Source: Streptomyces sp. NBC_01264 (GTDB taxonomy: Bacteria; Actinomycetota; Actinomycetes; Streptomycetales; Streptomycetaceae). From it: a DNA stretch of 64,000 nucleotides. The translations under genes were made by a program, and so were the position numbers. The notes beneath the pieces are model-generated. The model was not told the origin of the DNA. It was given only the letters and a program-made list of their open reading frames with translations, and searched no databases. Below are positions 1-64,000 of this stretch, in pieces; within the stretch, counting starts at the first letter, position 1, and every line of letters begins with the position of its first letter. The stretch spans positions 3,720,001 to 3,784,000 of the forward strand of contig NZ_JAPEOX010000001.1 of NCBI RefSeq assembly GCF_026340675.1, read 5' to 3'.

Positions 1-51
1 CCGGGCCACCAGGGATTCGGCGGTCACCGGTGCGTACGACGTCGTCGTCAC
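1..51 (-). CDS. Start of a gene running off the left edge (function unknown)
   Basis: Only the first 17 codons are in the window, giving a protein that begins MTTTSYAPVTAESLVAR. The GTG start at 49-51 is preceded by AAGGAG (minus strand, 59-64) at a good spacing. The gene would continue the Region A operon, 63 bases after the aminotransferase stop. There is a competing reading: a GTG at 116-118 overlaps the aminotransferase TGA as GTGA, like the other junctions in this operon, and opens a different frame with good third-position GC for about 20 codons. The ribosome-binding site favours 51. No function can be assigned from 17 residues. Confidence 0.5.
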   Translation of the reverse strand, partial: MTTTSYAPVTAESLVAR

Positions 52-114
52 GGTCTTGCTCCTTGGGGGTGTGGAGGAAAAGGACGGTGTACGGGGCCTC
101 GCGCACGGGGTGGA

Positions 115-1359
115 TCACACCCCGTCGGCGAGTGTCTTCTCCCAGGCCGCGGCCAGCCGGGAGACGCCTTCCCGGCGCTGCGCGCCGTCCAGGGAGGCGA
201 AGGACAGCCGCAGGACCCGCGAGCCGTCCTCCTCGATGCAGAAGGGCGTGCCGGGCACGATGGCGACGCCCTGCGCCAGCGCGTGCGCGTACAGCGCGTC
301 GGAGCCCACCCGGGGGTCGGTCAGCCGGCACCAGAAGAAGAGCCCGCCGCGCGGCCGTTCGAAGTCCAGCCAGGGCAGTCGTTCGCGCAGCAGCGTCTCC
401 ATGGCGCGGGCCCGGCCGCCGTACAGCGTGCGCAGGCCCGCCAGATGGGCCGGCAGGAACTCCGGGTCGCCGAGCAGGTCGGCGAGGAGGTACTGGCCGA
501 AGGTGTTGGTCTGCAGGTCCCCGCACTGCTTGGCGGCGACCAGTTCCCCGATCAGCTCGGCGGGGGCGACCAGACCGGCCACCCGCAGCCCCGGGCAGAC
601 CGTCTTGGAGAGGCTCATCAGCCGGACCACGCGCCCGCTGTGGACGTCGGTGGACGGCAGCCGGCTCCCCTCGAAGGCCAGGTCCCCGTACGGGTCGTCC
701 TCGACGACGAGGAAGCCGAACCGTTCGGCCAGCGCGGCCAGGTGGCGGCGCCGCTCCTCGGAGAGCACGGCCCCGGTCGGGTTGTGGAAGTGCGGTACGA
801 CGTAGACGAGTTTGGGCCGGGCCCCGGCGAGGAGGCGCTGCTCCAGTACGTCGGTGCGCATCCCGTCCGCGTCGGCGGGGACCGGCAGCAGCCGGGCTCC
901 GGCCCGCCGGAAGACCTGGACGGCGCCCAGGTAGCTCGGGTCGTCCAGGGCCACCTCGTCGCCCTCGTCGACGAGGGTCCGCGCGACGAGGTCCAGGCCC
1001 TGCTGACTGCCCGCGGTGACCATCACCCGGTCGGGGCCGACGGGGGCCCCGGTCGCGCTCGCCCGGGCCGCGATCACCTCCCGCATCGGGGCGATGCCGT
1101 CCGTGGGGGCGTACTGGAGCGCCCGTGCGGCGGACCCGCCCGACCCTCCCGCCCCGGCGAACAGCCGGTCGGTGGCCTCGGCGAGCCGGGCCACGGGGAA
1201 GCTGTCGGGGGCCGGGATCCCGCCGGCCATCGAGAGCACCCCCGGGGCGGCGGCCGCCGCCAGGATCCCGCTCACCGCGTCGGAGCGGCCCCAGCCGGTG
1301 CGGCGGGCGAGCAGGCTCCCGATGGCGCCGGGCGCCGGTGCCTGCGGTACGGCACTCAC
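115..1359 (-). CDS. PLP-dependent fold-type I aminotransferase, LysN/MocR-catalytic-domain-like
   Basis: A 414-residue aminotransferase without the N-terminal GntR domain of true MocR regulators, so it resembles stand-alone 2-aminoadipate aminotransferases (LysN type). Visible motifs are YVVPHFHNPTG, the EDDPYGDL stretch and the PLP lysine in SLSKTVCPGLRVAG. The C-terminal RPRGGLFFW and arginine-containing VLRLSF segments fit the substrate carboxylate site of the family. The GTG start at 1357-1359 overlaps the stop of the MFS gene as GTGA, indicating translational coupling. As the second aminotransferase of the operon it probably adds or removes the alpha-amino group of a pathway amino acid. 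The substrate is unknown. Confidence 0.85.
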   Translation of the reverse strand: MSAVPQAPAPGAIGSLLARRTGWGRSDAVSGILAAAAAPGVLSMAGGIPAPDSFPVARLAEATDRLFAGAGGSGGSAARALQYAPTDGIAPMREVIAARASATGAPVGPDRVMVTAGSQQGLDLVARTLVDEGDEVALDDPSYLGAVQVFRRAGARLLPVPADADGMRTDVLEQRLLAGARPKLVYVVPHFHNPTGAVLSEERRRHLAALAERFGFLVVEDDPYGDLAFEGSRLPSTDVHSGRVVRLMSLSKTVCPGLRVAGLVAPAELIGELVAAKQCGDLQTNTFGQYLLADLLGDPEFLPAHLAGLRTLYGGRARAMETLLRERLPWLDFERPRGGLFFWCRLTDPRVGSDALYAHALAQGVAIVPGTPFCIEEDGSRVLRLSFASLDGAQRREGVSRLAAAWEKTLADGV

Positions 1360-2705
1360 CTCGCGTCCGCCTTCCGGGGGACCCGGGTTTCCGGGGCGAT
1401 CTGGGGCGGGAACTCCTTCAGCCGCCACACCGGTGATTTCAGGACGCCCAGGACCGCGGTCAGGAAGAGCGCGGCGGTGACGAACAGCGTTTCCCGCAGC
1501 CCGATGAGGTCGCCGAGCCAGCCGCCCAGCAGGGCGCCGAGCGGGAGCGTCCCCCAGGAGATGAAGCGGTACCCGGCGTTCATCCGCCCCAGGAGGTGGT
1601 CCGGGGTCATGGACTGGCGCAGGCTGATGATGTGGATGTTGGCCATGGTGCCGCCGGCTCCGATCAGGCCGAAGGCGGCGACGAACAGGGTCAGCGAGAG
1701 CGCCCCGCCGTTCGCCGGGGCCGCCGGGATGGCCACGGGGGCCAGGCAGCACAGCAGCAGCGCCGCCAGGACGGCGTAGCCGAGTCCGATCCGGCGCTTG
1801 AGCCACTGCGCGAGCATCGAGCCGGCCAGCGAGCCCACCGCCCCGGTGCCCAGCAGCAGGCCGATGCCGCCGGGCGAGATGCCGAGCGTGCGGGCCGCGT
1901 AGAGCACGAACACCGTCTGGAGGGACATCCAGCACAGGTTGTACAGCCCGGACTGGAGGGCGCAGGCCCGCAGGTGGGCGCTGTCCCAGATGATCCGGAT
2001 GCCCTCGGCGATGCTGGTGCGGATCCCGGTCCGCTCCTGCTGGGGCACCGGCTCCGGCTCGGCGCGCCGTACCGCGAGCAGGGTGAGCACGGAGACGAGG
2101 TACGAGACCCCGTTGATCAGCAGCGCGTAGGGGGCGGTGACCCAGCCGATGAGCAGACCGGCCAGTCCGGGCCCGCCGATCTGGGCCAGCGAACTGGTGC
2201 CCTGGAGCTTGCTGTTGCCCTCCACCAGGTGCTGCTTGCCGACCAGGGTCGGCAGGTAGGACTGGTAGGAGACGTCGAAGACCACCGTGAGGGTGCCCAC
2301 GAGCAGCGCGGCGACGTACACGTGCTCGATGCGCAGCAGGTCGAGCACGGCCAGCAGCGGCACCGCGCCGACCAGCAGCGCCCGCCCCACGTTGGCCATG
2401 ATCATCAGGGGCCTGCGCCGCACCCGGTCGACCCAGACGCCGACCAGGAGGGTGACCATCAGGAAGGGGGCGTAGGAGGCGGCGTTGACGAAGCCCACCT
2501 GGGAGGAGCTGGCGTCGAGCGTCAGTACCGCGGTGAGCGGCAGCGCCAGGGTGGTGACCTGGGCCCCGACCTGTGAAATGGCCTCCCCAGACCAGAACTT
2601 GAGGAACTCCGGGTCCCGCCAGAGCGTGGCGGGTGCGGCGGCGGCGGAGGGTGCGGCGACCGTCTCCTGCACCGATTCGGCGGCTCCGTTCCCGATGTCG
2701 GTCAC
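1356..2705 (-). CDS. MFS transporter (multidrug/EntS-like exporter)
   Basis: A 449-residue membrane protein with about 12 hydrophobic segments. After a cytoplasmic N-terminal tail comes WRDPEFLKFWSGEAISQVG, typical of the MFS subgroup of macrolide/enterobactin exporters, and a loop WVDRVRRRPLMI after the second helix, which is the MFS signature position. The GTG start overlaps the stop of the ATP-grasp fusion gene (GTGA at 2702-2705), and its own stop overlaps the next gene in the same way. This places it firmly in the Region A operon as the likely product exporter or self-resistance pump. The substrate is inferred from context only. Confidence 0.85.
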   Translation of the reverse strand: MTDIGNGAAESVQETVAAPSAAAAPATLWRDPEFLKFWSGEAISQVGAQVTTLALPLTAVLTLDASSSQVGFVNAASYAPFLMVTLLVGVWVDRVRRRPLMIMANVGRALLVGAVPLLAVLDLLRIEHVYVAALLVGTLTVVFDVSYQSYLPTLVGKQHLVEGNSKLQGTSSLAQIGGPGLAGLLIGWVTAPYALLINGVSYLVSVLTLLAVRRAEPEPVPQQERTGIRTSIAEGIRIIWDSAHLRACALQSGLYNLCWMSLQTVFVLYAARTLGISPGGIGLLLGTGAVGSLAGSMLAQWLKRRIGLGYAVLAALLLCCLAPVAIPAAPANGGALSLTLFVAAFGLIGAGGTMANIHIISLRQSMTPDHLLGRMNAGYRFISWGTLPLGALLGGWLGDLIGLRETLFVTAALFLTAVLGVLKSPVWRLKEFPPQIAPETRVPRKADAR

Positions 2706-5323
2706 TTGGCTTCCACTCCCTCGGCGGCCGGGGCGACGTGGAACGCGCAGCCGATCCGGGCGCCGCGCAGCATGCTCACGATGCCGACGGCCGGGTCGGT
2801 GACGCCGCGGGCCAGGGTGCCGGCGTAGCGTCCGTCGACCATCAGGGTTCCGTAGGCGACGGCCATGTCCTCGCAGGTCTCGCCGTCCTCGGAGAGGAAC
2901 CGCTCGGTGGTCGGCAGCAGCCGGTGCTGCAGGACGTACGGGCCGTCGACGGCCTGGCGCAGCTGGGCCACCCACTCCTTCTGGTCGGTGGTCCAGCCGG
3001 GGGTCACCCCGACGCCGCCGTAGAGGAGGGTGGGCTTGAGGACCAGGTGGTCCTTGTTGGCGATGGCGTAGGGCAGCAGGTCGATCCTCTCGCCGTCGAA
3101 GGTGACCTTCTCGTCGCGCACGAAGCGGGTCCAGGGCAGGATCCGGTCGATGAGCTCGCTCTCGGCCTCGGTGAAGACGGCGCGGTTGCGCTCGTCGCTG
3201 AGCATCGCGAGGCTGCCCTTGTTGCCGTACAGCTCGCAGTCGAGCGGGGCGAACAGTGCGACCGTGCCGGCCTCGACGGCGTCGAGCAGCGGGTTGACCA
3301 GGTCGTAGGTGCGGGGCTCGTCGGGCATTTCGCCGGGCAGGAACATCCGGTAGACCACGTCGACCTCCCGGCCCGCGTGCAGCACCTTGCCGTCCTCGTA
3401 CGCGAAGTCGCCCAGGTGGCAGACGACGGTCTCGAAGCCGAGCCGTTCGAAGGCCGGGACGACGAACTCCATCCAGCACTTGGACTTCTCGAACCCCTCG
3501 GGCCAGTCGGTGATCGCCAGGTACGGCCGCTCGATGCCTTCGAGGGAGGGGGCCTGGCGGCGCAGCACCTCGGTGATGCGGGCCAGCGGGTCGGGGTACA
3601 CCAGGCCCTCGGCGGCCGCGAACTCGGCGAAGTCGGTGTCCTGGATCAGGGCGCGGGCGAACTCGCCCATCTGCCAGCCGCCCAGCGAGGAGCCGGTGTT
3701 GAGTTCCATGACGCGAAAGCCGCCGGTCTCGCGGTACAGGTCGGCGCGGGAGAGCGGGGCGAGCTCGTCCACGGAGCCGCGCAGGACCAGGTCGGCCTGG
3801 GTGGGCGACATGCCGACGGCGGTGGCGAAGGCGCGCAGGTCCCCGTCGAAGAGCCGGGCGGGCACCGCCTTGAGCAGTTCGAAGAGGCCGTTCAGGTCGT
3901 TCTCCAGGCCCGTGACGTCGGCCTCGCTGAGGAAGACGGGGCGGTTGAGCCCCTCGCCGCCGCCGGCTCCCTGGCGGAACCGCTCCACGCCCTGGACTCC
4001 GGAGACGCTCTGGCGGGCCGCGGTGCGCTCGTGGTCGAAGAAGCGGCGGGTCACGGCGTTCTCGACGCGGGCGCCGAGCCGGTGCGCGGCGACTCCGGAG
4101 ACCTCCGTACGGGAGAGCGCCTCGGCGCGGTCCAGGGCGCGGCGGGTGCCGGCCGGGGTCCGGCTGACCGCGATGAGCGCGGCGGAGCGGGGGGTCAGGC
4201 CGCGGGGCGGGAGCAGCAGCTCGTCGCCGGGCTCCACGAGGGCGACGGCCTCGGCCAGGTCCTCGACGTCCTCGGGGGCGGGCAGGACGACGCGGTCGAC
4301 GGCGCCGTCGTAGGACGGGTAGAGGAAGCGGACCTCGGCGCTGAGGGCGCGGGTCGGGGTGAGGTCCGGGGTCTCCTCGAAGGCGATCCGGGCGGCGGCC
4401 AGCGGCAGGTCCACGCCGGTGGCGAGCTCGTTCAGGTGCGGAATGAGGTCGCCGCCGAGGCGGCCGTTGAGCTCGATCAGGCGGGGTCCGTCCGCGGTGA
4501 CGCGCAGCTCGGTGTGGGTGACGCCGTAGTCGACTCCGGCCGCGCGGTGCGCGTCCTGGACGAGCCGGGTGACGGCGTCGACCCAGGGCTCGTGGCGCCA
4601 GTCGGTGACCAGGTGGCCGACCTCCTCGAAGTACGGGTGGGCGCCGAGGCGCTTGCGTGCCACGCACACGGGGGTGGTCACGCCGTCCACGACGACGCTG
4701 TCCACGCTCAGTTCGGGGCCCTCGACGAACTCCTCGACCAGGACCGAGGCGGTGGTGCCGGCGCCGCGCAGCCGGCTGCCGGAGGCGAGCCGGAAGGCCC
4801 GGCGCACGCCGTCGGCGTCGCGGGCCATCATCACGCCGAAGCTGCCGCCGAGGGTGCGGGGCTTGACGACGACGGGGAAGCCGATGGACTCGGCGGCGGC
4901 GACGGCCTCGTCCTCGGTGGTGGCCGGGGCGTGGCGGACGGCTGCCAGGCCGGCCGCTTCCAGGGCCTGGCGGGTGGCGTACTTGTCGCGGCAGATCCTG
5001 GCGGCCGCCGGGTCCATGGCCCGCATGCCGAGCTTCTGGGCGACGGAGGAGACGGCGACCAGCGACCACTCGTCCCAGGTGACGATCGCGGCGTCGGCGA
5101 CCTCGCCGCGCAGGTCGGCGACCGGGGCGTACAGCTTCGCGGCGTCCGTGGCATCGGCGATCCGGTGGGTCTCCACGTAACGGGCCTGCCAGGTGGGGGC
5201 CTGCGGCCCGACGAGGGTCACCTCGTAGTGCCGGGCGAGGGAGGCCAGGGCGTATTCCCGGTACTGCTGTATGCGGCTGCCTACGAGGATGACGCGCCGG
5301 CGTTCGGGGGTCATGAGGACCAC
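2702..5323 (-). CDS. Fusion of two ATP-grasp modules (amino acid ligase-like plus glutathionylspermidine synthase-like)
   Basis: An 873-residue protein with two modules. Residues 1 to about 410 form a standard ATP-grasp ligase: a PreATP segment RRVILVGSRIQQY, an ATP-binding stretch FPVVVKPRTLGGSFGV and metal-site residues in LIELNGRLGGDLIPH. Residues from about 440 to 873 resemble a glutathionylspermidine-synthase-like (permuted) ATP-grasp module, with FRVMELNTGSSLGGW, the FAPLDCELYGNKG region, LVLKPTLLYGGVGV and a C-terminal glycine-rich GIVSMLRGARIG. The protein could form two amide bonds, or one, with the other module altered. The GTG start at 5321-5323 has an AAGGAAT ribosome-binding site; an ATG nine bases on is the alternative. 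Both halves look intact. Substrates are unknown. Confidence 0.8.
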   Translation of the reverse strand: MVLMTPERRRVILVGSRIQQYREYALASLARHYEVTLVGPQAPTWQARYVETHRIADATDAAKLYAPVADLRGEVADAAIVTWDEWSLVAVSSVAQKLGMRAMDPAAARICRDKYATRQALEAAGLAAVRHAPATTEDEAVAAAESIGFPVVVKPRTLGGSFGVMMARDADGVRRAFRLASGSRLRGAGTTASVLVEEFVEGPELSVDSVVVDGVTTPVCVARKRLGAHPYFEEVGHLVTDWRHEPWVDAVTRLVQDAHRAAGVDYGVTHTELRVTADGPRLIELNGRLGGDLIPHLNELATGVDLPLAAARIAFEETPDLTPTRALSAEVRFLYPSYDGAVDRVVLPAPEDVEDLAEAVALVEPGDELLLPPRGLTPRSAALIAVSRTPAGTRRALDRAEALSRTEVSGVAAHRLGARVENAVTRRFFDHERTAARQSVSGVQGVERFRQGAGGGEGLNRPVFLSEADVTGLENDLNGLFELLKAVPARLFDGDLRAFATAVGMSPTQADLVLRGSVDELAPLSRADLYRETGGFRVMELNTGSSLGGWQMGEFARALIQDTDFAEFAAAEGLVYPDPLARITEVLRRQAPSLEGIERPYLAITDWPEGFEKSKCWMEFVVPAFERLGFETVVCHLGDFAYEDGKVLHAGREVDVVYRMFLPGEMPDEPRTYDLVNPLLDAVEAGTVALFAPLDCELYGNKGSLAMLSDERNRAVFTEAESELIDRILPWTRFVRDEKVTFDGERIDLLPYAIANKDHLVLKPTLLYGGVGVTPGWTTDQKEWVAQLRQAVDGPYVLQHRLLPTTERFLSEDGETCEDMAVAYGTLMVDGRYAGTLARGVTDPAVGIVSMLRGARIGCAFHVAPAAEGVEAK

Positions 5324-5411
5324 GGTGGATTCCTTTCCGGTACGGGGCGTGGAGCGGGTACGCCCCGGAGAACAGGGGTGCGGGAGGGGATGCGGGACGG
5401 GCGTTCGGGGG

Positions 5412-6692
5412 TCAGCCCTCGTCGGCGGCCGGGGCGCCGACCGGTACGCAGGTCAGCCGGAAGGAGTGCGCGGACTCGGTGATGGCCGCCTCGACCTCCC
5501 GGGTGGTGGCCCCGCGGAAGCGGAAGCGGGTGCCGACGTGCTCGTAGCCGCTGATCGCCGGGGCCGTGGAGCCGACCGGGGTGTGCTTGACGGCGTACGG
5601 GAGGCGGCCCGGCGCGGGTTCCCGTACCCAGCCGGCCGCTTCGACGCGGCAGGGGGCGGGGACCGGGAGCGGGAGCAGCAGGTAGCCGCCGACCTCGCCG
5701 GTCTTGAGCGGCGGCAGGACCGGGGTCAGGCCGAGCTGGATGTCCACGGCGGCGGCCATCAGGTCGATTCCGTGGACGTCGCGCCAGGTGAAGGGGATCT
5801 CCCCGCCGCCCACCCGGGCCCCGCACTCCAGAAAGACCAGCGCGGGCCCGCCGTCCGGCGCCGGGGTGACGAAGGCCTCCAGGTGGAAGACCCAGGGCCG
5901 GGCGCCGCCGAGCGCGCGGCCGACCGCGGCGGCGAAGGCCTCCACCGCCTCCAGCAGGGCGGGGTCGTCCTCCTCGACCGAGCCGAGCCAGGTCCCCCGG
6001 GTGAAGTCGGCGCAGGTGCCGCCCACATAGCGCGAGACGGTCCAGCTGCCGAGCGAAGCCCCTTCCCACAGGCCGTCGATGTGCAGGATCGGCCCGACCA
6101 CGTAGCGCTGGACGAGGTGCGGCTCGGCCGCCAGCGCTGCGTCGAGCCGGCCGTCCGGGCCGTTCAGCGCGGCCAGTTCGGCGGCGGAGTCGATCCGGAC
6201 CACGCCCCGGCTGGCGGTGCCGCGGTGCGGTTTGACCACCAGCGGCCAGCCGTGTACCCCGCCGAAGGCGAGCACGGCGGCCGGGTCCGGCGCGGGGGCG
6301 AAGGCGGGCACCGGCAGGCCGGCGGCCTCGGCCGTACGGCACATGGTCAGCTTGTCGCGGAACACGGCCAGTTCGGCGGTGTCCTGGCCGGGGATCGCGA
6401 ACTCCTCGCGGATCAGCGCGGCCGTGTCCAGGTCCCCCTCGTTGAGGGCGATCAGCCGGGCCGGGGCGCCGAAGCGGGCCACGAGCCCGGTGACGGCCGC
6501 GCGGACGGCGGGCAGGTCGTCGGTCAGTGCGACGGTGGTGACCGCGGCGGCGGTCCGGGGTAACGAGGCGCGGCCGAGCCCGGTGCTCACGTAGGTCACG
6601 TGGGCGGCGCCGTGGTCGATGTAGTCGGCGTAGTGCGCGTGGGTGTCCCGCCAGCGGTGCAGGACGACGATGTGCGGCCGGTCGGTGCTCAT
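5412..6692 (-). CDS. ATP-grasp domain protein (carboxylate-amine ligase)
   Basis: A 426-residue ATP-grasp enzyme beginning RPHIVVLHRW. It has the lysine strand WPLVVKPHRGTASRGVV, a flexible loop PHLVQRYVVGP, and the metal-binding segment VFLECGARVGGGEIPFTW. The family joins a carboxylate (through an acylphosphate) to an amine using ATP, and in metabolite clusters it makes dipeptide-type amides. It shares its N-terminal 'HIVVLxRW' start and overall plan with the ATP-grasp gene at 55,686-56,927. ATG and the amidohydrolase stop overlap as ATGA, so the two genes are translationally coupled. Its place beside the double ATP-grasp gene suggests successive ligations on one scaffold. Confidence 0.85.
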   Translation of the reverse strand: MSTDRPHIVVLHRWRDTHAHYADYIDHGAAHVTYVSTGLGRASLPRTAAAVTTVALTDDLPAVRAAVTGLVARFGAPARLIALNEGDLDTAALIREEFAIPGQDTAELAVFRDKLTMCRTAEAAGLPVPAFAPAPDPAAVLAFGGVHGWPLVVKPHRGTASRGVVRIDSAAELAALNGPDGRLDAALAAEPHLVQRYVVGPILHIDGLWEGASLGSWTVSRYVGGTCADFTRGTWLGSVEEDDPALLEAVEAFAAAVGRALGGARPWVFHLEAFVTPAPDGGPALVFLECGARVGGGEIPFTWRDVHGIDLMAAAVDIQLGLTPVLPPLKTGEVGGYLLLPLPVPAPCRVEAAGWVREPAPGRLPYAVKHTPVGSTAPAISGYEHVGTRFRFRGATTREVEAAITESAHSFRLTCVPVGAPAADEG

Positions 6693-7978
6693 GCCGCCTC
6701 GCCCCCGTGACCCGCGGCGGCGCCGCCACCGGACGCGGCGAGCCAGGGCAGTGCCGCCGTGGCCATCGTGCGGACGCCGACGGACAGCGCGGGTCCGGCG
6801 ACGGGCGCGAAGGTGGAGGAGTGGTTCTGCGGGAGCTCCTCCAGCTTCCCGGCGGCGAAGGCCTCGCCGAAGGCCTGCGGGTCGAGGCCGCCGTAGAACC
6901 AGTACACCGAGGGGACCTGGGCGGCAGCGGCGAGCAGCCCGAAGTCCTCGCTGGCGGTGGTCGGGCCCATCGTCATGACGGCGCCGGCCCCGAAGTGCTC
7001 GCGGTGCGCGTCGGCCACCCGCTCGGCGGCCGCGGTGTCGTTGACGGTCATCGGCAGGTGGTAGACGGAGGTGATCGCCGGGTCGGCGGTCGCGCCCGCG
7101 GCGGCCGATTCGGCGCGGGCGAGGCGCTCGATGGCCGCGAGGACCTTCTCGCGGACCGGCGCGGAGCTGGTGCGCACGTTGATGCCGAGCTCGGCGGTGT
7201 CGGGTATAACCGCGGCGGTGGTTCCGGCGTGCAGCTTTCCGACGGTGACCACCACCGGTTCCGGGGCGGCGATCTCGCGGGAGACCACGGTCTGGAGCCG
7301 CATGACCAGCGAGGCCGCCATCACCACGGGGTCGACCGCGGCCTCGGGCTTGGAGCCGTGGCCGCCGCGCCCGAAGAGGGTGACGGTGATCGAGTCGGTG
7401 GCGCCCATGACCACCCCGGGCAGGGTCGCGACGAGCCCGGCCGGGCCGGGGCCCACGTGCGAGCCGAGGATCACGTCGGGGCGCGGGAAGCGCTCGAAGA
7501 GCCCGTCCTCGACCATCTCGCGGGCTCCGTAGCCGCTCTCCTCCCCCGGCTGGAAGACGGCGACGACGGTGCCCCGCCAGGCCGCGCGGTTACGGGCGAA
7601 CAGGGCGCAGGACCCGATGAGCGCGGCCACGTGCAGATCGTGCCCGCAGGCGTGCATCACCGGGACCTCGGCGCCGGATTCGTCGGTGGCGGTCGCGGTG
7701 CTCGCGTACGGCAGCCCGGTGGCCTCCTTGACGGGCAGCGCGTCCATGTCGGCGCGCAACATGACCACCGGGCCCTCGCCGTTGGCCAGGACCGCGACCA
7801 CGCCGGTGCGGCCGACGCCGGTGGTGATCTCCCAGCCGCCCTGGGCGGCCAGCCGCTCGGCGGCGAGGGCGGCCGTCCGCTTCTCCTGGAAGGCGAGTTC
7901 GGGGTGGGAGTGCAGCTCGCGGTAATCGGCTTCGAGGGCCGGCATCAGCGAGTCGAGACCTTCGAGCAGTGCAGTCAT
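6689..7978 (-). CDS. M20-family amidohydrolase (hippurate hydrolase/N-acyl amino acid deacylase type)
   Basis: A 429-residue di-metal hydrolase of the M20D type. Metal-site motifs are visible: MHACGHDLHVAAL, the catalytic glutamates in QPGEESGYGA, the dimerisation-domain histidine in GRGGHGSKPEA, and the C-terminal TTASEDFG. Such enzymes cleave N-acyl or N-carbamoyl amino acids. The start at 7976-7978 is chosen because GAGAAGGA precedes it at normal spacing; an upstream in-frame ATG (MPEKDAM) would translate through that site. In an operon with a GNAT gene it might remove a protecting acyl group after assembly, as in ectoine- and ornithine-type routes. That role is inference. Confidence 0.88.
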   Translation of the reverse strand: MTALLEGLDSLMPALEADYRELHSHPELAFQEKRTAALAAERLAAQGGWEITTGVGRTGVVAVLANGEGPVVMLRADMDALPVKEATGLPYASTATATDESGAEVPVMHACGHDLHVAALIGSCALFARNRAAWRGTVVAVFQPGEESGYGAREMVEDGLFERFPRPDVILGSHVGPGPAGLVATLPGVVMGATDSITVTLFGRGGHGSKPEAAVDPVVMAASLVMRLQTVVSREIAAPEPVVVTVGKLHAGTTAAVIPDTAELGINVRTSSAPVREKVLAAIERLARAESAAAGATADPAITSVYHLPMTVNDTAAAERVADAHREHFGAGAVMTMGPTTASEDFGLLAAAAQVPSVYWFYGGLDPQAFGEAFAAGKLEELPQNHSSTFAPVAGPALSVGVRTMATAALPWLAASGGGAAAGHGGEAA

Positions 7979-8011
7979 GGCGTCCTTCTCAGGCATGAGG
8001 GGTGATGGACA

Positions 8012-8064
8012 CGGGGTGTTCGTGACCGGCGTGTCAGTGACCGGGGTGTTCGTGACCGGCGTGT
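8012..8064. repeat. Exact 23-base direct repeat at the 3' end of the MHS transporter gene
   Basis: The same 23 bases occur at 8012-8034 and 8042-8064, a 30-base period that keeps the reading frame. The copy at 8042-8064 encodes part of the histidine-rich tail. The other lies just past the stop codon (8034-8036), so the present stop sits at the junction of two formerly in-frame units. Confidence 0.7.
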
Positions 8065-9413
8065 TCGTGTACGGCCCATGAGGCGGCCAGCGCCGCCGCG
8101 GCGGTCAGTGCGGGCCACCACGGCAGCCAGGCGCCCAGACCGGCCGACCTCAGGAGCTCCGCGAGCATCGGGAAGGTGCCGCCGAACAGGCTGATCGCGG
8201 CCGCCGTGGGCAGGCCCACGGCGACGGCGCGCACCGCGGGCGGGAACAGCTGCCCGGCGAAGACGTTGCTCACCGCGAGCGGCAGGCCCAGCAGGAAGAG
8301 CAGCACCACGGTGACCAGTTGGACGGGGACCCGTCCGGAGTCCATGGCCAGCAGCAGCGGTACGGTGCCCAGCGCGAGCCCGGCGAAGCCGAGCCGCAGG
8401 ACGGGCAACGCCCCGAACCGGTCGGCGGCCCTGCCCCCGCCGAGCATGGCCGCGAGGAGCGCCACCATGCCCAGGAGCAGTGCGGCGGAGGTCTCCTCCT
8501 TGCCGGCGGCCCCGGCGCTCTCGGCGTACGAGGGGAAGTCGACGGTGACGAAGTAGAAGGTGGTGGTGGCCCCGGAGGTGATGGCGAACACCACGGCGAG
8601 CCGCCCGAGATGGGCCCGCAGCACCGGCCAGGGGCTCGCGGCCCTCGCCGGCGGTGCCGCCCCGGTCTCCTCCCCCGCCTCCGCGGGCGGGGCCGCTCCC
8701 TGCGCGGCCCCGCCCGCGGTGGCGGCCGTGAAGACGGCGCACTCCGCCGCGCCGCGCCGGATCCACAGGGCGGTCAGCCCGAGCAGTCCGCCGAAGACGA
8801 AGCCGTAGCGCCAGGCGCCGTCCTCGACCCCGCTCTCCCCGAACACCGCGAGCAGGACGTTCATGACGATGAAGGAGAGCGCGCTGCCCAGCACCACGCC
8901 CCCGTAGGAGACGGCGCTGTAAAGGTAGCGGCGCCCGGCCGGTGCGGTCTCGGTGACGTACGCGGCCACACTCGGGTTCTCCGCCCCGACCGACAGGCCC
9001 TGCACCAGCCGGGCCCCGACCACCAGGAGCGGAGCCGCCAGGCCGATGGAGGCGTAGCCGGGGACGACGGCCAGGAGCAGGGAGCCGGCGGCGATCAGGC
9101 CGACCGTGAGGGTCAGTCCGTAGCGCCGGCCGCGGGTGTCGGTGAGGCGGCCGATGAGCACGCTGCCCAGTGGGCGGACCAGGAAGCCGAGGGCGAAGCC
9201 GAGGTAGGCGGCGATGAGTCGGGTGGTGGGCGAGGTGCCGGGGAACAGCGCCTCGGCGAAGTAGGGGGCGAGGATCCCGTAGATGGTCCAGTCGTAGGCC
9301 TCGACGACCGAGCCGACGGTGGCGGCGGCCAGTTCCCCGCGGGGCCGCCGGGCCGGTGCGGCGGCGGGGGTCGCCACCACCGCCGCACGGCCCGCTTGTT
9401 CAGTGCTGGTCAT
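8034..9413 (-). CDS. MHS-type (metabolite:H+ symporter) MFS transporter
   Basis: A 459-residue transporter of the ProP/ShiA/KgtP group. It shows the GSVVEAYDWTIYGILAPYFA start of the first helix, the RPLGSVLIGRLTDTRGRRYG loop between helices 2 and 3, and GLSVGAENPSVAAYVTETAP in helix 5. The family imports small carboxylates, betaines or osmolytes. It overlaps the end of the preceding gene by 14 bases. The C-terminus is a histidine-rich tail HEHAGHEHPGH encoded by a duplicated 23-base segment. Together with the other MFS gene the operon has two different transporters, perhaps one for precursor uptake and one for export. Confidence 0.85.
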   Translation of the reverse strand: MTSTEQAGRAAVVATPAAAPARRPRGELAAATVGSVVEAYDWTIYGILAPYFAEALFPGTSPTTRLIAAYLGFALGFLVRPLGSVLIGRLTDTRGRRYGLTLTVGLIAAGSLLLAVVPGYASIGLAAPLLVVGARLVQGLSVGAENPSVAAYVTETAPAGRRYLYSAVSYGGVVLGSALSFIVMNVLLAVFGESGVEDGAWRYGFVFGGLLGLTALWIRRGAAECAVFTAATAGGAAQGAAPPAEAGEETGAAPPARAASPWPVLRAHLGRLAVVFAITSGATTTFYFVTVDFPSYAESAGAAGKEETSAALLLGMVALLAAMLGGGRAADRFGALPVLRLGFAGLALGTVPLLLAMDSGRVPVQLVTVVLLFLLGLPLAVSNVFAGQLFPPAVRAVAVGLPTAAAISLFGGTFPMLAELLRSAGLGAWLPWWPALTAAAALAASWAVHEHAGHEHPGH

Positions 9414-10113
9414 CCGTTACTCCGTAGACCCTGATCAATGAGGTGTCCTGCCCGGGGAAGGGCACGGCGTGCAGCCGGACCCCGGTCGCCGGGAGGGCGT
9501 CCAGGCCGGTCAGGCCCGTGAGGGCGGGCAGGCCGGCGGCGGCGAGCGCCGCCGCCACCGGCCCGTCGCCCTCACGGCTGTCGGTCGCCACGAGGAGCGC
9601 GCCCTGCCCGGCGAGCAGGTCCACCGCGTCCTCGGTGAGGTACGGGCCGGCCGCGCGGCCGGTCTGCACGACGACGGCGTGCCCCGCGAGGTCGAAGGGG
9701 GCCAGCGCGAGCCGGTCGGCGACCGGCGCTCCGGCTCCGAGGAGCCGGACCAGGACCACGGGAAGGTCCACCAGGCCGGCGAGGCCCGGGGTGGCGCCCG
9801 CACCCGTCGGCCAGTCGGCCCGGGTCGCGGGGCCGGTCAGGTCCGTCGTGGTGCGGCCCGCACCGGCGGCGCCGGTGTCGCGGGAGCCCTTGTGGGGCTC
9901 CTGGAGCAGCTCCCGGCGGGTGATCTTCGTACTGCCGACCATCAGCAGTCCGAGGTGGCGGACGATCAGTTCGCCCAGGTCCCCGTCGGTGATGTCGTCA
10001 CCGGGGATGTCCAGGCGGAACCCCTGCATCTGCAGGGCGCCTCCGTTGCTGAAGACGACCTCCGCGTCGAAGTCGACCCGCCACTCGGCGCAGTTGTTCG
10101 TTCCCGTGGTCAT
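9400..10113 (-). CDS. Two-part protein with the C-terminal half of a cyclase (kynurenine formamidase-like) domain
   Basis: A 237-residue protein. Residues 1 to about 80 (WRVDFDAEVVFSNGGALQMQ through EPHKGSRD) form a compact domain that I cannot name. Residues from about 105 match the second half of the metal-dependent cyclase/kynurenine formamidase family: GLVDLPVVLVRL, HAVVVQTG, GPYLTEDAVDLLAGQGALLV and LTGLDALPATGVRL. The family's HxGTHxDxP metal motif, which should precede this part, is absent, so the protein is probably not a hydrolase of the usual kind. AAGGA precedes the ATG. It lies 72 bases after the aminotransferase gene; a small hairpin (10169-10187) overlaps that stop codon. Confidence 0.6.
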   Translation of the reverse strand: MTTGTNNCAEWRVDFDAEVVFSNGGALQMQGFRLDIPGDDITDGDLGELIVRHLGLLMVGSTKITRRELLQEPHKGSRDTGAAGAGRTTTDLTGPATRADWPTGAGATPGLAGLVDLPVVLVRLLGAGAPVADRLALAPFDLAGHAVVVQTGRAAGPYLTEDAVDLLAGQGALLVATDSREGDGPVAAALAAAGLPALTGLTGLDALPATGVRLHAVPFPGQDTSLIRVYGVTDDQH

Positions 10114-10185
10114 GTTCTCTGTCCTTCTCTCCGTGGATCCGTGCGCTGGATCCGTGCTCCGACGTGCCGAACCGGCCTCTCCGGT

Positions 10186-11520
10186 TCAGGCGCAGTCGAT
10201 CAGAGCCTTCTCCAGCGCCGCCGCCATCTCGTGGATCTCCTCGTCGGTGATCACCAGTGGCGGGAGCAGCCGGAGCACGGCGCCGTGCCGCCCGCCGCTC
10301 TCCAGCAGCAGCCCGTGGTCCAGGCAGGCGCGCTTGACGCGTTTGGCCCGGGCCCCGTCGGCGGGAAGCGAACCGAGGGAATCGGCGCGGCCCGCGGGGT
10401 CCACCATCTCGATGCCCCACATCAGCCCCCGGCCGCGGACCTGGCCGATCTCGGGGCGAGCGGCGGCCAGCCGGCCGAGCAGGTCGGCGAGCAACCTGCC
10501 TTTGGCGGCGGCCTTTTCGATCAGCCCCTCGGACTCGGTGACCCGCATGGCGGCGAGTCCCGCGACCAGGGCGACCTGGTTGCCGCGGAAGGTGCCCGCG
10601 TGGGCTCCGGGGGTCCAGGCGTCGTACTTGCGGTGGTAGAGCAGCAGCGACAGCGGGAAGCCGCCGCCGGCCGCCTTGGACACGAGGACGGCGTCCGGCT
10701 CGATCCCGGACTCCTCGAAGGCCCACATGGTGCCGGTGCGTCCGAAGCCCGCCTGGATCTCGTCCAGGACCAGCGGGATGTCCAGCCGGGCGGTGATCTC
10801 CCGCAGCCCGCGCAGCCAGGCCGCCGGCGCGGGGATGACCCCGCCCTCGCCCTGGACCGCTTCGACGAAGACCGCGGCCGGTGTGGTGATGCCGCTCTCC
10901 GGGTCGGTGAGCAGCCGCTCGATGTAGGTCAGGCCGGCCCGGACGCCCGCCTCGCCGCCGATGCCGAAGGGGCAGCGGTAGTCGTAGGGATAGGGCAGGT
11001 GGTGCACGTCCGGCATGAGGGAGGGCACGGACTCCTTGGCGCCCAGGTTGCCGGTGAGGGCGAGGGCGCCCGCCGTCATCCCGTGGTAGGCCCCGTGGAA
11101 GGAGATCACCGTTCGGCGGCCGGTGGCGATCTTGAGCAGCTTGATCGCGGCCTCGGTGGCGTCGGTGCCCGCCGGTCCGCAGAACTGGGTCTTGAAGGTG
11201 TCCGCCATGGTGCCCGGCAGCCGTGCGTACAGCGCCCGGAGGTACTCGTACTTGGCCGGGGTGGTCAGGTCCAGTGCCTGCTGGACCTGACCGGAGGTGA
11301 GGTACTCCCCCACCGCGGCCAGGACGTCCGGGTGGTTGTGCCCCAGGGCGAGGGTGCCCGCCGCGGCGAGGCAGTCCAGGTACTCGCGGCCGTGCCCGTC
11401 GCGGATGCGTGCGCCGTGGCCCTCCGCGAGGAGCCGGCCGAAGGCGTTGGCGTAGGTCCGGGCGCCCGATTCGCGCGCCTCGACGAAGGTGTACATCTCG
11501 TCCGGCGTGAGGGTGGTCAC
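10186..11520 (-). CDS. Class III aminotransferase, diaminobutyrate--2-oxoglutarate type
   Basis: A 444-residue class III PLP enzyme. Landmarks are the cofactor-phosphate region FCGPAGTDATEAAIKLLK (about 113-130), FHGAYHGMTAG, the aspartate in VLDEIQAGFGRTG (D253), the PLP lysine in VSKAAGGGFP (K282) and GTFRGNQ. This pattern fits the EctB/Dat group, which converts aspartate 4-semialdehyde and glutamate to 2,4-diaminobutyrate, although related enzymes use other omega-amino acids. The GTG start overlaps the hypF-like stop as GTGA. Ectoine synthase and DABA acetyltransferase (EctC/EctA) homologues are not obvious here, so ectoine is unlikely as the product. Region E carries a second enzyme of this class. 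Confidence 0.85.
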   Translation of the reverse strand: MTTLTPDEMYTFVEARESGARTYANAFGRLLAEGHGARIRDGHGREYLDCLAAAGTLALGHNHPDVLAAVGEYLTSGQVQQALDLTTPAKYEYLRALYARLPGTMADTFKTQFCGPAGTDATEAAIKLLKIATGRRTVISFHGAYHGMTAGALALTGNLGAKESVPSLMPDVHHLPYPYDYRCPFGIGGEAGVRAGLTYIERLLTDPESGITTPAAVFVEAVQGEGGVIPAPAAWLRGLREITARLDIPLVLDEIQAGFGRTGTMWAFEESGIEPDAVLVSKAAGGGFPLSLLLYHRKYDAWTPGAHAGTFRGNQVALVAGLAAMRVTESEGLIEKAAAKGRLLADLLGRLAAARPEIGQVRGRGLMWGIEMVDPAGRADSLGSLPADGARAKRVKRACLDHGLLLESGGRHGAVLRLLPPLVITDEEIHEMAAALEKALIDCA

Positions 11521-13964
11521 GTCGTCACTCCTCTTCCATTCCTCAGGTGTGAGCGGGCGTCGGCGACCATGACCTGGCCGAGGGCGATCCCGCCGTCATT
11601 GGTCGGGACGAGCCGGTGGACAAAGGTGTCGAAACCGTCGGCGGTCAGCCCGGTCAGACAGTTGAGCAGCAGGAACTCGTTGAGGAACACGCCTCCGGAG
11701 AGGGCGACCTGGTTGACCCCGGTCTCCTCCCGCAGCGCCCTGCAGCGCTCGCGGACCATGTCGACGACGGCCGTGTGGAACCGGCGGCTGATCCGCTCCA
11801 CGGGCAGTCCGGCGGCGATGTCGGCGGCCATGGCCCGGATCACGGGCCGCGGGTCCACCTCGGTCAGCCCGTCCGCCTCGTAGGCCCCGAAGCGGTACGA
11901 GGCCTGCGGCTCGCGGGTGGCGTCGCGGTCGAGCAGCCCCTCCAGCTCGATCGGGCCCTGGGCCTCGTACTCGGCCGTGGCGCAGACCCCGGCGAGGGCG
12001 GCGGCCCCGTCGAAGAGGCGGCCCATGCTGGAGGTGGGCGGGGAGTTGATCCCGCGGGCCGCCATCGTCGCGAAGACCCGCCGGCGCTGCCCGTCGAGGA
12101 CGGCGAGGGCGGGGAAGCCCGCCAGCGCCCGGTCCCCGTCCCCGTCGAAGGCGTCCAGGGCGAGTGCGTACCCGGTGCGGATGGGTTCGCGCACGGCCTG
12201 GTCCCCGCCGATCAGCGGCAGGCCGCGCATCCGGCCGACCCGGCGGAAGGCGGCGTAGTCCCCCAGGAGGAACTCCCCGCCCCAGACCGTGCCGTCCTCG
12301 CCGTAGCCGAAGCCGTCGAAGATCACTCCGAGGGTGGTGCCGCTCACGTGGTTCTCCGCCATGCAGGAGGCCATGTGGGCGTGGTGGTGCTGGACTTCCA
12401 CGGTGGGCAGCGCCGGGCCGGTGCCGTCGTCGTCGAGGGCGGCCCGGGTGGAGCGGAACTGCGGATGCATGTCGTGCGCCGTGGCCTCGGGCTTCAGGGC
12501 GTACAGCTGCGCCAGGTGCCGGGCGGTGCGGTGGTGCGCGGCGAAGGTCTCGTCGTTCTTGAGGTCGCCGACGTGCTGGCTGAGGAAGACCTGGGAGCCG
12601 TTGGTGAGGGCGACGGTCGTCTTCAGTTCGGCGCCGAGGGCGACCACGGGGGCCAGCTCACGGCCGACGTCCACGGGGTAGGGGGCGTAGCCGCGGGCCC
12701 GGCGGATGAACTGGAGCAGCGGTTCGTCGAGTTCGGGGTGGTCGGAGAGGCGCACCACGGAGTCGTCCACCCGGATCTCGATGTCGCGGTCGTGGTAGAG
12801 GATCACGTCCGCGATCTCGAAGAGCTGCTCCAGGGCCTCCTCGTTGCGGTAGGCGATGGGGTAGCCGGAGATGTTGCCGCTGGTGGCGACGAGCGCTTCG
12901 AGGCCGGGCTCGTCCAGCAGCAGGTGGTGGTGGGGTGCCGAGGGCAGCATGATCCCCAGGTTGGGGTTGCGCGGGGCCACGGACTCGGGGAGGGAGCCCG
13001 CGCGCTTGCGGGCCAGCAGGATGGGCCGGGCCGGCGAGCGCAGGACGTCGATCTCCGCCTCGGAGAGCTCCACCAGGCCCTGTGCGGTGACGAGGTCGCG
13101 GACCATCACCGCGAACGGCTTGGAGTCGCGGCGCTTGCGGCCGCGCAGCAGGGCCACGGCCTCGGCGTTGGTCGCGTCCACCACGAGGTGGAAGCCGCCG
13201 ACGCTCTTCATGGCCGCGATCCCGCCGTCGGCCAGCACCCGGGCCGCCCGCAGGAGGGCCTCGTCCCCTTCGGCCGTGCCCCCCTCGCGGTCCCGGAGCA
13301 GCAGCCGGGGGCCGCAGTCCGGGCACGCGTTGGGCTGCGCGTGGTAGCGCCGGTCCATCGGGTCCTCGTACTCGCCCTTGCAGTCCGGGCACATGGTGAA
13401 GGTGGCCATGGTGGTCATCGGACGGTCGTACGGCAGGTCCTGGATGATGGAGTAACGGGGCCCGCAGTTGGTGCAGTTGATGAAGGGGTAGCGGTGCCGG
13501 CGGTCCTTCGGGTCGCGAAGTTCCGCCTGGCAGTCGCCGCATACGTGGGTGTCCGCCGGGAGCAGCGCGGACCGGGCTCCGGTGTGCTCGCTGTGCACGA
13601 TGGTGAACGGGCCCGCGGGCACGGTGCCGCGGTCCAGTCCCCGGGTCGGCCGGACCTCGTCCACCCGGGCGAGTTCGGGGGCGCGTCCACTGAGGCCCGC
13701 CGCGAACTCCTCCAGGGCGGCGACCGGTCCGGACGCCTCCACCAGCACGCCTTCGGGGTCGTTGCGAACCCAGCCTGAGAGGCCGAGTTCACGGGCCAGC
13801 TTGTAGACGAACGGCCGGTAGCCGACGCCCTGGACCACGCCGGTGACGCGGATGCGCCACTCCTCGACAGCGCTGCCGGCGCTACTTGCGCGGCCCGCGT
13901 TGCTGTCGGCGCTGCCGGTCCCGGCGGGCCGCTCCGTGACGGTCTGCTGCTCGGTGCTGCTCAT
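11517..13964 (-). CDS. hypF: HypF-like carbamoyltransferase
   Basis: A full-length 815-residue HypF. Domain order: acylphosphatase-like domain (about 37-125, VVQGVGYRPF); two zinc motifs (C142/C145/C164/C167 and C192/C195/C214/C217); a YrdC-like domain (KSVGGFHLVVDA, RKRRDSKPFAVMV); and a Kae1-like domain with VEVQHHHAHMAS, FDGFGYGEDGTVWGGE, LSGGVFLNE and NDGGIALGQ. HypF turns carbamoyl phosphate into a carbamoyl-adenylate and passes the carbamoyl group to the C-terminal cysteine of HypE. The catalytic motifs look complete. The ATG at 13962-13964 follows GAGGAA. hypE lies directly upstream in the same operon. No hypA, hypB, hypC, hypD or hydrogenase gene is in the window. Confidence 0.9.
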   Translation of the reverse strand: MSSTEQQTVTERPAGTGSADSNAGRASSAGSAVEEWRIRVTGVVQGVGYRPFVYKLARELGLSGWVRNDPEGVLVEASGPVAALEEFAAGLSGRAPELARVDEVRPTRGLDRGTVPAGPFTIVHSEHTGARSALLPADTHVCGDCQAELRDPKDRRHRYPFINCTNCGPRYSIIQDLPYDRPMTTMATFTMCPDCKGEYEDPMDRRYHAQPNACPDCGPRLLLRDREGGTAEGDEALLRAARVLADGGIAAMKSVGGFHLVVDATNAEAVALLRGRKRRDSKPFAVMVRDLVTAQGLVELSEAEIDVLRSPARPILLARKRAGSLPESVAPRNPNLGIMLPSAPHHHLLLDEPGLEALVATSGNISGYPIAYRNEEALEQLFEIADVILYHDRDIEIRVDDSVVRLSDHPELDEPLLQFIRRARGYAPYPVDVGRELAPVVALGAELKTTVALTNGSQVFLSQHVGDLKNDETFAAHHRTARHLAQLYALKPEATAHDMHPQFRSTRAALDDDGTGPALPTVEVQHHHAHMASCMAENHVSGTTLGVIFDGFGYGEDGTVWGGEFLLGDYAAFRRVGRMRGLPLIGGDQAVREPIRTGYALALDAFDGDGDRALAGFPALAVLDGQRRRVFATMAARGINSPPTSSMGRLFDGAAALAGVCATAEYEAQGPIELEGLLDRDATREPQASYRFGAYEADGLTEVDPRPVIRAMAADIAAGLPVERISRRFHTAVVDMVRERCRALREETGVNQVALSGGVFLNEFLLLNCLTGLTADGFDTFVHRLVPTNDGGIALGQVMVADARSHLRNGRGVTT

Positions 13965-13987
13965 GGCGGTTTCCTCGGTCCCTTGTC

Positions 13988-15013
13988 TCAGCAGAGCCGG
14001 GGAAGTTCGGCGCCGAGGAGTTCCTCCAGCTGGGTCTCGCGGCCGTCCTTGTCGCGCAGCAGCACCAGACCTTCGGTTTCCTCGGAGATCTCGCCGATGG
14101 TGACCGCGTGCTTCCCGTAGGGCAGCGAGCGCAGGGCCGCCAGTACGTCGGCCTCCGCCTCCGGGGCCACGAAGACCGCGAGGCAGCCCTCGTTGGCGCA
14201 GTGCAGCGGGTTGATGCCGAGCATGTCCGCGGCCATCGCCGTCTCGTGCTGGATGGGCAGGTCGTCCTGGGCGACGCGGATGGTGCGGCCGAGCTTGTGG
14301 GCGTACTCGTGGAGCACGGCGGTCAGGCCGCCGCGGGTGACGTCGCGCATCGAGCGGACGGCGCCCGCCGCGACGTTCGACAGGACCGTGTCGACCAGGC
14401 CGTTGAGGGGCGCGCAGTCGCTGTCCACCCGCTGCTCGAAGCCGAGGCCCTCGCGGATGGAGAGCAGGTGCACCGTGTGGTTGCCGATGGGGCCGCTGAG
14501 GATCACCTTGTCGCCGGGGCGCACGTCGGTCATGGTGAGCGGCTCGCGCTCGAAGACCCCGACGCCCGCGGTGTTCAGGTAGATCTGGTCGGCCTCGCCC
14601 GTGCGGACCACCTTGGTGTCGCCGCCGACGATCTGTACGCCGGCCTCGCGGGCGGTGTCGCGGATCGACTCCAGGACCTGGACCAGCTTGGGGACGGGGA
14701 GCCCGGTCTCCAGGATCATGCCGAGGGTGAGGTACTTGGGCCGGGCGCCGGCGACGGCCAGGTCGTTGACGGTGCCGCAGACCGCGATCTTCCCGATGTC
14801 CCCGTTGCCGAAGAACGGCGGGTCGATCACGAAGGAGTCGGTGGTCATCGCGATGCGGTCGCCCTCGATCTTGAGGACCGCGCTGTCCTCCATGATGCCG
14901 ACGTACACGTCGCCGAGGGTGGCCGCGATGAGCTGGACCAGGTCCTGGCTGAGCTTCGCGCCGGTGCCGTGGTCGAGGACGATGAATTCGGTGGGATCCA
15001 CGCTCGTGGTCAT
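13988..15013 (-). CDS. hypE: HypE-like carbamoyl dehydratase
   Basis: A 341-residue PurM/HypE-type ATPase. It ends ELPRLC, and the terminal cysteine is the residue that HypF carbamoylates and HypE dehydrates to a protein thiocyanate, the source of cyanide in NiFe hydrogenase. Other landmarks are GPIGNHTVHLLSIREG, MRDVTRGGL, VGGDTKVV and the DDPPF-like VIDPPFFGNGDIGKIAV region. The length and the intact C-terminal cysteine argue for a working enzyme. It is separated from hypF by 23 bases and follows AGGAAGG at its ATG. Whether the cyano group goes to a metal centre or into a metabolite cannot be read from sequence. Confidence 0.92.
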   Translation of the reverse strand: MTTSVDPTEFIVLDHGTGAKLSQDLVQLIAATLGDVYVGIMEDSAVLKIEGDRIAMTTDSFVIDPPFFGNGDIGKIAVCGTVNDLAVAGARPKYLTLGMILETGLPVPKLVQVLESIRDTAREAGVQIVGGDTKVVRTGEADQIYLNTAGVGVFEREPLTMTDVRPGDKVILSGPIGNHTVHLLSIREGLGFEQRVDSDCAPLNGLVDTVLSNVAAGAVRSMRDVTRGGLTAVLHEYAHKLGRTIRVAQDDLPIQHETAMAADMLGINPLHCANEGCLAVFVAPEAEADVLAALRSLPYGKHAVTIGEISEETEGLVLLRDKDGRETQLEELLGAELPRLC

Positions 15014-15056
15014 GCCTGTGCCTTCCTGGAACGGGGAGTTGTGGGGAGGGGCGTGG

Positions 15057-15641
15057 TCACGGGGTCTTGATGTTCTTGCGGGGCAGCCCGCCCTCGGCGT
15101 CGAGGACCTTGATGACGTCGGCGGAGTCGCTCACCGTGGCGCAGTAGCCCTCCAGCCAGTCCAGGGCGCGCTGCTTGTCGTCCAGGCGGGCCGAGACGAC
15201 GCAGTCGGAGGGGACCCAGATGTTGTAGCCGCGGAAGAAGGCGTCGGCGGCGGTGGTCTGGACGCATATCTGCGTCTGCATGCCGGTGATCAGCACGGTG
15301 TCCACGCCGAGGGCCTGGAGGCGGTCGTGCAGGTCGGTCTCGTAGAAGCCCGAGTCCTTGCTCTTCTCCATGACGACGTCCTCGGGGGCCAGGAAGGCCT
15401 CGATGATGTCGGCGCCGTGGGTGCCGCGCTGGACCGGGAGGTAGCCGTCGTAGCGCTCGGCGTTCGGGTCGTCCGGGTCGTTGACCAGCTGCAGGTGGAA
15501 GACGTGGTGGCCGCGGGTGCGCATCTCGTCGAGGAAGCCGGTGAAGTGCGGGGTCGCGGCCTCGACGGCGGCGACGCGCTCCGGGTTCTTCTCGACCAGT
15601 TCGTACTGGAGGTCGTTGGTCAGGACGGCGATCTTGGACAT
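15057..15641 (-). CDS. Isochorismatase-family cysteine hydrolase
   Basis: A 194-residue protein of the isochorismatase/nicotinamidase superfamily. The catalytic triad is visible: D10 in VLTNDLQ, K93 in VMEKSKDSGF and C126 in GMQTQICVQTTAADAFFRGY. Members hydrolyse amides, carbamoyl groups (N-carbamoylsarcosine, ureidoacrylate) or vinyl ethers. Next to hypEF, a carbamoyl or amide substrate is attractive but unproven. The gene lies 43 bases upstream of hypE on the same strand, and AAGGG precedes the ATG. Confidence 0.85.
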   Translation of the reverse strand: MSKIAVLTNDLQYELVEKNPERVAAVEAATPHFTGFLDEMRTRGHHVFHLQLVNDPDDPNAERYDGYLPVQRGTHGADIIEAFLAPEDVVMEKSKDSGFYETDLHDRLQALGVDTVLITGMQTQICVQTTAADAFFRGYNIWVPSDCVVSARLDDKQRALDWLEGYCATVSDSADVIKVLDAEGGLPRKNIKTP

Positions 15642-15936
15642 GGCTGTGCCCTTCGGTGGGGTGGAGGGGTGTGGTCGAGGGAGCGGCGCACCGGCCGGCC
15701 GGCCGCGGGGGGCCGTGGCGCACGGGCGGACCGGCCCGGGGCGGGGTACGGCGTGCTCGGTGCGGGGCCTGCGCGGCCCGGGGGGGCGGCGCGGCGGTGA
15801 GGAGGGGCGCGGATGCGGGTGCGCGGGGCGTACCTCGGGCGGGTGCGCGGACGACGTGCCGCGCGTACGGCCTGCCGGTACGGAGGTCAGAGGGGGCGGC
15901 CGGAGGCCGGGCGGAAGTCGGGCGGGGGCCGGGCGG
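15642..15936. other. Intergenic stretch of 295 bases within the operon
   Basis: A G-rich spacer between the GNAT stop and the isochorismatase start. I see no convincing gene, terminator or promoter. It is the longest gap inside the Region A operon, so an internal promoter for isochorismatase-hypE-hypF is possible. Confidence 0.4.
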
Positions 15937-16518
15937 TCAGCTCGCGACCGGGACGCGGTCGGATCCGAGCTCGTGCAGCCAGCTGCCGGTGGCCTCGAAG
16001 TGGGCCGTGACGTCGGCGAGCCGGGCGTGCATGTAGAAGCCGGTGACGGGGCGGCCGTCGGCGCGGGCGTAGTCGGGCAGCCGCCCGTACTCGCGGAAGC
16101 CCAGGCGCTTCCAGAGCACGGAGGGGCCGTCGTCGCGGACTTCGAGCGTGATGACGTCGCAGCCCATCTCGCCGACCTTGCGCAGGGCCTCGGCCCAGCC
16201 TTCGAGCAGGAACTGCCCGCGGTGGTCGGGGGCCACGACGCAGCGGCGCATTTCGACGATGTGGCGCCGGGCCGGCAGCGGGGCCCGGGCGAGCGTCACC
16301 ATGCCGACGATGCGGCCTTCGTCGTTGCGGACGTGGAGGAGGTCGACGGCGCCCTCGCGCAGGTCGGCCTCGAAGGCCCGCATCAGGGGCAGGCCCTTCT
16401 CCAGGCCCACCGGTTCGTAGAAGCCGAGGGTCATCTCCTTGACCGCGACGGCGTCCATCAGCTCGATCATTTCGCGCATGTCCCGCTCGGACAGTTCGCG
16501 AGGCCATGAATAGTGCAT
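15937..16518 (-). CDS. GNAT-family N-acetyltransferase
   Basis: A 193-residue GNAT protein. The acetyl-CoA site is suggested by RRCVVAPDHRGQFLLEGWAE, which resembles motif A although its glycine pattern is weak. It is followed by VITLEVRDDGPSVLWKRLGF, the usual motif B end with 'A/VLWKRLGF'. The ATG at 16516-16518 has AAGGAAG five bases upstream. It is the second gene of the operon. A plausible job is acylation of an amino group, in toxin self-resistance or as a protecting group later removed by the M20 amidohydrolase. Acceptor unknown. Confidence 0.75.
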   Translation of the reverse strand: MHYSWPRELSERDMREMIELMDAVAVKEMTLGFYEPVGLEKGLPLMRAFEADLREGAVDLLHVRNDEGRIVGMVTLARAPLPARRHIVEMRRCVVAPDHRGQFLLEGWAEALRKVGEMGCDVITLEVRDDGPSVLWKRLGFREYGRLPDYARADGRPVTGFYMHARLADVTAHFEATGSWLHELGSDRVPVAS

Positions 16519-16718
16519 CGTCTTCCTTGGTGAGTAGACGGTGGAGCAGCCGGACCCCGGACATCGCGGCACTGCCCCCGTGGGGGCCGCGCGGCACATC
16601 TGGAACGCAATGCCCGGGATCGCCGGACTGCGGGGGTGTCGGCCCTTCAGCCCTTCAGAGGCGTCGGCGCTGCGGCGTCGGCCCTTCAGGGCATCGCCGG
16701 CGGGTGGGGGCCGGCCGG
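16519..16718. other. 200-base spacer with short direct repeats
   Basis: Between the diiron gene stop and the GNAT start. It contains three copies of gcccttcag near 16639-16690 and repeated gcgtcgg blocks, but no open reading frame with a ribosome-binding site. It may hold an internal processing site or attenuator; this is not clear. Confidence 0.35.
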
Positions 16719-17522
16719 TCAGACCGAAGCGGTGGCCTTCGTCTGCAGGTTGGTCTGTACGGCGGCGGCGGGCGCGGCCTGGGTCAGCAGCGAGGCGTCC
16801 GCGCCGGCACCGAGCACGGTGGCCGCGTAGACCTCGACGAAGTAGGACACGAACAGCGAGTTGATCTTGATGAGGTGGTCGACGAAGCGCTCCTCGTCGG
16901 CCTCGTCCTTGATGACGCGCATGATCAGGTTCCAGACCATGTCGACGTGGTCGTCGTCGTCGTCGAGGGCCAGGTGGGCGCGGGCGCCCTTGGTCTTGTC
17001 GGCGCCGACGTGCTGCTCCATGATGTCGAGCCAGTCGGGCTGGGTCTTGCCCGCGATGTACTCCAGGTAGAACCCGCTGATCATCGCGGCCAGCGGGCCC
17101 TCCGTGGCCATCGTGTAGTAGAAGTAGCCGTTGAGGAGTTCGGTGGCGAAGGTCGGACGGATCGCGTAGATCTCCTCGTCCGTCATGCCGACCTTGTGCA
17201 GGTCGCCGGCGAACATGCGGTCGTGGCGGCCCTCCTCCGCGCCGTACAGGCCCCACTCCTTGCAGAGCTGCGGGTCCCTGGTGGCCCAGTAGTTGGCGAC
17301 GAGCGGGTCGACGGCACGCTTGAGGCCGATCCGGATCATCGTCTCGACGTTGTGCCGCTTGTACAGCTCGAGGTCGAACTTCTCCTTGTCGAGCATCCCG
17401 TCGGCGCCCGCGCTGCGCTCGTAGAAGTCCCGCTCGAACTTCAGCAGGAGCTCGTCGACGCGCCCCCGGAACTCAGGGCGCTGCAGGTTGGAGTACGTGT
17501 TGTACGACTTACTTCGAGGCAT
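16719..17522 (-). CDS. Haem-oxygenase-like diiron oxidase family protein
   Basis: A 267-residue all-helical protein with a haem-oxygenase-like non-haem diiron appearance. Candidate iron ligands are E and H in YGAEEGRHDRMF, the glutamate in YYTMATEGPLAAM, and histidine/aspartate residues in MEQHVGADKTKGARAHLA and LDDDDDHVDMVW. Characterised relatives in metabolite clusters carry out N-oxygenation, C-C cleavage of amino acids or desaturation (SznF, BesC, UndA families). It is the first gene of the operon, divergent from the LuxR-type regulator, and so is likely an early or committed step. The exact ligand set would need a structural model. Confidence 0.7.
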   Translation of the reverse strand: MPRSKSYNTYSNLQRPEFRGRVDELLLKFERDFYERSAGADGMLDKEKFDLELYKRHNVETMIRIGLKRAVDPLVANYWATRDPQLCKEWGLYGAEEGRHDRMFAGDLHKVGMTDEEIYAIRPTFATELLNGYFYYTMATEGPLAAMISGFYLEYIAGKTQPDWLDIMEQHVGADKTKGARAHLALDDDDDHVDMVWNLIMRVIKDEADEERFVDHLIKINSLFVSYFVEVYAATVLGAGADASLLTQAAPAAAVQTNLQTKATASV

Positions 17523-17797
17523 CTCATCCCCAGCCGAGATCGTTGACTACCTGACCCGGACCAGTGGTATCGGCGATGTTCGCCGCACCACTCGTCGACG
17601 GGGCGAGGAAGACGGGCACCGCGAAATCTGCCGCAATGGCGATGAGGAAACTCGCGATACGTGGCATGCTTGCCTGCCCCTCAAGATGTCTTGCGGTCCG
17701 GATCAGCTTCGGCATCATCCTGTCCGTTCGGCCACATCCGGAGCCATCCCTTTCTGGGATCATGTTGCCGCTGGCGAAAACATGACAGGGGGATGAA
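17523..17797. promoter_or_regulatory. Divergent promoter region between the Region A operon and its regulator
   Basis: A 275-base intergenic stretch from which the diiron gene is transcribed leftwards and the LuxR-type regulator rightwards. Near the regulator lies a 7-base inverted repeat, tcatgtt (17760-17766) and aacatga (17779-17785), with 12 bases between, just upstream of the AGGGGG ribosome-binding site. It is a candidate autoregulatory operator. No clear sigma-70 boxes were identified. Confidence 0.45.
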
Positions 17798-18799
17798 TTG
17801 AACCCAATCAGACAAGTCCGCTCTTTTCCCATACCCCGGCTCACCCCTGCCGGAGACCGTCTCTACCTGTTCTGCACGCGGACACCGGGTACAACCTGCG
17901 AAACGGCTGCCGAGGCCCTGGACATGGACCTCTCGGAGGTGGACGCGGCCGCGACCGCCCTCGACGAGCTGGGGCTGCTGAGCACGTGCCCCGTGACCGG
18001 CATCTACACCCCGTACCCCGTGGACCACGCGCGCATCAAGGTCCTCAATCCGGCGCAGCACAGTCTGAACGCGACCCAGACGCACCTCGATCAACTACGC
18101 GGAGACTTGGATGAGTTGACCCTGACGACGGCGCACCTGCAGGACGACACCGCACTGGAGCTGGTCCCGGGCGTGGGGGACGTGCGCAAGCTCATCGCCG
18201 GCCTCGCGGACGGCGCGCGCACCGAGGTACTGACCTCCCAGCCCGGCGGGGCCCGGGACGAGGAGGTGCTCCAGGAGAGCCTGGAACGCACCGAACGGCT
18301 GCTGGAACGCGGCGTGCGGATGCGGACCCTGTACCAGCACACGGCCCGGTTCAGCCCGGCCACGGCGTCCTTCGTCGGGCGGGTCACGCCGCTCGGCGCG
18401 GAGGTGTGCACGCTCGCCCACGGATTTCCGCGCTGCATCATCTTCGACGAGGAAGTGGCGATCCTGCCGCTCTCGGACGGATCCCACGGAGCCGCCATAT
18501 CGAGAAACAGCCACCTCGTATCGTTTCTCGTGGAGGCTTTCGAGCGGGCTTGGAGCGCGGCCGAGAAATTCACCGCGGAGGACGACCGGCCGGCCCGCGC
18601 GGCCATTACCTCCGACATTCAGCAGACCATCGTCTCCCTGCTCATCCAGGGAGAATCGGACAACCGAATCGCTCATGTCGTCGGGATATCGCTGCGCAAT
18701 TGCCAGCGCCACATCGCGAACATCATGAAGAGCATCGGCGCCCGCAACCGGCTGCACGCCGGATATCTGCTGGGCAAGGAGCCCTTCAACGGCGTCTGA
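17798..18799 (+). CDS. LuxR-family regulator with TrmB-like N-terminal part
   Basis: A 333-residue regulator. The N-terminal part (about 1-75) looks like a helix-turn-helix arm of the TrmB type (TCETAAEALDMDLSEVDAAATALDELGLL). The middle resembles a phospholipase-D-like effector fold, and the C-terminus is a LuxR helix-turn-helix: ITSDIQQTIVSLLIQGESDN, then GISLRNCQRHIANIMKSIGA. Such actinobacterial regulators often sit at the edge of metabolite clusters. Translation probably starts at the TTG at 17798, since AGGGGG is placed for it and the ATG five bases upstream meets a stop at once. It is the only regulator of Region A in view. Confidence 0.8.
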   Translation: MNPIRQVRSFPIPRLTPAGDRLYLFCTRTPGTTCETAAEALDMDLSEVDAAATALDELGLLSTCPVTGIYTPYPVDHARIKVLNPAQHSLNATQTHLDQLRGDLDELTLTTAHLQDDTALELVPGVGDVRKLIAGLADGARTEVLTSQPGGARDEEVLQESLERTERLLERGVRMRTLYQHTARFSPATASFVGRVTPLGAEVCTLAHGFPRCIIFDEEVAILPLSDGSHGAAISRNSHLVSFLVEAFERAWSAAEKFTAEDDRPARAAITSDIQQTIVSLLIQGESDNRIAHVVGISLRNCQRHIANIMKSIGARNRLHAGYLLGKEPFNGV

Positions 18800-18804
18800 C
18801 CCGT

Positions 18805-18842
18805 CGGCGGCCCGGGCCGCGAGAACGCGTACCGGGCCGCCG
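18805..18842. terminator. Bidirectional hairpin terminator
   Basis: Perfect 11-base stem (cggcggcccgg / ccgggccgccg) around a 16-base loop, between the converging regulator and EamA genes. It marks the right boundary of Region A. Confidence 0.6.
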
Positions 18843-18861
18843 GAGGCCGAGCGGGCGGCTC

Positions 18862-19830
18862 TCAGCGGCCGCCCACCGCCGGAAGCGGAACCGCCGTCCC
18901 GGCGCCGGGCGCGGGGGCGGAGCCGGGGTCCGACACGGGGTCGGCCACCGCCGCGACGGGCGCCGCGGCCCGGGGCTTCGAGGGGACCAGCGAGGTCACC
19001 GCCACCCCGCCGACCAGCAGGACGGCCGCCACCCAGCGCAGCCCGCTCACGTCCTCGCCCAGCACCAGCGCCGCCGAGCTCATCCCGAAGACCGGGACCA
19101 GCAGCGAGAAGGGCGCCACCGAGGAAGCGGGATAGGTGCGCAGCAGGAACCCCCACGCCCCGAAGCCGAACACCGTGGTGATCCAGGCGAGGTACACGAT
19201 GACCCCGACCCCGCTCCAGTCGAGCCCGCGCAGCGCCGCGAGGTCCCGCTCCGGGCCCTCCAGCAGCAGCGACAGCCCCGCCAGCGGCAGCACCGGCACC
19301 ACGCTCACCCACACCATGAAGTTCAGCGCGTCGGGCGGGGACGCCTTGCGGGTCAGCACGTTGGACACGCCCCAGCACGCGGCGGCCGCGATCACCAGGG
19401 TGAAGCCCAGCACCGGCCCTGAGGCGCCCTCGTCCACGGCGGCCACCGCGATCCCCGCGAAGGCCACGGCCATGCCCGCGATCCGCAGCCGCCCGGGCCG
19501 CTCCTTGAGCACGACCGCCGCGAACACGGCCGTGAACACCGCCTGCACCTGGAGGACCAGCGAGGACAGCCCGGCCGGCATCCCGCGGTCCATCCCGGTG
19601 AACAGCAGCCCGAACTTCGCGATCCCGAGGACCGCGCCGACCCCGATGATCCACTTCCAGGCCACCTTGGGGCGCCCGACGAAGAACACCGCGGGCAGGG
19701 CGGCGACCAGGAAGCGCAGGGCGGACAGCAGCAGCGGAGGGAAGGATCCGAGGCCGAACTCGATGACGACGAAGTTGAAACCCCATACCGCGGCCACGAG
19801 GACCGCCAGGGCGATGTGAATGGGTCGCAT
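18862..19830 (-). CDS. EamA/DMT-family transporter
   Basis: A 322-residue membrane protein with ten predicted helices in two EamA repeats. The first opens HIALAVLVAAVWGFNFVVIE and the second includes AAAACWGVSNVLTRK, the repeat signature. The C-terminal 45 residues are an Ala/Pro-rich tail. EamA-type carriers export amino-acid metabolites. It is divergent from a LysR gene that likely regulates it, with 108 bases between the starts. The substrate is unknown. Confidence 0.85.
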   Translation of the reverse strand: MRPIHIALAVLVAAVWGFNFVVIEFGLGSFPPLLLSALRFLVAALPAVFFVGRPKVAWKWIIGVGAVLGIAKFGLLFTGMDRGMPAGLSSLVLQVQAVFTAVFAAVVLKERPGRLRIAGMAVAFAGIAVAAVDEGASGPVLGFTLVIAAAACWGVSNVLTRKASPPDALNFMVWVSVVPVLPLAGLSLLLEGPERDLAALRGLDWSGVGVIVYLAWITTVFGFGAWGFLLRTYPASSVAPFSLLVPVFGMSSAALVLGEDVSGLRWVAAVLLVGGVAVTSLVPSKPRAAAPVAAVADPVSDPGSAPAPGAGTAVPLPAVGGR

Positions 19831-19885
19831 GCTCCGAGCATCGACTCATCAACCGTTTAGCACCAGCACGGATGTCTTCAGGGTC

Positions 19886-19906
19886 GGATGTAGCGTTGCT
19901 TCATCC
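19886..19906. promoter_or_regulatory. Candidate LysR-type operator
   Basis: An interrupted palindrome GGATG-N11-CATCC lies in the 108-base gap between the divergent EamA and LysR genes. The 11-base spacing is what LysR-type sites show. The arms are short, so the assignment is tentative. Confidence 0.4.
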
Positions 19907-19938
19907 AACTGCCCTGCCCGCGCCCTAAGCTGCCGGAC

Positions 19939-20895
19939 ATGCTCGACCTCTCCCGGCTCCGCGCCCTGCACGCCGTCTCCGTCCACGGCTCGGTCGGCGC
20001 CGCCGCGGCCGCCCTCGGGTACACCCCCTCCGCCGTCTCCCAGCAGATCGCCAAGCTGGAACGGGAGACCCGCACCACCCTGCTCGAACGCCACGGCCGC
20101 GGGGTCGCCCTCACCGAGGAGGCCAAACTGCTGGCCGCCACGGCCCAGCAGCTCATGGACATCTCGGAGCAGGCGGAGACCGCGCTGGAGGAGTCCCGCG
20201 GCCAGCCCGTCGGCCGGCTGCGGGTCGCCGCCTTCGCCTCGGCCGCCCGTGGCCTGCTGCCCGGGGTCCTCGCGGACCTGGCCCGGCGTCACCCGGCCCT
20301 GGAAGTACGGCTCACGGAGATCAATCCGCACCTGTCGATGGACCTCGTCTCGCGCGGGGTCACCGACCTGGCCGTGACCCACGACTGGGACATCGCCCCG
20401 CTGCCCGCCCCCGAGGGCGTGGAGCAGGCGGTGATCGGGGACGACCGCTGCGACCTCCTGGTGCCCGCCGGACACCCCTTCACCTCCCGCACCGTCATCC
20501 ACCGCTCGGACCTGGGCGGGCAGCGCTGGGTGTGCCAGCCGCCCGGCCGGGTCTGCCACGACTGGCTGGTGCGGACCCTGCGCACGGCCGGGTTCGAGCC
20601 CGACATCACGCACGTCGCCGAGGAGAACCACACCATCGTCTCGCTGGTCGCCGCCGGGCTCGGGGTGGCCGTCGTACCGCGGCTGGGCACCGGGACGCTG
20701 CCGCCCGGCGCGGTGGCCGTACCGCTGGAGCCGGGCCCCGTACGCCGGTTGTACGCCCTGTGGCGGACAGGGGCGGCCCGCCGGCCGGCGATCACCGAGA
20801 CCGTACGGACCCTGCGCGAACACTGGCCCCTGGTCGCCCCCCGTCCGGGGGACTCCGCGAGTGTCCCCCGCTCCGGAGGCCCCGCCCCGCAGTAG
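19939..20895 (+). CDS. LysR-family transcriptional regulator
   Basis: A 318-residue regulator. The N-terminal winged helix-turn-helix is clear (LRALHAVSVHGSVGAAAAAL, GYTPSAVSQQIAKLE), followed by a LysR substrate-binding domain starting VGRLRVAAFASAARGLLPGV. The divergent arrangement with the EamA transporter is the usual one for a LysR regulator and its target. The ribosome-binding site before the ATG is weak; a short or absent leader is possible. Confidence 0.9.
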   Translation: MLDLSRLRALHAVSVHGSVGAAAAALGYTPSAVSQQIAKLERETRTTLLERHGRGVALTEEAKLLAATAQQLMDISEQAETALEESRGQPVGRLRVAAFASAARGLLPGVLADLARRHPALEVRLTEINPHLSMDLVSRGVTDLAVTHDWDIAPLPAPEGVEQAVIGDDRCDLLVPAGHPFTSRTVIHRSDLGGQRWVCQPPGRVCHDWLVRTLRTAGFEPDITHVAEENHTIVSLVAAGLGVAVVPRLGTGTLPPGAVAVPLEPGPVRRLYALWRTGAARRPAITETVRTLREHWPLVAPRPGDSASVPRSGGPAPQ

Positions 20896-20905
20896 CGTCC
20901 GGCGC

Positions 20906-22786
20906 GTGCCGAACCACGCCTCCCGCCGGACCCTGCTCACCGTCGCCGCCGTGGCCGCCGCCACCGCCGCGGGGGCCGCCTCCGCCACGGTGGGCCCCGC
21001 CCGCGGCCCCGGCGGCCCGGCCCCCGACGACGCCCGGCCGGGGGACCGCGCGCCGGGGCGCTCCACCGCCCGTCACTCGTCGGGGGCCGCGCCGCGCGAG
21101 GCGATGGAGCGGATGGGCCTGGCCGAACTGGTCGGGCAGCTCTTCGTGTCGCGGGTCTACGGGCATTCGGCGACCGAACCCGACTCCGAGGACGCCGCGC
21201 TCAACGAGCGGGCGTTCGGGGTGCGCACCCCCGCCGAGCTGGTCGCCCGCTACCACCTCGGCGGGATCGTCTACTTCGGCTGGGCGCACAACACCCGCTC
21301 CCCGCGCCAGATCGCCGAGCTGTCGGCCGGGCTCCAGCGGGCAGCCACGGCCCCCGCGAACGGGGTCGCGGGCATCCCGCTGCTGCTCTCCATCGACCAG
21401 GAGCACGGCGCCGTCGCCCGCGTGGGCCGGCCCGCGACCCTGCTCCCGGGCGCCATGGCGCTGGGATCCCTGGCCCTGGGCACCGGCGGGTCCACCGCCG
21501 AGGCCCGCCGGGCCGCGCGCCTCGCGGGCGCCGAGCTGGCGGCCATGGGCATCCGGCACAACTACGCCCCCGTCGCCGACGTCAACGTCGACCCCGCCAA
21601 CCCCGTCATCGGCGTACGGTCCTTCGGCGCCGACCCGCACGCCGTGGCGGCCCTGGTCGCGGCCCAGATCCGCGGCTACCAGGGGGCCGGGGTGGCCGCC
21701 ACGGCCAAGCACTTCCCAGGGCACGGGGACACCGGCACCGACAGCCACGTCGGGCTGCCGCTGATGACGCACACCCGGGCCCGGTGGGAGGAGCTGGACG
21801 AGCCGCCGTTCCGGGCGGCCGTGGAGGCGGGCGTGGACGTGGTGATGACGGCGCACATCGTCTTCCCCGCGCTCGACCCCTCGGGGGATCCGGCGACCCT
21901 CTCGCGGCCGATCGTCACCGGGATCCTGCGCGAACGCCTGGGCTTCCGCGGAGTGGTGGTCACCGACGCCCTCGACATGGCCGGGGTCCGCCAGAAGTAC
22001 GGGGACGACCGGGTCCCGGTCCTGGCCCTGAAGGCGGGCTGCGACCAGTTGCTGAACCCGCCGGACCTGGGGCTGGCCGTCCGCAGCGTGCTGGCCGCCG
22101 TGGAGTCCGGCGAGCTGACGCGGGCCCGGATCGAGGAGTCGGTGCTGCGGATCCTGGAGCTGAAGGCCCGCCGCGGGCTGTTCGACGCGCCGGAGCGGGA
22201 CGCTGACACCGCGCGGGCGATGGACACGGTGGACGCGGTGGTCGGCATCCCGGCGCACCTGGCGGCCGCCGGGGAGATCGCGGACCGTACGACGACCCTG
22301 CTGGCCAACCCGGTGGGGCTGCTGCCGCTGGATCCGGCGGACCGGCCGCTGCTCCTGGTCACCGGGACCGACCCGGCCTCCCCCACGGGTACGACGGGGC
22401 CCCCTACCTCGGTACTGGCCCGGGAGCTGTCCGCGCTGGGCTGCCGGGCCACGGCCCTGCCGCCGGCCCGCGCGGTGGCGGCCGCACCCGGCAACGCGGC
22501 CGTGCTCGTGTGCACGTACAACGTCCCCGAGGGCGAGAGCCCGCAGCGCGAGCTGGTCACCGGGCTGCTGGCCACCGGGGTGCCGGTGGTCCTGGTGGCG
22601 ATCCGCAATCCCTACGACCCCGCCCGGCTGCCGCGGTGCGCGGCCGAGCTGGCCACCTACACCTGGACGGACGTGGAGCTGCGGGCGGCGGCCCGGGTGC
22701 TCACCGGGACCGTACGGCCCGTCGGGCGCCTGCCCGTCCCGGTGCCGGGCCGCTACCCGCTGGGCCACGGGCTGGCGTACGGGTAG
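20906..22786 (+). CDS. Secreted glycoside hydrolase family 3, beta-N-acetylhexosaminidase (NagZ-like)
   Basis: A 626-residue exported GH3 enzyme. The GTG start at 20906 gives a twin-arginine-like signal (NHASRRTLLTVAAVAAAT); an upstream in-frame ATG at 20861 would overlap the LysR gene and bury the signal. Hallmarks are LLLSIDQEHGAVARV, KHFPGHGDTGTDSHVGLP (the His/Asp loop of NagZ-type hexosaminidases) and VVVTDALDMAGV with the aspartate nucleophile. A C-terminal GH3 alpha/beta domain follows from about residue 470. The substrate is probably N-acetylglucosaminides from chitin or peptidoglycan. It starts 10 bases after the LysR stop. Confidence 0.88.
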   Translation: MPNHASRRTLLTVAAVAAATAAGAASATVGPARGPGGPAPDDARPGDRAPGRSTARHSSGAAPREAMERMGLAELVGQLFVSRVYGHSATEPDSEDAALNERAFGVRTPAELVARYHLGGIVYFGWAHNTRSPRQIAELSAGLQRAATAPANGVAGIPLLLSIDQEHGAVARVGRPATLLPGAMALGSLALGTGGSTAEARRAARLAGAELAAMGIRHNYAPVADVNVDPANPVIGVRSFGADPHAVAALVAAQIRGYQGAGVAATAKHFPGHGDTGTDSHVGLPLMTHTRARWEELDEPPFRAAVEAGVDVVMTAHIVFPALDPSGDPATLSRPIVTGILRERLGFRGVVVTDALDMAGVRQKYGDDRVPVLALKAGCDQLLNPPDLGLAVRSVLAAVESGELTRARIEESVLRILELKARRGLFDAPERDADTARAMDTVDAVVGIPAHLAAAGEIADRTTTLLANPVGLLPLDPADRPLLLVTGTDPASPTGTTGPPTSVLARELSALGCRATALPPARAVAAAPGNAAVLVCTYNVPEGESPQRELVTGLLATGVPVVLVAIRNPYDPARLPRCAAELATYTWTDVELRAAARVLTGTVRPVGRLPVPVPGRYPLGHGLAYG

Positions 22787-22831
22787 TCCCCGTACCCCTC
22801 CCGCGGCCCTTCCCGGGGTCCTCCTACGGAG

Positions 22832-24301
22832 CTACGGGCGCAGCATCGGCTCGCGCTCGATGTCGCGCTGGTCGAGCTGCGCGTCCGGCTTCGCCAGCGG
22901 CGCCGCCTTCGCCGCACCGGTCGGCGTGGCGGCCGGGGCCACTCCGGCCCACTTGAGGATCTTCTCGGTGGCCAGTGCCTTCTCGGCATCCATGAGCTTG
23001 GAGACGTTGGCCCCGTGGTTGGCGCCCGGAGCGGTCATCACGTAGCTGTCGCGGGCCCCGTAGCCGAGGTGGAACGGTTCGGCACCCCACGGGTCGTTCT
23101 GCCCGTAGACGAAGAGCATCTGGTTCGCGTTGTGCTTCACCCAGGTGTCCACGTCCCGCATCGCCGCGGGCTGGAAGGTCATCGGGATGTCGCGGGGCAC
23201 GAAGTTGCGCGGCGGCTGGTAGCCGTAGCGGCTCAGGTTGCCCAGGTGGGGCTGCTTGATGTCGGGGGAACCGAGCTGGGTGCCCGCCTGGTAGTAGTAC
23301 GGGGTGTACGTCTCCAGGCCCTGGTCGGCGTAGGCCGAGAAGCCGGAGATCGCGTCGATCGTGTCCCAGATCTCCTGGTCCGTCGCGGTGGCGGCGGCCG
23401 GGATGGTGGCGCAGTCGGCGAGCAGGCTGTACTGCCAGAAGGCCCACACGTAGTCGAGCACGACGGCCTCGTAGGCCTTGTCGAGGTTGCCGACGGTGGT
23501 GAAGGTCCAGCCGTTCTCGGCGGCGGCGACCGCGTACTTGGCCTCCAGCGGCTCGCGGCGCACGAGCGCCTCGCGCTGCACCGCGTTCAGCTTGTCGCGG
23601 CACTCCTTGGTGCCGACCTTGGCGAAGAACCGGTCGTAGGCCGAGTCCTCCTTGTTCACCACGTCGTTGGGGGCGACGTACGCGACGACGCCGTCCATGT
23701 CCCGCGGGTAGAAGCGCTCGAAGTAGGTGGCCGTCATGCCGCCCTTGCTGCCCCCCGTGGCCAGCCAGTTCTTCTTGTAGACCTTCTTCAGGGCGGTGAA
23801 GACGCGGTGCTGGTCACTGGCCGCCTGCCAGATGTCGAGGTTCGACCAGTTCGCCGGATCGGGCCGGGACGGGGTGAAGAATCGGTACTCCAGTGACACC
23901 TGGTTGCCGTCGACTATGGTCGTCGGCTCACTGCGGCGCGGGCTGGTGTTGACGTTGTAGCCGGAGGTGAAGAACACCGTGGGCCGCGTGACGTCCTTGT
24001 GCAGCAGGGTCAGGCGCTGCTTGAAGGTGCCCTTCCACGGCGCGCGGTGGTCGACCGGCTGCTCGTAGTTCAGGACGAAGAAGCGGTAGCCGGGATACGG
24101 CTTCTCCTCGATCAGGCTCATCCCGGGGATCGCGAGGATCCGGTCCTTGATGTCTTCCGTTGCGGCCTTGGCATCCGTGGCGGTGGCATCCGTGACGGCG
24201 GACGGTTCCGCGGCGGTGGCCGCTTGCGCCGTGGTGCCGGCCGCACCCGCGGTGCCGATCAGCACCGCGAGCGACAGCAGCCATCCGAGCTTCTTGCGCA
24301 T
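22832..24301 (-). CDS. Secreted S28-family prolyl/tripeptidyl aminopeptidase
   Basis: A 489-residue secreted serine peptidase with a Sec-type signal (RKKLGWLLSLAVLIGTAGAA). The nucleophile serine lies in ATGGSKGGMTATYFE, the acid in VYGQNDPWGAEPF and the histidine in APGANHGANVSKLM, in the alpha/beta-hydrolase order. Streptomyces enzymes of this family release N-terminal tri- or tetrapeptides, often after proline, from extracellular proteins. The start at 24301 is preceded by GGGGAG. It is a monocistronic gene convergent with the GH3 gene. Confidence 0.88.
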   Translation of the reverse strand: MRKKLGWLLSLAVLIGTAGAAGTTAQAATAAEPSAVTDATATDAKAATEDIKDRILAIPGMSLIEEKPYPGYRFFVLNYEQPVDHRAPWKGTFKQRLTLLHKDVTRPTVFFTSGYNVNTSPRRSEPTTIVDGNQVSLEYRFFTPSRPDPANWSNLDIWQAASDQHRVFTALKKVYKKNWLATGGSKGGMTATYFERFYPRDMDGVVAYVAPNDVVNKEDSAYDRFFAKVGTKECRDKLNAVQREALVRREPLEAKYAVAAAENGWTFTTVGNLDKAYEAVVLDYVWAFWQYSLLADCATIPAAATATDQEIWDTIDAISGFSAYADQGLETYTPYYYQAGTQLGSPDIKQPHLGNLSRYGYQPPRNFVPRDIPMTFQPAAMRDVDTWVKHNANQMLFVYGQNDPWGAEPFHLGYGARDSYVMTAPGANHGANVSKLMDAEKALATEKILKWAGVAPAATPTGAAKAAPLAKPDAQLDQRDIEREPMLRP

Positions 24302-24385
24302 TCACACTCCCCATGAGTTCACATCGGTCGCCGTGAACCTAGCCGGGGGAACACGCGGCTGAACAGACCTAGTTGGGCCGCTCCA

Positions 24386-24799
24386 TCAGCAAAGGATCCA
24401 GCCGGAATCGACGGATCCGGCTCCTACACTCCCCTTTACATACACGCAGCGGTTGATCGCATGGGCGGTGACAGGTCCGGCGTACCGGGTGAATTGCCCC
24501 GCATCGCGCACCGGGAAGCCGCCGCGCGGCTGGATGCTCACCGACATCGCCCGTCGCTGACCGGGCTCCCGGGCGACCGCCATCGCGCAGGCCTGGTCGC
24601 GGGTCTTGTAGACGCGCACCTCCCCCGTGGAGAAGGGCAGCGTCCGCACCAGGTTCCCGGCACACCTGCTGCCCGCCGCCTGCGCGGGCTGCGCCGCCAG
24701 CAGTCCGGCCGCGCCCAGCGACAGCGTCATGGTGATCACCCCGGCGCAGGCGGCCCATCGCCCGCGCCCGTTGCGCGCCTTCAACACCCTGTCCCCCAT
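24386..24799 (-). CDS. Small secreted protein, spore-associated protein A (SpaA)-like
   Basis: A 137-residue protein with a signal peptide (WAACAGVITMTLSLGAAGLL, then AQPAQAA) and a mature part of about 95 residues with four cysteines (SRCAGN, DQACAM, NRCVYV and a final WILC). The order Cys-...-Cys-...-RDAGQFTRYAGPV-...-Cys-...-Cys resembles Streptomyces SpaA-type exported proteins. This is my recollection of the pattern, not a search result. The start could be the ATG at 24797-24799 or, with GGGGGA better placed, a GTG or TTG 12-15 bases downstream. Confidence 0.55.
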   Translation of the reverse strand: MGDRVLKARNGRGRWAACAGVITMTLSLGAAGLLAAQPAQAAGSRCAGNLVRTLPFSTGEVRVYKTRDQACAMAVAREPGQRRAMSVSIQPRGGFPVRDAGQFTRYAGPVTAHAINRCVYVKGSVGAGSVDSGWILC

Positions 24800-24801
24800 C
24801 G

Positions 24802-24834
24802 GTCGTACGTACAAACTGCGTACGTTCGTACGAC
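24802..24834. promoter_or_regulatory. Inverted repeat upstream of the SpaA-like gene
   Basis: Gtcgtacg (24802-24809) and cgtacgac (24827-24834) form a perfect 8-base inverted repeat with further gtacg units between them. It lies at the promoter/start of the SpaA-like gene and looks like a TetR-type operator. Confidence 0.4.
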
Positions 24835-24870
24835 GCCGAGCCGCCTCGTATGGTTGCTCGGGACAAGAAC

Positions 24871-26484
24871 TCAGCCCGTGGAGCCCGCCGGCCCGGACCC
24901 GCACGCCGCAGTGTGGTCGAAGACCGCCTCCCGCGGCCGGACCAGGGTGGCCACGGCGATCGACTGGAGGTGCGTGGTGCGCACGGCGGGCATGTTGGCC
25001 TCGCCGAAGATCCCGCCCGTCGCTCCCGTACCGCCGTTGTACGGAAGCAGGGGCAGGCAGCCGATGTGCGAGTCGTTGACCTTCAGCATGCCGCCGTTGA
25101 CCACCTCCTCGCAGAACCGCTCGACGACCCGCTCGTCCCGGCTCCACAGGGAGTTGCGCAGGCCGTAGCGGTTGGCGTTGAGGAAGCCGATGGCCTCCTC
25201 CAGCCGGACCGGCGCCTCGGGCACGACCACGCACAGCAGCGGGAAGAAGGTCTCCTCCCGGAAGGCGCGCAACCGGGCGGCCCGGGCCAGCCCGTCCACC
25301 CGGACGACCGCCGGGCGGATGAACGGCCCCTGCGCCGCGGGCTCGTCGTCCACGTCGACGAACTCCCCGCCGCACAGCAGCTCCCCGCCGGCCGCCAGCA
25401 CCTCACCGAGGAACTCGGTGAACTCCGCCCGCTTCACCACCGGGCTCAGCACCGTGCGCCGGTCCTCCGGCGGACCGGGCCGGATCTCCCGCACCTGCTC
25501 CATCAGCTCCTTCAGCAGCAGGTCGGCCACCTCCGGATGCACGATGGCGAACTTCGGGGTCATACAGATCTGCCCGGAGCCGTAGTAGCGCTCGCACAGG
25601 GCCCGCGCGGCGAGATCGGCCTCGGCGTCGTGCCACACCAGCACCCCGTCGTTGCCCGACAGTTCGAGTACGGGCTTCTTCCCCGCGGCCACGCACTCCC
25701 GCTCCAGCTTGAGGCCCTGCTCGGAGCCGCCGAAGAAGACGAGGTCGTCGCAGTCGGGGCTGTCCAGCCACTGGCGCACCACGGCGCGGGCATGGGTGCA
25801 GACCACGTTCAAGGTGCCGGGCGGGGCGCCGATCCGCTCCAGGAGCGGGGCCACGATCTCCCGGTAGACGAAGCTGATGCCCAGCGGGGCGGTGGGCGGC
25901 GCGTTGACGACCAGGCTGTTGCCCGCGGCGAGCGCCAGGACCCCGTAGAAGGAGTTGGAGGTCGGGGCGTTGCGCGGCGGGCTCAGGCAGACCACCCCGT
26001 CGGGCTTGCGGACCATACGGGTACGGCGGCCGGCCGCGGTCCGCTCGGGCTCCCGCAGCCGCCCGGCGAAGTCGGCGACGGAGTCCGGGTGGAAGGAGGC
26101 GGTCACGGAGTCCAGCTCCCAGGCGGCCAGCCGTACGGGGTGCCCCTCGGCGACCAGCAGCCCGGTCAGCTCCTCGCGCCGCCCGACCACGGCCCGGTGG
26201 ACTCCGTGGAGCAGCTCCAGCCGGTCCGCGAGCGGGATCCGTGCCCATCCCGGCTGGGCGGCGCGGGCGGCGGCCAGGGCGCGCAGGCCCTGCCCGGGGG
26301 TGGACATGGCGACGCGGCCGGCCAGCAGCCGGTCGTCGTACGGCAGCTCCTCGCCCCGCTCCAGCCGGGCCTTGAGCCCGAGCACCTCGAAGGGCTCGCG
26401 GAGCAGCTGCCCCACCCGGGGCCAGTAGACCCAACGGGTGCCGGGCTCCTCGGCGCCGTTGACCCATACCTCGTAAGAGTGCAT
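24871..26484 (-). CDS. Aldehyde dehydrogenase family protein
   Basis: A 537-residue NAD(P)-dependent aldehyde dehydrogenase-like enzyme. The catalytic cysteine is in GSGQICMTPKF, the general-base glutamate in VLELSGND and the nucleotide site in FFGGSEQG. The usual 'PWNFP' substrate-entry motif is replaced by PPRNAPTSNS, so it belongs to an unusual subgroup and its substrate cannot be guessed. The ATG at 26482-26484 follows AGGAAG. A much longer open frame continues upstream but lacks coding support. It is divergent from the EF-hand gene. Confidence 0.82.
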   Translation of the reverse strand: MHSYEVWVNGAEEPGTRWVYWPRVGQLLREPFEVLGLKARLERGEELPYDDRLLAGRVAMSTPGQGLRALAAARAAQPGWARIPLADRLELLHGVHRAVVGRREELTGLLVAEGHPVRLAAWELDSVTASFHPDSVADFAGRLREPERTAAGRRTRMVRKPDGVVCLSPPRNAPTSNSFYGVLALAAGNSLVVNAPPTAPLGISFVYREIVAPLLERIGAPPGTLNVVCTHARAVVRQWLDSPDCDDLVFFGGSEQGLKLERECVAAGKKPVLELSGNDGVLVWHDAEADLAARALCERYYGSGQICMTPKFAIVHPEVADLLLKELMEQVREIRPGPPEDRRTVLSPVVKRAEFTEFLGEVLAAGGELLCGGEFVDVDDEPAAQGPFIRPAVVRVDGLARAARLRAFREETFFPLLCVVVPEAPVRLEEAIGFLNANRYGLRNSLWSRDERVVERFCEEVVNGGMLKVNDSHIGCLPLLPYNGGTGATGGIFGEANMPAVRTTHLQSIAVATLVRPREAVFDHTAACGSGPAGSTG

Positions 26485-26583
26485 CCACAACTTCCTAGCG
26501 GGATAACGGGAGTTCGTGATCACGCAGGAGATTACGCTACGTGCACGCAAGACCCCGCACCGTAGCCGTGAGAGGCACTTGAA

Positions 26584-27138
26584 ATGACGAACGACCTGCT
26601 CGACCGCAAGCTGGACCGCGCCTTCGCCCACCTGGACGTCAACGAGGACCAGGTGATCGACGAGCACGACATCATCGGGCTCGGCTCCCGCCTGCTGTCG
26701 GCCCTCGGGGAGCCGGCGACCTCCCCCAAGGCGACCCAGGTGATGGGCGGGCTGGTCGACTTCTGGCAGGAGCTCTTCACCGAGCTGGACCTGGACCGGG
26801 ACGGGAAGGTCACGCCGCAGGAGTACAAGCAGGGCATGACGCGCCTCTTCCAGAACGGCGGCGCGGCCTACGACAAGTCGTTCCGGCCGATGGCGCACGC
26901 GATGCTCCTGGTCGCCGACAAGGACGACGACGGGCGGATCAGCCCCGAGGAGTTCCAGAAGGCCCAGTCGGCCTTCGACACGAAGCTGAGCCGCGAGGAC
27001 ACGGACGCGCTCTTCGCCCGGATCGACGCGGACCACGACGGGTTCCTCTCGGTGGACGAGCTCCTCGGCGCGGTGCGGGAGTACTACACCGGCACCGAGG
27101 AGGACGCCCCGGGCAACCTGCTCTTCGGCGAGCTCTAG
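26584..27138 (+). CDS. EF-hand calcium-binding protein (calerythrin/CabB type)
   Basis: A 184-residue soluble protein with four EF-hand loops: DVNEDQVIDEHD, DLDRDGKVTPQE, DKDDDGRISPEE and DADHDGFLSVDE. All have acidic residues at positions 1, 3, 5 and 12, except that the last position of the first loop is aspartate, so three or four calcium ions may bind. This is the layout of actinobacterial calerythrin-like proteins, which are thought to buffer or sense calcium. It is divergently transcribed from the aldehyde dehydrogenase gene, with about 100 bases between. Confidence 0.92.
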   Translation: MTNDLLDRKLDRAFAHLDVNEDQVIDEHDIIGLGSRLLSALGEPATSPKATQVMGGLVDFWQELFTELDLDRDGKVTPQEYKQGMTRLFQNGGAAYDKSFRPMAHAMLLVADKDDDGRISPEEFQKAQSAFDTKLSREDTDALFARIDADHDGFLSVDELLGAVREYYTGTEEDAPGNLLFGEL

Positions 27139-27297
27139 CCCCCGGAGCTCTGGCCCGGGGAGCTCCGACCCCGGGCGCGGCTTAACCGGAGACCCGCGTT
27201 CCGTCAAGCCGCGAGATGTCGGGGCGTGACTCCGCTCGGCCGGCGGGGCGTACTGGAACGAACCCCCAGCAGCCCCGCTGACCAGAGGAGAGCAGTC

Positions 27298-27699
27298 ATG
27301 AACCACGTTTCCAGGAAGCCGCGCCTCGTCCTGTTCGCCGCTTCGGCAGCCATCGTCGCGGGCGGCGTGCTCGCGCCGGCGGCCGCGTTCGCCGCCACCC
27401 CCGCGAGTTCGCACGCGGTCAGGGCGGACGACACCGGCAACGAGTCCACCCTCCTGCTCCGCACCGACTCCGACGAGGGCCGGATCCGCACGGATCAGCC
27501 CGCCGAGGACAGCCCTGGAAAGTGGGGCAAGGGAAAGCACGGTAAGCGCCCGGGCAAGCACTCTCCCGAGAGCCCCCCGGTCTTCCAGGCTCCCGACAAG
27601 CCGGAGTGGCAGTGCGTGGCCGCCCCCTGCGGGCCGCCCGAGCACCTCGACGACACGGCGTTGGGATACCCGACCGTCCCCAACAACGCGAGGACGTGA
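27298..27699 (+). CDS. Small secreted protein of unknown function
   Basis: A 133-residue exported protein. The signal peptide is RKPRLVLFAASAAIVAGGVL followed by an AFA-ATP cleavage region. The mature part is hydrophilic, has a lysine/glycine-rich stretch (GKWGKGKHGKRPGKH), and one pair of cysteines (WQCVAAPCGPP) near the C-terminus. AGAGGAGAG precedes the ATG. It lies just upstream of the secreted family in Region C and has a similar signal peptide, but the mature part is not alike. I do not recognise it. Confidence 0.7.
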   Translation: MNHVSRKPRLVLFAASAAIVAGGVLAPAAAFAATPASSHAVRADDTGNESTLLLRTDSDEGRIRTDQPAEDSPGKWGKGKHGKRPGKHSPESPPVFQAPDKPEWQCVAAPCGPPEHLDDTALGYPTVPNNART

Positions 27700-27715
27700 G
27701 GTCGACGCAGGAGCA

Positions 27716-27758
27716 CACCGGAGCCCCGGGTCCGCACGACGGACCCGGGGCTCCGGTG
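27716..27758. terminator. Strong hairpin terminator
   Basis: Perfect 19-base stem around a cacga loop, 17 bases after the stop of the small secreted protein gene. Confidence 0.75.
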
Positions 27759-27807
27759 CGCGTACGAGGAGACGCGAGCAGCGCTTTTACGCGAGGCCAC
27801 TCCCGGC

Positions 27808-27973
27808 GTCAAGCCCCGAATGCGAGTGGCGTGACGCGGATCCCGCCATCGGGTTTATTTGAAGTACGCCCTCACCGGGAACTCCCGGAAAGTCAAGAGG
27901 GCAGGAAATCACCCGGATCATTCCGCCGGAAGAGATTCCCGAATCCCCTTCCCTTTCCGAATGGAGAACGACC
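27808..27973 (+). promoter_or_regulatory. Conserved leader of the secreted repeat family, copy 1, with 5' hairpin
   Basis: Carries the block aagccccgaatgcgagtggc...atcgggtttattt shared with four other copies. It then has a predicted hairpin: gccctc (27868-27873) pairs with gagggc (27897-27902), with an inner ccggg/cccgg-type stem. The paired ends are kept in all five leaders while the loop varies. Confidence 0.55.
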
Positions 27974-28408
27974 ATGTTCAAGATCCTCTCGACCCGCCGC
28001 ATCGTCCTCGCCTCCGCTTCCGTCGCCCTGCTGGGCGGTGGCATCGCCCTCCCCGCCACGGCGATGGCCGCTCCTTCGGTCGCCCCGCAGCACGCCGTCT
28101 CCGTCCTCCAGGACGACAGCGCCGACGGCATCGGCACTGGTGGCGACGCCAACGCCGAGAACACCACGGTCGGCGGCACCTCCCGAGGCGGCGACGCCAA
28201 CAGCGGCGTCGGCAACTGCAAGGGCAAGTGCACCATCACCACCGGCAACGCCCGGGGCGGCGACTCCAGCGCCGACGCCATCAACAGCGGCGACGCCACC
28301 GCCGTCGGCGGCGACGGCACCGGCACGGGCGGCAACCTGAACAAGGTCAACAAGCAGACGGTCAAGAACCAGCTCAAGCAGGACCTCAAGGCCAAGCTCG
28401 GCAAGTAA
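27974..28408 (+). CDS. Secreted Gly/Asp/Asn-rich repeat protein with CKGKC motif, copy 1
   Basis: A 144-residue protein with a signal peptide (RRIVLASASVALLGGGIALP then ATAMAA). The mature part is about 110 residues rich in G, D, N, A, S and T, with repeating GGDA/TVGG units (GTGGDANAENTTVGG, RGGDANSGVGN), a CKGKC pair in the middle and a basic C-terminal tail (KQTVKNQLKQDLKAKLGK). The composition suggests a beta-roll or beta-helix surface protein. It is not a chaplin or rodlin that I can recognise. GGAG precedes the ATG. Copy 2 follows 80 bases later without its own long leader. Confidence 0.85.
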   Translation: MFKILSTRRIVLASASVALLGGGIALPATAMAAPSVAPQHAVSVLQDDSADGIGTGGDANAENTTVGGTSRGGDANSGVGNCKGKCTITTGNARGGDSSADAINSGDATAVGGDGTGTGGNLNKVNKQTVKNQLKQDLKAKLGK

Positions 28409-28488
28409 TCACCCCGGACCCTTCCCGCTTTTCCATCCCACCCCCTCCCTCCCCCCTTCTTTTCTTTTCCCCCGAATGGAGAACCGTC

Positions 28489-28920
28489 ATGTTCAAGATT
28501 CTCTCGACCCGCCGCATCGTCCTCGCCTCCGCTTCCGTCGCCCTCCTGGGGGGTGGCATAGCCCTCCCCGCCACCGCCATGGCCGCCCCGGCCACCGCCC
28601 CGCAGCACGCGGTGTCCGTCCTCCAGGACGACAGCGCGGACGGCATCGGTACCGGTGGCGACGCCAATGCCGAGAACACCACCGTCGGCGGCGACTCCCG
28701 AGGCGGCGACGCCAACAGCGGCGTCGGCAACTGCAAGGGCAAGTGCACCATCGACACCGGAGACGCCCGGGGCGGCGACTCCAGCGCCGACGCCATCAAC
28801 AGCGGCGACGCCACCGCCGTCGGCGGCGACGGCACCGGCACGGGCGGCAACCTGAACAAGGTCGACAAGCAGACGGTCAAGAACCAGCTGACGAAGGACC
28901 TCAAGGCGAAGCTCCACTAG
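28489..28920 (+). CDS. Secreted repeat protein with CKGKC motif, copy 2
   Basis: A 143-residue paralogue of copy 1. The signal peptide is identical; the mature part differs at a few places (TIDTGDARGG, KVDKQTVKNQLTKDLKAKLH). Only about 80 bases separate it from copy 1, and the long conserved leader is missing, leaving just the cgaatggaga ribosome-binding block. The two are therefore probably cotranscribed from the copy 1 promoter. It ends 25 bases before a strong GC hairpin. Function unknown. Confidence 0.85.
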   Translation: MFKILSTRRIVLASASVALLGGGIALPATAMAAPATAPQHAVSVLQDDSADGIGTGGDANAENTTVGGDSRGGDANSGVGNCKGKCTIDTGDARGGDSSADAINSGDATAVGGDGTGTGGNLNKVDKQTVKNQLTKDLKAKLH

Positions 28921-28945
28921 TGAGCCCAGCACGCCACCCAGCAGA

Positions 28946-28978
28946 ACGGCGCCCCCCGGGAATCCCGGGGGGCGCCGT
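28946..28978. terminator. Bidirectional GC-rich terminator
   Basis: Perfect 15-base stem (acggcgccccccggg) with an aat loop, between converging copy 2 and the larger paralogue. The same core hairpin follows the other family operons. Confidence 0.8.
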
Positions 28979-28991
28979 CGTGTGCCCGCTG

Positions 28992-29753
28992 TCAGGCGTT
29001 GCCGCCCGTGGCGGTCGCGTCACCGCTCACCGCGGTCGCGTCGCCGGAGTTGATCGCGTCGGCACTCGCGTTGCCGCTCGTCGCGTTCCCGGTGGTGATC
29101 GTGCACCTGCCGATACACGTGCCCACACCGGAGGTGGCGGGGCCCGAGGTGGCCGTGCCGCCGACGGTGGTGTTCTCGGCGTTGGCAGAGCCGCTGACGG
29201 CACTGGCGTCGCCGACCCTGCGGTCGCCCCCGCCGCCCTCGTCCCCGCCCCGCACCGTCTTCCCGGTCGAGCTCGCGGCCGTGTGGCTGCTACGGCTCAG
29301 TACGTCGGCGGTCACCGCCGTGTTGACGCTGTCGAAGCAGAGGCCGTTGCACCGGTTGGAGGCCCCGTCACCCACCGCGGTGTTGGTGCTGGTGCCGCAG
29401 AGGCCCGAGCACTCGTTGAACGCACCCGCCCCGACCGAGGTGGTGGTGCTGTCGCCGCACAGGCCCGTGCACAGGCCGGAGGCGCGGTCGCCCACGGCGG
29501 TGTTGGTGCTGTCGCGGCACAGGCCCGTACAGCTGCCGGAGGCACCCTCGCCCGTGGCGATGTTGTTGCTCCCCTGGCAGAAGCCTTCACAGGCTCCGGG
29601 GGAAGCTGCGCCCACGAGGGCGCTGATGCTGCTGTGGCCGTAGTACGGGGCCGCCGGTGCGGCCATCGCGGTCGCGGGCAGGGCGAAGCCGCCGGCCAGT
29701 GCCACGGAAGCCGTGGCCAGCACGATGCGACGGGTCCAGGAACGCTCGTTCAT
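28992..29753 (-). CDS. Larger secreted paralogue with five exact 20-residue CxGxC repeats
   Basis: A 253-residue secreted protein. The signal (RRIVLATASVALAGGFALP) is close to that of the short family. Residues 55-154 contain five repeats of exactly 20 residues with cysteine pairs at 55/59, 75/79, 95/99, 115/119 and 135/139 (consensus CxGLCxDSTNTAVGDxASxx). From about residue 183 the C-terminal third matches the short family (SANAENTTVGGTATSG, CIGRCTITTGNAT, ADAINSGDATAV) but the basic tail is missing. The period suggests one beta-helix coil per repeat. The ATG at 29751-29753 follows GGAG. Opposite strand to copies 1-4. Confidence 0.8.
   Translation of the reverse strand: MNERSWTRRIVLATASVALAGGFALPATAMAAPAAPYYGHSSISALVGAASPGACEGFCQGSNNIATGEGASGSCTGLCRDSTNTAVGDRASGLCTGLCGDSTTTSVGAGAFNECSGLCGTSTNTAVGDGASNRCNGLCFDSVNTAVTADVLSRSSHTAASSTGKTVRGGDEGGGGDRRVGDASAVSGSANAENTTVGGTATSGPATSGVGTCIGRCTITTGNATSGNASADAINSGDATAVSGDATATGGNA
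29294..29593 (-). repeat. Five tandem 60-base coding repeats
   Basis: Encode the exact 20-residue CxGxC units of the larger paralogue. The DNA units are diverged, so it is a coding repeat and not a fresh expansion. Confidence 0.7.
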
Positions 29754-30142
29754 CGGAAATTCTCCGGGATTCGTGTGCGGAGTAATTCGACTGTGGCCAA
29801 GCGTGCGCGCGCCGAGGCCGCCGGTCAGATACGTCCGGTGAGATACGGACGCGGGGATCCCCTGGGGTTTGGTCGGGCCGACGCTATCGCGCGGATCCCC
29901 CCACCGTACGGATTCACCCGAACACGGCGTGTTGCCCAACCTCGGGGGTCGCGGGTGGGGCTGGCGAGGATTACCAAAATCGACCAGGTGCGTCAAGCCC
30001 CGAATGCGAGTGGCGTGACGCGGATCCCGCGATCGGGTTTATTTGGAGTACGCCCTCACCGGGAAGCACCGGAAGAAGCAGAGGGCAGGGAATTCCCCCT
30101 CGGATTCCCGAATCCCCCTTCTTTTCCGAATGGAGAACGGCC
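29754..30142. promoter_or_regulatory. 389-base divergent promoter region with copy 3 leader
   Basis: Holds the upstream region of the larger paralogue (29754 to about 29970) and, to its right, the conserved leader of copy 3 (from about 29991). Its hairpin has arms gccctc at 30052-30057 and gagggc at 30081-30086. No gene is supported in this stretch. Confidence 0.55.
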
Positions 30143-30577
30143 ATGTTCAAGATTCTCTCGACTCGCCGCATCGTCCTCGCCTCCGCTTCCGTCGCCCTGC
30201 TGGGCGGTGGCATCGCCCTCCCCTCCACGGCGATGGCCGCCCCGGCCACCACCCCGCAGCACGCGGCCTCCTTCGTCCAGGACGACAGCGCGGACGGCAT
30301 CGGTACCGGTGGCGACGCCAACGCGGAGAACACGACCGTCGGCGGTGACTCCCGAGGCGGCGACGCCAACAGTGGCGTCGGTAAGTGCAAGGGCAAGTGC
30401 ACCATCACGACCGGAGACGCCCGGGGTGGCGACTCCAGCGCCGACGCCATCAATACAGGCGACGCCACCGCGGTCGGCGGCGACGGCACCGGTACGGGCG
30501 GAAACCTGAACAAGGTCGACAAGCAGACGGTCAAGAACCAGCTCAAGAAGGACCTCAAGGCCAAGCTCGGCAACTGA
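30143..30577 (+). CDS. Secreted repeat protein with CKGKC motif, copy 3
   Basis: A 144-residue member with the common signal peptide (here ALPSTAMAAP) and mature part, ending KKDLKAKLGN. The cysteine pair is in GVGKCKGKCTITTG. It is most like copy 6 on the opposite arm of the inverted repeat, sharing GKCKGKC, TGDARGGDSS and DAINTGDAT. It has its own conserved leader and a dedicated terminator, so it is an independent transcription unit. Function unknown. Confidence 0.85.
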   Translation: MFKILSTRRIVLASASVALLGGGIALPSTAMAAPATTPQHAASFVQDDSADGIGTGGDANAENTTVGGDSRGGDANSGVGKCKGKCTITTGDARGGDSSADAINTGDATAVGGDGTGTGGNLNKVDKQTVKNQLKKDLKAKLGN

Positions 30578-30599
30578 GCCCAGCCACCACCTCACACAA

Positions 30600-30628
30600 C
30601 GGCGCCCCCGGGAATCCCGGGGGCGCCG
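30600..30628 (+). terminator. GC-rich terminator after copy 3
   Basis: Perfect 13-base stem cggcgcccccggg with an aat loop, 22 bases after the stop codon. Confidence 0.78.
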
Positions 30629-30664
30629 ACGTGCGCCACAGCCCTTCCCGACCACCAACGGGAA

Positions 30665-30839
30665 TTACCAAGATCTACCATCTACGTCAAGCCCCGAATG
30701 CGAGTGGCGTGACGCAGATTCCGATATCGGGTTTATTTGAAGTACGCCCTCACCGGGAAACACCGGAAAAGTCAGAGGGCAGGGAAAACGCCCCGAATCC
30801 CTTTCCCCCCTCTTTTTCTTTTCCGAATGGAGAACGACC
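30665..30839 (+). promoter_or_regulatory. Conserved leader of copy 4 with 5' hairpin
   Basis: Contains the shared block aagccccgaatgcgagtggc, a perfect ccgatatcgg palindrome (30721-30730) in the promoter part, and the hairpin arms gccctc (30746-30751) and gagggc (30775-30780). It is almost identical to the copy 5 leader on the other arm. Confidence 0.55.
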
Positions 30840-31259
30840 ATGTTCAAGATCCTGTCGACCCGCCGCATCGTCCTCGCCTCCGCTTCCGTCGCCCTGCTGG
30901 GTGGTGGCATCGCCCTCCCCGCCACCGCGATGGCCGCCCCGCAGCACGCGGTCTCCTTCGTCCAGGACGACAGCGCGGACGGCATCGGGACCGGCGGTGA
31001 CGCCAACGCGGAGAACACCACGGTCGGCGGCACCTCGCAGGGCGGCAACGCCGACAGCGGCGTCGGGAGCTGCAAGGGCAAGTGCACCATCACCACCGGC
31101 AACGCCACGGGCGGCAACTCCAGCGCCGACGCCATCAACAGCGGCGACGCCACCGCCGTCGGCGGCGACGGCACCGGCACGGGCGGAAACCTGAACAAGG
31201 TCAACAAGCAGACGGTCAAGAACCAGCTCAAGAAGGACCTCAAGGCCAAGCTCCACTGA
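30840..31259 (+). CDS. Secreted repeat protein with CKGKC motif, copy 4
   Basis: A 139-residue member, slightly shorter after the signal peptide (AMAAPQHAVSF). Distinguishing stretches are SQGGNADSGVGSCKGKC and NATGGNSS. It differs from copy 5, 17 kb away and inverted, at only two residues (AENTT versus AGNTT, GTGTGG versus GTGKGG), which points to recent duplication or gene conversion. Own leader and terminator. Function unknown. Confidence 0.85.
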   Translation: MFKILSTRRIVLASASVALLGGGIALPATAMAAPQHAVSFVQDDSADGIGTGGDANAENTTVGGTSQGGNADSGVGSCKGKCTITTGNATGGNSSADAINSGDATAVGGDGTGTGGNLNKVNKQTVKNQLKKDLKAKLH

Positions 31260-31280
31260 CGAAGCCAGACCCCCACACAC

Positions 31281-31313
31281 AACGGCGCCCCCGGGAAACC
31301 CGGGGGCGCCGTT
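31281..31313. terminator. GC-rich terminator between copy 4 and the ABC exporter
   Basis: Perfect 15-base stem aacggcgcccccggg with an aaa loop. It serves the converging copy 4 and ABC transporter genes. Confidence 0.8.
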
Positions 31314-31327
31314 CTCATGCCGCGGAC

Positions 31328-34300
31328 CTACGCCGCCGCGGCCGGCTCGTCCTCGCCCGCGAAGGTGCGCCACAGCTCGGCGTACCGGCCGCCCCGGGCC
31401 AGCAGCTCGGCGTGGGTGCCGTCCTCCGCGACCCGGCCGCGGTCCATGACGACGACCCGGTCGGCGCGTGCGGCCGTGGTCAGCCGGTGCGCCACGACCA
31501 GGGTGGTGCGCTTGCCCGCGAGCCGGTCGGTGGCCTGGTTGACCAGGGCCTCGGTGGCCAGGTCGAGGGCGGCGGTGGCCTCGTCGAGCAGCAGGACGTC
31601 GGGGTCGACGAGCTCGGCGCGGGCCAGTGCGATCAGCTGGCGCTGGCCGGCGGAGAGGTTGCGGCCGCGCTCGGTGACGGTGTGCAGGTAGCCGCCGTCC
31701 AGCGTGGCGATCATGGCGTGAGCGCCGACCGCGTGCGCGGCGGCCTCCACCTCGGAGTCGCTCGCCTCGGGCCGCCCGTAGGCGATGGCGTCGCGGACCG
31801 TGCCCGGGAAGAGGTAAGGCTCCTGGGGGACGACGCCGAGGCGGTGGCGGTAGCCCGTGAGGTCCAGCTCGCGCAGGTCCACCCCGTCGGCGGTGACCCG
31901 GCCGGCGGTCGGATCGTAGAACCGGGCCACCATCTTGACCAGCGTGGACTTGCCGGCTCCGGTCTCGCCGACGAAGGCGACGGTCTGGCCGGCGGGGATG
32001 CGCAGGCTGATCCCGGTGAGTGCCTGCTCCTTCTCCCCGCGCTCCTCGGCCGTGCCGTAGGAGAAGTGGACCCCCTCGAAGGCGATCTCGCCGCGCAGCT
32101 CGGGGACCGGGCGGGGGTCGGCCGGGGCCGGGGTGCTGGTGGGCTCGCGCAGCAGGCCCTGGATCCGGCCGAGGGAGACGGTGGCCTGCTGGTAGCCGTC
32201 GAAGACCTGCGAGAGCTGCTGGACGGGGGCGAAGAACAGGTCGATGTAGAGCAGGTACGCGACCAGCGCGCCCGTGGTGAGCGTGCCGGCCTCCACCCGC
32301 CCGGCGCCGACGATCAGTACGGCGGCAGCGGCCCCGGAGGACAGCAGCTGCACGAAGGGGAAGTAGACGGATATCAGCCACTGGCCGCGGACCCGGGCCT
32401 CGCGGTACGAGTCGCTGCGCTCGGCGAACCGGACCGCGCCGGCGCGCTGGCGGCGGAAGGCCTGGACGATGCGCAGTCCGGCCACGGACTCCTGGAGGTC
32501 GGCGTTGACCAGCCCGACCCGGTCGCGGGCGAGCTCGTAGGCGGCCACGGACTTCCGGCGGAAGAAGACGGTGCCGATGATCAGCAGGGGCAGCGTGGCG
32601 AAGACGATCAGCGCCAGCTCCACGTCCAGGACGAGCAGCGCGACCAGGATGCCGAAGAAGGTGAGGACGGAGACGACGGCGGTGACGAGCCCGGTCTGCA
32701 GGAAGCTGGACAGGGCGTCCACGTCGGTGGTCATCCGGGTCATGATCTTGCCGGTCAGCTCGCGCTCGTAGTAGTCGAGGCCGAGGCGCTGGAGCTGGGC
32801 GAAGATCTTGACGCGCAGGGCGTAGAGCACGCGCTCGCCGGTGCGGCCGGTCATCCGGGTCTCGGCGAACTGCGCGGCCCACTGGGCCAGGACCACGCCG
32901 AGCGCGAGGAGGGACGCCGCCCAGACGGCGCCGAGGGCGGCCGCTTCGACGCCCTGGTCGATGCCGTGCCGGATCAGGATCGGCAGGAGCAGTCCGGAGC
33001 CCGCGTCGAGGGCGACGAGGCCGAGGGATATCGCGAGCGGGGCCCAGAAGCCGCGCAGCAGGCGGCCCAGGTTGTAGCTGTCCTCGGCGGACGCCGCGCG
33101 GGTCTCGTCCACGTCGGGGGTGTCTTCGGCGGGCGGCAGCGCGGCCACCTGCGCGAGCAGTTCGGGGGTGGCGGACATCCCGGCGGGGGCGGCGGTCTTG
33201 TCTTCCGCCTCCTCCAGCCGCCGCCAGAGCTCGGGGGTGATCCCGCCGGCCACCCGGCGCTTGGCGTTGACGGGCTCGGAGTCGATCTCGGCTTCGAGCT
33301 CGATGCCCCGCTCGAGATCCCGCTCGAACTCCTCCATCGCAGGCGCCTCGGGCGTCCGCGGGGAGCCGGCGCCGAGCGCGTCCGGGTCGGTGAGCAGCCG
33401 CCGGTACAGGGCGGAGCGGCGCTCCAGCTCCTCGTGCGTACCGACGTCGGAGAGCCGCCCGTGGTCCAGTACGGCGATCCGGTCGGCCAGCGCGAGCGTG
33501 GAGCGGCGGTGGGCGATGAGCAGGGTGGTGCGGCCCGCCATGACGGCGCGCAGCGCCTCGTGGATCTCGTGCTCGACGCGGGCGTCGACGGCGGAGGTGG
33601 CGTCGTCGAGGAGCAGCAGGCGGGGGTCGGTGAGGATGGCGCGGGCGAGCGCGATGCGCTGGCGCTGGCCGCCGGAGAGGGTCAGGCCCTGCTCGCCGAC
33701 CTTGGTGTCGTACCCGGCGGGGAGCGCCTCGACGAAGCCCTCGGCCTGGGCGGCCCGGGTGGCGGCCCGGATCTGCTCGTCGGTGGCGCCGGGGTGTCCG
33801 TAGGCGATGTTGGCGCGGATGGTGTCGGAGAAGAGGAACGAATCCTCCGGCACGAGCCCGATGGCATCGCGCAGGGAGTCGTAGGTCAGTTCGCGGACGT
33901 CGTGGCCGCCGACGCGGACGGTGCCGCGGTCGGCGTCGTAGAAGCGCGGCAGCAGCAGCGAAACGGTGGACTTGCCGCTGCCGGAGGACCCGACGAGGGC
34001 GACGGTCTCCCCCTCGGCGATCGACAGGCTGAACCCGTCGAGCACGGGCCGCTCGGGGTCGTACCCGAACCGCACGTCGTCGAACTCGACGGTGGCGGAC
34101 GCGTCGACGGGCAGCTCCTTGCTCCCCTCCTGGATCACCGGCTCGGTGTCGATGAGCTCGAAGACCCGCTCCGCGCCGGCGCGGGCCTGCTGGCCGACGG
34201 TGAGGACCATGGCGAGCATGCGGACGGGGCCGACGAGCTGGGCGAGGTAGGTGGAGAAGGCGACGAAGGTGCCGATGGTGACCTGCCCCTTGGTGGCCAT

Positions 34301-35122
34301 CCAGCCACCGAGGGCCAGCATGGCGACCTGGGCGAGGGCCGGTACGGCCTGCAGCGCCGGGGTGTAGCGGGCGTTCATCCGGATCCCGCGCAACCGCCCG
34401 GCGAACAGCCGGCGGCCGGCGTCGCGGAGCTTGCCGGTCTCCTGCTCCTCCTGGCCGAAGCCCTTGACGACGCGGACACCGGTGACGGCCCCGTCGACGA
34501 CGGTGGCGACGGCGGCGGCCTGGCTCTGGGCGTACCAGGTGGCGGGGAAGAGCTTCTTGCGGCTGCGCTTGGCGATGAACCAGAGGGCCGGGGCCATGAG
34601 CAGCGCCACGACGGTCAGCAGCGGCGAGAGCCACAGCATGATCCCGAGGGATATCCCGAAGAGCAGGAAGTTGCCGATGGTCATGGGCAGCATGAAGAGC
34701 AGCCCTTGGATCAGCTGGAGGTCGGTCGTCGCCCGCCCCACGACCTGCCCGGTGGACAACTCGTCCTGGCGGCGGCCGTCGAGCCGGGCGATGGTGTCGT
34801 ACATGTCGGTGCGCAGGTCGTGCTGCACGTCGAGGGCGAGCCGCCCGCCGTAGTACCTGCGGATGTAGGTGAGTACGTACACGAGGACCGCGGCGCCTAT
34901 GAGCATCAGGGCCCAGGGCGTCATGGGCTTGCTCTGGTCACCGATGACGTCGTCGAGGATCACCTTGGTGACGAGCGGCACGAGGGCCATGACGGCCATG
35001 CCGCCGAGCGATGACCCGAGGGCCAGCAGCACATTGGCCTTGTACCGCCAGGTGTAGGCGGCGAGCCGCCTCCCCCACCCCTGTTTGCTCCCAGCCGCCG
35101 TTTCCGCCGTCGCCGTAGCCAC
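31328..35122 (-). CDS. Fused double ABC exporter (two TMD-NBD halves in one chain)
   Basis: A 1264-residue full ABC exporter of the MsbA/LmrA type. Half 1 has a six-helix domain and an ATPase with Walker A GSSGSGKST (about residue 380), signature LSGGQRQRIALAR and Walker B LLLLDDATSAVD. Half 2 has a second six-helix domain and an ATPase with GETGAGKST (about 1045), signature LSAGQRQLIALAR and LLLDEATAALD. Such halves are more often separate adjacent genes. The GTG start at 35120-35122 is chosen for its GGGGAGG site; 21 in-frame upstream codons look untranslated. Substrate unknown, with a drug or lipid likely. Confidence 0.92.
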   Translation of the reverse strand: MATATAETAAGSKQGWGRRLAAYTWRYKANVLLALGSSLGGMAVMALVPLVTKVILDDVIGDQSKPMTPWALMLIGAAVLVYVLTYIRRYYGGRLALDVQHDLRTDMYDTIARLDGRRQDELSTGQVVGRATTDLQLIQGLLFMLPMTIGNFLLFGISLGIMLWLSPLLTVVALLMAPALWFIAKRSRKKLFPATWYAQSQAAAVATVVDGAVTGVRVVKGFGQEEQETGKLRDAGRRLFAGRLRGIRMNARYTPALQAVPALAQVAMLALGGWMATKGQVTIGTFVAFSTYLAQLVGPVRMLAMVLTVGQQARAGAERVFELIDTEPVIQEGSKELPVDASATVEFDDVRFGYDPERPVLDGFSLSIAEGETVALVGSSGSGKSTVSLLLPRFYDADRGTVRVGGHDVRELTYDSLRDAIGLVPEDSFLFSDTIRANIAYGHPGATDEQIRAATRAAQAEGFVEALPAGYDTKVGEQGLTLSGGQRQRIALARAILTDPRLLLLDDATSAVDARVEHEIHEALRAVMAGRTTLLIAHRRSTLALADRIAVLDHGRLSDVGTHEELERRSALYRRLLTDPDALGAGSPRTPEAPAMEEFERDLERGIELEAEIDSEPVNAKRRVAGGITPELWRRLEEAEDKTAAPAGMSATPELLAQVAALPPAEDTPDVDETRAASAEDSYNLGRLLRGFWAPLAISLGLVALDAGSGLLLPILIRHGIDQGVEAAALGAVWAASLLALGVVLAQWAAQFAETRMTGRTGERVLYALRVKIFAQLQRLGLDYYERELTGKIMTRMTTDVDALSSFLQTGLVTAVVSVLTFFGILVALLVLDVELALIVFATLPLLIIGTVFFRRKSVAAYELARDRVGLVNADLQESVAGLRIVQAFRRQRAGAVRFAERSDSYREARVRGQWLISVYFPFVQLLSSGAAAAVLIVGAGRVEAGTLTTGALVAYLLYIDLFFAPVQQLSQVFDGYQQATVSLGRIQGLLREPTSTPAPADPRPVPELRGEIAFEGVHFSYGTAEERGEKEQALTGISLRIPAGQTVAFVGETGAGKSTLVKMVARFYDPTAGRVTADGVDLRELDLTGYRHRLGVVPQEPYLFPGTVRDAIAYGRPEASDSEVEAAAHAVGAHAMIATLDGGYLHTVTERGRNLSAGQRQLIALARAELVDPDVLLLDEATAALDLATEALVNQATDRLAGKRTTLVVAHRLTTAARADRVVVMDRGRVAEDGTHAELLARGGRYAELWRTFAGEDEPAAAA

Positions 35123-35232
35123 GTACTGCCTCCCCGTTCGTCCTGCCCTACCGGAAGCCCCAACGCTCCGACCGGCGGATTTCATCCCGCCGCAACAATT
35201 CGAACTGGGTTGCGCGGGTTCCGCGCGCGGTG

Positions 35233-35273
35233 CTGGTCCTACGGGGTCCTAGCGGGTCCTACGGGGTCCTACG
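35233..35273. repeat. Short tandem repeat (about four 10-base units) at the 3' end of the GntR gene
   Basis: Units of the form ggtcctacgg run through the intergenic stretch into the GntR stop codon. Probably slippage; no function suggested. Confidence 0.5.
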
Positions 35274-36033
35274 AGGCGTCGAACTCGTACTCCAGTACAT
35301 AGGCGGAGGCGTCGAGCACCATCTCGTTGACCTCGACCACCCGCCCATCACCGTCGAAGGCAGTACGGACGACCAGCACGACGGGCGTCCCGGCGGCCAG
35401 CCCGAGGCTCGAGCCCTCCTCGGAGGTGGGCATCCGCGACCGAACCTCCTCCCGGAACCGCGCGGGCTCATGCCCCAGCTCGGCGAGCCGGGCGTAGATC
35501 CCGCCGGGGCCGCTGTCGGCCTCGGCGACGGGCGTACCCGCCACGAGGGCGGCGTCGAGGTAGGAGGTCGCGAACATGACGGGCTTCCCGTCGAGCAGGA
35601 ACCGGCGCCGCCGGACGCAGGCGGGCGCGCCGTCGCCGAGCCCGAGCACGTCGGCGACGGCCTCGGACACGGGTTCCTCGGTGACGCCGATGAACTCGAC
35701 GACGGGGTCGCGTCCCTTGCCGTCCGCCGCCCAGATGGAGCCTCCCGCGCCCCACACCTCGACGGCCAGCCGCTGGATGCCGCGCCGCCGGATGCCGACG
35801 CGGAACTCACGAACGTAGACCCCGGCACCCTTGCGCGCTTCGGTCAGCCCCTCGGTCTGGAGGACGGCGAAGGCCTGCCGTGCCGTCATCCGGGCGACCC
35901 CGTACGTGGCCATGAGGTCGCTCTCACCGGGCAGCCGGTCCCCGGGCCCGTACTCACCGGAGGCGATGGCGTCCTTCAGCGCGGCGGCGATACGCAGGTA
36001 CTTGGGCTGCCGTGCGGCGCCGTCGTTCGGCAT
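35269..36033 (-). CDS. GntR-family regulator, HutC/UTRA subfamily
   Basis: A 254-residue regulator. The N-terminal winged helix-turn-helix reads KYLRIAAALKDAIASGEYGP, then GDRLPGESDLMATYGVARMT, and a UTRA ligand-binding domain follows from about residue 85. The ATG at 36031-36033 with GGGGAGG is preferred to an ATG further upstream. A strong palindromic operator lies in the 163-base gap to the divergent HATPase gene, fitting control of both genes by this protein. Ligand unknown. Confidence 0.9.
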   Translation of the reverse strand: MPNDGAARQPKYLRIAAALKDAIASGEYGPGDRLPGESDLMATYGVARMTARQAFAVLQTEGLTEARKGAGVYVREFRVGIRRRGIQRLAVEVWGAGGSIWAADGKGRDPVVEFIGVTEEPVSEAVADVLGLGDGAPACVRRRRFLLDGKPVMFATSYLDAALVAGTPVAEADSGPGGIYARLAELGHEPARFREEVRSRMPTSEEGSSLGLAAGTPVVLVVRTAFDGDGRVVEVNEMVLDASAYVLEYEFDAS

Positions 36034-36123
36034 GCGGTCCTCCCCGATCATCTCCCGACAGCCTAGGGGCGCATCGGGGCACGGGAGGCCGCGCGCCCGC
36101 GCAACACTCGCCAGCATCGGACA

Positions 36124-36185
36124 TATCTAGATACCTATTGACGACCGATCGCGCGCTCGCTTCACTGATCTCAGGTATCTAGATA
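36124..36185. promoter_or_regulatory. Pair of GntR operator sites
   Basis: tatctagatacct (36124-36136) and aggtatctagata (36173-36185) are a perfect 13-base inverted repeat, and each holds the palindromic core tatctagata. The ctaga core is typical of HutC/DasR-type GntR sites. A -35-like ttgacg (36138-36143) lies between the sites, so binding would cover the promoter of the HATPase gene. Confidence 0.75.
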
Positions 36186-36196
36186 GGTGAGGTCTC

Positions 36197-36607
36197 ATGA
36201 CACTGCCCTGTGCTGCCAACGAGAACTACTGGCTCGTGCCCCGCAACACCCGCGCTCCGGGCCGGGCGCGCGCGCTGCTGCGCGAGCAGGCCACCGCGTG
36301 GGGCATCGGAACTCGGCCCGCCGAGGCGGCGGAGCTGCTGCTCTCCGAGCTGGTCACCAACGCCGTACGGCACTCGCGCGCACCGCAGGGCCGGGACCTC
36401 GGCATCCGGCTCGCCCGCTACGAGGGGCTGCTGCGCGTGGAGGTCGCCGACGCCGGCCCCGCCGTGAAGCTCACGCCCCAGGTGGTGGCGGACGCGGACG
36501 AGCGGGGCCGGGGCCTGGCGATCGTCGCGGCCCTGGCCGAACGCTGGGGCTGCTGCCCCCGGCGGCACGGCATCGGCAAGGCGGTCTGGGCCGAGGTCAG
36601 GGAGTAG
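36197..36607 (+). CDS. ATP-binding protein of the anti-sigma/HATPase_c_2 type
   Basis: A 136-residue SpoIIAB/RsbW-like ATPase fold. The N box is ELLLSELVTNAVRHS and the G1/G2 region is VEVADAGPAV and ERGRGLAIVAALAERWG. Streptomyces has dozens of such stand-alone proteins, most with unknown partners. Some are kinases of anti-anti-sigma factors. Its promoter carries the GntR operator pair, and GAGG precedes the ATG. It overlaps the converging lipoprotein gene by 11 bases. Confidence 0.88.
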   Translation: MTLPCAANENYWLVPRNTRAPGRARALLREQATAWGIGTRPAEAAELLLSELVTNAVRHSRAPQGRDLGIRLARYEGLLRVEVADAGPAVKLTPQVVADADERGRGLAIVAALAERWGCCPRRHGIGKAVWAEVRE

Positions 36608-37304
36608 GCAGCGGCTTCACCACGGGGGGCTTCGCCAACGGCTTGTTCTCGCAGCCGAGGGCTTCGGTGACGCGGCGGGCCATGAGGTAGGTGAAGGCCG
36701 TCTGCCGGTCCCTGGCCTCCTGGTCGATGTCCTCGCGCGGGATGTTGACCGTGAAGGAGCCGCTCGCCTTGAGCCACACCTCGTCCGACAGCGGTCGGAG
36801 ATCTCCCGGCAGGGCGCACGGGAGGTACAGCCTGGATGCGATGTCACTGGTTTCGCCGGACGTGCCGTTCGCGTCGAAAGGAACGCCGCCGGGCAGCGGC
36901 GGCTCCTTCGGTGCGTCACGCGGGGCCCAGTTGACCTCGAACCGCACCCGTTGTGACTTTGCCTGCTGCGAAGGGACGTAGGCGCACACCGTGCGAGCAC
37001 CGGTGTCCTTGCCCTGCGCCCTGCCACGCAGGTCCTCCGTCAGGTCGGTCGCCCGCTCGACGCTGGTGCCGTACGCCTCGGTCCGGTACTCGCCAGGACC
37101 GACGATCCGGCGGAGCGCCGCTCCCTCGGGCGAGTCCTCGACCACGTCGCACAAGTGATCCTCCGCGGTCTCCCGTGGCTCCCCGGAACACGAGGAGACC
37201 GCGAGGACACACGCGAGGGCAGCCATCGAGCGCCGCACTACCTTGCCGGCCTCACTGCCGGAGGTGCCCCCGCGCCGCTTCCCGACCGTCGTAGTAGCCA
37301 CCAT
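36597..37304 (-). CDS. Putative lipoprotein
   Basis: A 235-residue protein with a basic N-terminus, a short hydrophobic stretch and a lipobox (MAALACVLAVSSCSGEP), so it is probably lipid-anchored outside the membrane. The mature part has further cysteines in EDHLCDVV, RTVCAYV, YLPCALP and LGCENK, and no domain I can name. The start at 37304 lies 53 bases inside the end of the upstream gene, which implies tight coupling to the WXG-like protein; longer in-frame starts overlap even more. Confidence 0.7.
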   Translation of the reverse strand: MVATTTVGKRRGGTSGSEAGKVVRRSMAALACVLAVSSCSGEPRETAEDHLCDVVEDSPEGAALRRIVGPGEYRTEAYGTSVERATDLTEDLRGRAQGKDTGARTVCAYVPSQQAKSQRVRFEVNWAPRDAPKEPPLPGGVPFDANGTSGETSDIASRLYLPCALPGDLRPLSDEVWLKASGSFTVNIPREDIDQEARDRQTAFTYLMARRVTEALGCENKPLAKPPVVKPLPTP

Positions 37305-39402
37305 TCGCACTGTCCTTCGCCTCGCTGAACGGACCATTGCCCCTGATTCCCCGCTGATCGCCCCAGTCGTCAAGGAGCCCGTTCGTCGCGTCCATGCCCC
37401 TCCCCATGTTCTTGCTGGAGTCCTCCTTCATCTGCTGCTCGGCCTCGCTCGTGACCCCGTTCAGCCACTCGAACTTGGCCGAGTCGATGAGCGACCCGCC
37501 GAGTGTCCCCACGATCGGGATCTCGCCGATGAGGGCGTTCCCCACCGACGCAGTGTGTTCGGAGGTCCGTTCCGCCCACTCGACCTGGTCGTCGTGCTTG
37601 TCCATGTAGACGTCGGCACCGATGCCGTTGAGCGCGCCGGCAGCCATTCCGATTCCGGTGCTCCGGTGGTTCCACTCCGAGCTCGCTCCGTGCGTTGGAT
37701 CCCCGTCGAAGGCCGGCGCAGTCGCGAGCCGGTCCGCCGAGTACGCCCGCTCCGCCTCGTAGATCAGCGCGAAGGCCGGGCCGTCGTCGGCGATGCCCCG
37801 CACCACGCGGACCAGGCTGCCCTGGCCGACCGCGATGTGCGCCTGGTCACCCGACCCGGCGATCGAGTCGCTTCCTCCGGAGCCGCCCAGGCTGGAGTCC
37901 TGGCCGCCGAAGATGAGGTGCGTGTCCGCGACGTAGTCGACCAGGGCCTTCGCCATCGGCTGGCGCAGGCCCTCCAGGTCCTTCGGGAACTCGTCGCCGC
38001 CCATTTCCTTGTCCAGCAGGCGGATCGCATCGTGCATCACCCGCGCCTGGCCCTCCGTGTGCGGGCCGGGCGGGCCGAGCTTCTCGCCGTCCACGTGGCC
38101 CGTGGCCGCCGACTGGATGGCCGCGCCGAGGCCGGACGTCTTGTCGCCCTCCATCTCGATCGGCTGGCCTACGCCCGTGGAGATCCAGGGGTCCGGCATG
38201 TCGCGGTCGGTGAGGAGGTACTTGAGGTGTTCGTTCTTGTTGCCCGGGGCTTCGGGGTCGAGGAAGTGCGTCGCCGCGTCCGGGTCCTTGGCCATGATGC
38301 CCAGGAGGCCGTCCAGGGGGTCCGAGACCAGGTTCGGGCGCTGGGAGTCGTACGCGTGGTCGTACATGTGGGGCTTCGACTTCTCGGCCTCGATCATGCC
38401 GTCGCCGAGGTCGTTCAGGAACTGCTTGCCGTAGCCGTCGCCGCGCTGCATCACGGTCACCAGGGACTGGTAGCCGTACGTCGGGCGCAGGCCGTCGGCG
38501 ACCAGGGCCGGGCCCTGCTCCTTCAGGCCCGCCATGAAGGGCTTGTAGGCGTAGCTCTCCGGGTCCTTGGTGCCCGAGGCGATGGTTCCCGCGAGGCCCG
38601 TGCCGATGGACTCGTAGAGCTTCCTGTCGGCCGCCGAGGCGCCGCGTTCGTTGGAGGCCAGGTTGAGCTGGTCGGCGAGGTGGACCGTGTCCTTCGCGCC
38701 CAGCGCGTGCAGGTACGCCTGGCTGAAGTGGCTGTCCTTCGCGTTCTGCCGCAGGAGTTCGTCGTAGTGCTTGAGCTCGTCGGGGGAGGCGTCACCCGAC
38801 TGGATCTTGTGGGTGAGGGCCAGGGCCTCCACCGCCTCCACATCGCCCACGGCCCGGGAGTTGAAGCCGAAGAGGGAGGTGCCGTCGGCTCCGGACGCGT
38901 TGAGCAGGGCGATCCGTACGTCCTCGTCGAACTCCGTGACCGCCTTGACGGTGTCCGCGATGCGCTGCGTCCAGGACCGCTCGACCTCCGGGAGGTCGGG
39001 GTCGTGGCAGATCGCGTTCGCGGCGGCCGCGTCCTCCTTGGAGAAGTCGTAGCTCGCGATGCCCGCGTCCGAGACCTTCATGCCGGCCTTCACCGCGTCG
39101 GCGACGGCGGAGGTCACCCGGCCCTTGAGGTCCGTGAAGCGGGCGTGCGCGTCGCGGAGCAGGGATTCCATGGCCAGTGCCTGGGTCTGCGCGGCGTCGA
39201 ACTCCCGCCGGGTGATGGCGGCGTTGTTGCTCGCCGTCTGCGCGCTGCTGCCCATCCAGCCGTTTCCACTGGAAACGCTCTGGACTTCCTTCTCGTAGAC
39301 GTCTTCCATCGTCTTGAACTGCGTCGCCATCGACTTCCAGCCGTCGGCGGCCGTCGTGAGGGCTCCGAGGTCGGTGGTGACGATCTCCTGGTAGGTCGGC
39401 AT
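37252..39402 (-). CDS. Large WXG-like protein of the Streptomyces DUF6571 kind
   Basis: A 716-residue protein. The first 100 residues are helical with a central GNGWMGSSAQ turn, the WxG signature of type VII secretion-type proteins. Residues about 150-700 form a long domain seen in Streptomyces proteins encoded beside WXG partners, containing regular motifs such as EALALTHKIQSGDASPDEL and many Asp/Asn/Gly turns. No enzymatic motif is seen. It is preceded by a small partner (39,419-39,793) and followed by the overlapping lipoprotein gene. A role as secreted effector or envelope protein is inference. Confidence 0.7.
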   Translation of the reverse strand: MPTYQEIVTTDLGALTTAADGWKSMATQFKTMEDVYEKEVQSVSSGNGWMGSSAQTASNNAAITRREFDAAQTQALAMESLLRDAHARFTDLKGRVTSAVADAVKAGMKVSDAGIASYDFSKEDAAAANAICHDPDLPEVERSWTQRIADTVKAVTEFDEDVRIALLNASGADGTSLFGFNSRAVGDVEAVEALALTHKIQSGDASPDELKHYDELLRQNAKDSHFSQAYLHALGAKDTVHLADQLNLASNERGASAADRKLYESIGTGLAGTIASGTKDPESYAYKPFMAGLKEQGPALVADGLRPTYGYQSLVTVMQRGDGYGKQFLNDLGDGMIEAEKSKPHMYDHAYDSQRPNLVSDPLDGLLGIMAKDPDAATHFLDPEAPGNKNEHLKYLLTDRDMPDPWISTGVGQPIEMEGDKTSGLGAAIQSAATGHVDGEKLGPPGPHTEGQARVMHDAIRLLDKEMGGDEFPKDLEGLRQPMAKALVDYVADTHLIFGGQDSSLGGSGGSDSIAGSGDQAHIAVGQGSLVRVVRGIADDGPAFALIYEAERAYSADRLATAPAFDGDPTHGASSEWNHRSTGIGMAAGALNGIGADVYMDKHDDQVEWAERTSEHTASVGNALIGEIPIVGTLGGSLIDSAKFEWLNGVTSEAEQQMKEDSSKNMGRGMDATNGLLDDWGDQRGIRGNGPFSEAKDSANGGYYDGREAARGHLRQ

Positions 39403-39418
39403 CGTGTCCCCGAATCCC

Positions 39419-39793
39419 CTACAGGCCTGCGAGCTTGGACGTGACCGGCTGGAAGCCCTGGCCCGTCAGCTGGTCGTTGCCGGTGAAGAGGTTCGAGGCA
39501 CCGCGCAGGGCCGTCTTCTCCGAGCTGAGGCGTCCCATCAGGCGCTTGACCTGGTCGTCCCAGTGCGTGTGGGCCTTCGTCAGGCCCGTCGCGGTCTCCC
39601 AGCCGGCCAAGGCCTTGACCGCCGCGCTCGTCGGCTCGTCGGCGGCGTCCGCCGCCTTCGTCGTACCGGGCTGGAGGACGTTCTCGATGGTGTCGGCCGC
39701 CTTCTTCTTCTCGGGCGGGGCCGTCCCCAGGACTCCGGTGCCCGGCGCGGGCGCGGACCGCCTCTGCTGGGCCCACTGCTGCTCGAACGACAC
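39419..39793 (-). CDS. Small helical partner of the WXG-like protein
   Basis: A 124-residue soluble, mostly helical protein starting SFEQQWAQQRRSA. It has a proline/alanine-rich early part and a C-terminal half predicted helical (SAAVKALAGWETATGLTKAH). The GTG at 39791-39793 is preceded by GGGGGAG. It ends 16 bases before the large WXG-like gene, so the two are an operon; actinobacterial WXG operons commonly have this small-then-large order. Function unknown. Confidence 0.65.
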   Translation of the reverse strand: MSFEQQWAQQRRSAPAPGTGVLGTAPPEKKKAADTIENVLQPGTTKAADAADEPTSAAVKALAGWETATGLTKAHTHWDDQVKRLMGRLSSEKTALRGASNLFTGNDQLTGQGFQPVTSKLAGL

Positions 39794-39875
39794 CGCTCCC
39801 CCAAGGATGTGCGGCCGGGACCGGCCCGGGCCAACCGGAATGACCGGTACCAACCTAACCCGGGCCGCGGTTCGC

Positions 39876-41543
39876 TCAGACGTGGGTGGGTGCGAACATC
39901 TTCAGCTTGGCCGGAAGGAGCAGGAGCGAAGGGCCCGGCGTCTTCAGGGCCTTGGCCAGGTCCTCGCGGAGGGACTCCGGGGTGGTCCTGGTCGCCGGAA
40001 CGTCGAAGGAGGCGGCCAGGGCCACGAAGTCGGGGCGGGTCAGGCTCGTGCCCGTCTCGCAGCCGTACTCGCGCAGGATGCCGTAGCCGCCGTCGTCCAC
40101 GATCAGCCAGGTGACGTCCAGGTCGTGCTGGCGGGCGGTGGCCAGGTCGGCGATCGAGTACATCGCGCCGCCGTCGCCGGAGACGGCCAGGACCGGGGTG
40201 CCCGGCTCCGCCACGGCCGCGCCGAGGGCGGCCGGGAAGGCATAGCCGAGGCCGCCCGCGCCCTGCGCCGAGTGCATGGTGTTGGGGTGCTTGGCGTCGA
40301 AGGCCGACCAGGCCCAGTAGGACAGGATCGTCATGTCCCAGAAGGACGGGGAGCGGGGCGGGAGAGCTTGGCGGACCGAGGTCAGGAGCTGCTGCTCCAG
40401 GGTCAGGTCCTGCTCGGCCAGGCGGGCCGCGATGTCGGCGAGGAGCAGGCGGACGCGCTCGGGTGCCTGCGGGTCGGGGCGTTCGGCGACCGTTTCGAGG
40501 AGGGCCTGCAGGGCGAGGCGGGCGTCCGCGTGGATGCCGAGGCCCGCGTGGTTGGACTCCAGCTTGCCGAGGTCCGCCTCGATCTGGACGACCCGGCCCT
40601 CCGGGAAGAACGTGTGGTAGTTCGAGGACAGTTCGCCCAGGCCCGAGCCGACCACCAGCAGGACGTCCGCGTCCTCCAGGAAGTCCGTCATGTGGCGGTC
40701 CTCCAGCCAGGACTGGAGGGACAGCGGGTGGGTCCAGGGGAAGGCGCCCTTGCCGCCGAAGGTGGTGACGACGGGGGCGTTCAGGCGCTCCGCGAGCTGC
40801 TTCAGCTTGCCCGCCGCGTCCGAGCGGATCACCCCGCCGCCCGCGATGATCACCGGGCGCTCGGCGTTCTCCAGCCAGTGCGCGGCCAGCGCGGTCAGCT
40901 CGGGGCGCGGGGCCAGTTCGTGCGGGGTCGCGTCCATGCCCGTGACCTGCGGGATGACGGTTTCCGCGCGCAGGACGTCTTCCGGGATCTCCACCCACAC
41001 CGGCCCGTGCGGGGCGGTCAGCGCCGATTCCCAGGCCTCCGCGATCACGGAGGGGATCTGGGAGGGGGTCCGGGCGGTGTGCACGGACTTGACCACGTCC
41101 CGGAAGGAGGCCGACTGGTCGCGCAGCTCGTGCAGGTGACCGCGCCGGCCGCCGCCCAGGCCCGGGGTCGGGACCTGCGAGGAGATCGCCAGCACGGGCG
41201 CGGACGCCGCCGCCGCCTCGGCCAGGGCCGGGAGCGCCATGAGCGCGCCCGGGCCCGTGGACAGCAGGAGGGGGGCCGCCTCGCCGGTCATCCGGCCGTA
41301 CGCGTCGGCGGCGAACCCGGCGTTGTTCTCCGTACGCAGGCCCACCAGGCGCAGGTCGGAGCGGCCGACCGCGTCGAAGAGGCCGAGCGCGTGCTGGCCG
41401 GGCAGGCCGAAGACGGTGGTGGCGCCGAGCGAGCGCAGCGTCTCCACGACCAGGTCCCCGCCCGTGCGCCCCGGCGGGGGCGCGAGCGCGGCCGCCTTCT
41501 GGGCTTCGGTGGGACGGAGTACCAGGTCGTGGTCGTGCGTCAC
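39876..41543 (-). CDS. Thiamine pyrophosphate-dependent enzyme (acetolactate synthase-like)
   Basis: A 555-residue TPP enzyme with the three-domain IlvB plan. The pyrimidine-domain glutamate is in LRTENNAGFAADAYGR. The central domain has GGGVIRSD, and the cofactor motif is GDGGAMYSIADL...VDDGGYG, where the usual NN is replaced by DD. That change is seen in some decarboxylase-like members and speaks against a true acetolactate synthase. The neighbouring ureohydrolase gene, 42 bases upstream on the same strand, suggests a linked step in arginine/guanidino compound breakdown, which is inference. Confidence 0.82.
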   Translation of the reverse strand: MTHDHDLVLRPTEAQKAAALAPPPGRTGGDLVVETLRSLGATTVFGLPGQHALGLFDAVGRSDLRLVGLRTENNAGFAADAYGRMTGEAAPLLLSTGPGALMALPALAEAAAASAPVLAISSQVPTPGLGGGRRGHLHELRDQSASFRDVVKSVHTARTPSQIPSVIAEAWESALTAPHGPVWVEIPEDVLRAETVIPQVTGMDATPHELAPRPELTALAAHWLENAERPVIIAGGGVIRSDAAGKLKQLAERLNAPVVTTFGGKGAFPWTHPLSLQSWLEDRHMTDFLEDADVLLVVGSGLGELSSNYHTFFPEGRVVQIEADLGKLESNHAGLGIHADARLALQALLETVAERPDPQAPERVRLLLADIAARLAEQDLTLEQQLLTSVRQALPPRSPSFWDMTILSYWAWSAFDAKHPNTMHSAQGAGGLGYAFPAALGAAVAEPGTPVLAVSGDGGAMYSIADLATARQHDLDVTWLIVDDGGYGILREYGCETGTSLTRPDFVALAASFDVPATRTTPESLREDLAKALKTPGPSLLLLPAKLKMFAPTHV

Positions 41544-41585
41544 TCGTGCGTGCCCTTCGGGTTGGCCTTCGCCTGCGCGCTGTGC

Positions 41586-42554
41586 CTAGCCGGCGTTGCG
41601 TGCCGCGGAGATCTGGCGGCTCATGATCGTGGTCAGCTCGTACGCGGTGTGCGAGGCCGCGACCGAGGTGATCTCCGCGTGATCGTACGCCGGGGCCACC
41701 TCGACGACGTCCGCCGAGACCAGGTTGCAGGAGGAAAGGCCGCGGATGATCTCCAGCAGCTCACGGGAGGTCATGCCGCCCGCCTCCGGGGTGCCCGTAC
41801 CGGGCGCGTGCGCCGGGTCCAGCACGTCGATGTCGATGGAGATGTACAGCGGGCGGTCGCCGATGCGCTGGCGCAGCTGGTCCGCGACCTCGTCGGCGCC
41901 GCGCCGGTAGACGTCGGCCGAGGTGACGATGCCGAAGCCCATCTTGGCGTCGTCGTCCAGGTCCTGCTTGCCGTACAGCGGGCCGCGCGTGCCGACGTGG
42001 GACAGGGCCTCGGTGTCGAGGATGCCTTCCTCGACGGCACGGCGGAACGGGGTGCCGTGCGTGTACTCGGCGCCGAAGTACGTGTCCCAGGTGTCCAGGT
42101 GCGCGTCGAAGTGGAGCAGCGCGACCGGGCCGTGCTTCTTCGCCACCGAGCGCAGCAGGGGCAGCGCGATGGTGTGGTCGCCGCCGAGGGTCATCAGGCG
42201 GGAGCCGTTGCCGATCAGCTCGTCGGCGGCGGCCTCGATCGTGTCGACGGCCTCGTTGATGTTGAAGGGGTTCGCCGCGATGTCGCCGGCGTCGGCGACC
42301 TGCGCGAGCGCGAACGGGGAGGCGTCCTGCGCCGGGTTGTACGGACGCAGCAGGCGGGAGGCCTCGCGGATGGCGTTGCCGCCGAAGCGGGCACCGGGGC
42401 GGTACGAGACTCCGGAGTCGAACGGCACGCCGACGACGGCCACGTCGGCCTTGCCGCCGACCTCGTCCAGGCGGGGCAGCCGGGCGAAGGTCGCGGGGCC
42501 CGCGTAGCGCGGGATGCGGGAGGAGTCGACGGGGCCGCGCGGCTGCGTGCTCAT
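41586..42554 (-). CDS. speB: Ureohydrolase: agmatinase/guanidinobutyrase family
   Basis: A 322-residue arginase-fold enzyme with all manganese motifs: [22 protein letters not shown] and [22 protein letters not shown]. Length and sequence are those of Streptomyces agmatinase-type enzymes, which hydrolyse agmatine or 4-guanidinobutanoate to urea plus amine. The ATG at 42552-42554 follows GGAAGG; an open frame reaches further upstream without support. It is divergent from the PucR regulator. The gene name is by family; the actual substrate is unproven. Confidence 0.88.
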
Positions 42555-42671
42555 GGGGGGCCTTCCGGGGAGGTGTGCGGTGCGGTCCTTCGAGCGTAAA
42601 CGGACACCCCGGGTGGGCGAAGTGTACGTTTCATCCATCCAGCTCCTCTGATGTGTACGGAGTATCCACTC

Positions 42672-44159
42672 ATGGAGGCCCCTCCCACCCCGCCCGTACC
42701 GCTCGCCCGGCTGCTCGCCGACCGCGAGCTGGGCCTACGGCACCTGGCCGGTCCCGCCGACGGCGAGGTGCACGGGGTGCACGCCTCCGAGATGGCGGAC
42801 CCGTCGCCGTACCTGCTCGGCGGCGAACTCCTGCTGACGGCGGGCGAGGGCCTCGCGGTGGCGGAGGCCGGGCCGGCCGGGGCCTGGCCGGCCGGGGGGA
42901 CGGAACACGGCGCGCTGATCGACGCCGGGGCGTACGTCGCGCAGCTGGTCCGGGCCGGGGTCGGGGCCGTCGGCTTCGGGGTGACGCCGGTGCACGGGAC
43001 CGTACCCAGGGCACTGATCGAGGCCTGCGAACGCCACGGGCTGCCCCTGGTCGAGGTGCCGCCCGGGACCCCCTTCACCGCGGTCGGCCGGAGCGTGTGG
43101 CGGCTGATGGCACAAGCCCGGACCGCCGAACTCCGCCGGGTGACCGAGGCCCAGCAGTCCCTGGCGGCGGCCGCCGCCCGCCCGGACCCGGTCCCGGCCG
43201 TCCTGCGCCGCCTGGCGGCGGCCCTGGGCGGCTGGGCGGGGCTGCTCCCCACCGGCCCGCCGGACGCATCGGCGGCCACCGGGGCCTCCGCCGGAGCGGC
43301 GCCCGCCCCCGAGGTGCTCGACGTGCTCGACGGCCTCGCCCGGCGGGTCGCGCCCGGGTCCGCGGTCACCGCCACGGCCGCGCACGACGGGCTCCACCTC
43401 AGCGTCCACGCCCTCGGCGACGGGTGGGCCCTCGGCGTCGCCGCCCCGGCGCGGGCTCCCGGGGACCACACCGTCGCCTCGGTCGCGGCCGTCCTGCTGA
43501 CCCTGCTCACCGCGCGCCGCCCGGCCGGGGCGGAGGCCGCCCTGACCCGGCTGCTGCTCGGCGGGGACCCGGCCGGGGCGCTGGGTCCCGGGCCCTGGTA
43601 CGCCGTACACGCCCGCGGGACCGGGGACCCGCGGGCCCTGGCGGCCGCGCTGGGCACCGTACTGCTGGACCCGCGCGGGGATTCCGCGCACACGGGCTCC
43701 CCCCTCGCGGACTCCGTGCGCCTGCTCACCGACCGCGAGCCCGCCCCGCAGCCCGGATGGCGGCTCGGGGTCAGCGCGCCGGCCCCGGCCGGGGGCCTGC
43801 CCGGCGCCGACGCGCAGGCCGGGCGGGCCCTGGAGCGCGCCGAGGCGGCCCGTACCCTCCTGGCCCGCCACGCGGAGCCCGGCCTCGCGGGCCTGGTCGG
43901 CGCGGCCGAGGCCCGGGCCCACGCCGAGGCCCTGCTCGGCCCGCTCTCCCCCGCGCTCCGGGTCACCCTGCGCGGCTGGCTGGCCCACCACGGCAGCTGG
44001 GACCGCAGCGCGGCCGCGCTCGGGATCCACCGCAACACCGTCCGCCAGCGCATCGCCCGCACGGCCGCGCTCCTGGGCGGGGCCGACCTGGACGACCCGG
44101 ACACCCGGATGGAGCTCTGGTTCGCGCTCCGCCACTCCGACGGCCCGGACGCCCCGTAG
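42672..44159 (+). CDS. PucR-family transcriptional regulator
   Basis: A 495-residue regulator. An N-terminal PucR domain ([20 protein letters not shown] and the following region to about residue 125) is joined to a central GGDEF-like linker and a C-terminal helix-turn-helix ([34 protein letters not shown]). The ATG at 42672 has GGAG upstream and is preferred to the ATG at 42651. It is divergent from the ureohydrolase/TPP operon and is the obvious candidate to control it, as PucR regulators do for nitrogen-compound catabolism. Confidence 0.9.
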
Positions 44160-44200
44160 GCCGTGTCGCGGTGCGCGACGGGCGGGGTGACGCTGGGGAC

Positions 44201-44695
44201 ATGAACCGGCCCGACAGCCCCTCGGACCCCCCTCGATGGGGACCGCGCCCGCCCCAGCACCCGCCCGGGCAGTCCTACCCGTACCCGCCGCCGCCCCGGA
44301 GGCGCCGCCGCTGGCCGTGGGTGCTCCTCGGCCTGCTCCTGCTGTTGCTCGGCGGCTGCGCCGCCCTCTTCGCCGTCTTCGTCAACGAGGTGTCCGAGGA
44401 GGCCGCGCGGCCTGCCCGGATCACGTACGCGGCCACCGGTACGGCCTCGGGCCCGGTCTCCCTCACCTATTCGACCTGGCGCGACGGGAGCCTCTCCACC
44501 AGTCAGGTCGGCGCCGCGACCCTGCCCTGGAGCAAGGAGCTCACCACGAAGGGCTTCGTCAAGGGCGGCTCGCTCGTCGTGACGCTGGGCGCCGACGGCG
44601 GCACCGCCACCTGTTCGGTGACGGTGGACGACGACCCGCCCGTCACGGCCACGGCCACCGGCCCCTTCGCCTCCGCCGTCTGCGACGGCTTCTGA
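44201..44695 (+). CDS. MmpS-like single-pass membrane protein
   Basis: A 164-residue protein. A proline-rich cytoplasmic N-terminus (PPQHPPGQSYPYPPPPRR) leads into one membrane helix (WPWVLLGLLLLLLGGCAALF). An external domain of about 95 residues follows, with two cysteines and the pattern VSLTYSTWRDGSLSTSQVGA, TLPWSKEL, typical of MmpS-type accessory proteins. The ATG at 44201 follows GGGGAC. No MmpL partner is nearby, as is common for Streptomyces members. Confidence 0.7.
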   Translation: MNRPDSPSDPPRWGPRPPQHPPGQSYPYPPPPRRRRRWPWVLLGLLLLLLGGCAALFAVFVNEVSEEAARPARITYAATGTASGPVSLTYSTWRDGSLSTSQVGAATLPWSKELTTKGFVKGGSLVVTLGADGGTATCSVTVDDDPPVTATATGPFASAVCDGF

Positions 44696-44800
44696 CCGGC
44701 GTCCGGCCCCTCCGACCGGCTTCGGACCGGCCTCCGACCCGCTTCCGCACCGACGTGCCGGACCTCACTCTGGACAGCGCGACCAACTCGCCGGTAACTT

Positions 44801-44822
44801 AATCTGAGCAAGCGCTTAGATT
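44801..44822. promoter_or_regulatory. Palindromic operator upstream of the acyl-CoA dehydrogenase gene
   Basis: aatctgagcaagcgcttaga followed by tt reads as an imperfect inverted repeat: aatctgagc versus aatctaagc on the opposite strand, eight of nine matching. The position 35 bases before the start and the form fit a TetR-type fatty-acid regulator site. Confidence 0.6.
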
Positions 44823-44856
44823 GGGCGGCTGACTGCCGCGACGAAGGGAGTCGGCC

Positions 44857-46014
44857 GTGCGCCGTACGGTGTTCAACGAGGACCACGAGGCGTTCCGCGA
44901 GACCATCCGCGCCTTCATCGAGGCCGAGGTCGTCCCGGTCTACGACGACTGGTTCGCGGCCGGCCAGGCCCCGCGCGAGTTCTACTACAAGCTCGGCGAG
45001 CTGGGCATCTTCGGGATCAACGTCCCCGAGGAGTTCGGCGGCGCGGGCCTGGACACCCACAAGTTCGAGGCCGTCCTCTACGAGGAGACCTCCCGCGCGG
45101 GCGTCAACTTCGGCGGCTCCGGCGTGCACGTGCTGCTCGCCCTCCCCTACATCAAGATGCTGGCGAGCGACGAGCAGAAGAAGCGCTTCCTGCCGAAGTT
45201 CGTCTCCGGCGAGGAGATGTGGGCCCTGGCGATGACCGAGCCGGGCACCGGCTCCGACGTCGCGGGCATGAAGACCACCGCGAAGCTCTCCGAGGACGGC
45301 ACGCACTACGTCCTCAACGGCTCCAAGACCTTCATCACGGGCGGCGTCCACGCCGACCGCGTGATCGTCTGCGCCCGCACCTCCTCCCCGAGCGAGGACG
45401 ACCGCCGCTTCGGCATCTCCCTCTTCGCCGTGGACACCAAGTCCGAGGGCTACTCCATCGGCCGCAAGCTCGACAAGCTCGGCCTGCGCACCTCCGACAC
45501 CGCCGAGCTGGCGTTCGTCGACGTGAAGGTCCCGGTCGAGGACCTGCTCGGCGAGGAGAACAAGGGCTTCTACTACCTCGGCGCCAACCTGCCGTCCGAG
45601 CGCTGGGGCATCGCCTTCGGCGCGTACGCGCAGTCCAAGGCCGCCGTCCGGTTCGCCCAGCAGTACGTGACGGACCGCACCGTCTTCGGCAAGCCCGTCG
45701 CGCACTTCCAGAACACCAAGTTCGAACTGGCCGCCTGCCAGGCCGAGGTGGACGCCGCCGAGGCCGTCGCCGACCGCGCCCTGGAGGCCCTGGACGCCGG
45801 TGAGCTCACCGCCGCCGAGGCCGCTTCCGCGAAGCTGTTCTGCACCGAGGTCGCGCACCGCGTCATCGACAAGTGCCTCCAGCTGCACGGCGGCTACGGC
45901 TACATGAACGAGTACCCGATCGCCCGCCTGTACGCCGACAACCGCGTGAACCGCATCTACGGCGGCACCAGCGAGGTCATGAAGTCCATCATCGCCAAGT
46001 CGATGGGCCTGTAA
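44857..46014 (+). CDS. Acyl-CoA dehydrogenase
   Basis: A 385-residue FAD enzyme of fatty acid beta-oxidation. FAD- and substrate-site signatures are WALAMTEPGTGSDVAGM and LHGGYGYMNEYPIARLYADN. The C-terminal IYGGTSEVMK segment holds the glutamate in the position used as catalytic base by the long-chain/isovaleryl subgroup. The GTG start at 44857 follows GAAGGGAG. It is 18 bases upstream of the TesB gene, so the two are probably cotranscribed under the palindromic operator. Confidence 0.93.
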   Translation: MRRTVFNEDHEAFRETIRAFIEAEVVPVYDDWFAAGQAPREFYYKLGELGIFGINVPEEFGGAGLDTHKFEAVLYEETSRAGVNFGGSGVHVLLALPYIKMLASDEQKKRFLPKFVSGEEMWALAMTEPGTGSDVAGMKTTAKLSEDGTHYVLNGSKTFITGGVHADRVIVCARTSSPSEDDRRFGISLFAVDTKSEGYSIGRKLDKLGLRTSDTAELAFVDVKVPVEDLLGEENKGFYYLGANLPSERWGIAFGAYAQSKAAVRFAQQYVTDRTVFGKPVAHFQNTKFELAACQAEVDAAEAVADRALEALDAGELTAAEAASAKLFCTEVAHRVIDKCLQLHGGYGYMNEYPIARLYADNRVNRIYGGTSEVMKSIIAKSMGL

Positions 46015-46032
46015 GGCATCTAGCCTTCCCCC

Positions 46033-46911
46033 ATGAACGAGGCACTGACGACGCTCCTCGATCTGCTCGACCTCGAGCAGATCGAGGAGAACATCTTCCG
46101 CGGTACCAGTCGTTCCGCGCTGGTACCGCGGGTCTTCGGCGGCCAGGTCGCCGCCCAGGCCCTGGTCGCGGCCGGCCGCACCGTGCCCGAGGACCGCACC
46201 GCGCACTCGCTCCACTCGTACTTCCTACGAGCCGGGGACCCGGGCGCGCCCATCGTGTACTCGGTGGACCGGATCCGCGACGGGCGCTCCTTCACCACGC
46301 GCCGCGTCGTGGCCGTCCAGCACGGGCAGCCGATCTTCCACCTCTCCGCGTCCTTCCAGACGTACGAGGAGGGCCTCGACCACCAGACCGCGATGCCCGA
46401 CGCCCCCGACCCGGAGACCCTCCCGACGGCCGCCGAGTCCCTCCCCCGCTACCGCGAGATCTTCCGCGACCCGGGCACGGTGGAACGCCTCATCGAGGCG
46501 CGCGGAGCCGTGGACCTGCGGTACGCGACGGTCCCGCCCTGGGGCAGCGTCGGCGAACCGGTCGAACCGCGCTCGCAGGTGTGGTTCCGTACCGCCGGCA
46601 AGCTGGAGAGCGACGACGCGCTCCTGCACACCTGCCTGGCCACCTACGTCTCCGACATGACCCTGCTCGACTCGGTGCTGCTCGCACACGGGAAGGGCGG
46701 ATGGGCGGTGGGCGACGTGGTCGGTGCCTCACTCGATCACGCGATGTGGTTCCACCGCCCCTTCCGCGCCGACGAATGGCTGTTGTACGACCAGGAGTCG
46801 CCCTCGGCTGCCGCCGGCCGGGGCCTCGGCCAGGCCAGGATCTGGACCCAGGACGGCAGGCTCGCCGTGACGGTCATCCAGGAGGGCGTGGTGCGCGTCC
46901 CGCGCGCGTAG
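46033..46911 (+). CDS. tesB: Acyl-CoA thioesterase II (TesB)
   Basis: A 292-residue double hot-dog thioesterase. The N-terminal repeat contains RVFGGQVAAQAL and HSLHSYFLRAGDP; the C-terminal repeat has SLDHAMWFHRPFRADEWLLY with the catalytic aspartate and GRGLGQARIWTQDGRL with the glutamine. It hydrolyses medium- to long-chain acyl-CoAs. The gene follows the acyl-CoA dehydrogenase gene closely, which fits one fatty-acid turnover unit. Confidence 0.92.
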   Translation: MNEALTTLLDLLDLEQIEENIFRGTSRSALVPRVFGGQVAAQALVAAGRTVPEDRTAHSLHSYFLRAGDPGAPIVYSVDRIRDGRSFTTRRVVAVQHGQPIFHLSASFQTYEEGLDHQTAMPDAPDPETLPTAAESLPRYREIFRDPGTVERLIEARGAVDLRYATVPPWGSVGEPVEPRSQVWFRTAGKLESDDALLHTCLATYVSDMTLLDSVLLAHGKGGWAVGDVVGASLDHAMWFHRPFRADEWLLYDQESPSAAAGRGLGQARIWTQDGRLAVTVIQEGVVRVPRA

Positions 46912-46938
46912 TACGGACGTCCGACGTACCGTCACACC

Positions 46939-47901
46939 ATGTCCAGCAGCGATGCGATGGTGAACGGAAACGGAATCGACGACCAGGGCGAGAGCGTCGG
47001 CACGGTCGCCGTCGCCGTCGTCACGAACCTCGGCATCGCCGCGGCCAAGGCCGTGGGCGGGATCGTCAGCGGATCGAGCGCCATGCTCTCCGAGGCGGCG
47101 CACTCGGTGGCCGACACGGTGACCGAGGTGATGCTCCTGGCCGCACTGAAGCGGAGCGCGAAGCCGGCGGACGAGGCGCACCCGCTGGGCTACGGGCCGG
47201 AGCGCTACATCTGGGCACTGCTCGCATCGGTCGCCACCTTCATCGGCGGCGCGGTGTTCGCCGTCTACGACGGCATCCACACCCTCCTCCACGGCGAGGA
47301 ACCCGGAAACCCGACCCTCTCCTACATCATCCTGGCCGTGGCCGCCGTCCTGGAGGGCTACTCCCTCCTGGTCGCCTGGCGCCAGGTCAAGGGCGAGGCC
47401 GCACGGATGCGGGCACCGCTGGGCCTGTACGTGAAACACACCCCGGACACGGCGGTGAAGGCCGTCCTCCTGGAGAACGTGGCCGCGCTGATCGGTCTGG
47501 CACTGGCGGCGGGCGGCCTGCTGGGGGCGCAGCTCACGGGCTCGGGCGTGTACGACGGGGTCGCCTCGCTCCTCATCGGACTGCTGCTGGTGTGGGTGGC
47601 GTGGGAGCTGGGACGCTCGAACGCGCAGTACCTGATCGGGCGGCCGCTGCCGGAGAAGATGCGGGCGGAGGTACGGGAGGAACTCCTGTCGGTGCTGCAC
47701 ATCGAGGCCGTGCTGGAGCTGACCACGCTGGTCCAGGGGCCGTCGGAGGTGCTGATCGCCGCGAAGATCGACTTCCACGACCTGGCGTCCGCGGCGCAGG
47801 TGGAGGCGGCCTGCGAGATCGCCGAGGCCCAGCTCCGGGAACGCTTCCCGGCGATCCGCCGGGTGTACTTGGACCCGACCCCTTCGCCGTCCGCGGCATG
47901 A
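46939..47901 (+). CDS. Cation diffusion facilitator family transporter
   Basis: A 320-residue membrane protein with six predicted helices and a cytoplasmic C-terminal domain. The metal motif in helix 2 is SEAAHSVADTVTE (HxxxD). In helix 5 the matching site reads ENVAALIGLAL, so the second HxxxD/DxxxD pair is not conserved and metal choice or even transport may differ from classical zinc exporters. It has the GYGPERYIWAL signature typical of the subgroup. It ends right at the inner edge of the right inverted-repeat arm. Confidence 0.88.
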   Translation: MSSSDAMVNGNGIDDQGESVGTVAVAVVTNLGIAAAKAVGGIVSGSSAMLSEAAHSVADTVTEVMLLAALKRSAKPADEAHPLGYGPERYIWALLASVATFIGGAVFAVYDGIHTLLHGEEPGNPTLSYIILAVAAVLEGYSLLVAWRQVKGEAARMRAPLGLYVKHTPDTAVKAVLLENVAALIGLALAAGGLLGAQLTGSGVYDGVASLLIGLLLVWVAWELGRSNAQYLIGRPLPEKMRAEVREELLSVLHIEAVLELTTLVQGPSEVLIAAKIDFHDLASAAQVEAACEIAEAQLRERFPAIRRVYLDPTPSPSAA

Positions 47902-47904
47902 GAA

Positions 47905-47933
47905 CGGCGCCCCCGGGTTTCCCGGGGGCGCCG
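47905..47933. terminator. GC-rich terminator between the cation transporter and copy 5
   Basis: Perfect 13-base stem cggcgcccccggg with a ttt loop. Serves both converging genes. Confidence 0.8.
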
Positions 47934-47945
47934 ATGTCTGAGGGG

Positions 47946-48365
47946 TCAGTGGAGCTTGGCCTTGAGGTCCTTCTTGAGCTGGTTCTTGACCGTCTGCTTG
48001 TTGACCTTGTTCAGGTTTCCGCCCTTGCCGGTGCCGTCGCCGCCGACGGCGGTGGCGTCGCCGCTGTTGATGGCGTCGGCGCTGGAGTTGCCGCCCGTGG
48101 CGTTGCCGGTGGTGATGGTGCACTTGCCCTTGCAGCTCCCGACGCCGCTGTCGGCGTTGCCGCCCTGCGAGGTGCCGCCGACCGTGGTGTTCCCCGCGTT
48201 GGCGTCACCGCCGGTGCCGATGCCGTCCGCGCTGTCGTCCTGGACGAAGGAGACCGCGTGCTGCGGGGCGGCCATCGCGGTGGCGGGGAGGGCGATGCCA
48301 CCACCCAGCAGGGCGACGGAAGCGGAGGCGAGGACGATGCGGCGGGTCGACAGGATCTTGAACAT
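47946..48365 (-). CDS. Secreted repeat protein with CKGKC motif, copy 5
   Basis: A 139-residue protein differing from copy 4 at two positions only (AGNTT and GTGKGG). It shares the signal peptide, the SGVGSCKGKCTITTG cysteine pair and the KKDLKAKLH tail. The leader to its right (48,366-48,540) matches that of copy 4 nearly base for base, with hairpin arms at 48454-48459 and 48425-48430. Function unknown; see copy 1 for the family description. Confidence 0.85.
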   Translation of the reverse strand: MFKILSTRRIVLASASVALLGGGIALPATAMAAPQHAVSFVQDDSADGIGTGGDANAGNTTVGGTSQGGNADSGVGSCKGKCTITTGNATGGNSSADAINSGDATAVGGDGTGKGGNLNKVNKQTVKNQLKKDLKAKLH

Positions 48366-48540
48366 GGTCGTTCTCCATTCGGAAAAGAAAAAGAGGGGGG
48401 AAAGGGATTCGGGGCGCTTTCCCTGCCCTCTGACTTTTCCGGTGTTTCCCGGTGAGGGCGTACTTCAAATAAACCCGATATCGGAATCCGCGTCACGCCA
48501 CTCGCATTCGGGGCTTGACGTAGATGGTAGATCTTGGTAA
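48366..48540 (-). promoter_or_regulatory. Conserved leader of copy 5 with 5' hairpin
   Basis: Mirror copy of the copy 4 leader, with the same ccgatatcgg palindrome and the gccctc/gagggc stem (48425-48459). Confidence 0.55.
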
Positions 48541-48571
48541 TTCCCGTTGGTGGTCGGGAAGGGTCGTGGCG

Positions 48572-48610
48572 CACGTCGGCGCCCCCGGGATTCCCGGGGG
48601 CGCCGACGTG
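48572..48610. terminator. GC-rich terminator after copy 6
   Basis: Perfect 18-base stem (cacgtcggcgcccccggg) with an att loop, 18 bases beyond the copy 6 stop. Confidence 0.8.
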
Positions 48611-48627
48611 TGGGGTGGTGGCTGGGC

Positions 48628-49050
48628 CTAGTTGCCGAGCTTGGCCTTGAGCTGGTTCTTGATCGTCTGCTTGTTGACCTTGTTCAGGTTTCCGCCCTTG
48701 CCGGTGCCGTCGCCGCCGACCGCGGTGGCGTCGCCGGTGTTGATGGCGTCGGCGCTGGAGTCGCCACCCCGGGCGTCTCCGGTCGTGATGGTGCACTTGC
48801 CCTTGCACTTACCGACGCCACTGTTGGCGTCGCCGCCTCGGGAGTCACCGCCGACGGTCGTGTTCTCCGCGTTGGCGTCGCCACCGGTACCGATGCCGTC
48901 CGCGCTGTCGTCCTGGAGGACGGACACCGCCTGCTGCGGGGCGGTGGCCGGGGCGGCCATCGCCGTGGCGGGGAGGGCGATGCCACCGCCCAGCAGGGCG
49001 ACGGAAGCGGAGGCGAGGACGATGCGGCGGGTCGAGAGAATCTTGAACAT
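48628..49050 (-). CDS. Secreted repeat protein with CKGKC motif, copy 6
   Basis: A 140-residue member. The mature start is ATAPQQAVSVL. The middle matches copy 3 (GVGKCKGKCTITTGDARGG), but four residues have been lost from the tail (IKNQLKAKLGN instead of VKNQLKKDLKAKLGN). It has its own leader (49,051-49,215) with hairpin arms at 49136-49141 and 49107-49112. It is the gene of this family nearest to the Region E operon. Confidence 0.85.
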   Translation of the reverse strand: MFKILSTRRIVLASASVALLGGGIALPATAMAAPATAPQQAVSVLQDDSADGIGTGGDANAENTTVGGDSRGGDANSGVGKCKGKCTITTGDARGGDSSADAINTGDATAVGGDGTGKGGNLNKVNKQTIKNQLKAKLGN

Positions 49051-49465
49051 GGCCGTTCTCCATTCGGAAAAGAAGGGGGATTCGGGAATCCGAGGGGGAA
49101 TTCCCTGCCCTCTGCTTCTTCCGGTGCTTCCCGGTGAGGGCGTACTCCAAATAGACCCGATGGCGGGATGCCCGTCACGCCACTCGGATTCGGGGCTTGA
49201 CGGAGATGGCCGATCTTGATAATTCCCGGAGCGGGGCCGCCGACAGGGAGGACGAGGGGCCGGGAGGCGTCGCGGGCGTGGCGTACCCCGCGGAGGTCAC
49301 GCGGAGCCGGTCAAGTACAGGAAGGGTCGGAGACGACGCGCCGACAGGCACGGTCTCCCAGTCGGATCACGGGGCGTCGAAAACTCCGTGATCCTGGAAG
49401 TCCGTGCCTGTTGCGTTCCCGGCCCGCTCAAGCCGGCAGACCATTGCGAACCGGACAGCATGGAA
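49051..49465. other. 415-base gap: copy 6 leader, then no recognised feature
   Basis: 49,051 to about 49,225 is the conserved leader and end of the inverted repeat. From there to 49,465 I see no gene with coding character, no hairpin and no repeat. It is the left boundary of Region E. Confidence 0.5.
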
Positions 49466-50876
<1,411 letters not shown>

Positions 50877-52052
50877 CTAAACGGTGGTGACGACCAGTGT
50901 CTGCTGGACGAACGTGATGGCACTCTCGAGCTCGGGGGAAGACGGAGCGGCCAGCACGATCGCGCCCGTCCGATGACCCGAACTCCGCACCGCCAGGACC
51001 GTGTCCCCGAGCTCGACCTCCACGCCCGCATGGAGCACCGACGGGTGACTTCGCACCTCGTCCAGACCGGAGATGTCCTTCACCACACCCGGTTCCGAGA
51101 TGGTGAAGATGCTGGCGGCGTGCCGGAACGGGCCGACCGGCGGTTGGGGCAGCGGCATCCCCACCGCCATCCGGACCACCATCTCGTACCAGTCGATGCC
51201 GTACGTGGCACCGAGGAGATCCATCAGATAGTCGCCCGGAGTGCGGACCGCGACCTCGATGGGAACGGGCCCAGCGGCGGAGAGGCGGAACTCCATGTGG
51301 ACCAAGCCGGTCCGCATCCCCAACGCGCGCAGCACCCGGGCACCGGTATCGGCAACCTGCTGGGCACTCGGTTCCGGCAGTTCTACGCCAGTGCGATGAC
51401 CCACCTCGACGAACTGGGGCGGTCCGGTGGTTTCCTTGGCGGTGATGTTGGCAAACCACACCTCGCCGTCGAGGACCAGTGCCTCCCAGCTGTACTCCGG
51501 GCCGACGATCGCCTCCTCCACGATGACCCGCTCACCGGCGCGGGCCTGCGCCGCGGCACGGAAGCTCTCGGCATCGGTCACCAGTTCCACACCGTCGCTG
51601 CCGGCGGAGGACAGCGGCTTGACGATCACCGGCCAGCGCTCGGCGGCCCAGGCCATCTCCTCGGCGAGGGAGTCGGTCACGGTGTACGCCGGCTGAGTGA
51701 CCCCGGCCGCGGTGAACAGCGCCCTTTGCAGGGCCTTGTTCCGAGAAGCCGTCGCGGCGTGCAGGGACGGCCCGGGGAGACCGAACCGATCCTGGATCAT
51801 GGCCGCGACGATGACCTGGGGCTCGTTGAAGGCGATGACGCCGTCGAACGGGCCGTTTTCGAGGGCGAGGCAAGCGCCCTCCATCCAGTGCTCGTCGAGC
51901 TCGCCCCGGGCCTGCGCCACACTCGCCGTACCCGTCACCTGATCGGCACGGGAGGCCGCCTCGACAGCATGGACGCTCACCCCGAGTCGACCCGCGGCGG
52001 CGACGTACGGCCGGCCCATCTGGCCGACCCCGATCAGCATGAGCTTCTTCAC
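50877..52052 (-). CDS. ATP-grasp carboxylate-amine ligase
   Basis: A 391-residue ATP-grasp protein. The PreATP fold opens KKLMLIGVGQMGRPYVAAAG. The ATP lysine strand is WPVIVKPLSSAGSDGVELV, the following loop is RVIVEEAIVGPEYSWEALV, and the metal residues are in IEVAVRTPGDYLMDLLGATY. In the last segment the usual N-x-R of ATP-grasp reads V-x-R, so the metal site is slightly unusual. The start overlaps the flavin reductase stop as ATGA. It is one of three ATP-grasp genes in the operon, consistent with building a small peptide. Confidence 0.82.
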   Translation of the reverse strand: MKKLMLIGVGQMGRPYVAAAGRLGVSVHAVEAASRADQVTGTASVAQARGELDEHWMEGACLALENGPFDGVIAFNEPQVIVAAMIQDRFGLPGPSLHAATASRNKALQRALFTAAGVTQPAYTVTDSLAEEMAWAAERWPVIVKPLSSAGSDGVELVTDAESFRAAAQARAGERVIVEEAIVGPEYSWEALVLDGEVWFANITAKETTGPPQFVEVGHRTGVELPEPSAQQVADTGARVLRALGMRTGLVHMEFRLSAAGPVPIEVAVRTPGDYLMDLLGATYGIDWYEMVVRMAVGMPLPQPPVGPFRHAASIFTISEPGVVKDISGLDEVRSHPSVLHAGVEVELGDTVLAVRSSGHRTGAIVLAAPSSPELESAITFVQQTLVVTTV

Positions 52053-52573
52053 AGGGCTCCCTCCAATACGGGCAGCGACGCGTCATGGTGGGACGACCAG
52101 GCGCTGTATTCGCCGCGGCGGTACAGCAGCGGGACGCGGGGAAAGACAGCGGTGCCTTCCACCCGGGCGGTGAAGAGCCAATGGTCGTCGACACGGGTGG
52201 TGCTGACGATCCGGCACTCGGCGTAGCTCAGGGCGATATCCGTCAAGAGCGGTGCCCCGGCCGCGAGGGCGGAGGGCTCCCAGTCCACGTGCGCGAACTT
52301 GTCGGCTGCCTTGCTCGCGAACAGCTCCGATGCGGCCTGGCCTTCCACCGAAAGGAAGTTCACCGCGAACGCCTGGGAGGCGACGATCGCCGGCAGCGTC
52401 CGCGAGCCCGCACCCACCGATATCAGTAGCGAGGGCGTCGCTGCCGACACCGCGCACACCGCATTGCTGGTGAAACCGAACGGGGTGCTGTCCGCACCCA
52501 TCGCAGTCACGATTGCGACCGGGGTGGGAAAGGAACCGAAGAGTTCCCTGAAGCGGTCAGGACTTTCCATCAT
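52049..52573 (-). CDS. Flavin reductase-like FMN-binding protein
   Basis: A 174-residue protein of the flavin reductase (DIM6/HpaC) family. FPTPVAIVTAMGADSTPFGF and TSNAVCAVSAATPSLLISVG form the flavin pocket, with FAVNFLSVEG after it and the family GxxH-like RRGEYSAWSSHHD end. It supplies reduced flavin to a partner oxygenase, most likely the LLM enzyme of this operon (56,976-58,046). The start is one of two adjacent ATG codons (52573 or 52570) that overlap the end of the mutase E gene. Confidence 0.85.
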   Translation of the reverse strand: MMESPDRFRELFGSFPTPVAIVTAMGADSTPFGFTSNAVCAVSAATPSLLISVGAGSRTLPAIVASQAFAVNFLSVEGQAASELFASKAADKFAHVDWEPSALAAGAPLLTDIALSYAECRIVSTTRVDDHWLFTARVEGTAVFPRVPLLYRRGEYSAWSSHHDASLPVLEGAL

Positions 52574-53831
52574 CGCCCTTCTCTCTGTTTGGCTGACCGT
52601 GGTCATAGCGATGGGCGACATGATTCAACATACGGTAGAGATCGCTCGAATGGAGCTGCCCCACCGCATTCTGACGCACCGATCCCCGGAATGGCAGATT
52701 CCCGATTTCGCCCCATTTGAGCGCACCTTGATCGTCCAGCACACACGTCGTTCTGTTCTTGTTATCGGCGTGCAGGCAAAAGGGAATGTCGAGCAATCCC
52801 AACGCGAAGGCACGGGTCAGCGCCGTGCCGACATCGGCGTCCAGATTGAGGACTCCCTCAATCAAGCATCGGGCTTCTTCCATTATTTCATCGAAGTATT
52901 CCTTTTCCTGCGGGCCGGCAGCTGCCCGCGGCCCACCGGCGGCAGCGGATGCCACCCGCAGTGCGTCCAGGTTTTCCGCCACGCTGGGTATCTGCCACGC
53001 CTCGGACACCGTTTTCACGATGAGGCGTTCACAGTGCGTATCGCGGGCCAGCCGTGCGCTGCTGCGAATCAGCTCCGTGGCACCGTCAGGAGTGCCTGGA
53101 AACAGCCCCATGTAGGTGTAGAGGACGACATGCCACGTGGCCGAAGGAAGATATTCCTGCGCCAATGTCCGCAGCACGCGCACAGCCGCTCTGTCCTGAT
53201 CGTCGTGCGTCCCCTGGGCGTAGCTCAGCGACATGGACCGCACGCCGTGCTGTGCGAAGAACACTCCTTCGAGCACCGTCATGGCGATCAGCAGCGACGG
53301 CGGGCACAACTGCCCCAGCAGGCACCCTCCGAAGCTCTCGATGTGCCCGTGCTCCACCTCGCCGACGAGGTAGCGGCAACTCTCGGCCCACGCCGATACC
53401 GCCTGCTCGAGCGGGAGACGGCTGTACGGCAAGCAGTAGGAGACCGGCCCGCCTTCCGTCGTGTCCAGGCCGGCGGCCACCAAGCTCTGGATCACCCGCA
53501 GCGGCAGGGCGGTGCCGTGCCGGACCTGAATGGGAAACCCGGGCCCGTACAGTCCGTCGAGCATTTCCCGGGTCTTTTCCATCGGGTGGGAGACGATGGG
53601 GTACCCGTTGAGTTCCTCCCCCGCCCTCAGCCGCTCGATCGAGCTCACATGGTCGCCGACACGGGTGTAACTGTCGACGGTGATGGTTCCGACGACGGGG
53701 ATATCGAGATCGTGTACCTCGCGCAGGCCCGCGCGCATCGCAGCGATGTTGCCGAACCCCATCCGGGGCTGCACCACCAGGGTTTCGCGTCGGCGGGCGT
53801 CGGCAATGAACCGATCCATGTAGCCGGCCAT
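52557..53831 (-). CDS. Glutamate mutase epsilon (catalytic) subunit
   Basis: A 424-residue protein matching the large component of adenosylcobalamin-dependent glutamate mutase: VVQPRMGFGNIAAMRAGLRE, VGTITVDSYTRVGDH, LNGYPIVSHP, IQVRHGTALPLRVIQSLVAA and EGGPVSYCLPYSRLPLEQAV. The enzyme rearranges L-glutamate to (2S,3S)-3-methylaspartate. It starts one base after the stop of the B12-binding subunit gene, so the pair is coupled. In actinobacteria such secondary copies supply 3-methylaspartate to antibiotics. It is slightly shorter than the clostridial protein but complete in its core. Confidence 0.9.
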   Translation of the reverse strand: MAGYMDRFIADARRRETLVVQPRMGFGNIAAMRAGLREVHDLDIPVVGTITVDSYTRVGDHVSSIERLRAGEELNGYPIVSHPMEKTREMLDGLYGPGFPIQVRHGTALPLRVIQSLVAAGLDTTEGGPVSYCLPYSRLPLEQAVSAWAESCRYLVGEVEHGHIESFGGCLLGQLCPPSLLIAMTVLEGVFFAQHGVRSMSLSYAQGTHDDQDRAAVRVLRTLAQEYLPSATWHVVLYTYMGLFPGTPDGATELIRSSARLARDTHCERLIVKTVSEAWQIPSVAENLDALRVASAAAGGPRAAAGPQEKEYFDEIMEEARCLIEGVLNLDADVGTALTRAFALGLLDIPFCLHADNKNRTTCVLDDQGALKWGEIGNLPFRGSVRQNAVGQLHSSDLYRMLNHVAHRYDHGQPNREKGDDGKS

Positions 53832-53832
53832 G

Positions 53833-54333
53833 CTATTGGGCCACGGACAGGCTGGCGACGCGTCCGTCCCACGGCGCGACCACCGGCATGCTGGGCTGCC
53901 AGGCAGCGAACCCGTAACGGATACCGAAAGCCATGAACTCGCGGAAGCGGTCGATGGCATCCTCACCCAGGAAGACGTCGGTGCAGCCCTGGGAGAGCAG
54001 TTCCCGGCGTACCCGGTCATTGTCCGACGGTGCCGTGGTGAGCTTGCCGCCCGCGACACAAGGAACGCTGATGCCGGCTCGCTTGAGCTCCGTCAGCACG
54101 ACGCTGGTGCCGTAGTAGCCATGACCGTTGACGCTGGAGACCACCAGCAGATCCGGCTGAAATTCGTTGACCTCCTTGACGACCAGGTCCGCGGGCGTGC
54201 AGCCGCCTAGATTGCGAACCTCTCCGCCGTTCTCGGCAATGAACTTCTCCAGATAGATGAGGTTCCAGAAATGGGAGTCGGATTCGACAGTGGTCAGCAG
54301 GCAGCGAAAGGCTCGGCCTTCCCCAATGCTCAT
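53833..54333 (-). CDS. Glutamate mutase sigma (B12-binding) subunit
   Basis: A 166-residue cobalamin-binding protein. The lower-ligand motif is ESDSHFWNL: aspartate and histidine of DxHxxG are kept, while the glycine is asparagine, as I recall for other actinobacterial secondary-metabolism mutases. The rest of the B12 site is VVSSVNGHGYYGTS and CVAGGKL. The C-terminal about 25 residues extend beyond the usual length. It lies directly before the catalytic subunit gene; GAGGA precedes the ATG at a rather long spacing. Confidence 0.88.
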   Translation of the reverse strand: MSIGEGRAFRCLLTTVESDSHFWNLIYLEKFIAENGGEVRNLGGCTPADLVVKEVNEFQPDLLVVSSVNGHGYYGTSVVLTELKRAGISVPCVAGGKLTTAPSDNDRVRRELLSQGCTDVFLGEDAIDRFREFMAFGIRYGFAAWQPSMPVVAPWDGRVASLSVAQ

Positions 54334-54423
54334 TGTACGGGATTCCTCTTATGTGGAAAGTGCGAAACTGAGCGAACGTATCGTCAAACGAATTGATGGC
54401 TGCAGCCGGCGGCTGGACGTGGC

Positions 54424-55674
54424 CTAACCGTTCAATGCGCGGTGGAAGGAACGCATCGTCAGCGGGAGCAGGACGGCGGCCACCGCACTCAGCGCGATCG
54501 CGGAAACCGCGATGAGCGCTTGCGGCCCGAGACTGGTGCCGAGGCCGGCCAGCAGCAGTCCACCGAGCGGCGCCGCCAGGAGATTGATCATGTAGAACGG
54601 CCCCATGACCTTGCCCAGATGCTCCGGCGCGATCACCCTGATCCGCTGGGTGCGGTTGTAGACGTTGAAGTAGGTCACCCCGACCATCGCCACGACGAAG
54701 GCCGGTCCGTAGATCAGCAGCGACGGCGCGAATCCGAGCACCACCAGACAGGCGCACAGGATGGCGAGTCCGACCACCCCGATCACCCTGACGTCGAAGA
54801 AGCGCAGCAGGAACGGGATGGCCAGCAGGTTGGCCAACCCGACGACGCCGATACAGACGTTCAGGAGGGCGAATGCCGATTCCGGGCCGTCGAAGACGTC
54901 GGTCACCAAGGCCGCATTGGCGCTGAGCGCCGTACCGAAGACCAGGTTGATCGAGAAGTTCAGGCCGGCCAGCAGGACCAACGGCCTGCTCCTGGCCAGA
55001 AGCTTCCAGCCCAGGCCCAGCTCGGCCATGGTTTCCCTCGCGGTGCCGGGCTTCGCGGCCCTCGGACCGCGGGGTATCGGCAGCCAGCAGCAGGCAGCGG
55101 CCAGGAACACCGCCGCGGCGACGCCGAGGAGCATGGTCTTGTCGAAGAACATCACGCCCAGCAGCGCGAGCGCGGGGCCGACGGCCATCGCCGAGACCTC
55201 CATGCTCTGGACCAGCCCCTGCGTCTTCGGCAGGTCCTTGTCCGAGGCCACTTGTGGCACGACCTTCTCGATCGCCATGTGAACCGGCGCCAGGAGCAGG
55301 GCGAGGAGCGCTCCGCAGGTCATCAGGATCGGAGTCTGCCAGTCCGACAGCAGCAGGCAGCCTGCCAGGGCGAGGACGAGAACGACCGACCGGCCGGCGG
55401 TGACGACGGAGAACAGCCGGGGACCCCCGTCCCGGTCGGCTATCAACCCCGCGAAGGGATATGCCAGCAACGCCGGAAGCCATTCGATGGCATAGGCGAG
55501 GCCCAGGAGGGCGACATCGTTCGTCTTCTGGAAGATGAGCAGGGGAAGGGCGAAGAGCACGACCTGTTCTGCCACAGCGCCCAGCAGGACCCCGGTCAGG
55601 AACAGGGGGCGTTGACGGCTGGTGCGCTCCGCCACCGGCGGAATCGGCGTGACGGTCTTTACCGGGGACGACAT
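54424..55674 (-). CDS. MFS exporter
   Basis: A 416-residue membrane protein with about 12 helices and a macrolide-efflux-type sequence (QVVLFALPLLIFQKTNDVAL, then AYPFAGLIADRDGG in the loop-2 position). Likely exporter of the Region E product. An ATG at 55672-55674 with AAGGGG at the right distance is taken as the start; a GTG five codons upstream overlaps the ATP-grasp stop as GTGA and is also possible. Confidence 0.85.
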   Translation of the reverse strand: MSSPVKTVTPIPPVAERTSRQRPLFLTGVLLGAVAEQVVLFALPLLIFQKTNDVALLGLAYAIEWLPALLAYPFAGLIADRDGGPRLFSVVTAGRSVVLVLALAGCLLLSDWQTPILMTCGALLALLLAPVHMAIEKVVPQVASDKDLPKTQGLVQSMEVSAMAVGPALALLGVMFFDKTMLLGVAAAVFLAAACCWLPIPRGPRAAKPGTARETMAELGLGWKLLARSRPLVLLAGLNFSINLVFGTALSANAALVTDVFDGPESAFALLNVCIGVVGLANLLAIPFLLRFFDVRVIGVVGLAILCACLVVLGFAPSLLIYGPAFVVAMVGVTYFNVYNRTQRIRVIAPEHLGKVMGPFYMINLLAAPLGGLLLAGLGTSLGPQALIAVSAIALSAVAAVLLPLTMRSFHRALNG

Positions 55675-55685
55675 CTCTTTCCCCT

Positions 55686-56927
55686 TCACACCGGAAGCAG
55701 ACTGGTCTCAATACGGAAGTTTTCAATGATGTGCTGAATGTCCGCTTCGACTTGCGCTTCGTCCCCGACGAGGATGTACCGCCCGCTGTGGATCGAGTCG
55801 TAACTGCCGTCCGGGTCCAGCACCTCCCCCGGGCTGGGCACGAGTTCGCGCCAGACCGTCGGGACCGAGGACCGCATCGAGGTCCGGTGGAGCACCTTGG
55901 CGGGAAGCCGGTCACGCTTGGGAATGATCAGCCAGCCACCGGACGGGTCCGACGTCTTGGCCGGGAGGGAAACGGGCTCTCCGCAGATCGCCTGCAGCCA
56001 CACCCAGCTCAAGTTGACGCCGAAGAGCCGGTTGATGAGATGCGGCACCTCGGCGCCGCCGACACGCCCGGCGATCTCCAGGAAGACGATCTCTTCGTCC
56101 TTGGTCACGAAGAGTTCCAGGTGGATCGCCATCGACCTCATGTCGAGCGCGGCGACACAGACCCGGGCGAACTCTTCGACCCTTTCCCTCAGCGCGGATT
56201 CCTGCACGACCACCGAACCGAGCGGTTCTCCCGACGTCTCGAACGCAAGGCAGTCGTTGATGTAGCGGGACACCACCTGGAAGGGCACCCGCGCCTCGTG
56301 GTCGGCGAATCCGTCGATGTGGTAGACGGTCCCGTCGATCAGTTCTTCGATCTGGTAGTCGGCGCTGTCGACGCCCGCCAGCCAGGACCGGAGCGACGCT
56401 TCGTCCGCCACGCGGTGGACGCCCTTGCTGGCCGCCCCGGCGACCGGCTTGAGGATCAGGGGATAGCCGATGTCCCGGGCGGTCCGTGTGGTCGTCTCCA
56501 CATCCGCGCAAGGGGCGAACCGAGGCACCCGTACACCGGAGTCGGCGAGGATCTGCTTCATGGTCAGCTTGTTCCGATAGGTACTGACCTCCGCCGGGCG
56601 CGGCCCGGGGATCTCCAGTTCCTCTCGGACCTGGGCAGCCACTTCCAGCAGATACTCCGACAGCGCCACCAGCTGATCGACGGGTCCGACGCGGTCGGCT
56701 ATCCCCCGTACGGCCGCACACACCGCGGCGAGATCTGTCAGATCTTCCAGAACGACGAAATCCGCGATGTGCGAACGGTCGGCAAGGACTCCGGTAGCCC
56801 CTTCCGCGTCGACCACATAGCTGATCCGGTGCCGGTCATGGTCGAGATCCTCGAATCGCTCAAGTTCGTTGTCCCAGCGCCGTTCGTCGGAGAACCTGGG
56901 CCAGCGGTTGAGCACCACGATGTGCAT
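55686..56927 (-). CDS. ATP-grasp carboxylate-amine ligase
   Basis: A 413-residue ATP-grasp protein beginning MHIVVLNRWPRFSDERRWDN. Visible features: YPLILKPVAGAASKGVHRVA (ATP lysine), DYQIEELIDGTVYHIDGFAD, and VFLEIAGRVGGAEVPHLINR. The overall plan and the 'HIVVLxRW' start match the Region A protein at 5,412-6,692, making these two a related pair. It probably forms an amide bond between pathway amino acids. It is followed by the exporter gene with overlapping or nearly overlapping codons. Confidence 0.85.
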   Translation of the reverse strand: MHIVVLNRWPRFSDERRWDNELERFEDLDHDRHRISYVVDAEGATGVLADRSHIADFVVLEDLTDLAAVCAAVRGIADRVGPVDQLVALSEYLLEVAAQVREELEIPGPRPAEVSTYRNKLTMKQILADSGVRVPRFAPCADVETTTRTARDIGYPLILKPVAGAASKGVHRVADEASLRSWLAGVDSADYQIEELIDGTVYHIDGFADHEARVPFQVVSRYINDCLAFETSGEPLGSVVVQESALRERVEEFARVCVAALDMRSMAIHLELFVTKDEEIVFLEIAGRVGGAEVPHLINRLFGVNLSWVWLQAICGEPVSLPAKTSDPSGGWLIIPKRDRLPAKVLHRTSMRSSVPTVWRELVPSPGEVLDPDGSYDSIHSGRYILVGDEAQVEADIQHIIENFRIETSLLPV

Positions 56928-56975
56928 GGGGATCCATCTTTCAGTGAGTTGAGTTCAGCGGGCTTGAGCGAGCAG

Positions 56976-58046
56976 TCACGACTGCGACTGCGCGTCACGC
57001 TCCAGCTCACGGATGAGGGGCACCACGTGGGTGAAGAAGGTCCTCATTTCCGGCCGGGTCGGCCACCCGGAGAAGATGAACTCGCTGATGCCGGCCTGCT
57101 TGTACTCGAAGAGGTAGTCGGCCACCTCCTGGTAGCTACCGACCAGGCACAGCGCCGGGCCTCCGCGATAGGGGACGGCGCCGGTGTAGATGTAGGGCGA
57201 GAGCCACTTCTCGGAAGCCTGATCGGCGAGCCGGAAGGAGGACTTCACCGCTTCGGAGTCGACGTTCTTGACGAACTCGCGGATCCACGCCTCGTGTTCG
57301 ACGTCGGGATCGCCCATCAGCTCGGCGAGTTCGGCCAGCGCCTCCTCGCGGGTCTCCCGGGCGAGGACGTGCATCCGGGTGCCGACCCGGCAGCCCCCCT
57401 CGATCAGCGGCAGGCTTGCCTGACGCATCCCTTCCGGGGTGTCGCCGTAACGCATCCAGCAATCGCCGTAGGTGAGGGCGGTCTGCTGCGCCACCTCCGA
57501 GGCACCGCTGATGTAGATCTCGGGACGCTTGCCGCCCTTGTAGCCGAGATGCAGTTCCGCGTCCTTGATCGTGTAGTGCTGCCCGTCAAAGGTCTGCGGG
57601 ACCTCGCCCTCCCAGAATTCCCGGAGGATGTGGAGGAACTCACCCGACCTGGCGTACCGCTGGTCGTGGTCCAGGAAATCTCCGTAGCCGGCCTGCTCGG
57701 CCACCGAGATCCCGGCGACCACATTGAGGGAGAGGCGGTCGTCGGACATCCAGGAAAGGGTATTGACGATCTGCGTGAAGAGCGTCGGCGAAAGGAGCCC
57801 CGGGCGGTACGCGAGCATGAACTTGACCCGCTCCGTCTGTTGGGTCAGGGCCGCGATGATCGGTACGGGATCCGGCAGGTAGTGCCCGATCCCGAACAGG
57901 AGGCTGTCGACGCCGAGTTCCTCGGCCTCCTTGACGAAGTCGGTGATTTCGCCCATGTCCAGGGCGCCCAGCTTGTACTTTTCCGTGGGCTTGGCCTGAC
58001 CGCCCCCGTCCGTCGGTACGTCCCAATGGATGCGCAGCGGTTCCAC
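56976..58046 (-). CDS. LLM-class flavin-dependent monooxygenase (SsuD-like)
   Basis: A 356-residue TIM-barrel flavin monooxygenase of the alkanesulfonate monooxygenase group: RIHWDVPTDGGGQ at the N-terminus, LLFGIGHYLPDPVPI, FMLAYRPGLLSPTLFTQ, and RLSLNVVAGISVAEQAGYGD are the FMNH2-site segments. Members of this group in metabolite clusters oxidise amines or sulfur compounds. The reduced flavin should come from the flavin reductase of the same operon. A GTG at 58044-58046 with GAGGAGA is preferred to an ATG five codons earlier. Confidence 0.88.
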   Translation of the reverse strand: MEPLRIHWDVPTDGGGQAKPTEKYKLGALDMGEITDFVKEAEELGVDSLLFGIGHYLPDPVPIIAALTQQTERVKFMLAYRPGLLSPTLFTQIVNTLSWMSDDRLSLNVVAGISVAEQAGYGDFLDHDQRYARSGEFLHILREFWEGEVPQTFDGQHYTIKDAELHLGYKGGKRPEIYISGASEVAQQTALTYGDCWMRYGDTPEGMRQASLPLIEGGCRVGTRMHVLARETREEALAELAELMGDPDVEHEAWIREFVKNVDSEAVKSSFRLADQASEKWLSPYIYTGAVPYRGGPALCLVGSYQEVADYLFEYKQAGISEFIFSGWPTRPEMRTFFTHVVPLIRELERDAQSQS

Positions 58047-58071
58047 TGTCGTTCTCCTCATTCAGAAAGAT

Positions 58072-59232
58072 TTACGGGTTGGTGCCGGCGGAACCGACGA
58101 GCAGTCCGCTGTTGGCCGAGCGGGTCTTCGGTGCGAGGCGCGCCGGATCCGTGGAACCGGGCTGCTGATACAGCCGGCCGTGTTCGCGCCGGACGTGGGC
58201 GTCCACCTCGTCCAGTGGGACCAGCCACCGCCGGGCGGTGCCGTCCGGTTCGACGACCGACATCAGCCCGGTGCCGTGCACGGCCTCGGCCGTCACCCCG
58301 GCGCCGGCCAGGGCTTCGGCCACACCACGCTGGTCACCTGTGAACGCCAGGACGGGCTCGGCGGACGGCACTGTCACGGAGACGAGTGCCGTCTCCCGCA
58401 TCAGCGCGGCGACCTGGTCGGGGTCGACACCGGTCGCGAGCCGGAAGACCTGGGCCTTGCGGTCACCGACCACCGTGGTCGTGCCCGCCCCCGGACCCAC
58501 GACGGTTCCCTGGTCGTTGCCCAGGGACCGGCACGCGATGGCGACGCCGTACCGCCTGGCCGCCGCCACCGACCCGCCGAACAGGACCTTGGCCCCGCTG
58601 TCCGACATCGCTTCGCACTGCGCGTAGGACAGCTCCGGCATCAGCCGGGCCGCGGGTTCGGTGTAGGGGTCGGTGGTGTACACACCGGGGACATCGGAGT
58701 AGATCTCACACTCGGTGACGCCGAGCGCCCCGGCGATGGCGACCGCGGTGAGGTCCGAGCTGTTGCGGCCGAGCATGGTGATGCGGCCATCGGGCCGTAC
58801 CGCCTGGCCGCCGGCCAGCACGACGACCTGATGCTCGGTCAGCGCCTTCAGCACGGGCGCGGGGTCGATCGTGACGATCTTCGATCGGGTGGCGGTGTCG
58901 TCACCGACGATGCCCAGCTGGTGCGCCCAGAGATCGATCGCCGTGCTCCCCTGCGCGTGCAGGGCGGCCCGGAGCAGAGTGGCGCTCAGCATTTCGGCGG
59001 TGGCCAGCGCCTGGTCCTGCACCTCCGGCTTCAGGTCCGGATCAACGGCCAACGCCGCCTCGAGCAGACGTCCGGTGGAGCCGGACATCCCGCTCACTAC
59101 GGCGATCACCCCGGTGTCGCCGTCGTTGGTCATCTCGATCAGATGAGCAGCGACCCGGGCGTAGTCCGCCAGCTCCAGGAAGGACGATCCACCGAACTTG
59201 ACGACACGCAGGTTCGCGGAGTCACGCGGCAT
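58072..59232 (-). CDS. Aspartate kinase with divergent regulatory domain
   Basis: A 386-residue kinase. N-terminal KFGGSS (K12), [17 protein letters not shown] (canonical form GRGGSD) and [15 protein letters not shown] mark the amino acid kinase fold. The part after residue 250 stands where two ACT domains normally give feedback inhibition, but it is short and weakly conserved, which suggests loss of lysine/threonine control. It phosphorylates aspartate, or 3-methylaspartate if its product comes from the mutase. The start overlaps the desaturase-like gene by 11 bases. Confidence 0.87.
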
Positions 59233-60442
59233 CCTGCACCATCCCCGACGGCGAGTTCGCTGCCTGCGCGCCCTCGGACGTGCGCCTCTTCTCGCCGCCG
59301 AGCCCCCATTCGGTGGGCTTCTCCTGGCTCAGAATCGTGAACACCCGGCCGATGGCATCGTTCATGCCCCAGACGTCGGTGTACGCGGGCCACTTGGGGT
59401 GGCCGGCGTCGATGTCGTGCTGACGGGCGTACGCCGCGCGGACCCACTCCTTGGTCGAGGGCCGCCGGTGGTGGAAGTCGTGCACAGCGAGATCGCCGGG
59501 TACGACGAGGGCCCGAGCCGGGATGTGGTAGAAGGCGAGGCGGGCACCCCATCGGAACCAGGCACCGAACGCGGCGGACAGGCCAAGGCCCGTCGGCGGC
59601 AGCGGATCACCGCAGAACCGTCCCCAGGAATGCGACACGTGGAAGGCCCGGCCGCTCAGGCTGCCGTCCTTGGCCTTGAACCAGGCGTGCTCGCTGAGGA
59701 ACTCCAGCAGCGCGACGACCTGGTACAGCGGGATCATCGGGACGAGCACGGCGACGGTGAACTCCCACCACACCCCTTGCCAGGTCACCACGCCGAGAAC
59801 GCTCGCCAGGTAGACGAACCCCATGACCCGTCGGTACGGCGCACAGCGGACGAGGTTCTGGGCCAGCCGGGTGTACAGGAACTCGGCATGGAACCGCGGG
59901 GACACGATCATCAGGGCCAGCCGGCGCCACAGCGTCCGGGTGGACATCCCGGGCCGGAATCCGAGCACGAGCAGGTGCTGGATGGTGGGATCGGCGAGGG
60001 TCGCGAAGGTTTCCTTGCGATGGTGGAGATTGACGTGGTCCTCGTAGTACTGATCCGCGTCGTCGGTGCATACGAGCGTGGACAGCACCTGGTGGATCAG
60101 TCGGTCCTGCCGTATCCGACCGGTGAAACGGGTGTGGATGGCGTGGTGCGCGATCACCGTCGAGCACACGCGCGACGCGGACACGGTGATGGCCCAGGAC
60201 AAGGGCAGCAGTACGAGCGTCCAGAGCGGACCCCCTGCGACGATCCACCAGGCACTGCCGATACCGGCGGCGAGTGCGACGAGGTCGCAGAGCAGGTAGG
60301 TGACAGGGTTCAGGCGAACCAGTGGCTGCTGGCCGGGGAGCGCCTTACCGGTGATCCATGTCCAGCCGTGCTGCGTCCACCGTGGGAAGCGCTGATAGGA
60401 CGCTCTGATCTCTTCCGAACGTATTGAGGATGTTGCCGTCAT
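59222..60442 (-). CDS. Membrane fatty-acid-desaturase-like diiron enzyme
   Basis: A 406-residue membrane protein with four or more hydrophobic segments and the histidine boxes of the desaturase/hydroxylase family: [21 protein letters not shown] and [11 protein letters not shown]. Members use a diiron centre to desaturate or hydroxylate lipids; in antibiotic operons such enzymes also hydroxylate or desaturate amino-acid side chains. With no lipid gene nearby, an amino-acid-derived substrate is likely but unproven. The ATG overlaps the aminotransferase stop as ATGA. Confidence 0.85.
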
Positions 60443-61842
60443 GCGTGGATCGCTTCCTTCTCTTGACTACCGTCTTGGCGGCCGACGTGGACACCGAGCG
60501 CTTCGGCGCTCACTTCGGCGAATGCCGCGCCCAGGATGTTCAGGGCCTCCTGGGCCTCCCCGCGGCTGAGGTTCAGGGGCGGCAGGAACCGGGCGACACA
60601 GTCGTCCCGTCCTGCGAGCTCGAAGAGCAGCCCCCGGTGGAGCGCTGCCAGCCGGACCCGGCCGGCGACTTCGCTCGCGGTCCAGCTGCCGACCGGGTTC
60701 AGCTCGACACCGAGCATCAGCCCGCGCCCCCGGACCTCGCCGATCATGGGGCCGATGGCGTGGTCCAGCTGCAGCGCGTTCAGGCCCGAACGGAGGAACT
60801 CCCCGGTCTCGAGCACATGCGCCAGCACGTCATCGCGCTCGACGATCCGCATGAGGGCGGCACCCGCGGCGAAGGCGAGCTGGTTGCCGCGGAAGGTCCC
60901 GGTGTGCGCGCCGGGCGCCCAGCCGTCCAGCCGCTCGTCGTAGATGATGACCGAAGCCGGGTGGCCGCCGCCGAGGGCCTTGGACGAGACGATGACGTCG
61001 GGCTCGATCCCGTACTGCTCGAAGGCGTACCACGTACCGGTCCGCCCGCAGCCGGTCTGCACTTCGTCGACCACCAGCGGGATGTTCAGCTCGCGCGTGA
61101 TCCGGCGAAGCTCAGTGACGAACTCGAGCCGGGCCGGGACCACCCCGCCTTCGCCCTGAACCATCTCGAGCACCACAGCGGCCGGAAGGCGCACACCGCC
61201 ATTCGGATCGGCCAGCATGTTCTCCAGGTAGCGCATGCAGTTGACCTGGCAGCTCTCCGGGTTCAGAGCCAGCGGGCACTTGAAGCAGTACGAGTACGGG
61301 AAGAACGTCGTACCGGGCATCAGATTGTGCAGGTGTTCCTTCGAGCCACGCAGCCCGGTGATCGCAAGCGTGCTCTGCGTGCTGCCGTGAAAGCCCCCGT
61401 GGAACGAGATCACATCGGCCCGCCCGGTCGCGGTCTTGCAGAGCTTCAGCGCAGCATCGATTCCGTCCGCACCGGTCGGCCCGCAGAAGTGAATCTTCAT
61501 TCGGTCCCGGATTGCCTCGGGCAGCATGCCGAGGAGCCGGGTGGAGAACTCCGACTTCGCTTCGGTGGGGAAGTCGAGCATGTGGGAAGCGACATTCAGC
61601 TGAGCCTGTGCGGCGGCGATCAGTTCGGGATTGCTGTGGCCGAGAGCAAGCACGCCGGCCCCGGACAGAAAGTCGAGAAACTGGTTTCCGTCGACGTCGT
61701 GCAGATAGGAACCCTGTCCGCCGGCGACCGCGATCGGCGTGTGCCGCGGATAGGTACGGGCCGAGGACTCTTCCCGCTCCTGCTGCTCCAGCAACCGCCG
61801 CGAAATGGGCCCCGGGAGACTGGTGACAACGGACGCACTCAC
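60439..61842 (-). CDS. Class III aminotransferase (diaminobutyrate type)
   Basis: A 467-residue PLP enzyme of the DABA--2-oxoglutarate aminotransferase group. Landmarks: [31 protein letters not shown]259 in [13 protein letters not shown], the PLP lysine K288 in [11 protein letters not shown] and [13 protein letters not shown] cysteine cluster [18 protein letters not shown] lies at about 185-202. It would convert aspartate 4-semialdehyde (or its 3-methyl form) to 2,4-diaminobutyrate. The GTG at 61840-61842 is preceded by AAAGGA. It resembles the Region A enzyme in overall plan but lacks close identity. Confidence 0.85.
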
Positions 61843-61972
61843 GAAGAATTCCTTTCGCCCCACTCAGGAGCCTGCTTTGACTGCTTGATGCCCTGGCCGA
61901 GAGGGGCGACGCATACGAGGTGGAGCGGGTCGCGGGCCATCCCGACGAGCCGTTCCGCTCTGCTTTCCGCCA

Positions 61973-63259
61973 TCACGGTTCGACGCTGAAGAGGTTCTGG
62001 CCGTGTGCCGCCGCCAGCTCCGCCACCCGCGCCTGGAATTCCTGGGAGTCACCAGGACCGCGCCCGTGCTCGAAGCACTCGATGACGCCCTCGCGCCCCA
62101 GGTAGGAGACCGGCGGGCGGGAGTGGTCGCCGGGCTTCGCCGTCACATAGAGCGCGCGCTCGACCGGATCGAACCCCTGCGGCTTGTGTACGCCGGTGAT
62201 CGTGCCGCCGGCGGCCTTCAGGAAGCCGGTCGCCGCGATCCCTCGGGGCGTGTCGGGGATCTGCGGCAGCTCTTCGATCGTCCGGCGGTACGTCGCGATG
62301 TGCAGGTCGTACGGGCTGAAGCCGTAGACCCGGTCGATCAGGTCCATGATGCCGTCGCCGCCAGGACGGGCCCCGACCTCGACCACGCTCAACTCGTCCC
62401 CGTTGACCAGGATTTCGACGTGCGCGATGCCGCGGTCGATGTGGAGCGCCTCGCATGCCTTGAGCGCGAGCTCGCGCAGTGCGGCGTTGCCGGTCTCCCG
62501 GCTCGGCACCAGCTGGCCGGTCTCGGCGAAGTACGGGGGTGCGCTCTTGTTCTTGTCGGTGACGGCCAGGACCGCGCGGCTGCCCTCGTAGTTGATGACC
62601 TCGACGGAGACCTCGTGCGTCGAGACGAAGAACTCCTCCACCTGGAAGCGTCCGTCACTGAGATCGAAGGTCCCGGCGACCTCCATGAGCGAGGAACGGC
62701 AGTGCTCGTAGGCGTCGTCGAGTTCGTCAGCCGAGTTGACCCTGATGATCCCGACGCTCCCGGCGAAGTCCCTCGGCTTCAGGACCAGGGGGAACTCCAG
62801 CTCCGCGGCTATTGCTCGCAGCTCCTCGGCGGTGGAGAACAGCCGGTGCCGAGCACAGGAAACACCGGCTTCTTCGAATGCCACCTTCATCGTGTGCTTG
62901 TCCCGCGAGAGCCGGAGCGCTTCGTCGGAGAGCGCAGGCAGCCCGTAGTGGTGGGCAATCGCCACGGAGGCGTGCAGGTTCATCTCGTAAATGGGGACCA
63001 CCGCGTCCGGCTTCAGGCCGGTCTCCCGCTCGAATTCCTCCACTGCCTTCAGCGCGTCCTTGGCCTTGTAGCTACTGGCCGGGAGGATGTGGTCGAAATA
63101 CCGGATCGCACCGGAAACGGGATCCTCCGTCATACCGATCACCGGGCCGGGATAGGCACGCAGGGCGGAAACGATGGCTCGCTCACGCAACATCAGATCG
63201 GCACCGAGCAGCAGGAGGTACCGGTCCCCGTTAGCGTGGGCACGCTGCAAACTGAACAT
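61973..63259 (-). CDS. ATP-grasp carboxylate-amine ligase, first gene of the Region E operon
   Basis: A 428-residue ATP-grasp protein with RYLLLLGADLMLRERAIVSA at the N-terminus, FPLVLKPRDFAGSVGIIRV, RFQVEEFFVSTHEVSVEV and VVEVGARPGGDGIMDLIDRV. This set is close to L-amino acid ligases of the BacD/DdaF type. The ATG at 63257-63259 has AAGGAAG five bases upstream. It is transcribed away from the SARP-type regulator. A 130-base gap, without a recognisable terminator, separates it from the aminotransferase gene. Confidence 0.85.
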   Translation of the reverse strand: MFSLQRAHANGDRYLLLLGADLMLRERAIVSALRAYPGPVIGMTEDPVSGAIRYFDHILPASSYKAKDALKAVEEFERETGLKPDAVVPIYEMNLHASVAIAHHYGLPALSDEALRLSRDKHTMKVAFEEAGVSCARHRLFSTAEELRAIAAELEFPLVLKPRDFAGSVGIIRVNSADELDDAYEHCRSSLMEVAGTFDLSDGRFQVEEFFVSTHEVSVEVINYEGSRAVLAVTDKNKSAPPYFAETGQLVPSRETGNAALRELALKACEALHIDRGIAHVEILVNGDELSVVEVGARPGGDGIMDLIDRVYGFSPYDLHIATYRRTIEELPQIPDTPRGIAATGFLKAAGGTITGVHKPQGFDPVERALYVTAKPGDHSRPPVSYLGREGVIECFEHGRGPGDSQEFQARVAELAAAHGQNLFSVEP

Positions 63260-63742
63260 GGACTTCCTTAGCACGTCGTCACCTTGATGTGCTGAGGTTC
63301 GCAGTGGTGGTTCCCGAACCGTTCCCCCTCCGGTACTGAGCTTTGAAATTCACCCTCGCAGGTCACCTGACCTGCTGGTTTACGGTTCTTCCCGGGACAG
63401 GCGGCACGGCCTTGTACGCCACGGTCACCGCGGCCCAGGTGCGGGAGGTCGTCGACCGCCTGATCGCCCCGCGAGCGGGTGGCGCCCCGGCGACCCGGAC
63501 CGGATCTGGCGGACCTTTCTGCGCCGATTCGACCTGCAACACACATATGGGCTACTCGAAGGCATCCTCGGCTGGACCGCCTCATCCCCGGGCCCGCACC
63601 CGGCTCCGCCTAGCCCGGGTCCGCCAAGGGCTTCGCCGCGTCCACGTGTAAACGCTCAATGAACGGCGCGGCAAGTGGCTTTTGATCCCAAACCATGCCT
63701 TTGACCTTGGGTTATTCTGCATGGGTGGGCGAAAGAGGAACG
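63260..63742. other. 483-base gap with transposase remnant, upstream region of the Region E operon and regulator
   Basis: Left part (63,260-63,490): probable promoter region of the operon, with no defined boxes found. Middle: decayed transposase fragment (see separate entry). Right (63,655-63,742): upstream region of the SARP gene, AT-richer than its surroundings, with ttgacc at 63,701-63,706. Confidence 0.45.
63492..63651 (+). pseudogene. Decayed transposase fragment
   Basis: One frame from 63,492 reads DPDRIWRTFLRRFDLQHTYG then LLEGILGWTA. This resembles the conserved 'F.RRFDLEHTFR..KQTLGWT' stretch near the C-terminus of an actinobacterial transposase family. After a frame change the end reads RTRLRLARVRQGLRRVHV, like the 'RLTPARVRRGFR' part of the same proteins. 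No start, catalytic region or terminal repeats remain. Recognition is by memory of the pattern. Confidence 0.55.
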
Positions 63743-64000
63743 ATGACAGGCACAGGCTCGGGAAAGGATGGGTTTCCGTCCGCACAGGAACCCCGGTTCC
63801 TTGTACTCGGCTCGCTCGAGGTATGGGCCAGCGGCGTACGAGTGCGTCTCGGCGGAACCATCCAGGAGCGAGTGCTGGCCACCCTGCTCCTCGAACCCGG
63901 GCGGGTAGTACCGATTGCCAGACTGGTTGAGGCCGCCTGGGAGGAGGACCCTCCCGCGACTGCGTCGCACCAGGTGCGCAAGGCTGTCGCCGATCTCCGC
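63743..64000 (+). CDS. SARP/AfsR-type regulator, N-terminal part (runs off the right edge)
   Basis: The first 86 residues are present. After a short polar start comes an OmpR-type winged-helix DNA-binding domain: FLVLGSLEVWASGVRVRLGG, TIQERVLATLLLEPGRVV and ARLVEAAWEEDPPATASHQV. This is the opening of Streptomyces antibiotic regulatory proteins; the bacterial transcriptional activator domain would follow outside the window. The ATG at 63743 has AGAGGA upstream. It is divergent from the Region E operon and is its likely pathway-specific activator. Confidence 0.85.
   Translation, partial: MTGTGSGKDGFPSAQEPRFLVLGSLEVWASGVRVRLGGTIQERVLATLLLEPGRVVPIARLVEAAWEEDPPATASHQVRKAVADLR

What the first reader, a model, noticed from the sequence alone, without database searches (positions are those of the whole stretch)
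11517..15013. HypE and HypF in an amino-acid-type biosynthetic operon with no hydrogenase genes
Both proteins look catalytically complete: HypF has its acylphosphatase, zinc, YrdC and Kae1-like parts, and HypE ends in the essential cysteine (PRLC). In known biology this pair makes thiocyanate on HypE as the source of the CN ligand of NiFe hydrogenase and needs HypC/HypD to receive it. Here the neighbours are ATP-grasp ligases, aminotransferases, a diiron oxidase, a GNAT, hydrolases and exporters, and no hypA-D or hydrogenase gene is within the window. The pair may deliver a carbamoyl or cyano group to a small molecule, giving a nitrile, thiocyanate or carbamoyl product.
Basis: partly seen in the sequence, partly recalled or inferred. 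Interest (0 to 1): 0.87.

Follow-up and report, generated by a model that had tools for sequence, protein, structure and literature searches.

The report
Hydrogenase-independent HypEF module in biosynthetic operon
Two enzymes known for making the cyanide of hydrogenases occur here, together with a cysteine enzyme that always seems to travel with them, as a portable gene set inside antibiotic-type operons, often in bacteria without any hydrogenase, which suggests a way to put a cyano or carbamoyl group on small molecules.

Summary
The window encodes a full-length HypF (11517-13964, -) and HypE (13988-15013, -, ending PRLC) in a co-directional operon with no other hyp gene. The genome has a separate NiFe-hydrogenase locus with its own hypF, hypD and hypE. 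Window-type HypE forms a group apart from hydrogenase-type copies (62 v 25 rows, 100/100); the 62 end PRLC, the 27 compared end PRIC.

In 391 Streptomycetales genomes ICH and this HypE occur in exactly the same 15; among plasmid records the same 10 carry both. HypD is absent from 30 of 55 genome entries with the module, and those 30 show no hydrogenase large subunit.

Best reading: ICH-HypE-HypF is a hydrogenase-independent module delivering a C1-N1 group, probably cyanyl; here it may act on a diaminobutyrate-type amino acid before ATP-grasp ligation and oxidation by a heme-oxygenase-like enzyme. Hydrogenase independence is strongly supported; chemistry and product are inferred. HypEF beside an ATP-grasp gene was noted in print in 2020 (PMC7794033) without ICH or mechanism.

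The parts
13988..15013 (-). hypE (carbamoyl dehydratase-like), 341 aa, C-terminus PRLC
   Evidence: TIGR02124 421 bits; K134, E275 and C341 shared with hydrogenase-type HypE
11517..13964 (-). hypF (carbamoyltransferase), 815 aa
   Evidence: TIGR00143 706.7 bits; all domains
15057..15641 (-). ICH: isochorismatase-fold cysteine hydrolase, third member of the module; Cys126 invariant in 62 of 62 aligned rows
   Evidence: PF00857 E 2.6e-34; co-occurrence (41, 111); residues
15937..16518 (-). GNAT acetyltransferase, 193 aa
   Evidence: PF00583 27.1 bits, cut-off 20.7
16719..17522 (-). HDO: heme-oxygenase-like diiron oxidase, relative of MboA
   Evidence: solved MboA 9ypi E 2.6e-19; Pfam Haem_oxygenas_2 below cut-off
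17524..17667 (-). 47-aa peptide gene ending NDLGWG, 1 bp before the HDO gene
   Evidence: C-terminus conserved in the window and 8 window-type loci
10186..11520 (-). class III aminotransferase of the diaminobutyrate--2-oxoglutarate family
   Evidence: TIGR00709 513.8 bits, cut-off 401.6
9400..10113 (-). 237-aa protein of unknown family, conserved in window-type loci
   Evidence: no Pfam or NCBIfam match; alignment of 7
8034..9413 (-). MFS transporter
   Evidence: MFS_1 81.1 bits
6689..7996 (-). M20 amidohydrolase/deacylase-like
   Evidence: TIGR01891 252 bits, cut-off 153.75; Peptidase_M20
5412..6692 (-). ATP-grasp protein B (weak family match)
   Evidence: ATP-grasp_4 below cut-off; PRK02186 47 bits
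2702..5323 (-). ATP-grasp protein A, 873 aa; ligase domain in the N-terminal half
   Evidence: ATP-grasp_4 66.4 bits; C-terminal half without a Pfam match
1356..2693 (-). second MFS transporter (start not fixed)
   Evidence: MFS_1 130.3 bits
115..1360 (-). class I/II aminotransferase (start estimated)
   Evidence: Aminotran_1_2 110.2 bits
17798..18799 (+). divergent regulator with LuxR-type HTH
   Evidence: GerE 26.1 bits; present in the 8 window-type loci
18862..19830 (-). EamA-type exporter, probably belonging to the cluster
   Evidence: EamA 106.5 bits; matched in 7 of the 8 window-type loci, not in L017

Best explanation
ICH-HypE-HypF is a three-gene, hydrogenase-independent module that supplies an activated one-carbon, one-nitrogen group to specialised metabolism. 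[quoted passage not shown] HypE dehydrates it with ATP to bound (iso)thiocyanate (inferred from conserved sequence and the known hydrogenase system). In place of HypC/HypD the cysteine protein ICH receives or directs the group through its invariant Cys126 and passes it to an acceptor (inferred). In this operon the acceptor is most likely the side-chain amine of a 2,4-diaminobutyrate-type amino acid made by the class III aminotransferase, with GNAT and the M20 enzyme adding and removing an N-acetyl group; ATP-grasp ligases then build a small peptide, the HDO oxidises it and carriers export it (all inferred). My odds by step: hydrogenase independence 0.95; ICH-HypE-HypF one functional unit 0.95; cyanyl rather than carbamoyl delivered 0.6; ICH as acceptor/transferase 0.45; diaminobutyrate-type acceptor here 0.4.
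For: Own hydrogenase locus elsewhere with its own hypF, hypD, hypE. HypE and HypF split from hydrogenase-type copies in trees. ICH and clade HypE in exactly the same 15 of 391 Streptomycetales genomes, adjacent in all 15, and in the same 10 plasmid records; ICH matched in 41 of 42 clade loci and 0 of 9 hydrogenase-type loci. HypD absent from 30 of 55 genome entries, with no hydrogenase large subunit in those 30. Catalytic Lys134, Glu275 and Cys341 of HypE kept. Diaminobutyrate aminotransferase homologs near the module in 16 of 42 loci. In Paraburkholderia phymatum nodules ectB, GNAT, ICH, hypE and hypF of the homologous locus all fall in a nifA mutant (PMC8305402).
Against: No biochemical test; acceptor and product unknown. 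26 of 42 loci show no diaminobutyrate aminotransferase homolog, so that acceptor cannot be general. 25 of 55 genome entries do have HypD. In two Paraburkholderia plasmids the module lies a few kb from a hydrogenase operon, weak hydrogenase matches lie near it in a third (L052), and in P. phymatum the hydrogenase genes fall in the same nifA mutant. Seven Nocardia ICH rows lack D10 and K93, so ICH chemistry may not be uniform. L051 has no ICH match in the fetched DNA.
Confidence: 0.5

Rival explanations
1. Carbamoyl, not cyanyl, is delivered: HypE-S-CO-NH2 is the donor and ICH acts as a transcarbamoylase, giving a ureido product.
For: ICH's nearest NCBIfam models are biuret amidohydrolase and RutB, enzymes of carbamoyl/ureido groups, both far below cut-off. 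Mangotoxin, a comparable HDO/ATP-grasp peptide, carries a ureido side chain (PMC13185094).
Against: HypE residues recalled as needed for dehydration are kept in both kinds. Diaminobutyrate is carbamoylated elsewhere by one simple transcarbamylase (PMC6022934 passages), so HypEF would be a costly detour.
Confidence: 0.25
2. ICH is a protective or recycling hydrolase that removes stray carbamoyl or cyano products; the real acceptor enzyme differs from cluster to cluster.
For: Isochorismatase-family fold of hydrolases; the other genes of the cluster types differ widely.
Against: Seven Nocardia ICH rows have lost D10 and K93 but kept Cys126; no other gene family is shared by all cluster types in the clustering.
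Confidence: 0.25
3. A spare maturation pair: the window HypEF serves the genome's hydrogenase.
For: Both families are true HypE/HypF; the genome has a hydrogenase locus; in Paraburkholderia the module lies beside a hydrogenase operon.
Against: Separate clade; hydrogenase locus has its own pair; module in genomes without HypD or hydrogenase large subunit.
Confidence: 0.03
4. The 47-aa peptide is a RiPP precursor and the operon, HypEF included, modifies it.
For: Conserved C-terminus NDLGWG with a diverging N-terminal part in the window and 8 window-type loci. A 2020 RiPP survey lists a hypEF/ATP-grasp cluster among its candidates (PMC7794033).
Against: The N-terminal part looks like a secretion signal (by eye), which suits a signalling peptide for the divergent regulator. 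The motif was found in none of the other loci fetched, and the enterobacterial operons list no peptide gene.
Confidence: 0.1

Closest known systems
HypE/HypF of [NiFe]-hydrogenase maturation
   Same: Same two families over their cut-offs, same domains and C-terminal cysteine; carbamoyl phosphate to HypE-bound thiocyanate is the known chemistry (PMC12134894 passages).
   Different: Separate clade, PRLC not PRIC, ICH as constant neighbour, no HypD nearby, hosts without hydrogenase.
hypE/hypF homologs in an ATP-grasp gene cluster, decRiPPter survey (PMC7794033)
   Same: hypE and hypF with an ATP-grasp gene and no other hyp gene in Streptomyces, new function suggested (passage and part 1 of section 7 read). 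Probably the same or a related cluster.
   Different: Presented as a candidate RiPP family; the passages read mention no ICH partner, clade, hydrogenase-free hosts or mechanism.
Mangotoxin cluster (MboA-F)
   Same: HDO plus two ATP-grasp ligases making a small peptide (PMC13185094, abstract, passages, sections 7, 8, 11); window HDO related to MboA.
   Different: No HypEF or ICH in the parts read; the window HDO keeps one of three residues that bind the Arg side chain (my mapping).
Class III O-carbamoyltransferases (TobZ, GdmN) and diaminobutyrate transcarbamylase
   Same: Use carbamoyl phosphate in antibiotic pathways (PMC9633730 and PMC6022934 passages).
   Different: Single enzymes without the HypE step; HypF carries acylphosphatase and zinc-finger parts.

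Membership tests
HypE (TIGR02124) | score over the curated cut-off | tested here: met
   421 v 251.6 bits
HypE (TIGR02124) | C-terminal cysteine and catalytic Lys/Glu | tested here: met
   C341, K134, E275; the role of Lys/Glu is recalled, the paper was not held
HypF (TIGR00143) | score over cut-off with acylphosphatase, zinc, YrdC and Kae1-like parts | tested here: met
   706.7 v 466.1 bits; domains
[NiFe]-hydrogenase maturation system | HypC/HypD acceptor complex encoded with the pair | tested here: not met
   only HypD of the genome lies 2.9 Mb away; 0 of 42 clade loci have HypD in the fetched DNA; HypC not searched
[NiFe]-hydrogenase maturation system | a hydrogenase in the host | tested here: not met
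   present in this genome but not needed for the module: no large subunit in 30 HypD-less genome entries
[NiFe]-hydrogenase maturation system | groups with hydrogenase-linked copies | tested here: not met
   separate side of a branch, 100/100 for HypE, SH-aLRT 98 for HypF
Isochorismatase-like cysteine hydrolases (PF00857) | fold and Asp-Lys-Cys triad | tested here: met
   D10, K93, C126 in the window protein; 7 Nocardia rows keep only the Cys
Mangotoxin-type HDO/ATP-grasp cluster | HDO acting on an Arg-containing peptide | tested here: inconclusive
   related HDO, active-site Tyr/His/Asp kept, 1 of 3 Arg-binding residues kept
RiPP cluster | precursor peptide whose core is modified | tested here: inconclusive
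   conserved 45-49 aa peptide in window-type loci; modification untested
Cyanyl or carbamoyl transfer module | transfer of the group to a small molecule | not testable with these tools
   needs purified proteins or metabolite analysis

The most novel reading that the evidence does not exclude
A general enzymatic cyanation system: HypE-bound thiocyanate serves as an electrophilic CN donor and ICH Cys126 relays it to amines, thiols or carbanions of small molecules, making nitriles, cyanamides or cyanamide-derived cyclic guanidines in actinobacteria, on rhizobial symbiosis plasmids and in enterobacterial islands. It would be a further route to such groups beside oxime or amide dehydration and HDO-type rearrangement.
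Probability: 0.35. Interest if true: 0.95.

Novelty: new variant of a known kind. Interest (0 to 1): 0.85.

Why it matters
HypE and HypF are read as hydrogenase proteins; hypE is annotated so in all eight annotated module records read here. A separate group with its own partner, in hosts without hydrogenase, would mean that the cell's cyanyl-making machinery was recruited for small-molecule chemistry. That gives a possible route to nitrile or cyanamide groups, a genome-mining handle (ICH beside a HypE ending PRLC), a warning for annotation (HypEF alone is no proof of hydrogen metabolism), and a compact five-gene operon in E. coli and Citrobacter on which to test it.

Tried and rejected
Tree of ICH against the genome's other isochorismatase-family genes: uninformative (paralog branches 8-10 changes per site); co-occurrence was used instead. 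Structure prediction of the 237-aa unknown protein: never accepted, machine busy. PADLOC, PHROGs and Rfam were not run. A small peptide gene upstream of ICH in other cluster types: conserved short frames appeared only in the Nocardia and Paraburkholderia groups and none was convincing. Linking a cluster to a known compound: the ten literature searches gave none; they cover openly licensed papers only and I saw listings except where passages are named. One member only of each neighbour family was scanned for type II, NRPS, Nocardia and S. clavuligerus-like clusters.

Rows dropped before counts. HypE trees: L001, L002, L004, L005, L006 (own-genome duplicates, a fragment, a distant relative), L046 and L049 (broken frames), L078 (match without both ends, frame not ending in Cys), L101 (no C-terminal Cys). 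'PRLC' is of the 62 kept rows and also defined the label; these include identical pairs (81 different rows of 87). HypF tree: loci L062-L090 (short), L001-L005, L046, L049 and rows outside 600-1000 aa. ICH residue counts: 62 of 64 extracted rows (L004 and one row outside the length range dropped); at least five genomes entered twice (G144/G429, G273/G406, G307/G414 with HypD; G165/G404, G249/G395 without), leaving 28 of at most 50 without HypD; L019's genome was not held.
Full report
What is there. On the minus strand, from about 17.7 kb down to 2.7 kb and probably to 0.1 kb, lies a co-directional run: a 47-aa peptide gene, HDO, GNAT, ICH, hypE, hypF, class III aminotransferase, a 237-aa unknown, MFS, M20 amidohydrolase, two ATP-grasp genes, a second MFS and a class I/II aminotransferase. 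Three gene pairs overlap (hypF/aminotransferase, unknown/MFS, M20/ATP-grasp B). HypF has every expected domain and HypE ends in PRLC; both align with solved relatives over most of their length.

The same genome has an ordinary system. HypD occurs once (C1:846720), next to a second HypF (845262), a second HypE (847921, 44% identical) and a NiFe large subunit (836926-838482). The window is C1:3720001-3784000.

A separate group. One scan of named genomes with the window HypE gave 51 loci. The first 42 (L011-L052, 55-97% identical) and the last 9 (L053-L061, 42-45%) differ in kind: all 42 have a HypF match and none a HypD match in the fetched DNA, while all 9 have HypD and none has ICH. In 391 Streptomycetales genomes 230 have HypE at E <= 1e-40; 15 are 53-100% identical to the window copy and the next is 47%. 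A tree of 87 HypE rows puts the 62 PRLC rows on one side of a branch, 100/100; with E. coli and Cupriavidus added it is 62 v 27, SH-aLRT 100, and HypF splits the same way, 48 v 12 rows, SH-aLRT 98. The program warned that long branches meet at the HypE split; the hydrogenase side is thinly sampled and the root is not inferred. The 62 rows end PRLC and the 27 others PRIC. The abstract of PMC12130793, seen in a listing, calls PRIC conserved. K134, E275 and C341 are shared by both kinds; that this Lys and Glu serve dehydration is recalled, the source was not held.

The third gene. ICH is matched in 41 of the 42 loci; L051 has none in the fetched DNA and its genome was not searched for it. Searching the same 391 genomes with ICH at E <= 1e-30 returns exactly the 15 genomes with the clade HypE, 47-167 bp from hypE in 12 and about 1 kb away on the other strand in 3. 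Among 72,556 plasmid records ICH at E <= 1e-25 returns 10 records, the same 10 that are listed with HypE at 54% or more. Cys126 is invariant in 62 of 62 ICH rows. D10 and K93 are kept in 55 of 62; the exceptions are seven Nocardia loci with G10 and R93, while Nocardia locus L018 keeps both. The cysteine looks essential; the full hydrolytic triad may not be.

No hydrogenase needed. Of 55 genome entries carrying the clade, 30 have no HypD, six of them rated at least 99% complete; without five visible duplicates it is 28 of at most 50. None of the 30 shows a hydrogenase large subunit: 16 have a PF00374 match, two over the cut-off, but all lie within profile positions 1-69 of 508, whereas the true one of this genome covers positions 1-82 and 151-508. 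Against this, 25 entries do have HypD. In two Paraburkholderia plasmids the module lies a few kb from a hydrogenase operon, which in P. phymatum has its own hypC, D, E, F, A and B, and P. diazotrophica L052 has weak hydrogenase matches near it.

Neighbourhoods. Window type: Streptomyces L011-L017 and L049 (L015 ends early). Type II: nine loci with ICH-HypE-HypF and two ATP-grasp genes; six of nine have a decarboxylase family whose scanned member matches a diaminobutyrate decarboxylase model below cut-off, and seven of nine a family whose scanned member is weakly like GntB. NRPS type: L095, annotated as such, and L033, L035-L037 and L051, which share a family of large proteins that I did not scan; four have an SHMT/transaldolase-like gene, three a peptidase C26 family gene. 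S. clavuligerus type with an arginase-family gene and a DUF3865 protein. L041 with an amino-acid kinase, a diaminobutyrate aminotransferase homolog over the model's cut-off and methylaspartate mutase. A Nocardia type. R. leguminosarum with ABC and DMT transporter genes. A compact LysR / ICH-hypE-hypF-HAD-MFS operon on Citrobacter and Salmonella plasmids; the ICH-hypE-hypF part is on the chromosome of 14 of 5,426 E. coli genomes, and in the one read the operon is the same and lies near tRNA-Asn and integrase fragments. A homolog of the window's class III aminotransferase is matched in 16 of 42 loci, GNAT in 12 and HDO in 9, so these are local additions to the module.

Expression. In P. phymatum the order is ectB - GNAT - hypothetical - ICH - hypE - hypF. 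Published nodule RNA-seq (PMC8305402; passages and part 1 of the tables section read) lists ectB (log2 -7.58), GNAT (-8.06), a hypothetical gene (-5.51), ICH as cysteine hydrolase (-6.29), hypE (-5.17) and hypF (-7.47) as reduced in a nifA mutant, with aspartate semialdehyde and 2,4-diaminobutanoate also reduced; the hydrogenase hypF (-4.74) and other hydrogenase genes fall too, and the authors speak of the hyp genes as hydrogenase-related. Upstream of GNAT in three Paraburkholderia loci a short frame resembles the C-terminal end of the window HDO (by eye). An HDO with two ATP-grasp genes, related to the window's (HDO 29%, ATP-grasp 33% and 35%), lies elsewhere on the P. phymatum plasmid next to nifA. 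The rhizobial locus looks like a rearranged relative of the window operon; but two of those three genes rise in the nifA mutant, so the loci are not simply co-regulated.

How it most likely works. HypF and HypE chemistry up to thiocyanate is established for hydrogenase (PMC12134894 passages; the abstract of PMC4506123, argues for isothiocyanate) and is inferred here from conservation. Since ICH goes with HypE in all but one case and HypD is lacking nearby, ICH is the natural candidate to replace HypCD: a cysteine enzyme whose best NCBIfam models, all below cut-off, act on carbamoyl or ureido groups. The aminotransferase (TIGR00709 over cut-off), GNAT and M20 enzyme suggest an N-acetyl-diaminobutyrate-type acceptor in this operon. 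A direct diaminobutyrate transcarbamylase is known (PMC6022934 passages), so the costlier HypEF route argues for a cyano group. The end of the pathway resembles mangotoxin, where two ATP-grasp ligases build a tripeptide that an HDO desaturates (PMC13185094 abstract, passages, sections 7, 8, 11). The window HDO is a relative: by my mapping it keeps the residues matching Tyr82, His89 and Asp90 of MboA, but of the three Arg contacts only Asp61 (Asn57 is Lys68, Asp139 is Gly150), so its substrate probably differs.

Novelty. That hypE and hypF occur with an ATP-grasp gene and without other hyp genes is in print (PMC7794033), as one candidate RiPP family with a suggested new function. I found no paper on the ICH partner, the separate clade, the hydrogenase-free hosts or the chemistry, which cover openly licensed papers only; prior work elsewhere is possible. 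I rate it a new variant of a known kind, of high interest because it makes a chemical hypothesis testable with three purified proteins.

Noticed in passing
window 17524-17667 (-): A 47-aa peptide gene with a secretion-signal-like N-terminus and the C-terminus NDLGWG sits 1 bp before the HDO gene; the C-terminal motif is conserved in all 8 window-type loci, once in this genome and in no other fetched locus. It could be a signalling peptide for the divergent regulator or a RiPP precursor.
   Followed up: partly
L119 7001-12904; L092 6393-12263; L096 4345-10259: A self-contained ICH-hypE-hypF-HAD-MFS operon with a divergent LysR gene on E. coli, Citrobacter and Salmonella replicons; its ICH-hypE-hypF part is in 14 of 5,426 E. 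coli genomes.
   Followed up: partly
L091 8063-15365: The rhizobial copy of the module on symbiosis plasmid pBPHY02 is NifA-dependent in nodules in published data and its hyp genes are read there as hydrogenase-related.
   Followed up: partly
L098 5890-9140: HDO plus two ATP-grasp genes between LysR genes, next to nifA and nodB on pBPHY02, related to the window's HDO and ATP-grasp proteins.
   Followed up: partly
L101 9842-10861: A HypE-like protein (49% over 84% of the query) without the C-terminal cysteine (ends PRLA), annotated AIR synthase-related, in a polyketide-type neighbourhood without an annotated hypF.
   Followed up: no
L026, L028, L029, L030, L031, L034, L020 (ICH genes): Seven Nocardia ICH proteins keep Cys126 but have G10 and R93 in place of Asp and Lys.
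   Followed up: no
L046 and L049: hypE (both) and hypF (L046, in pieces) reading frames are broken in these drafts; decay or sequencing error was not examined.
   Followed up: no
window 2702-4036 (-): The C-terminal half of ATP-grasp protein A matches no Pfam family; by eye it resembles a second ligase domain.
   Followed up: no
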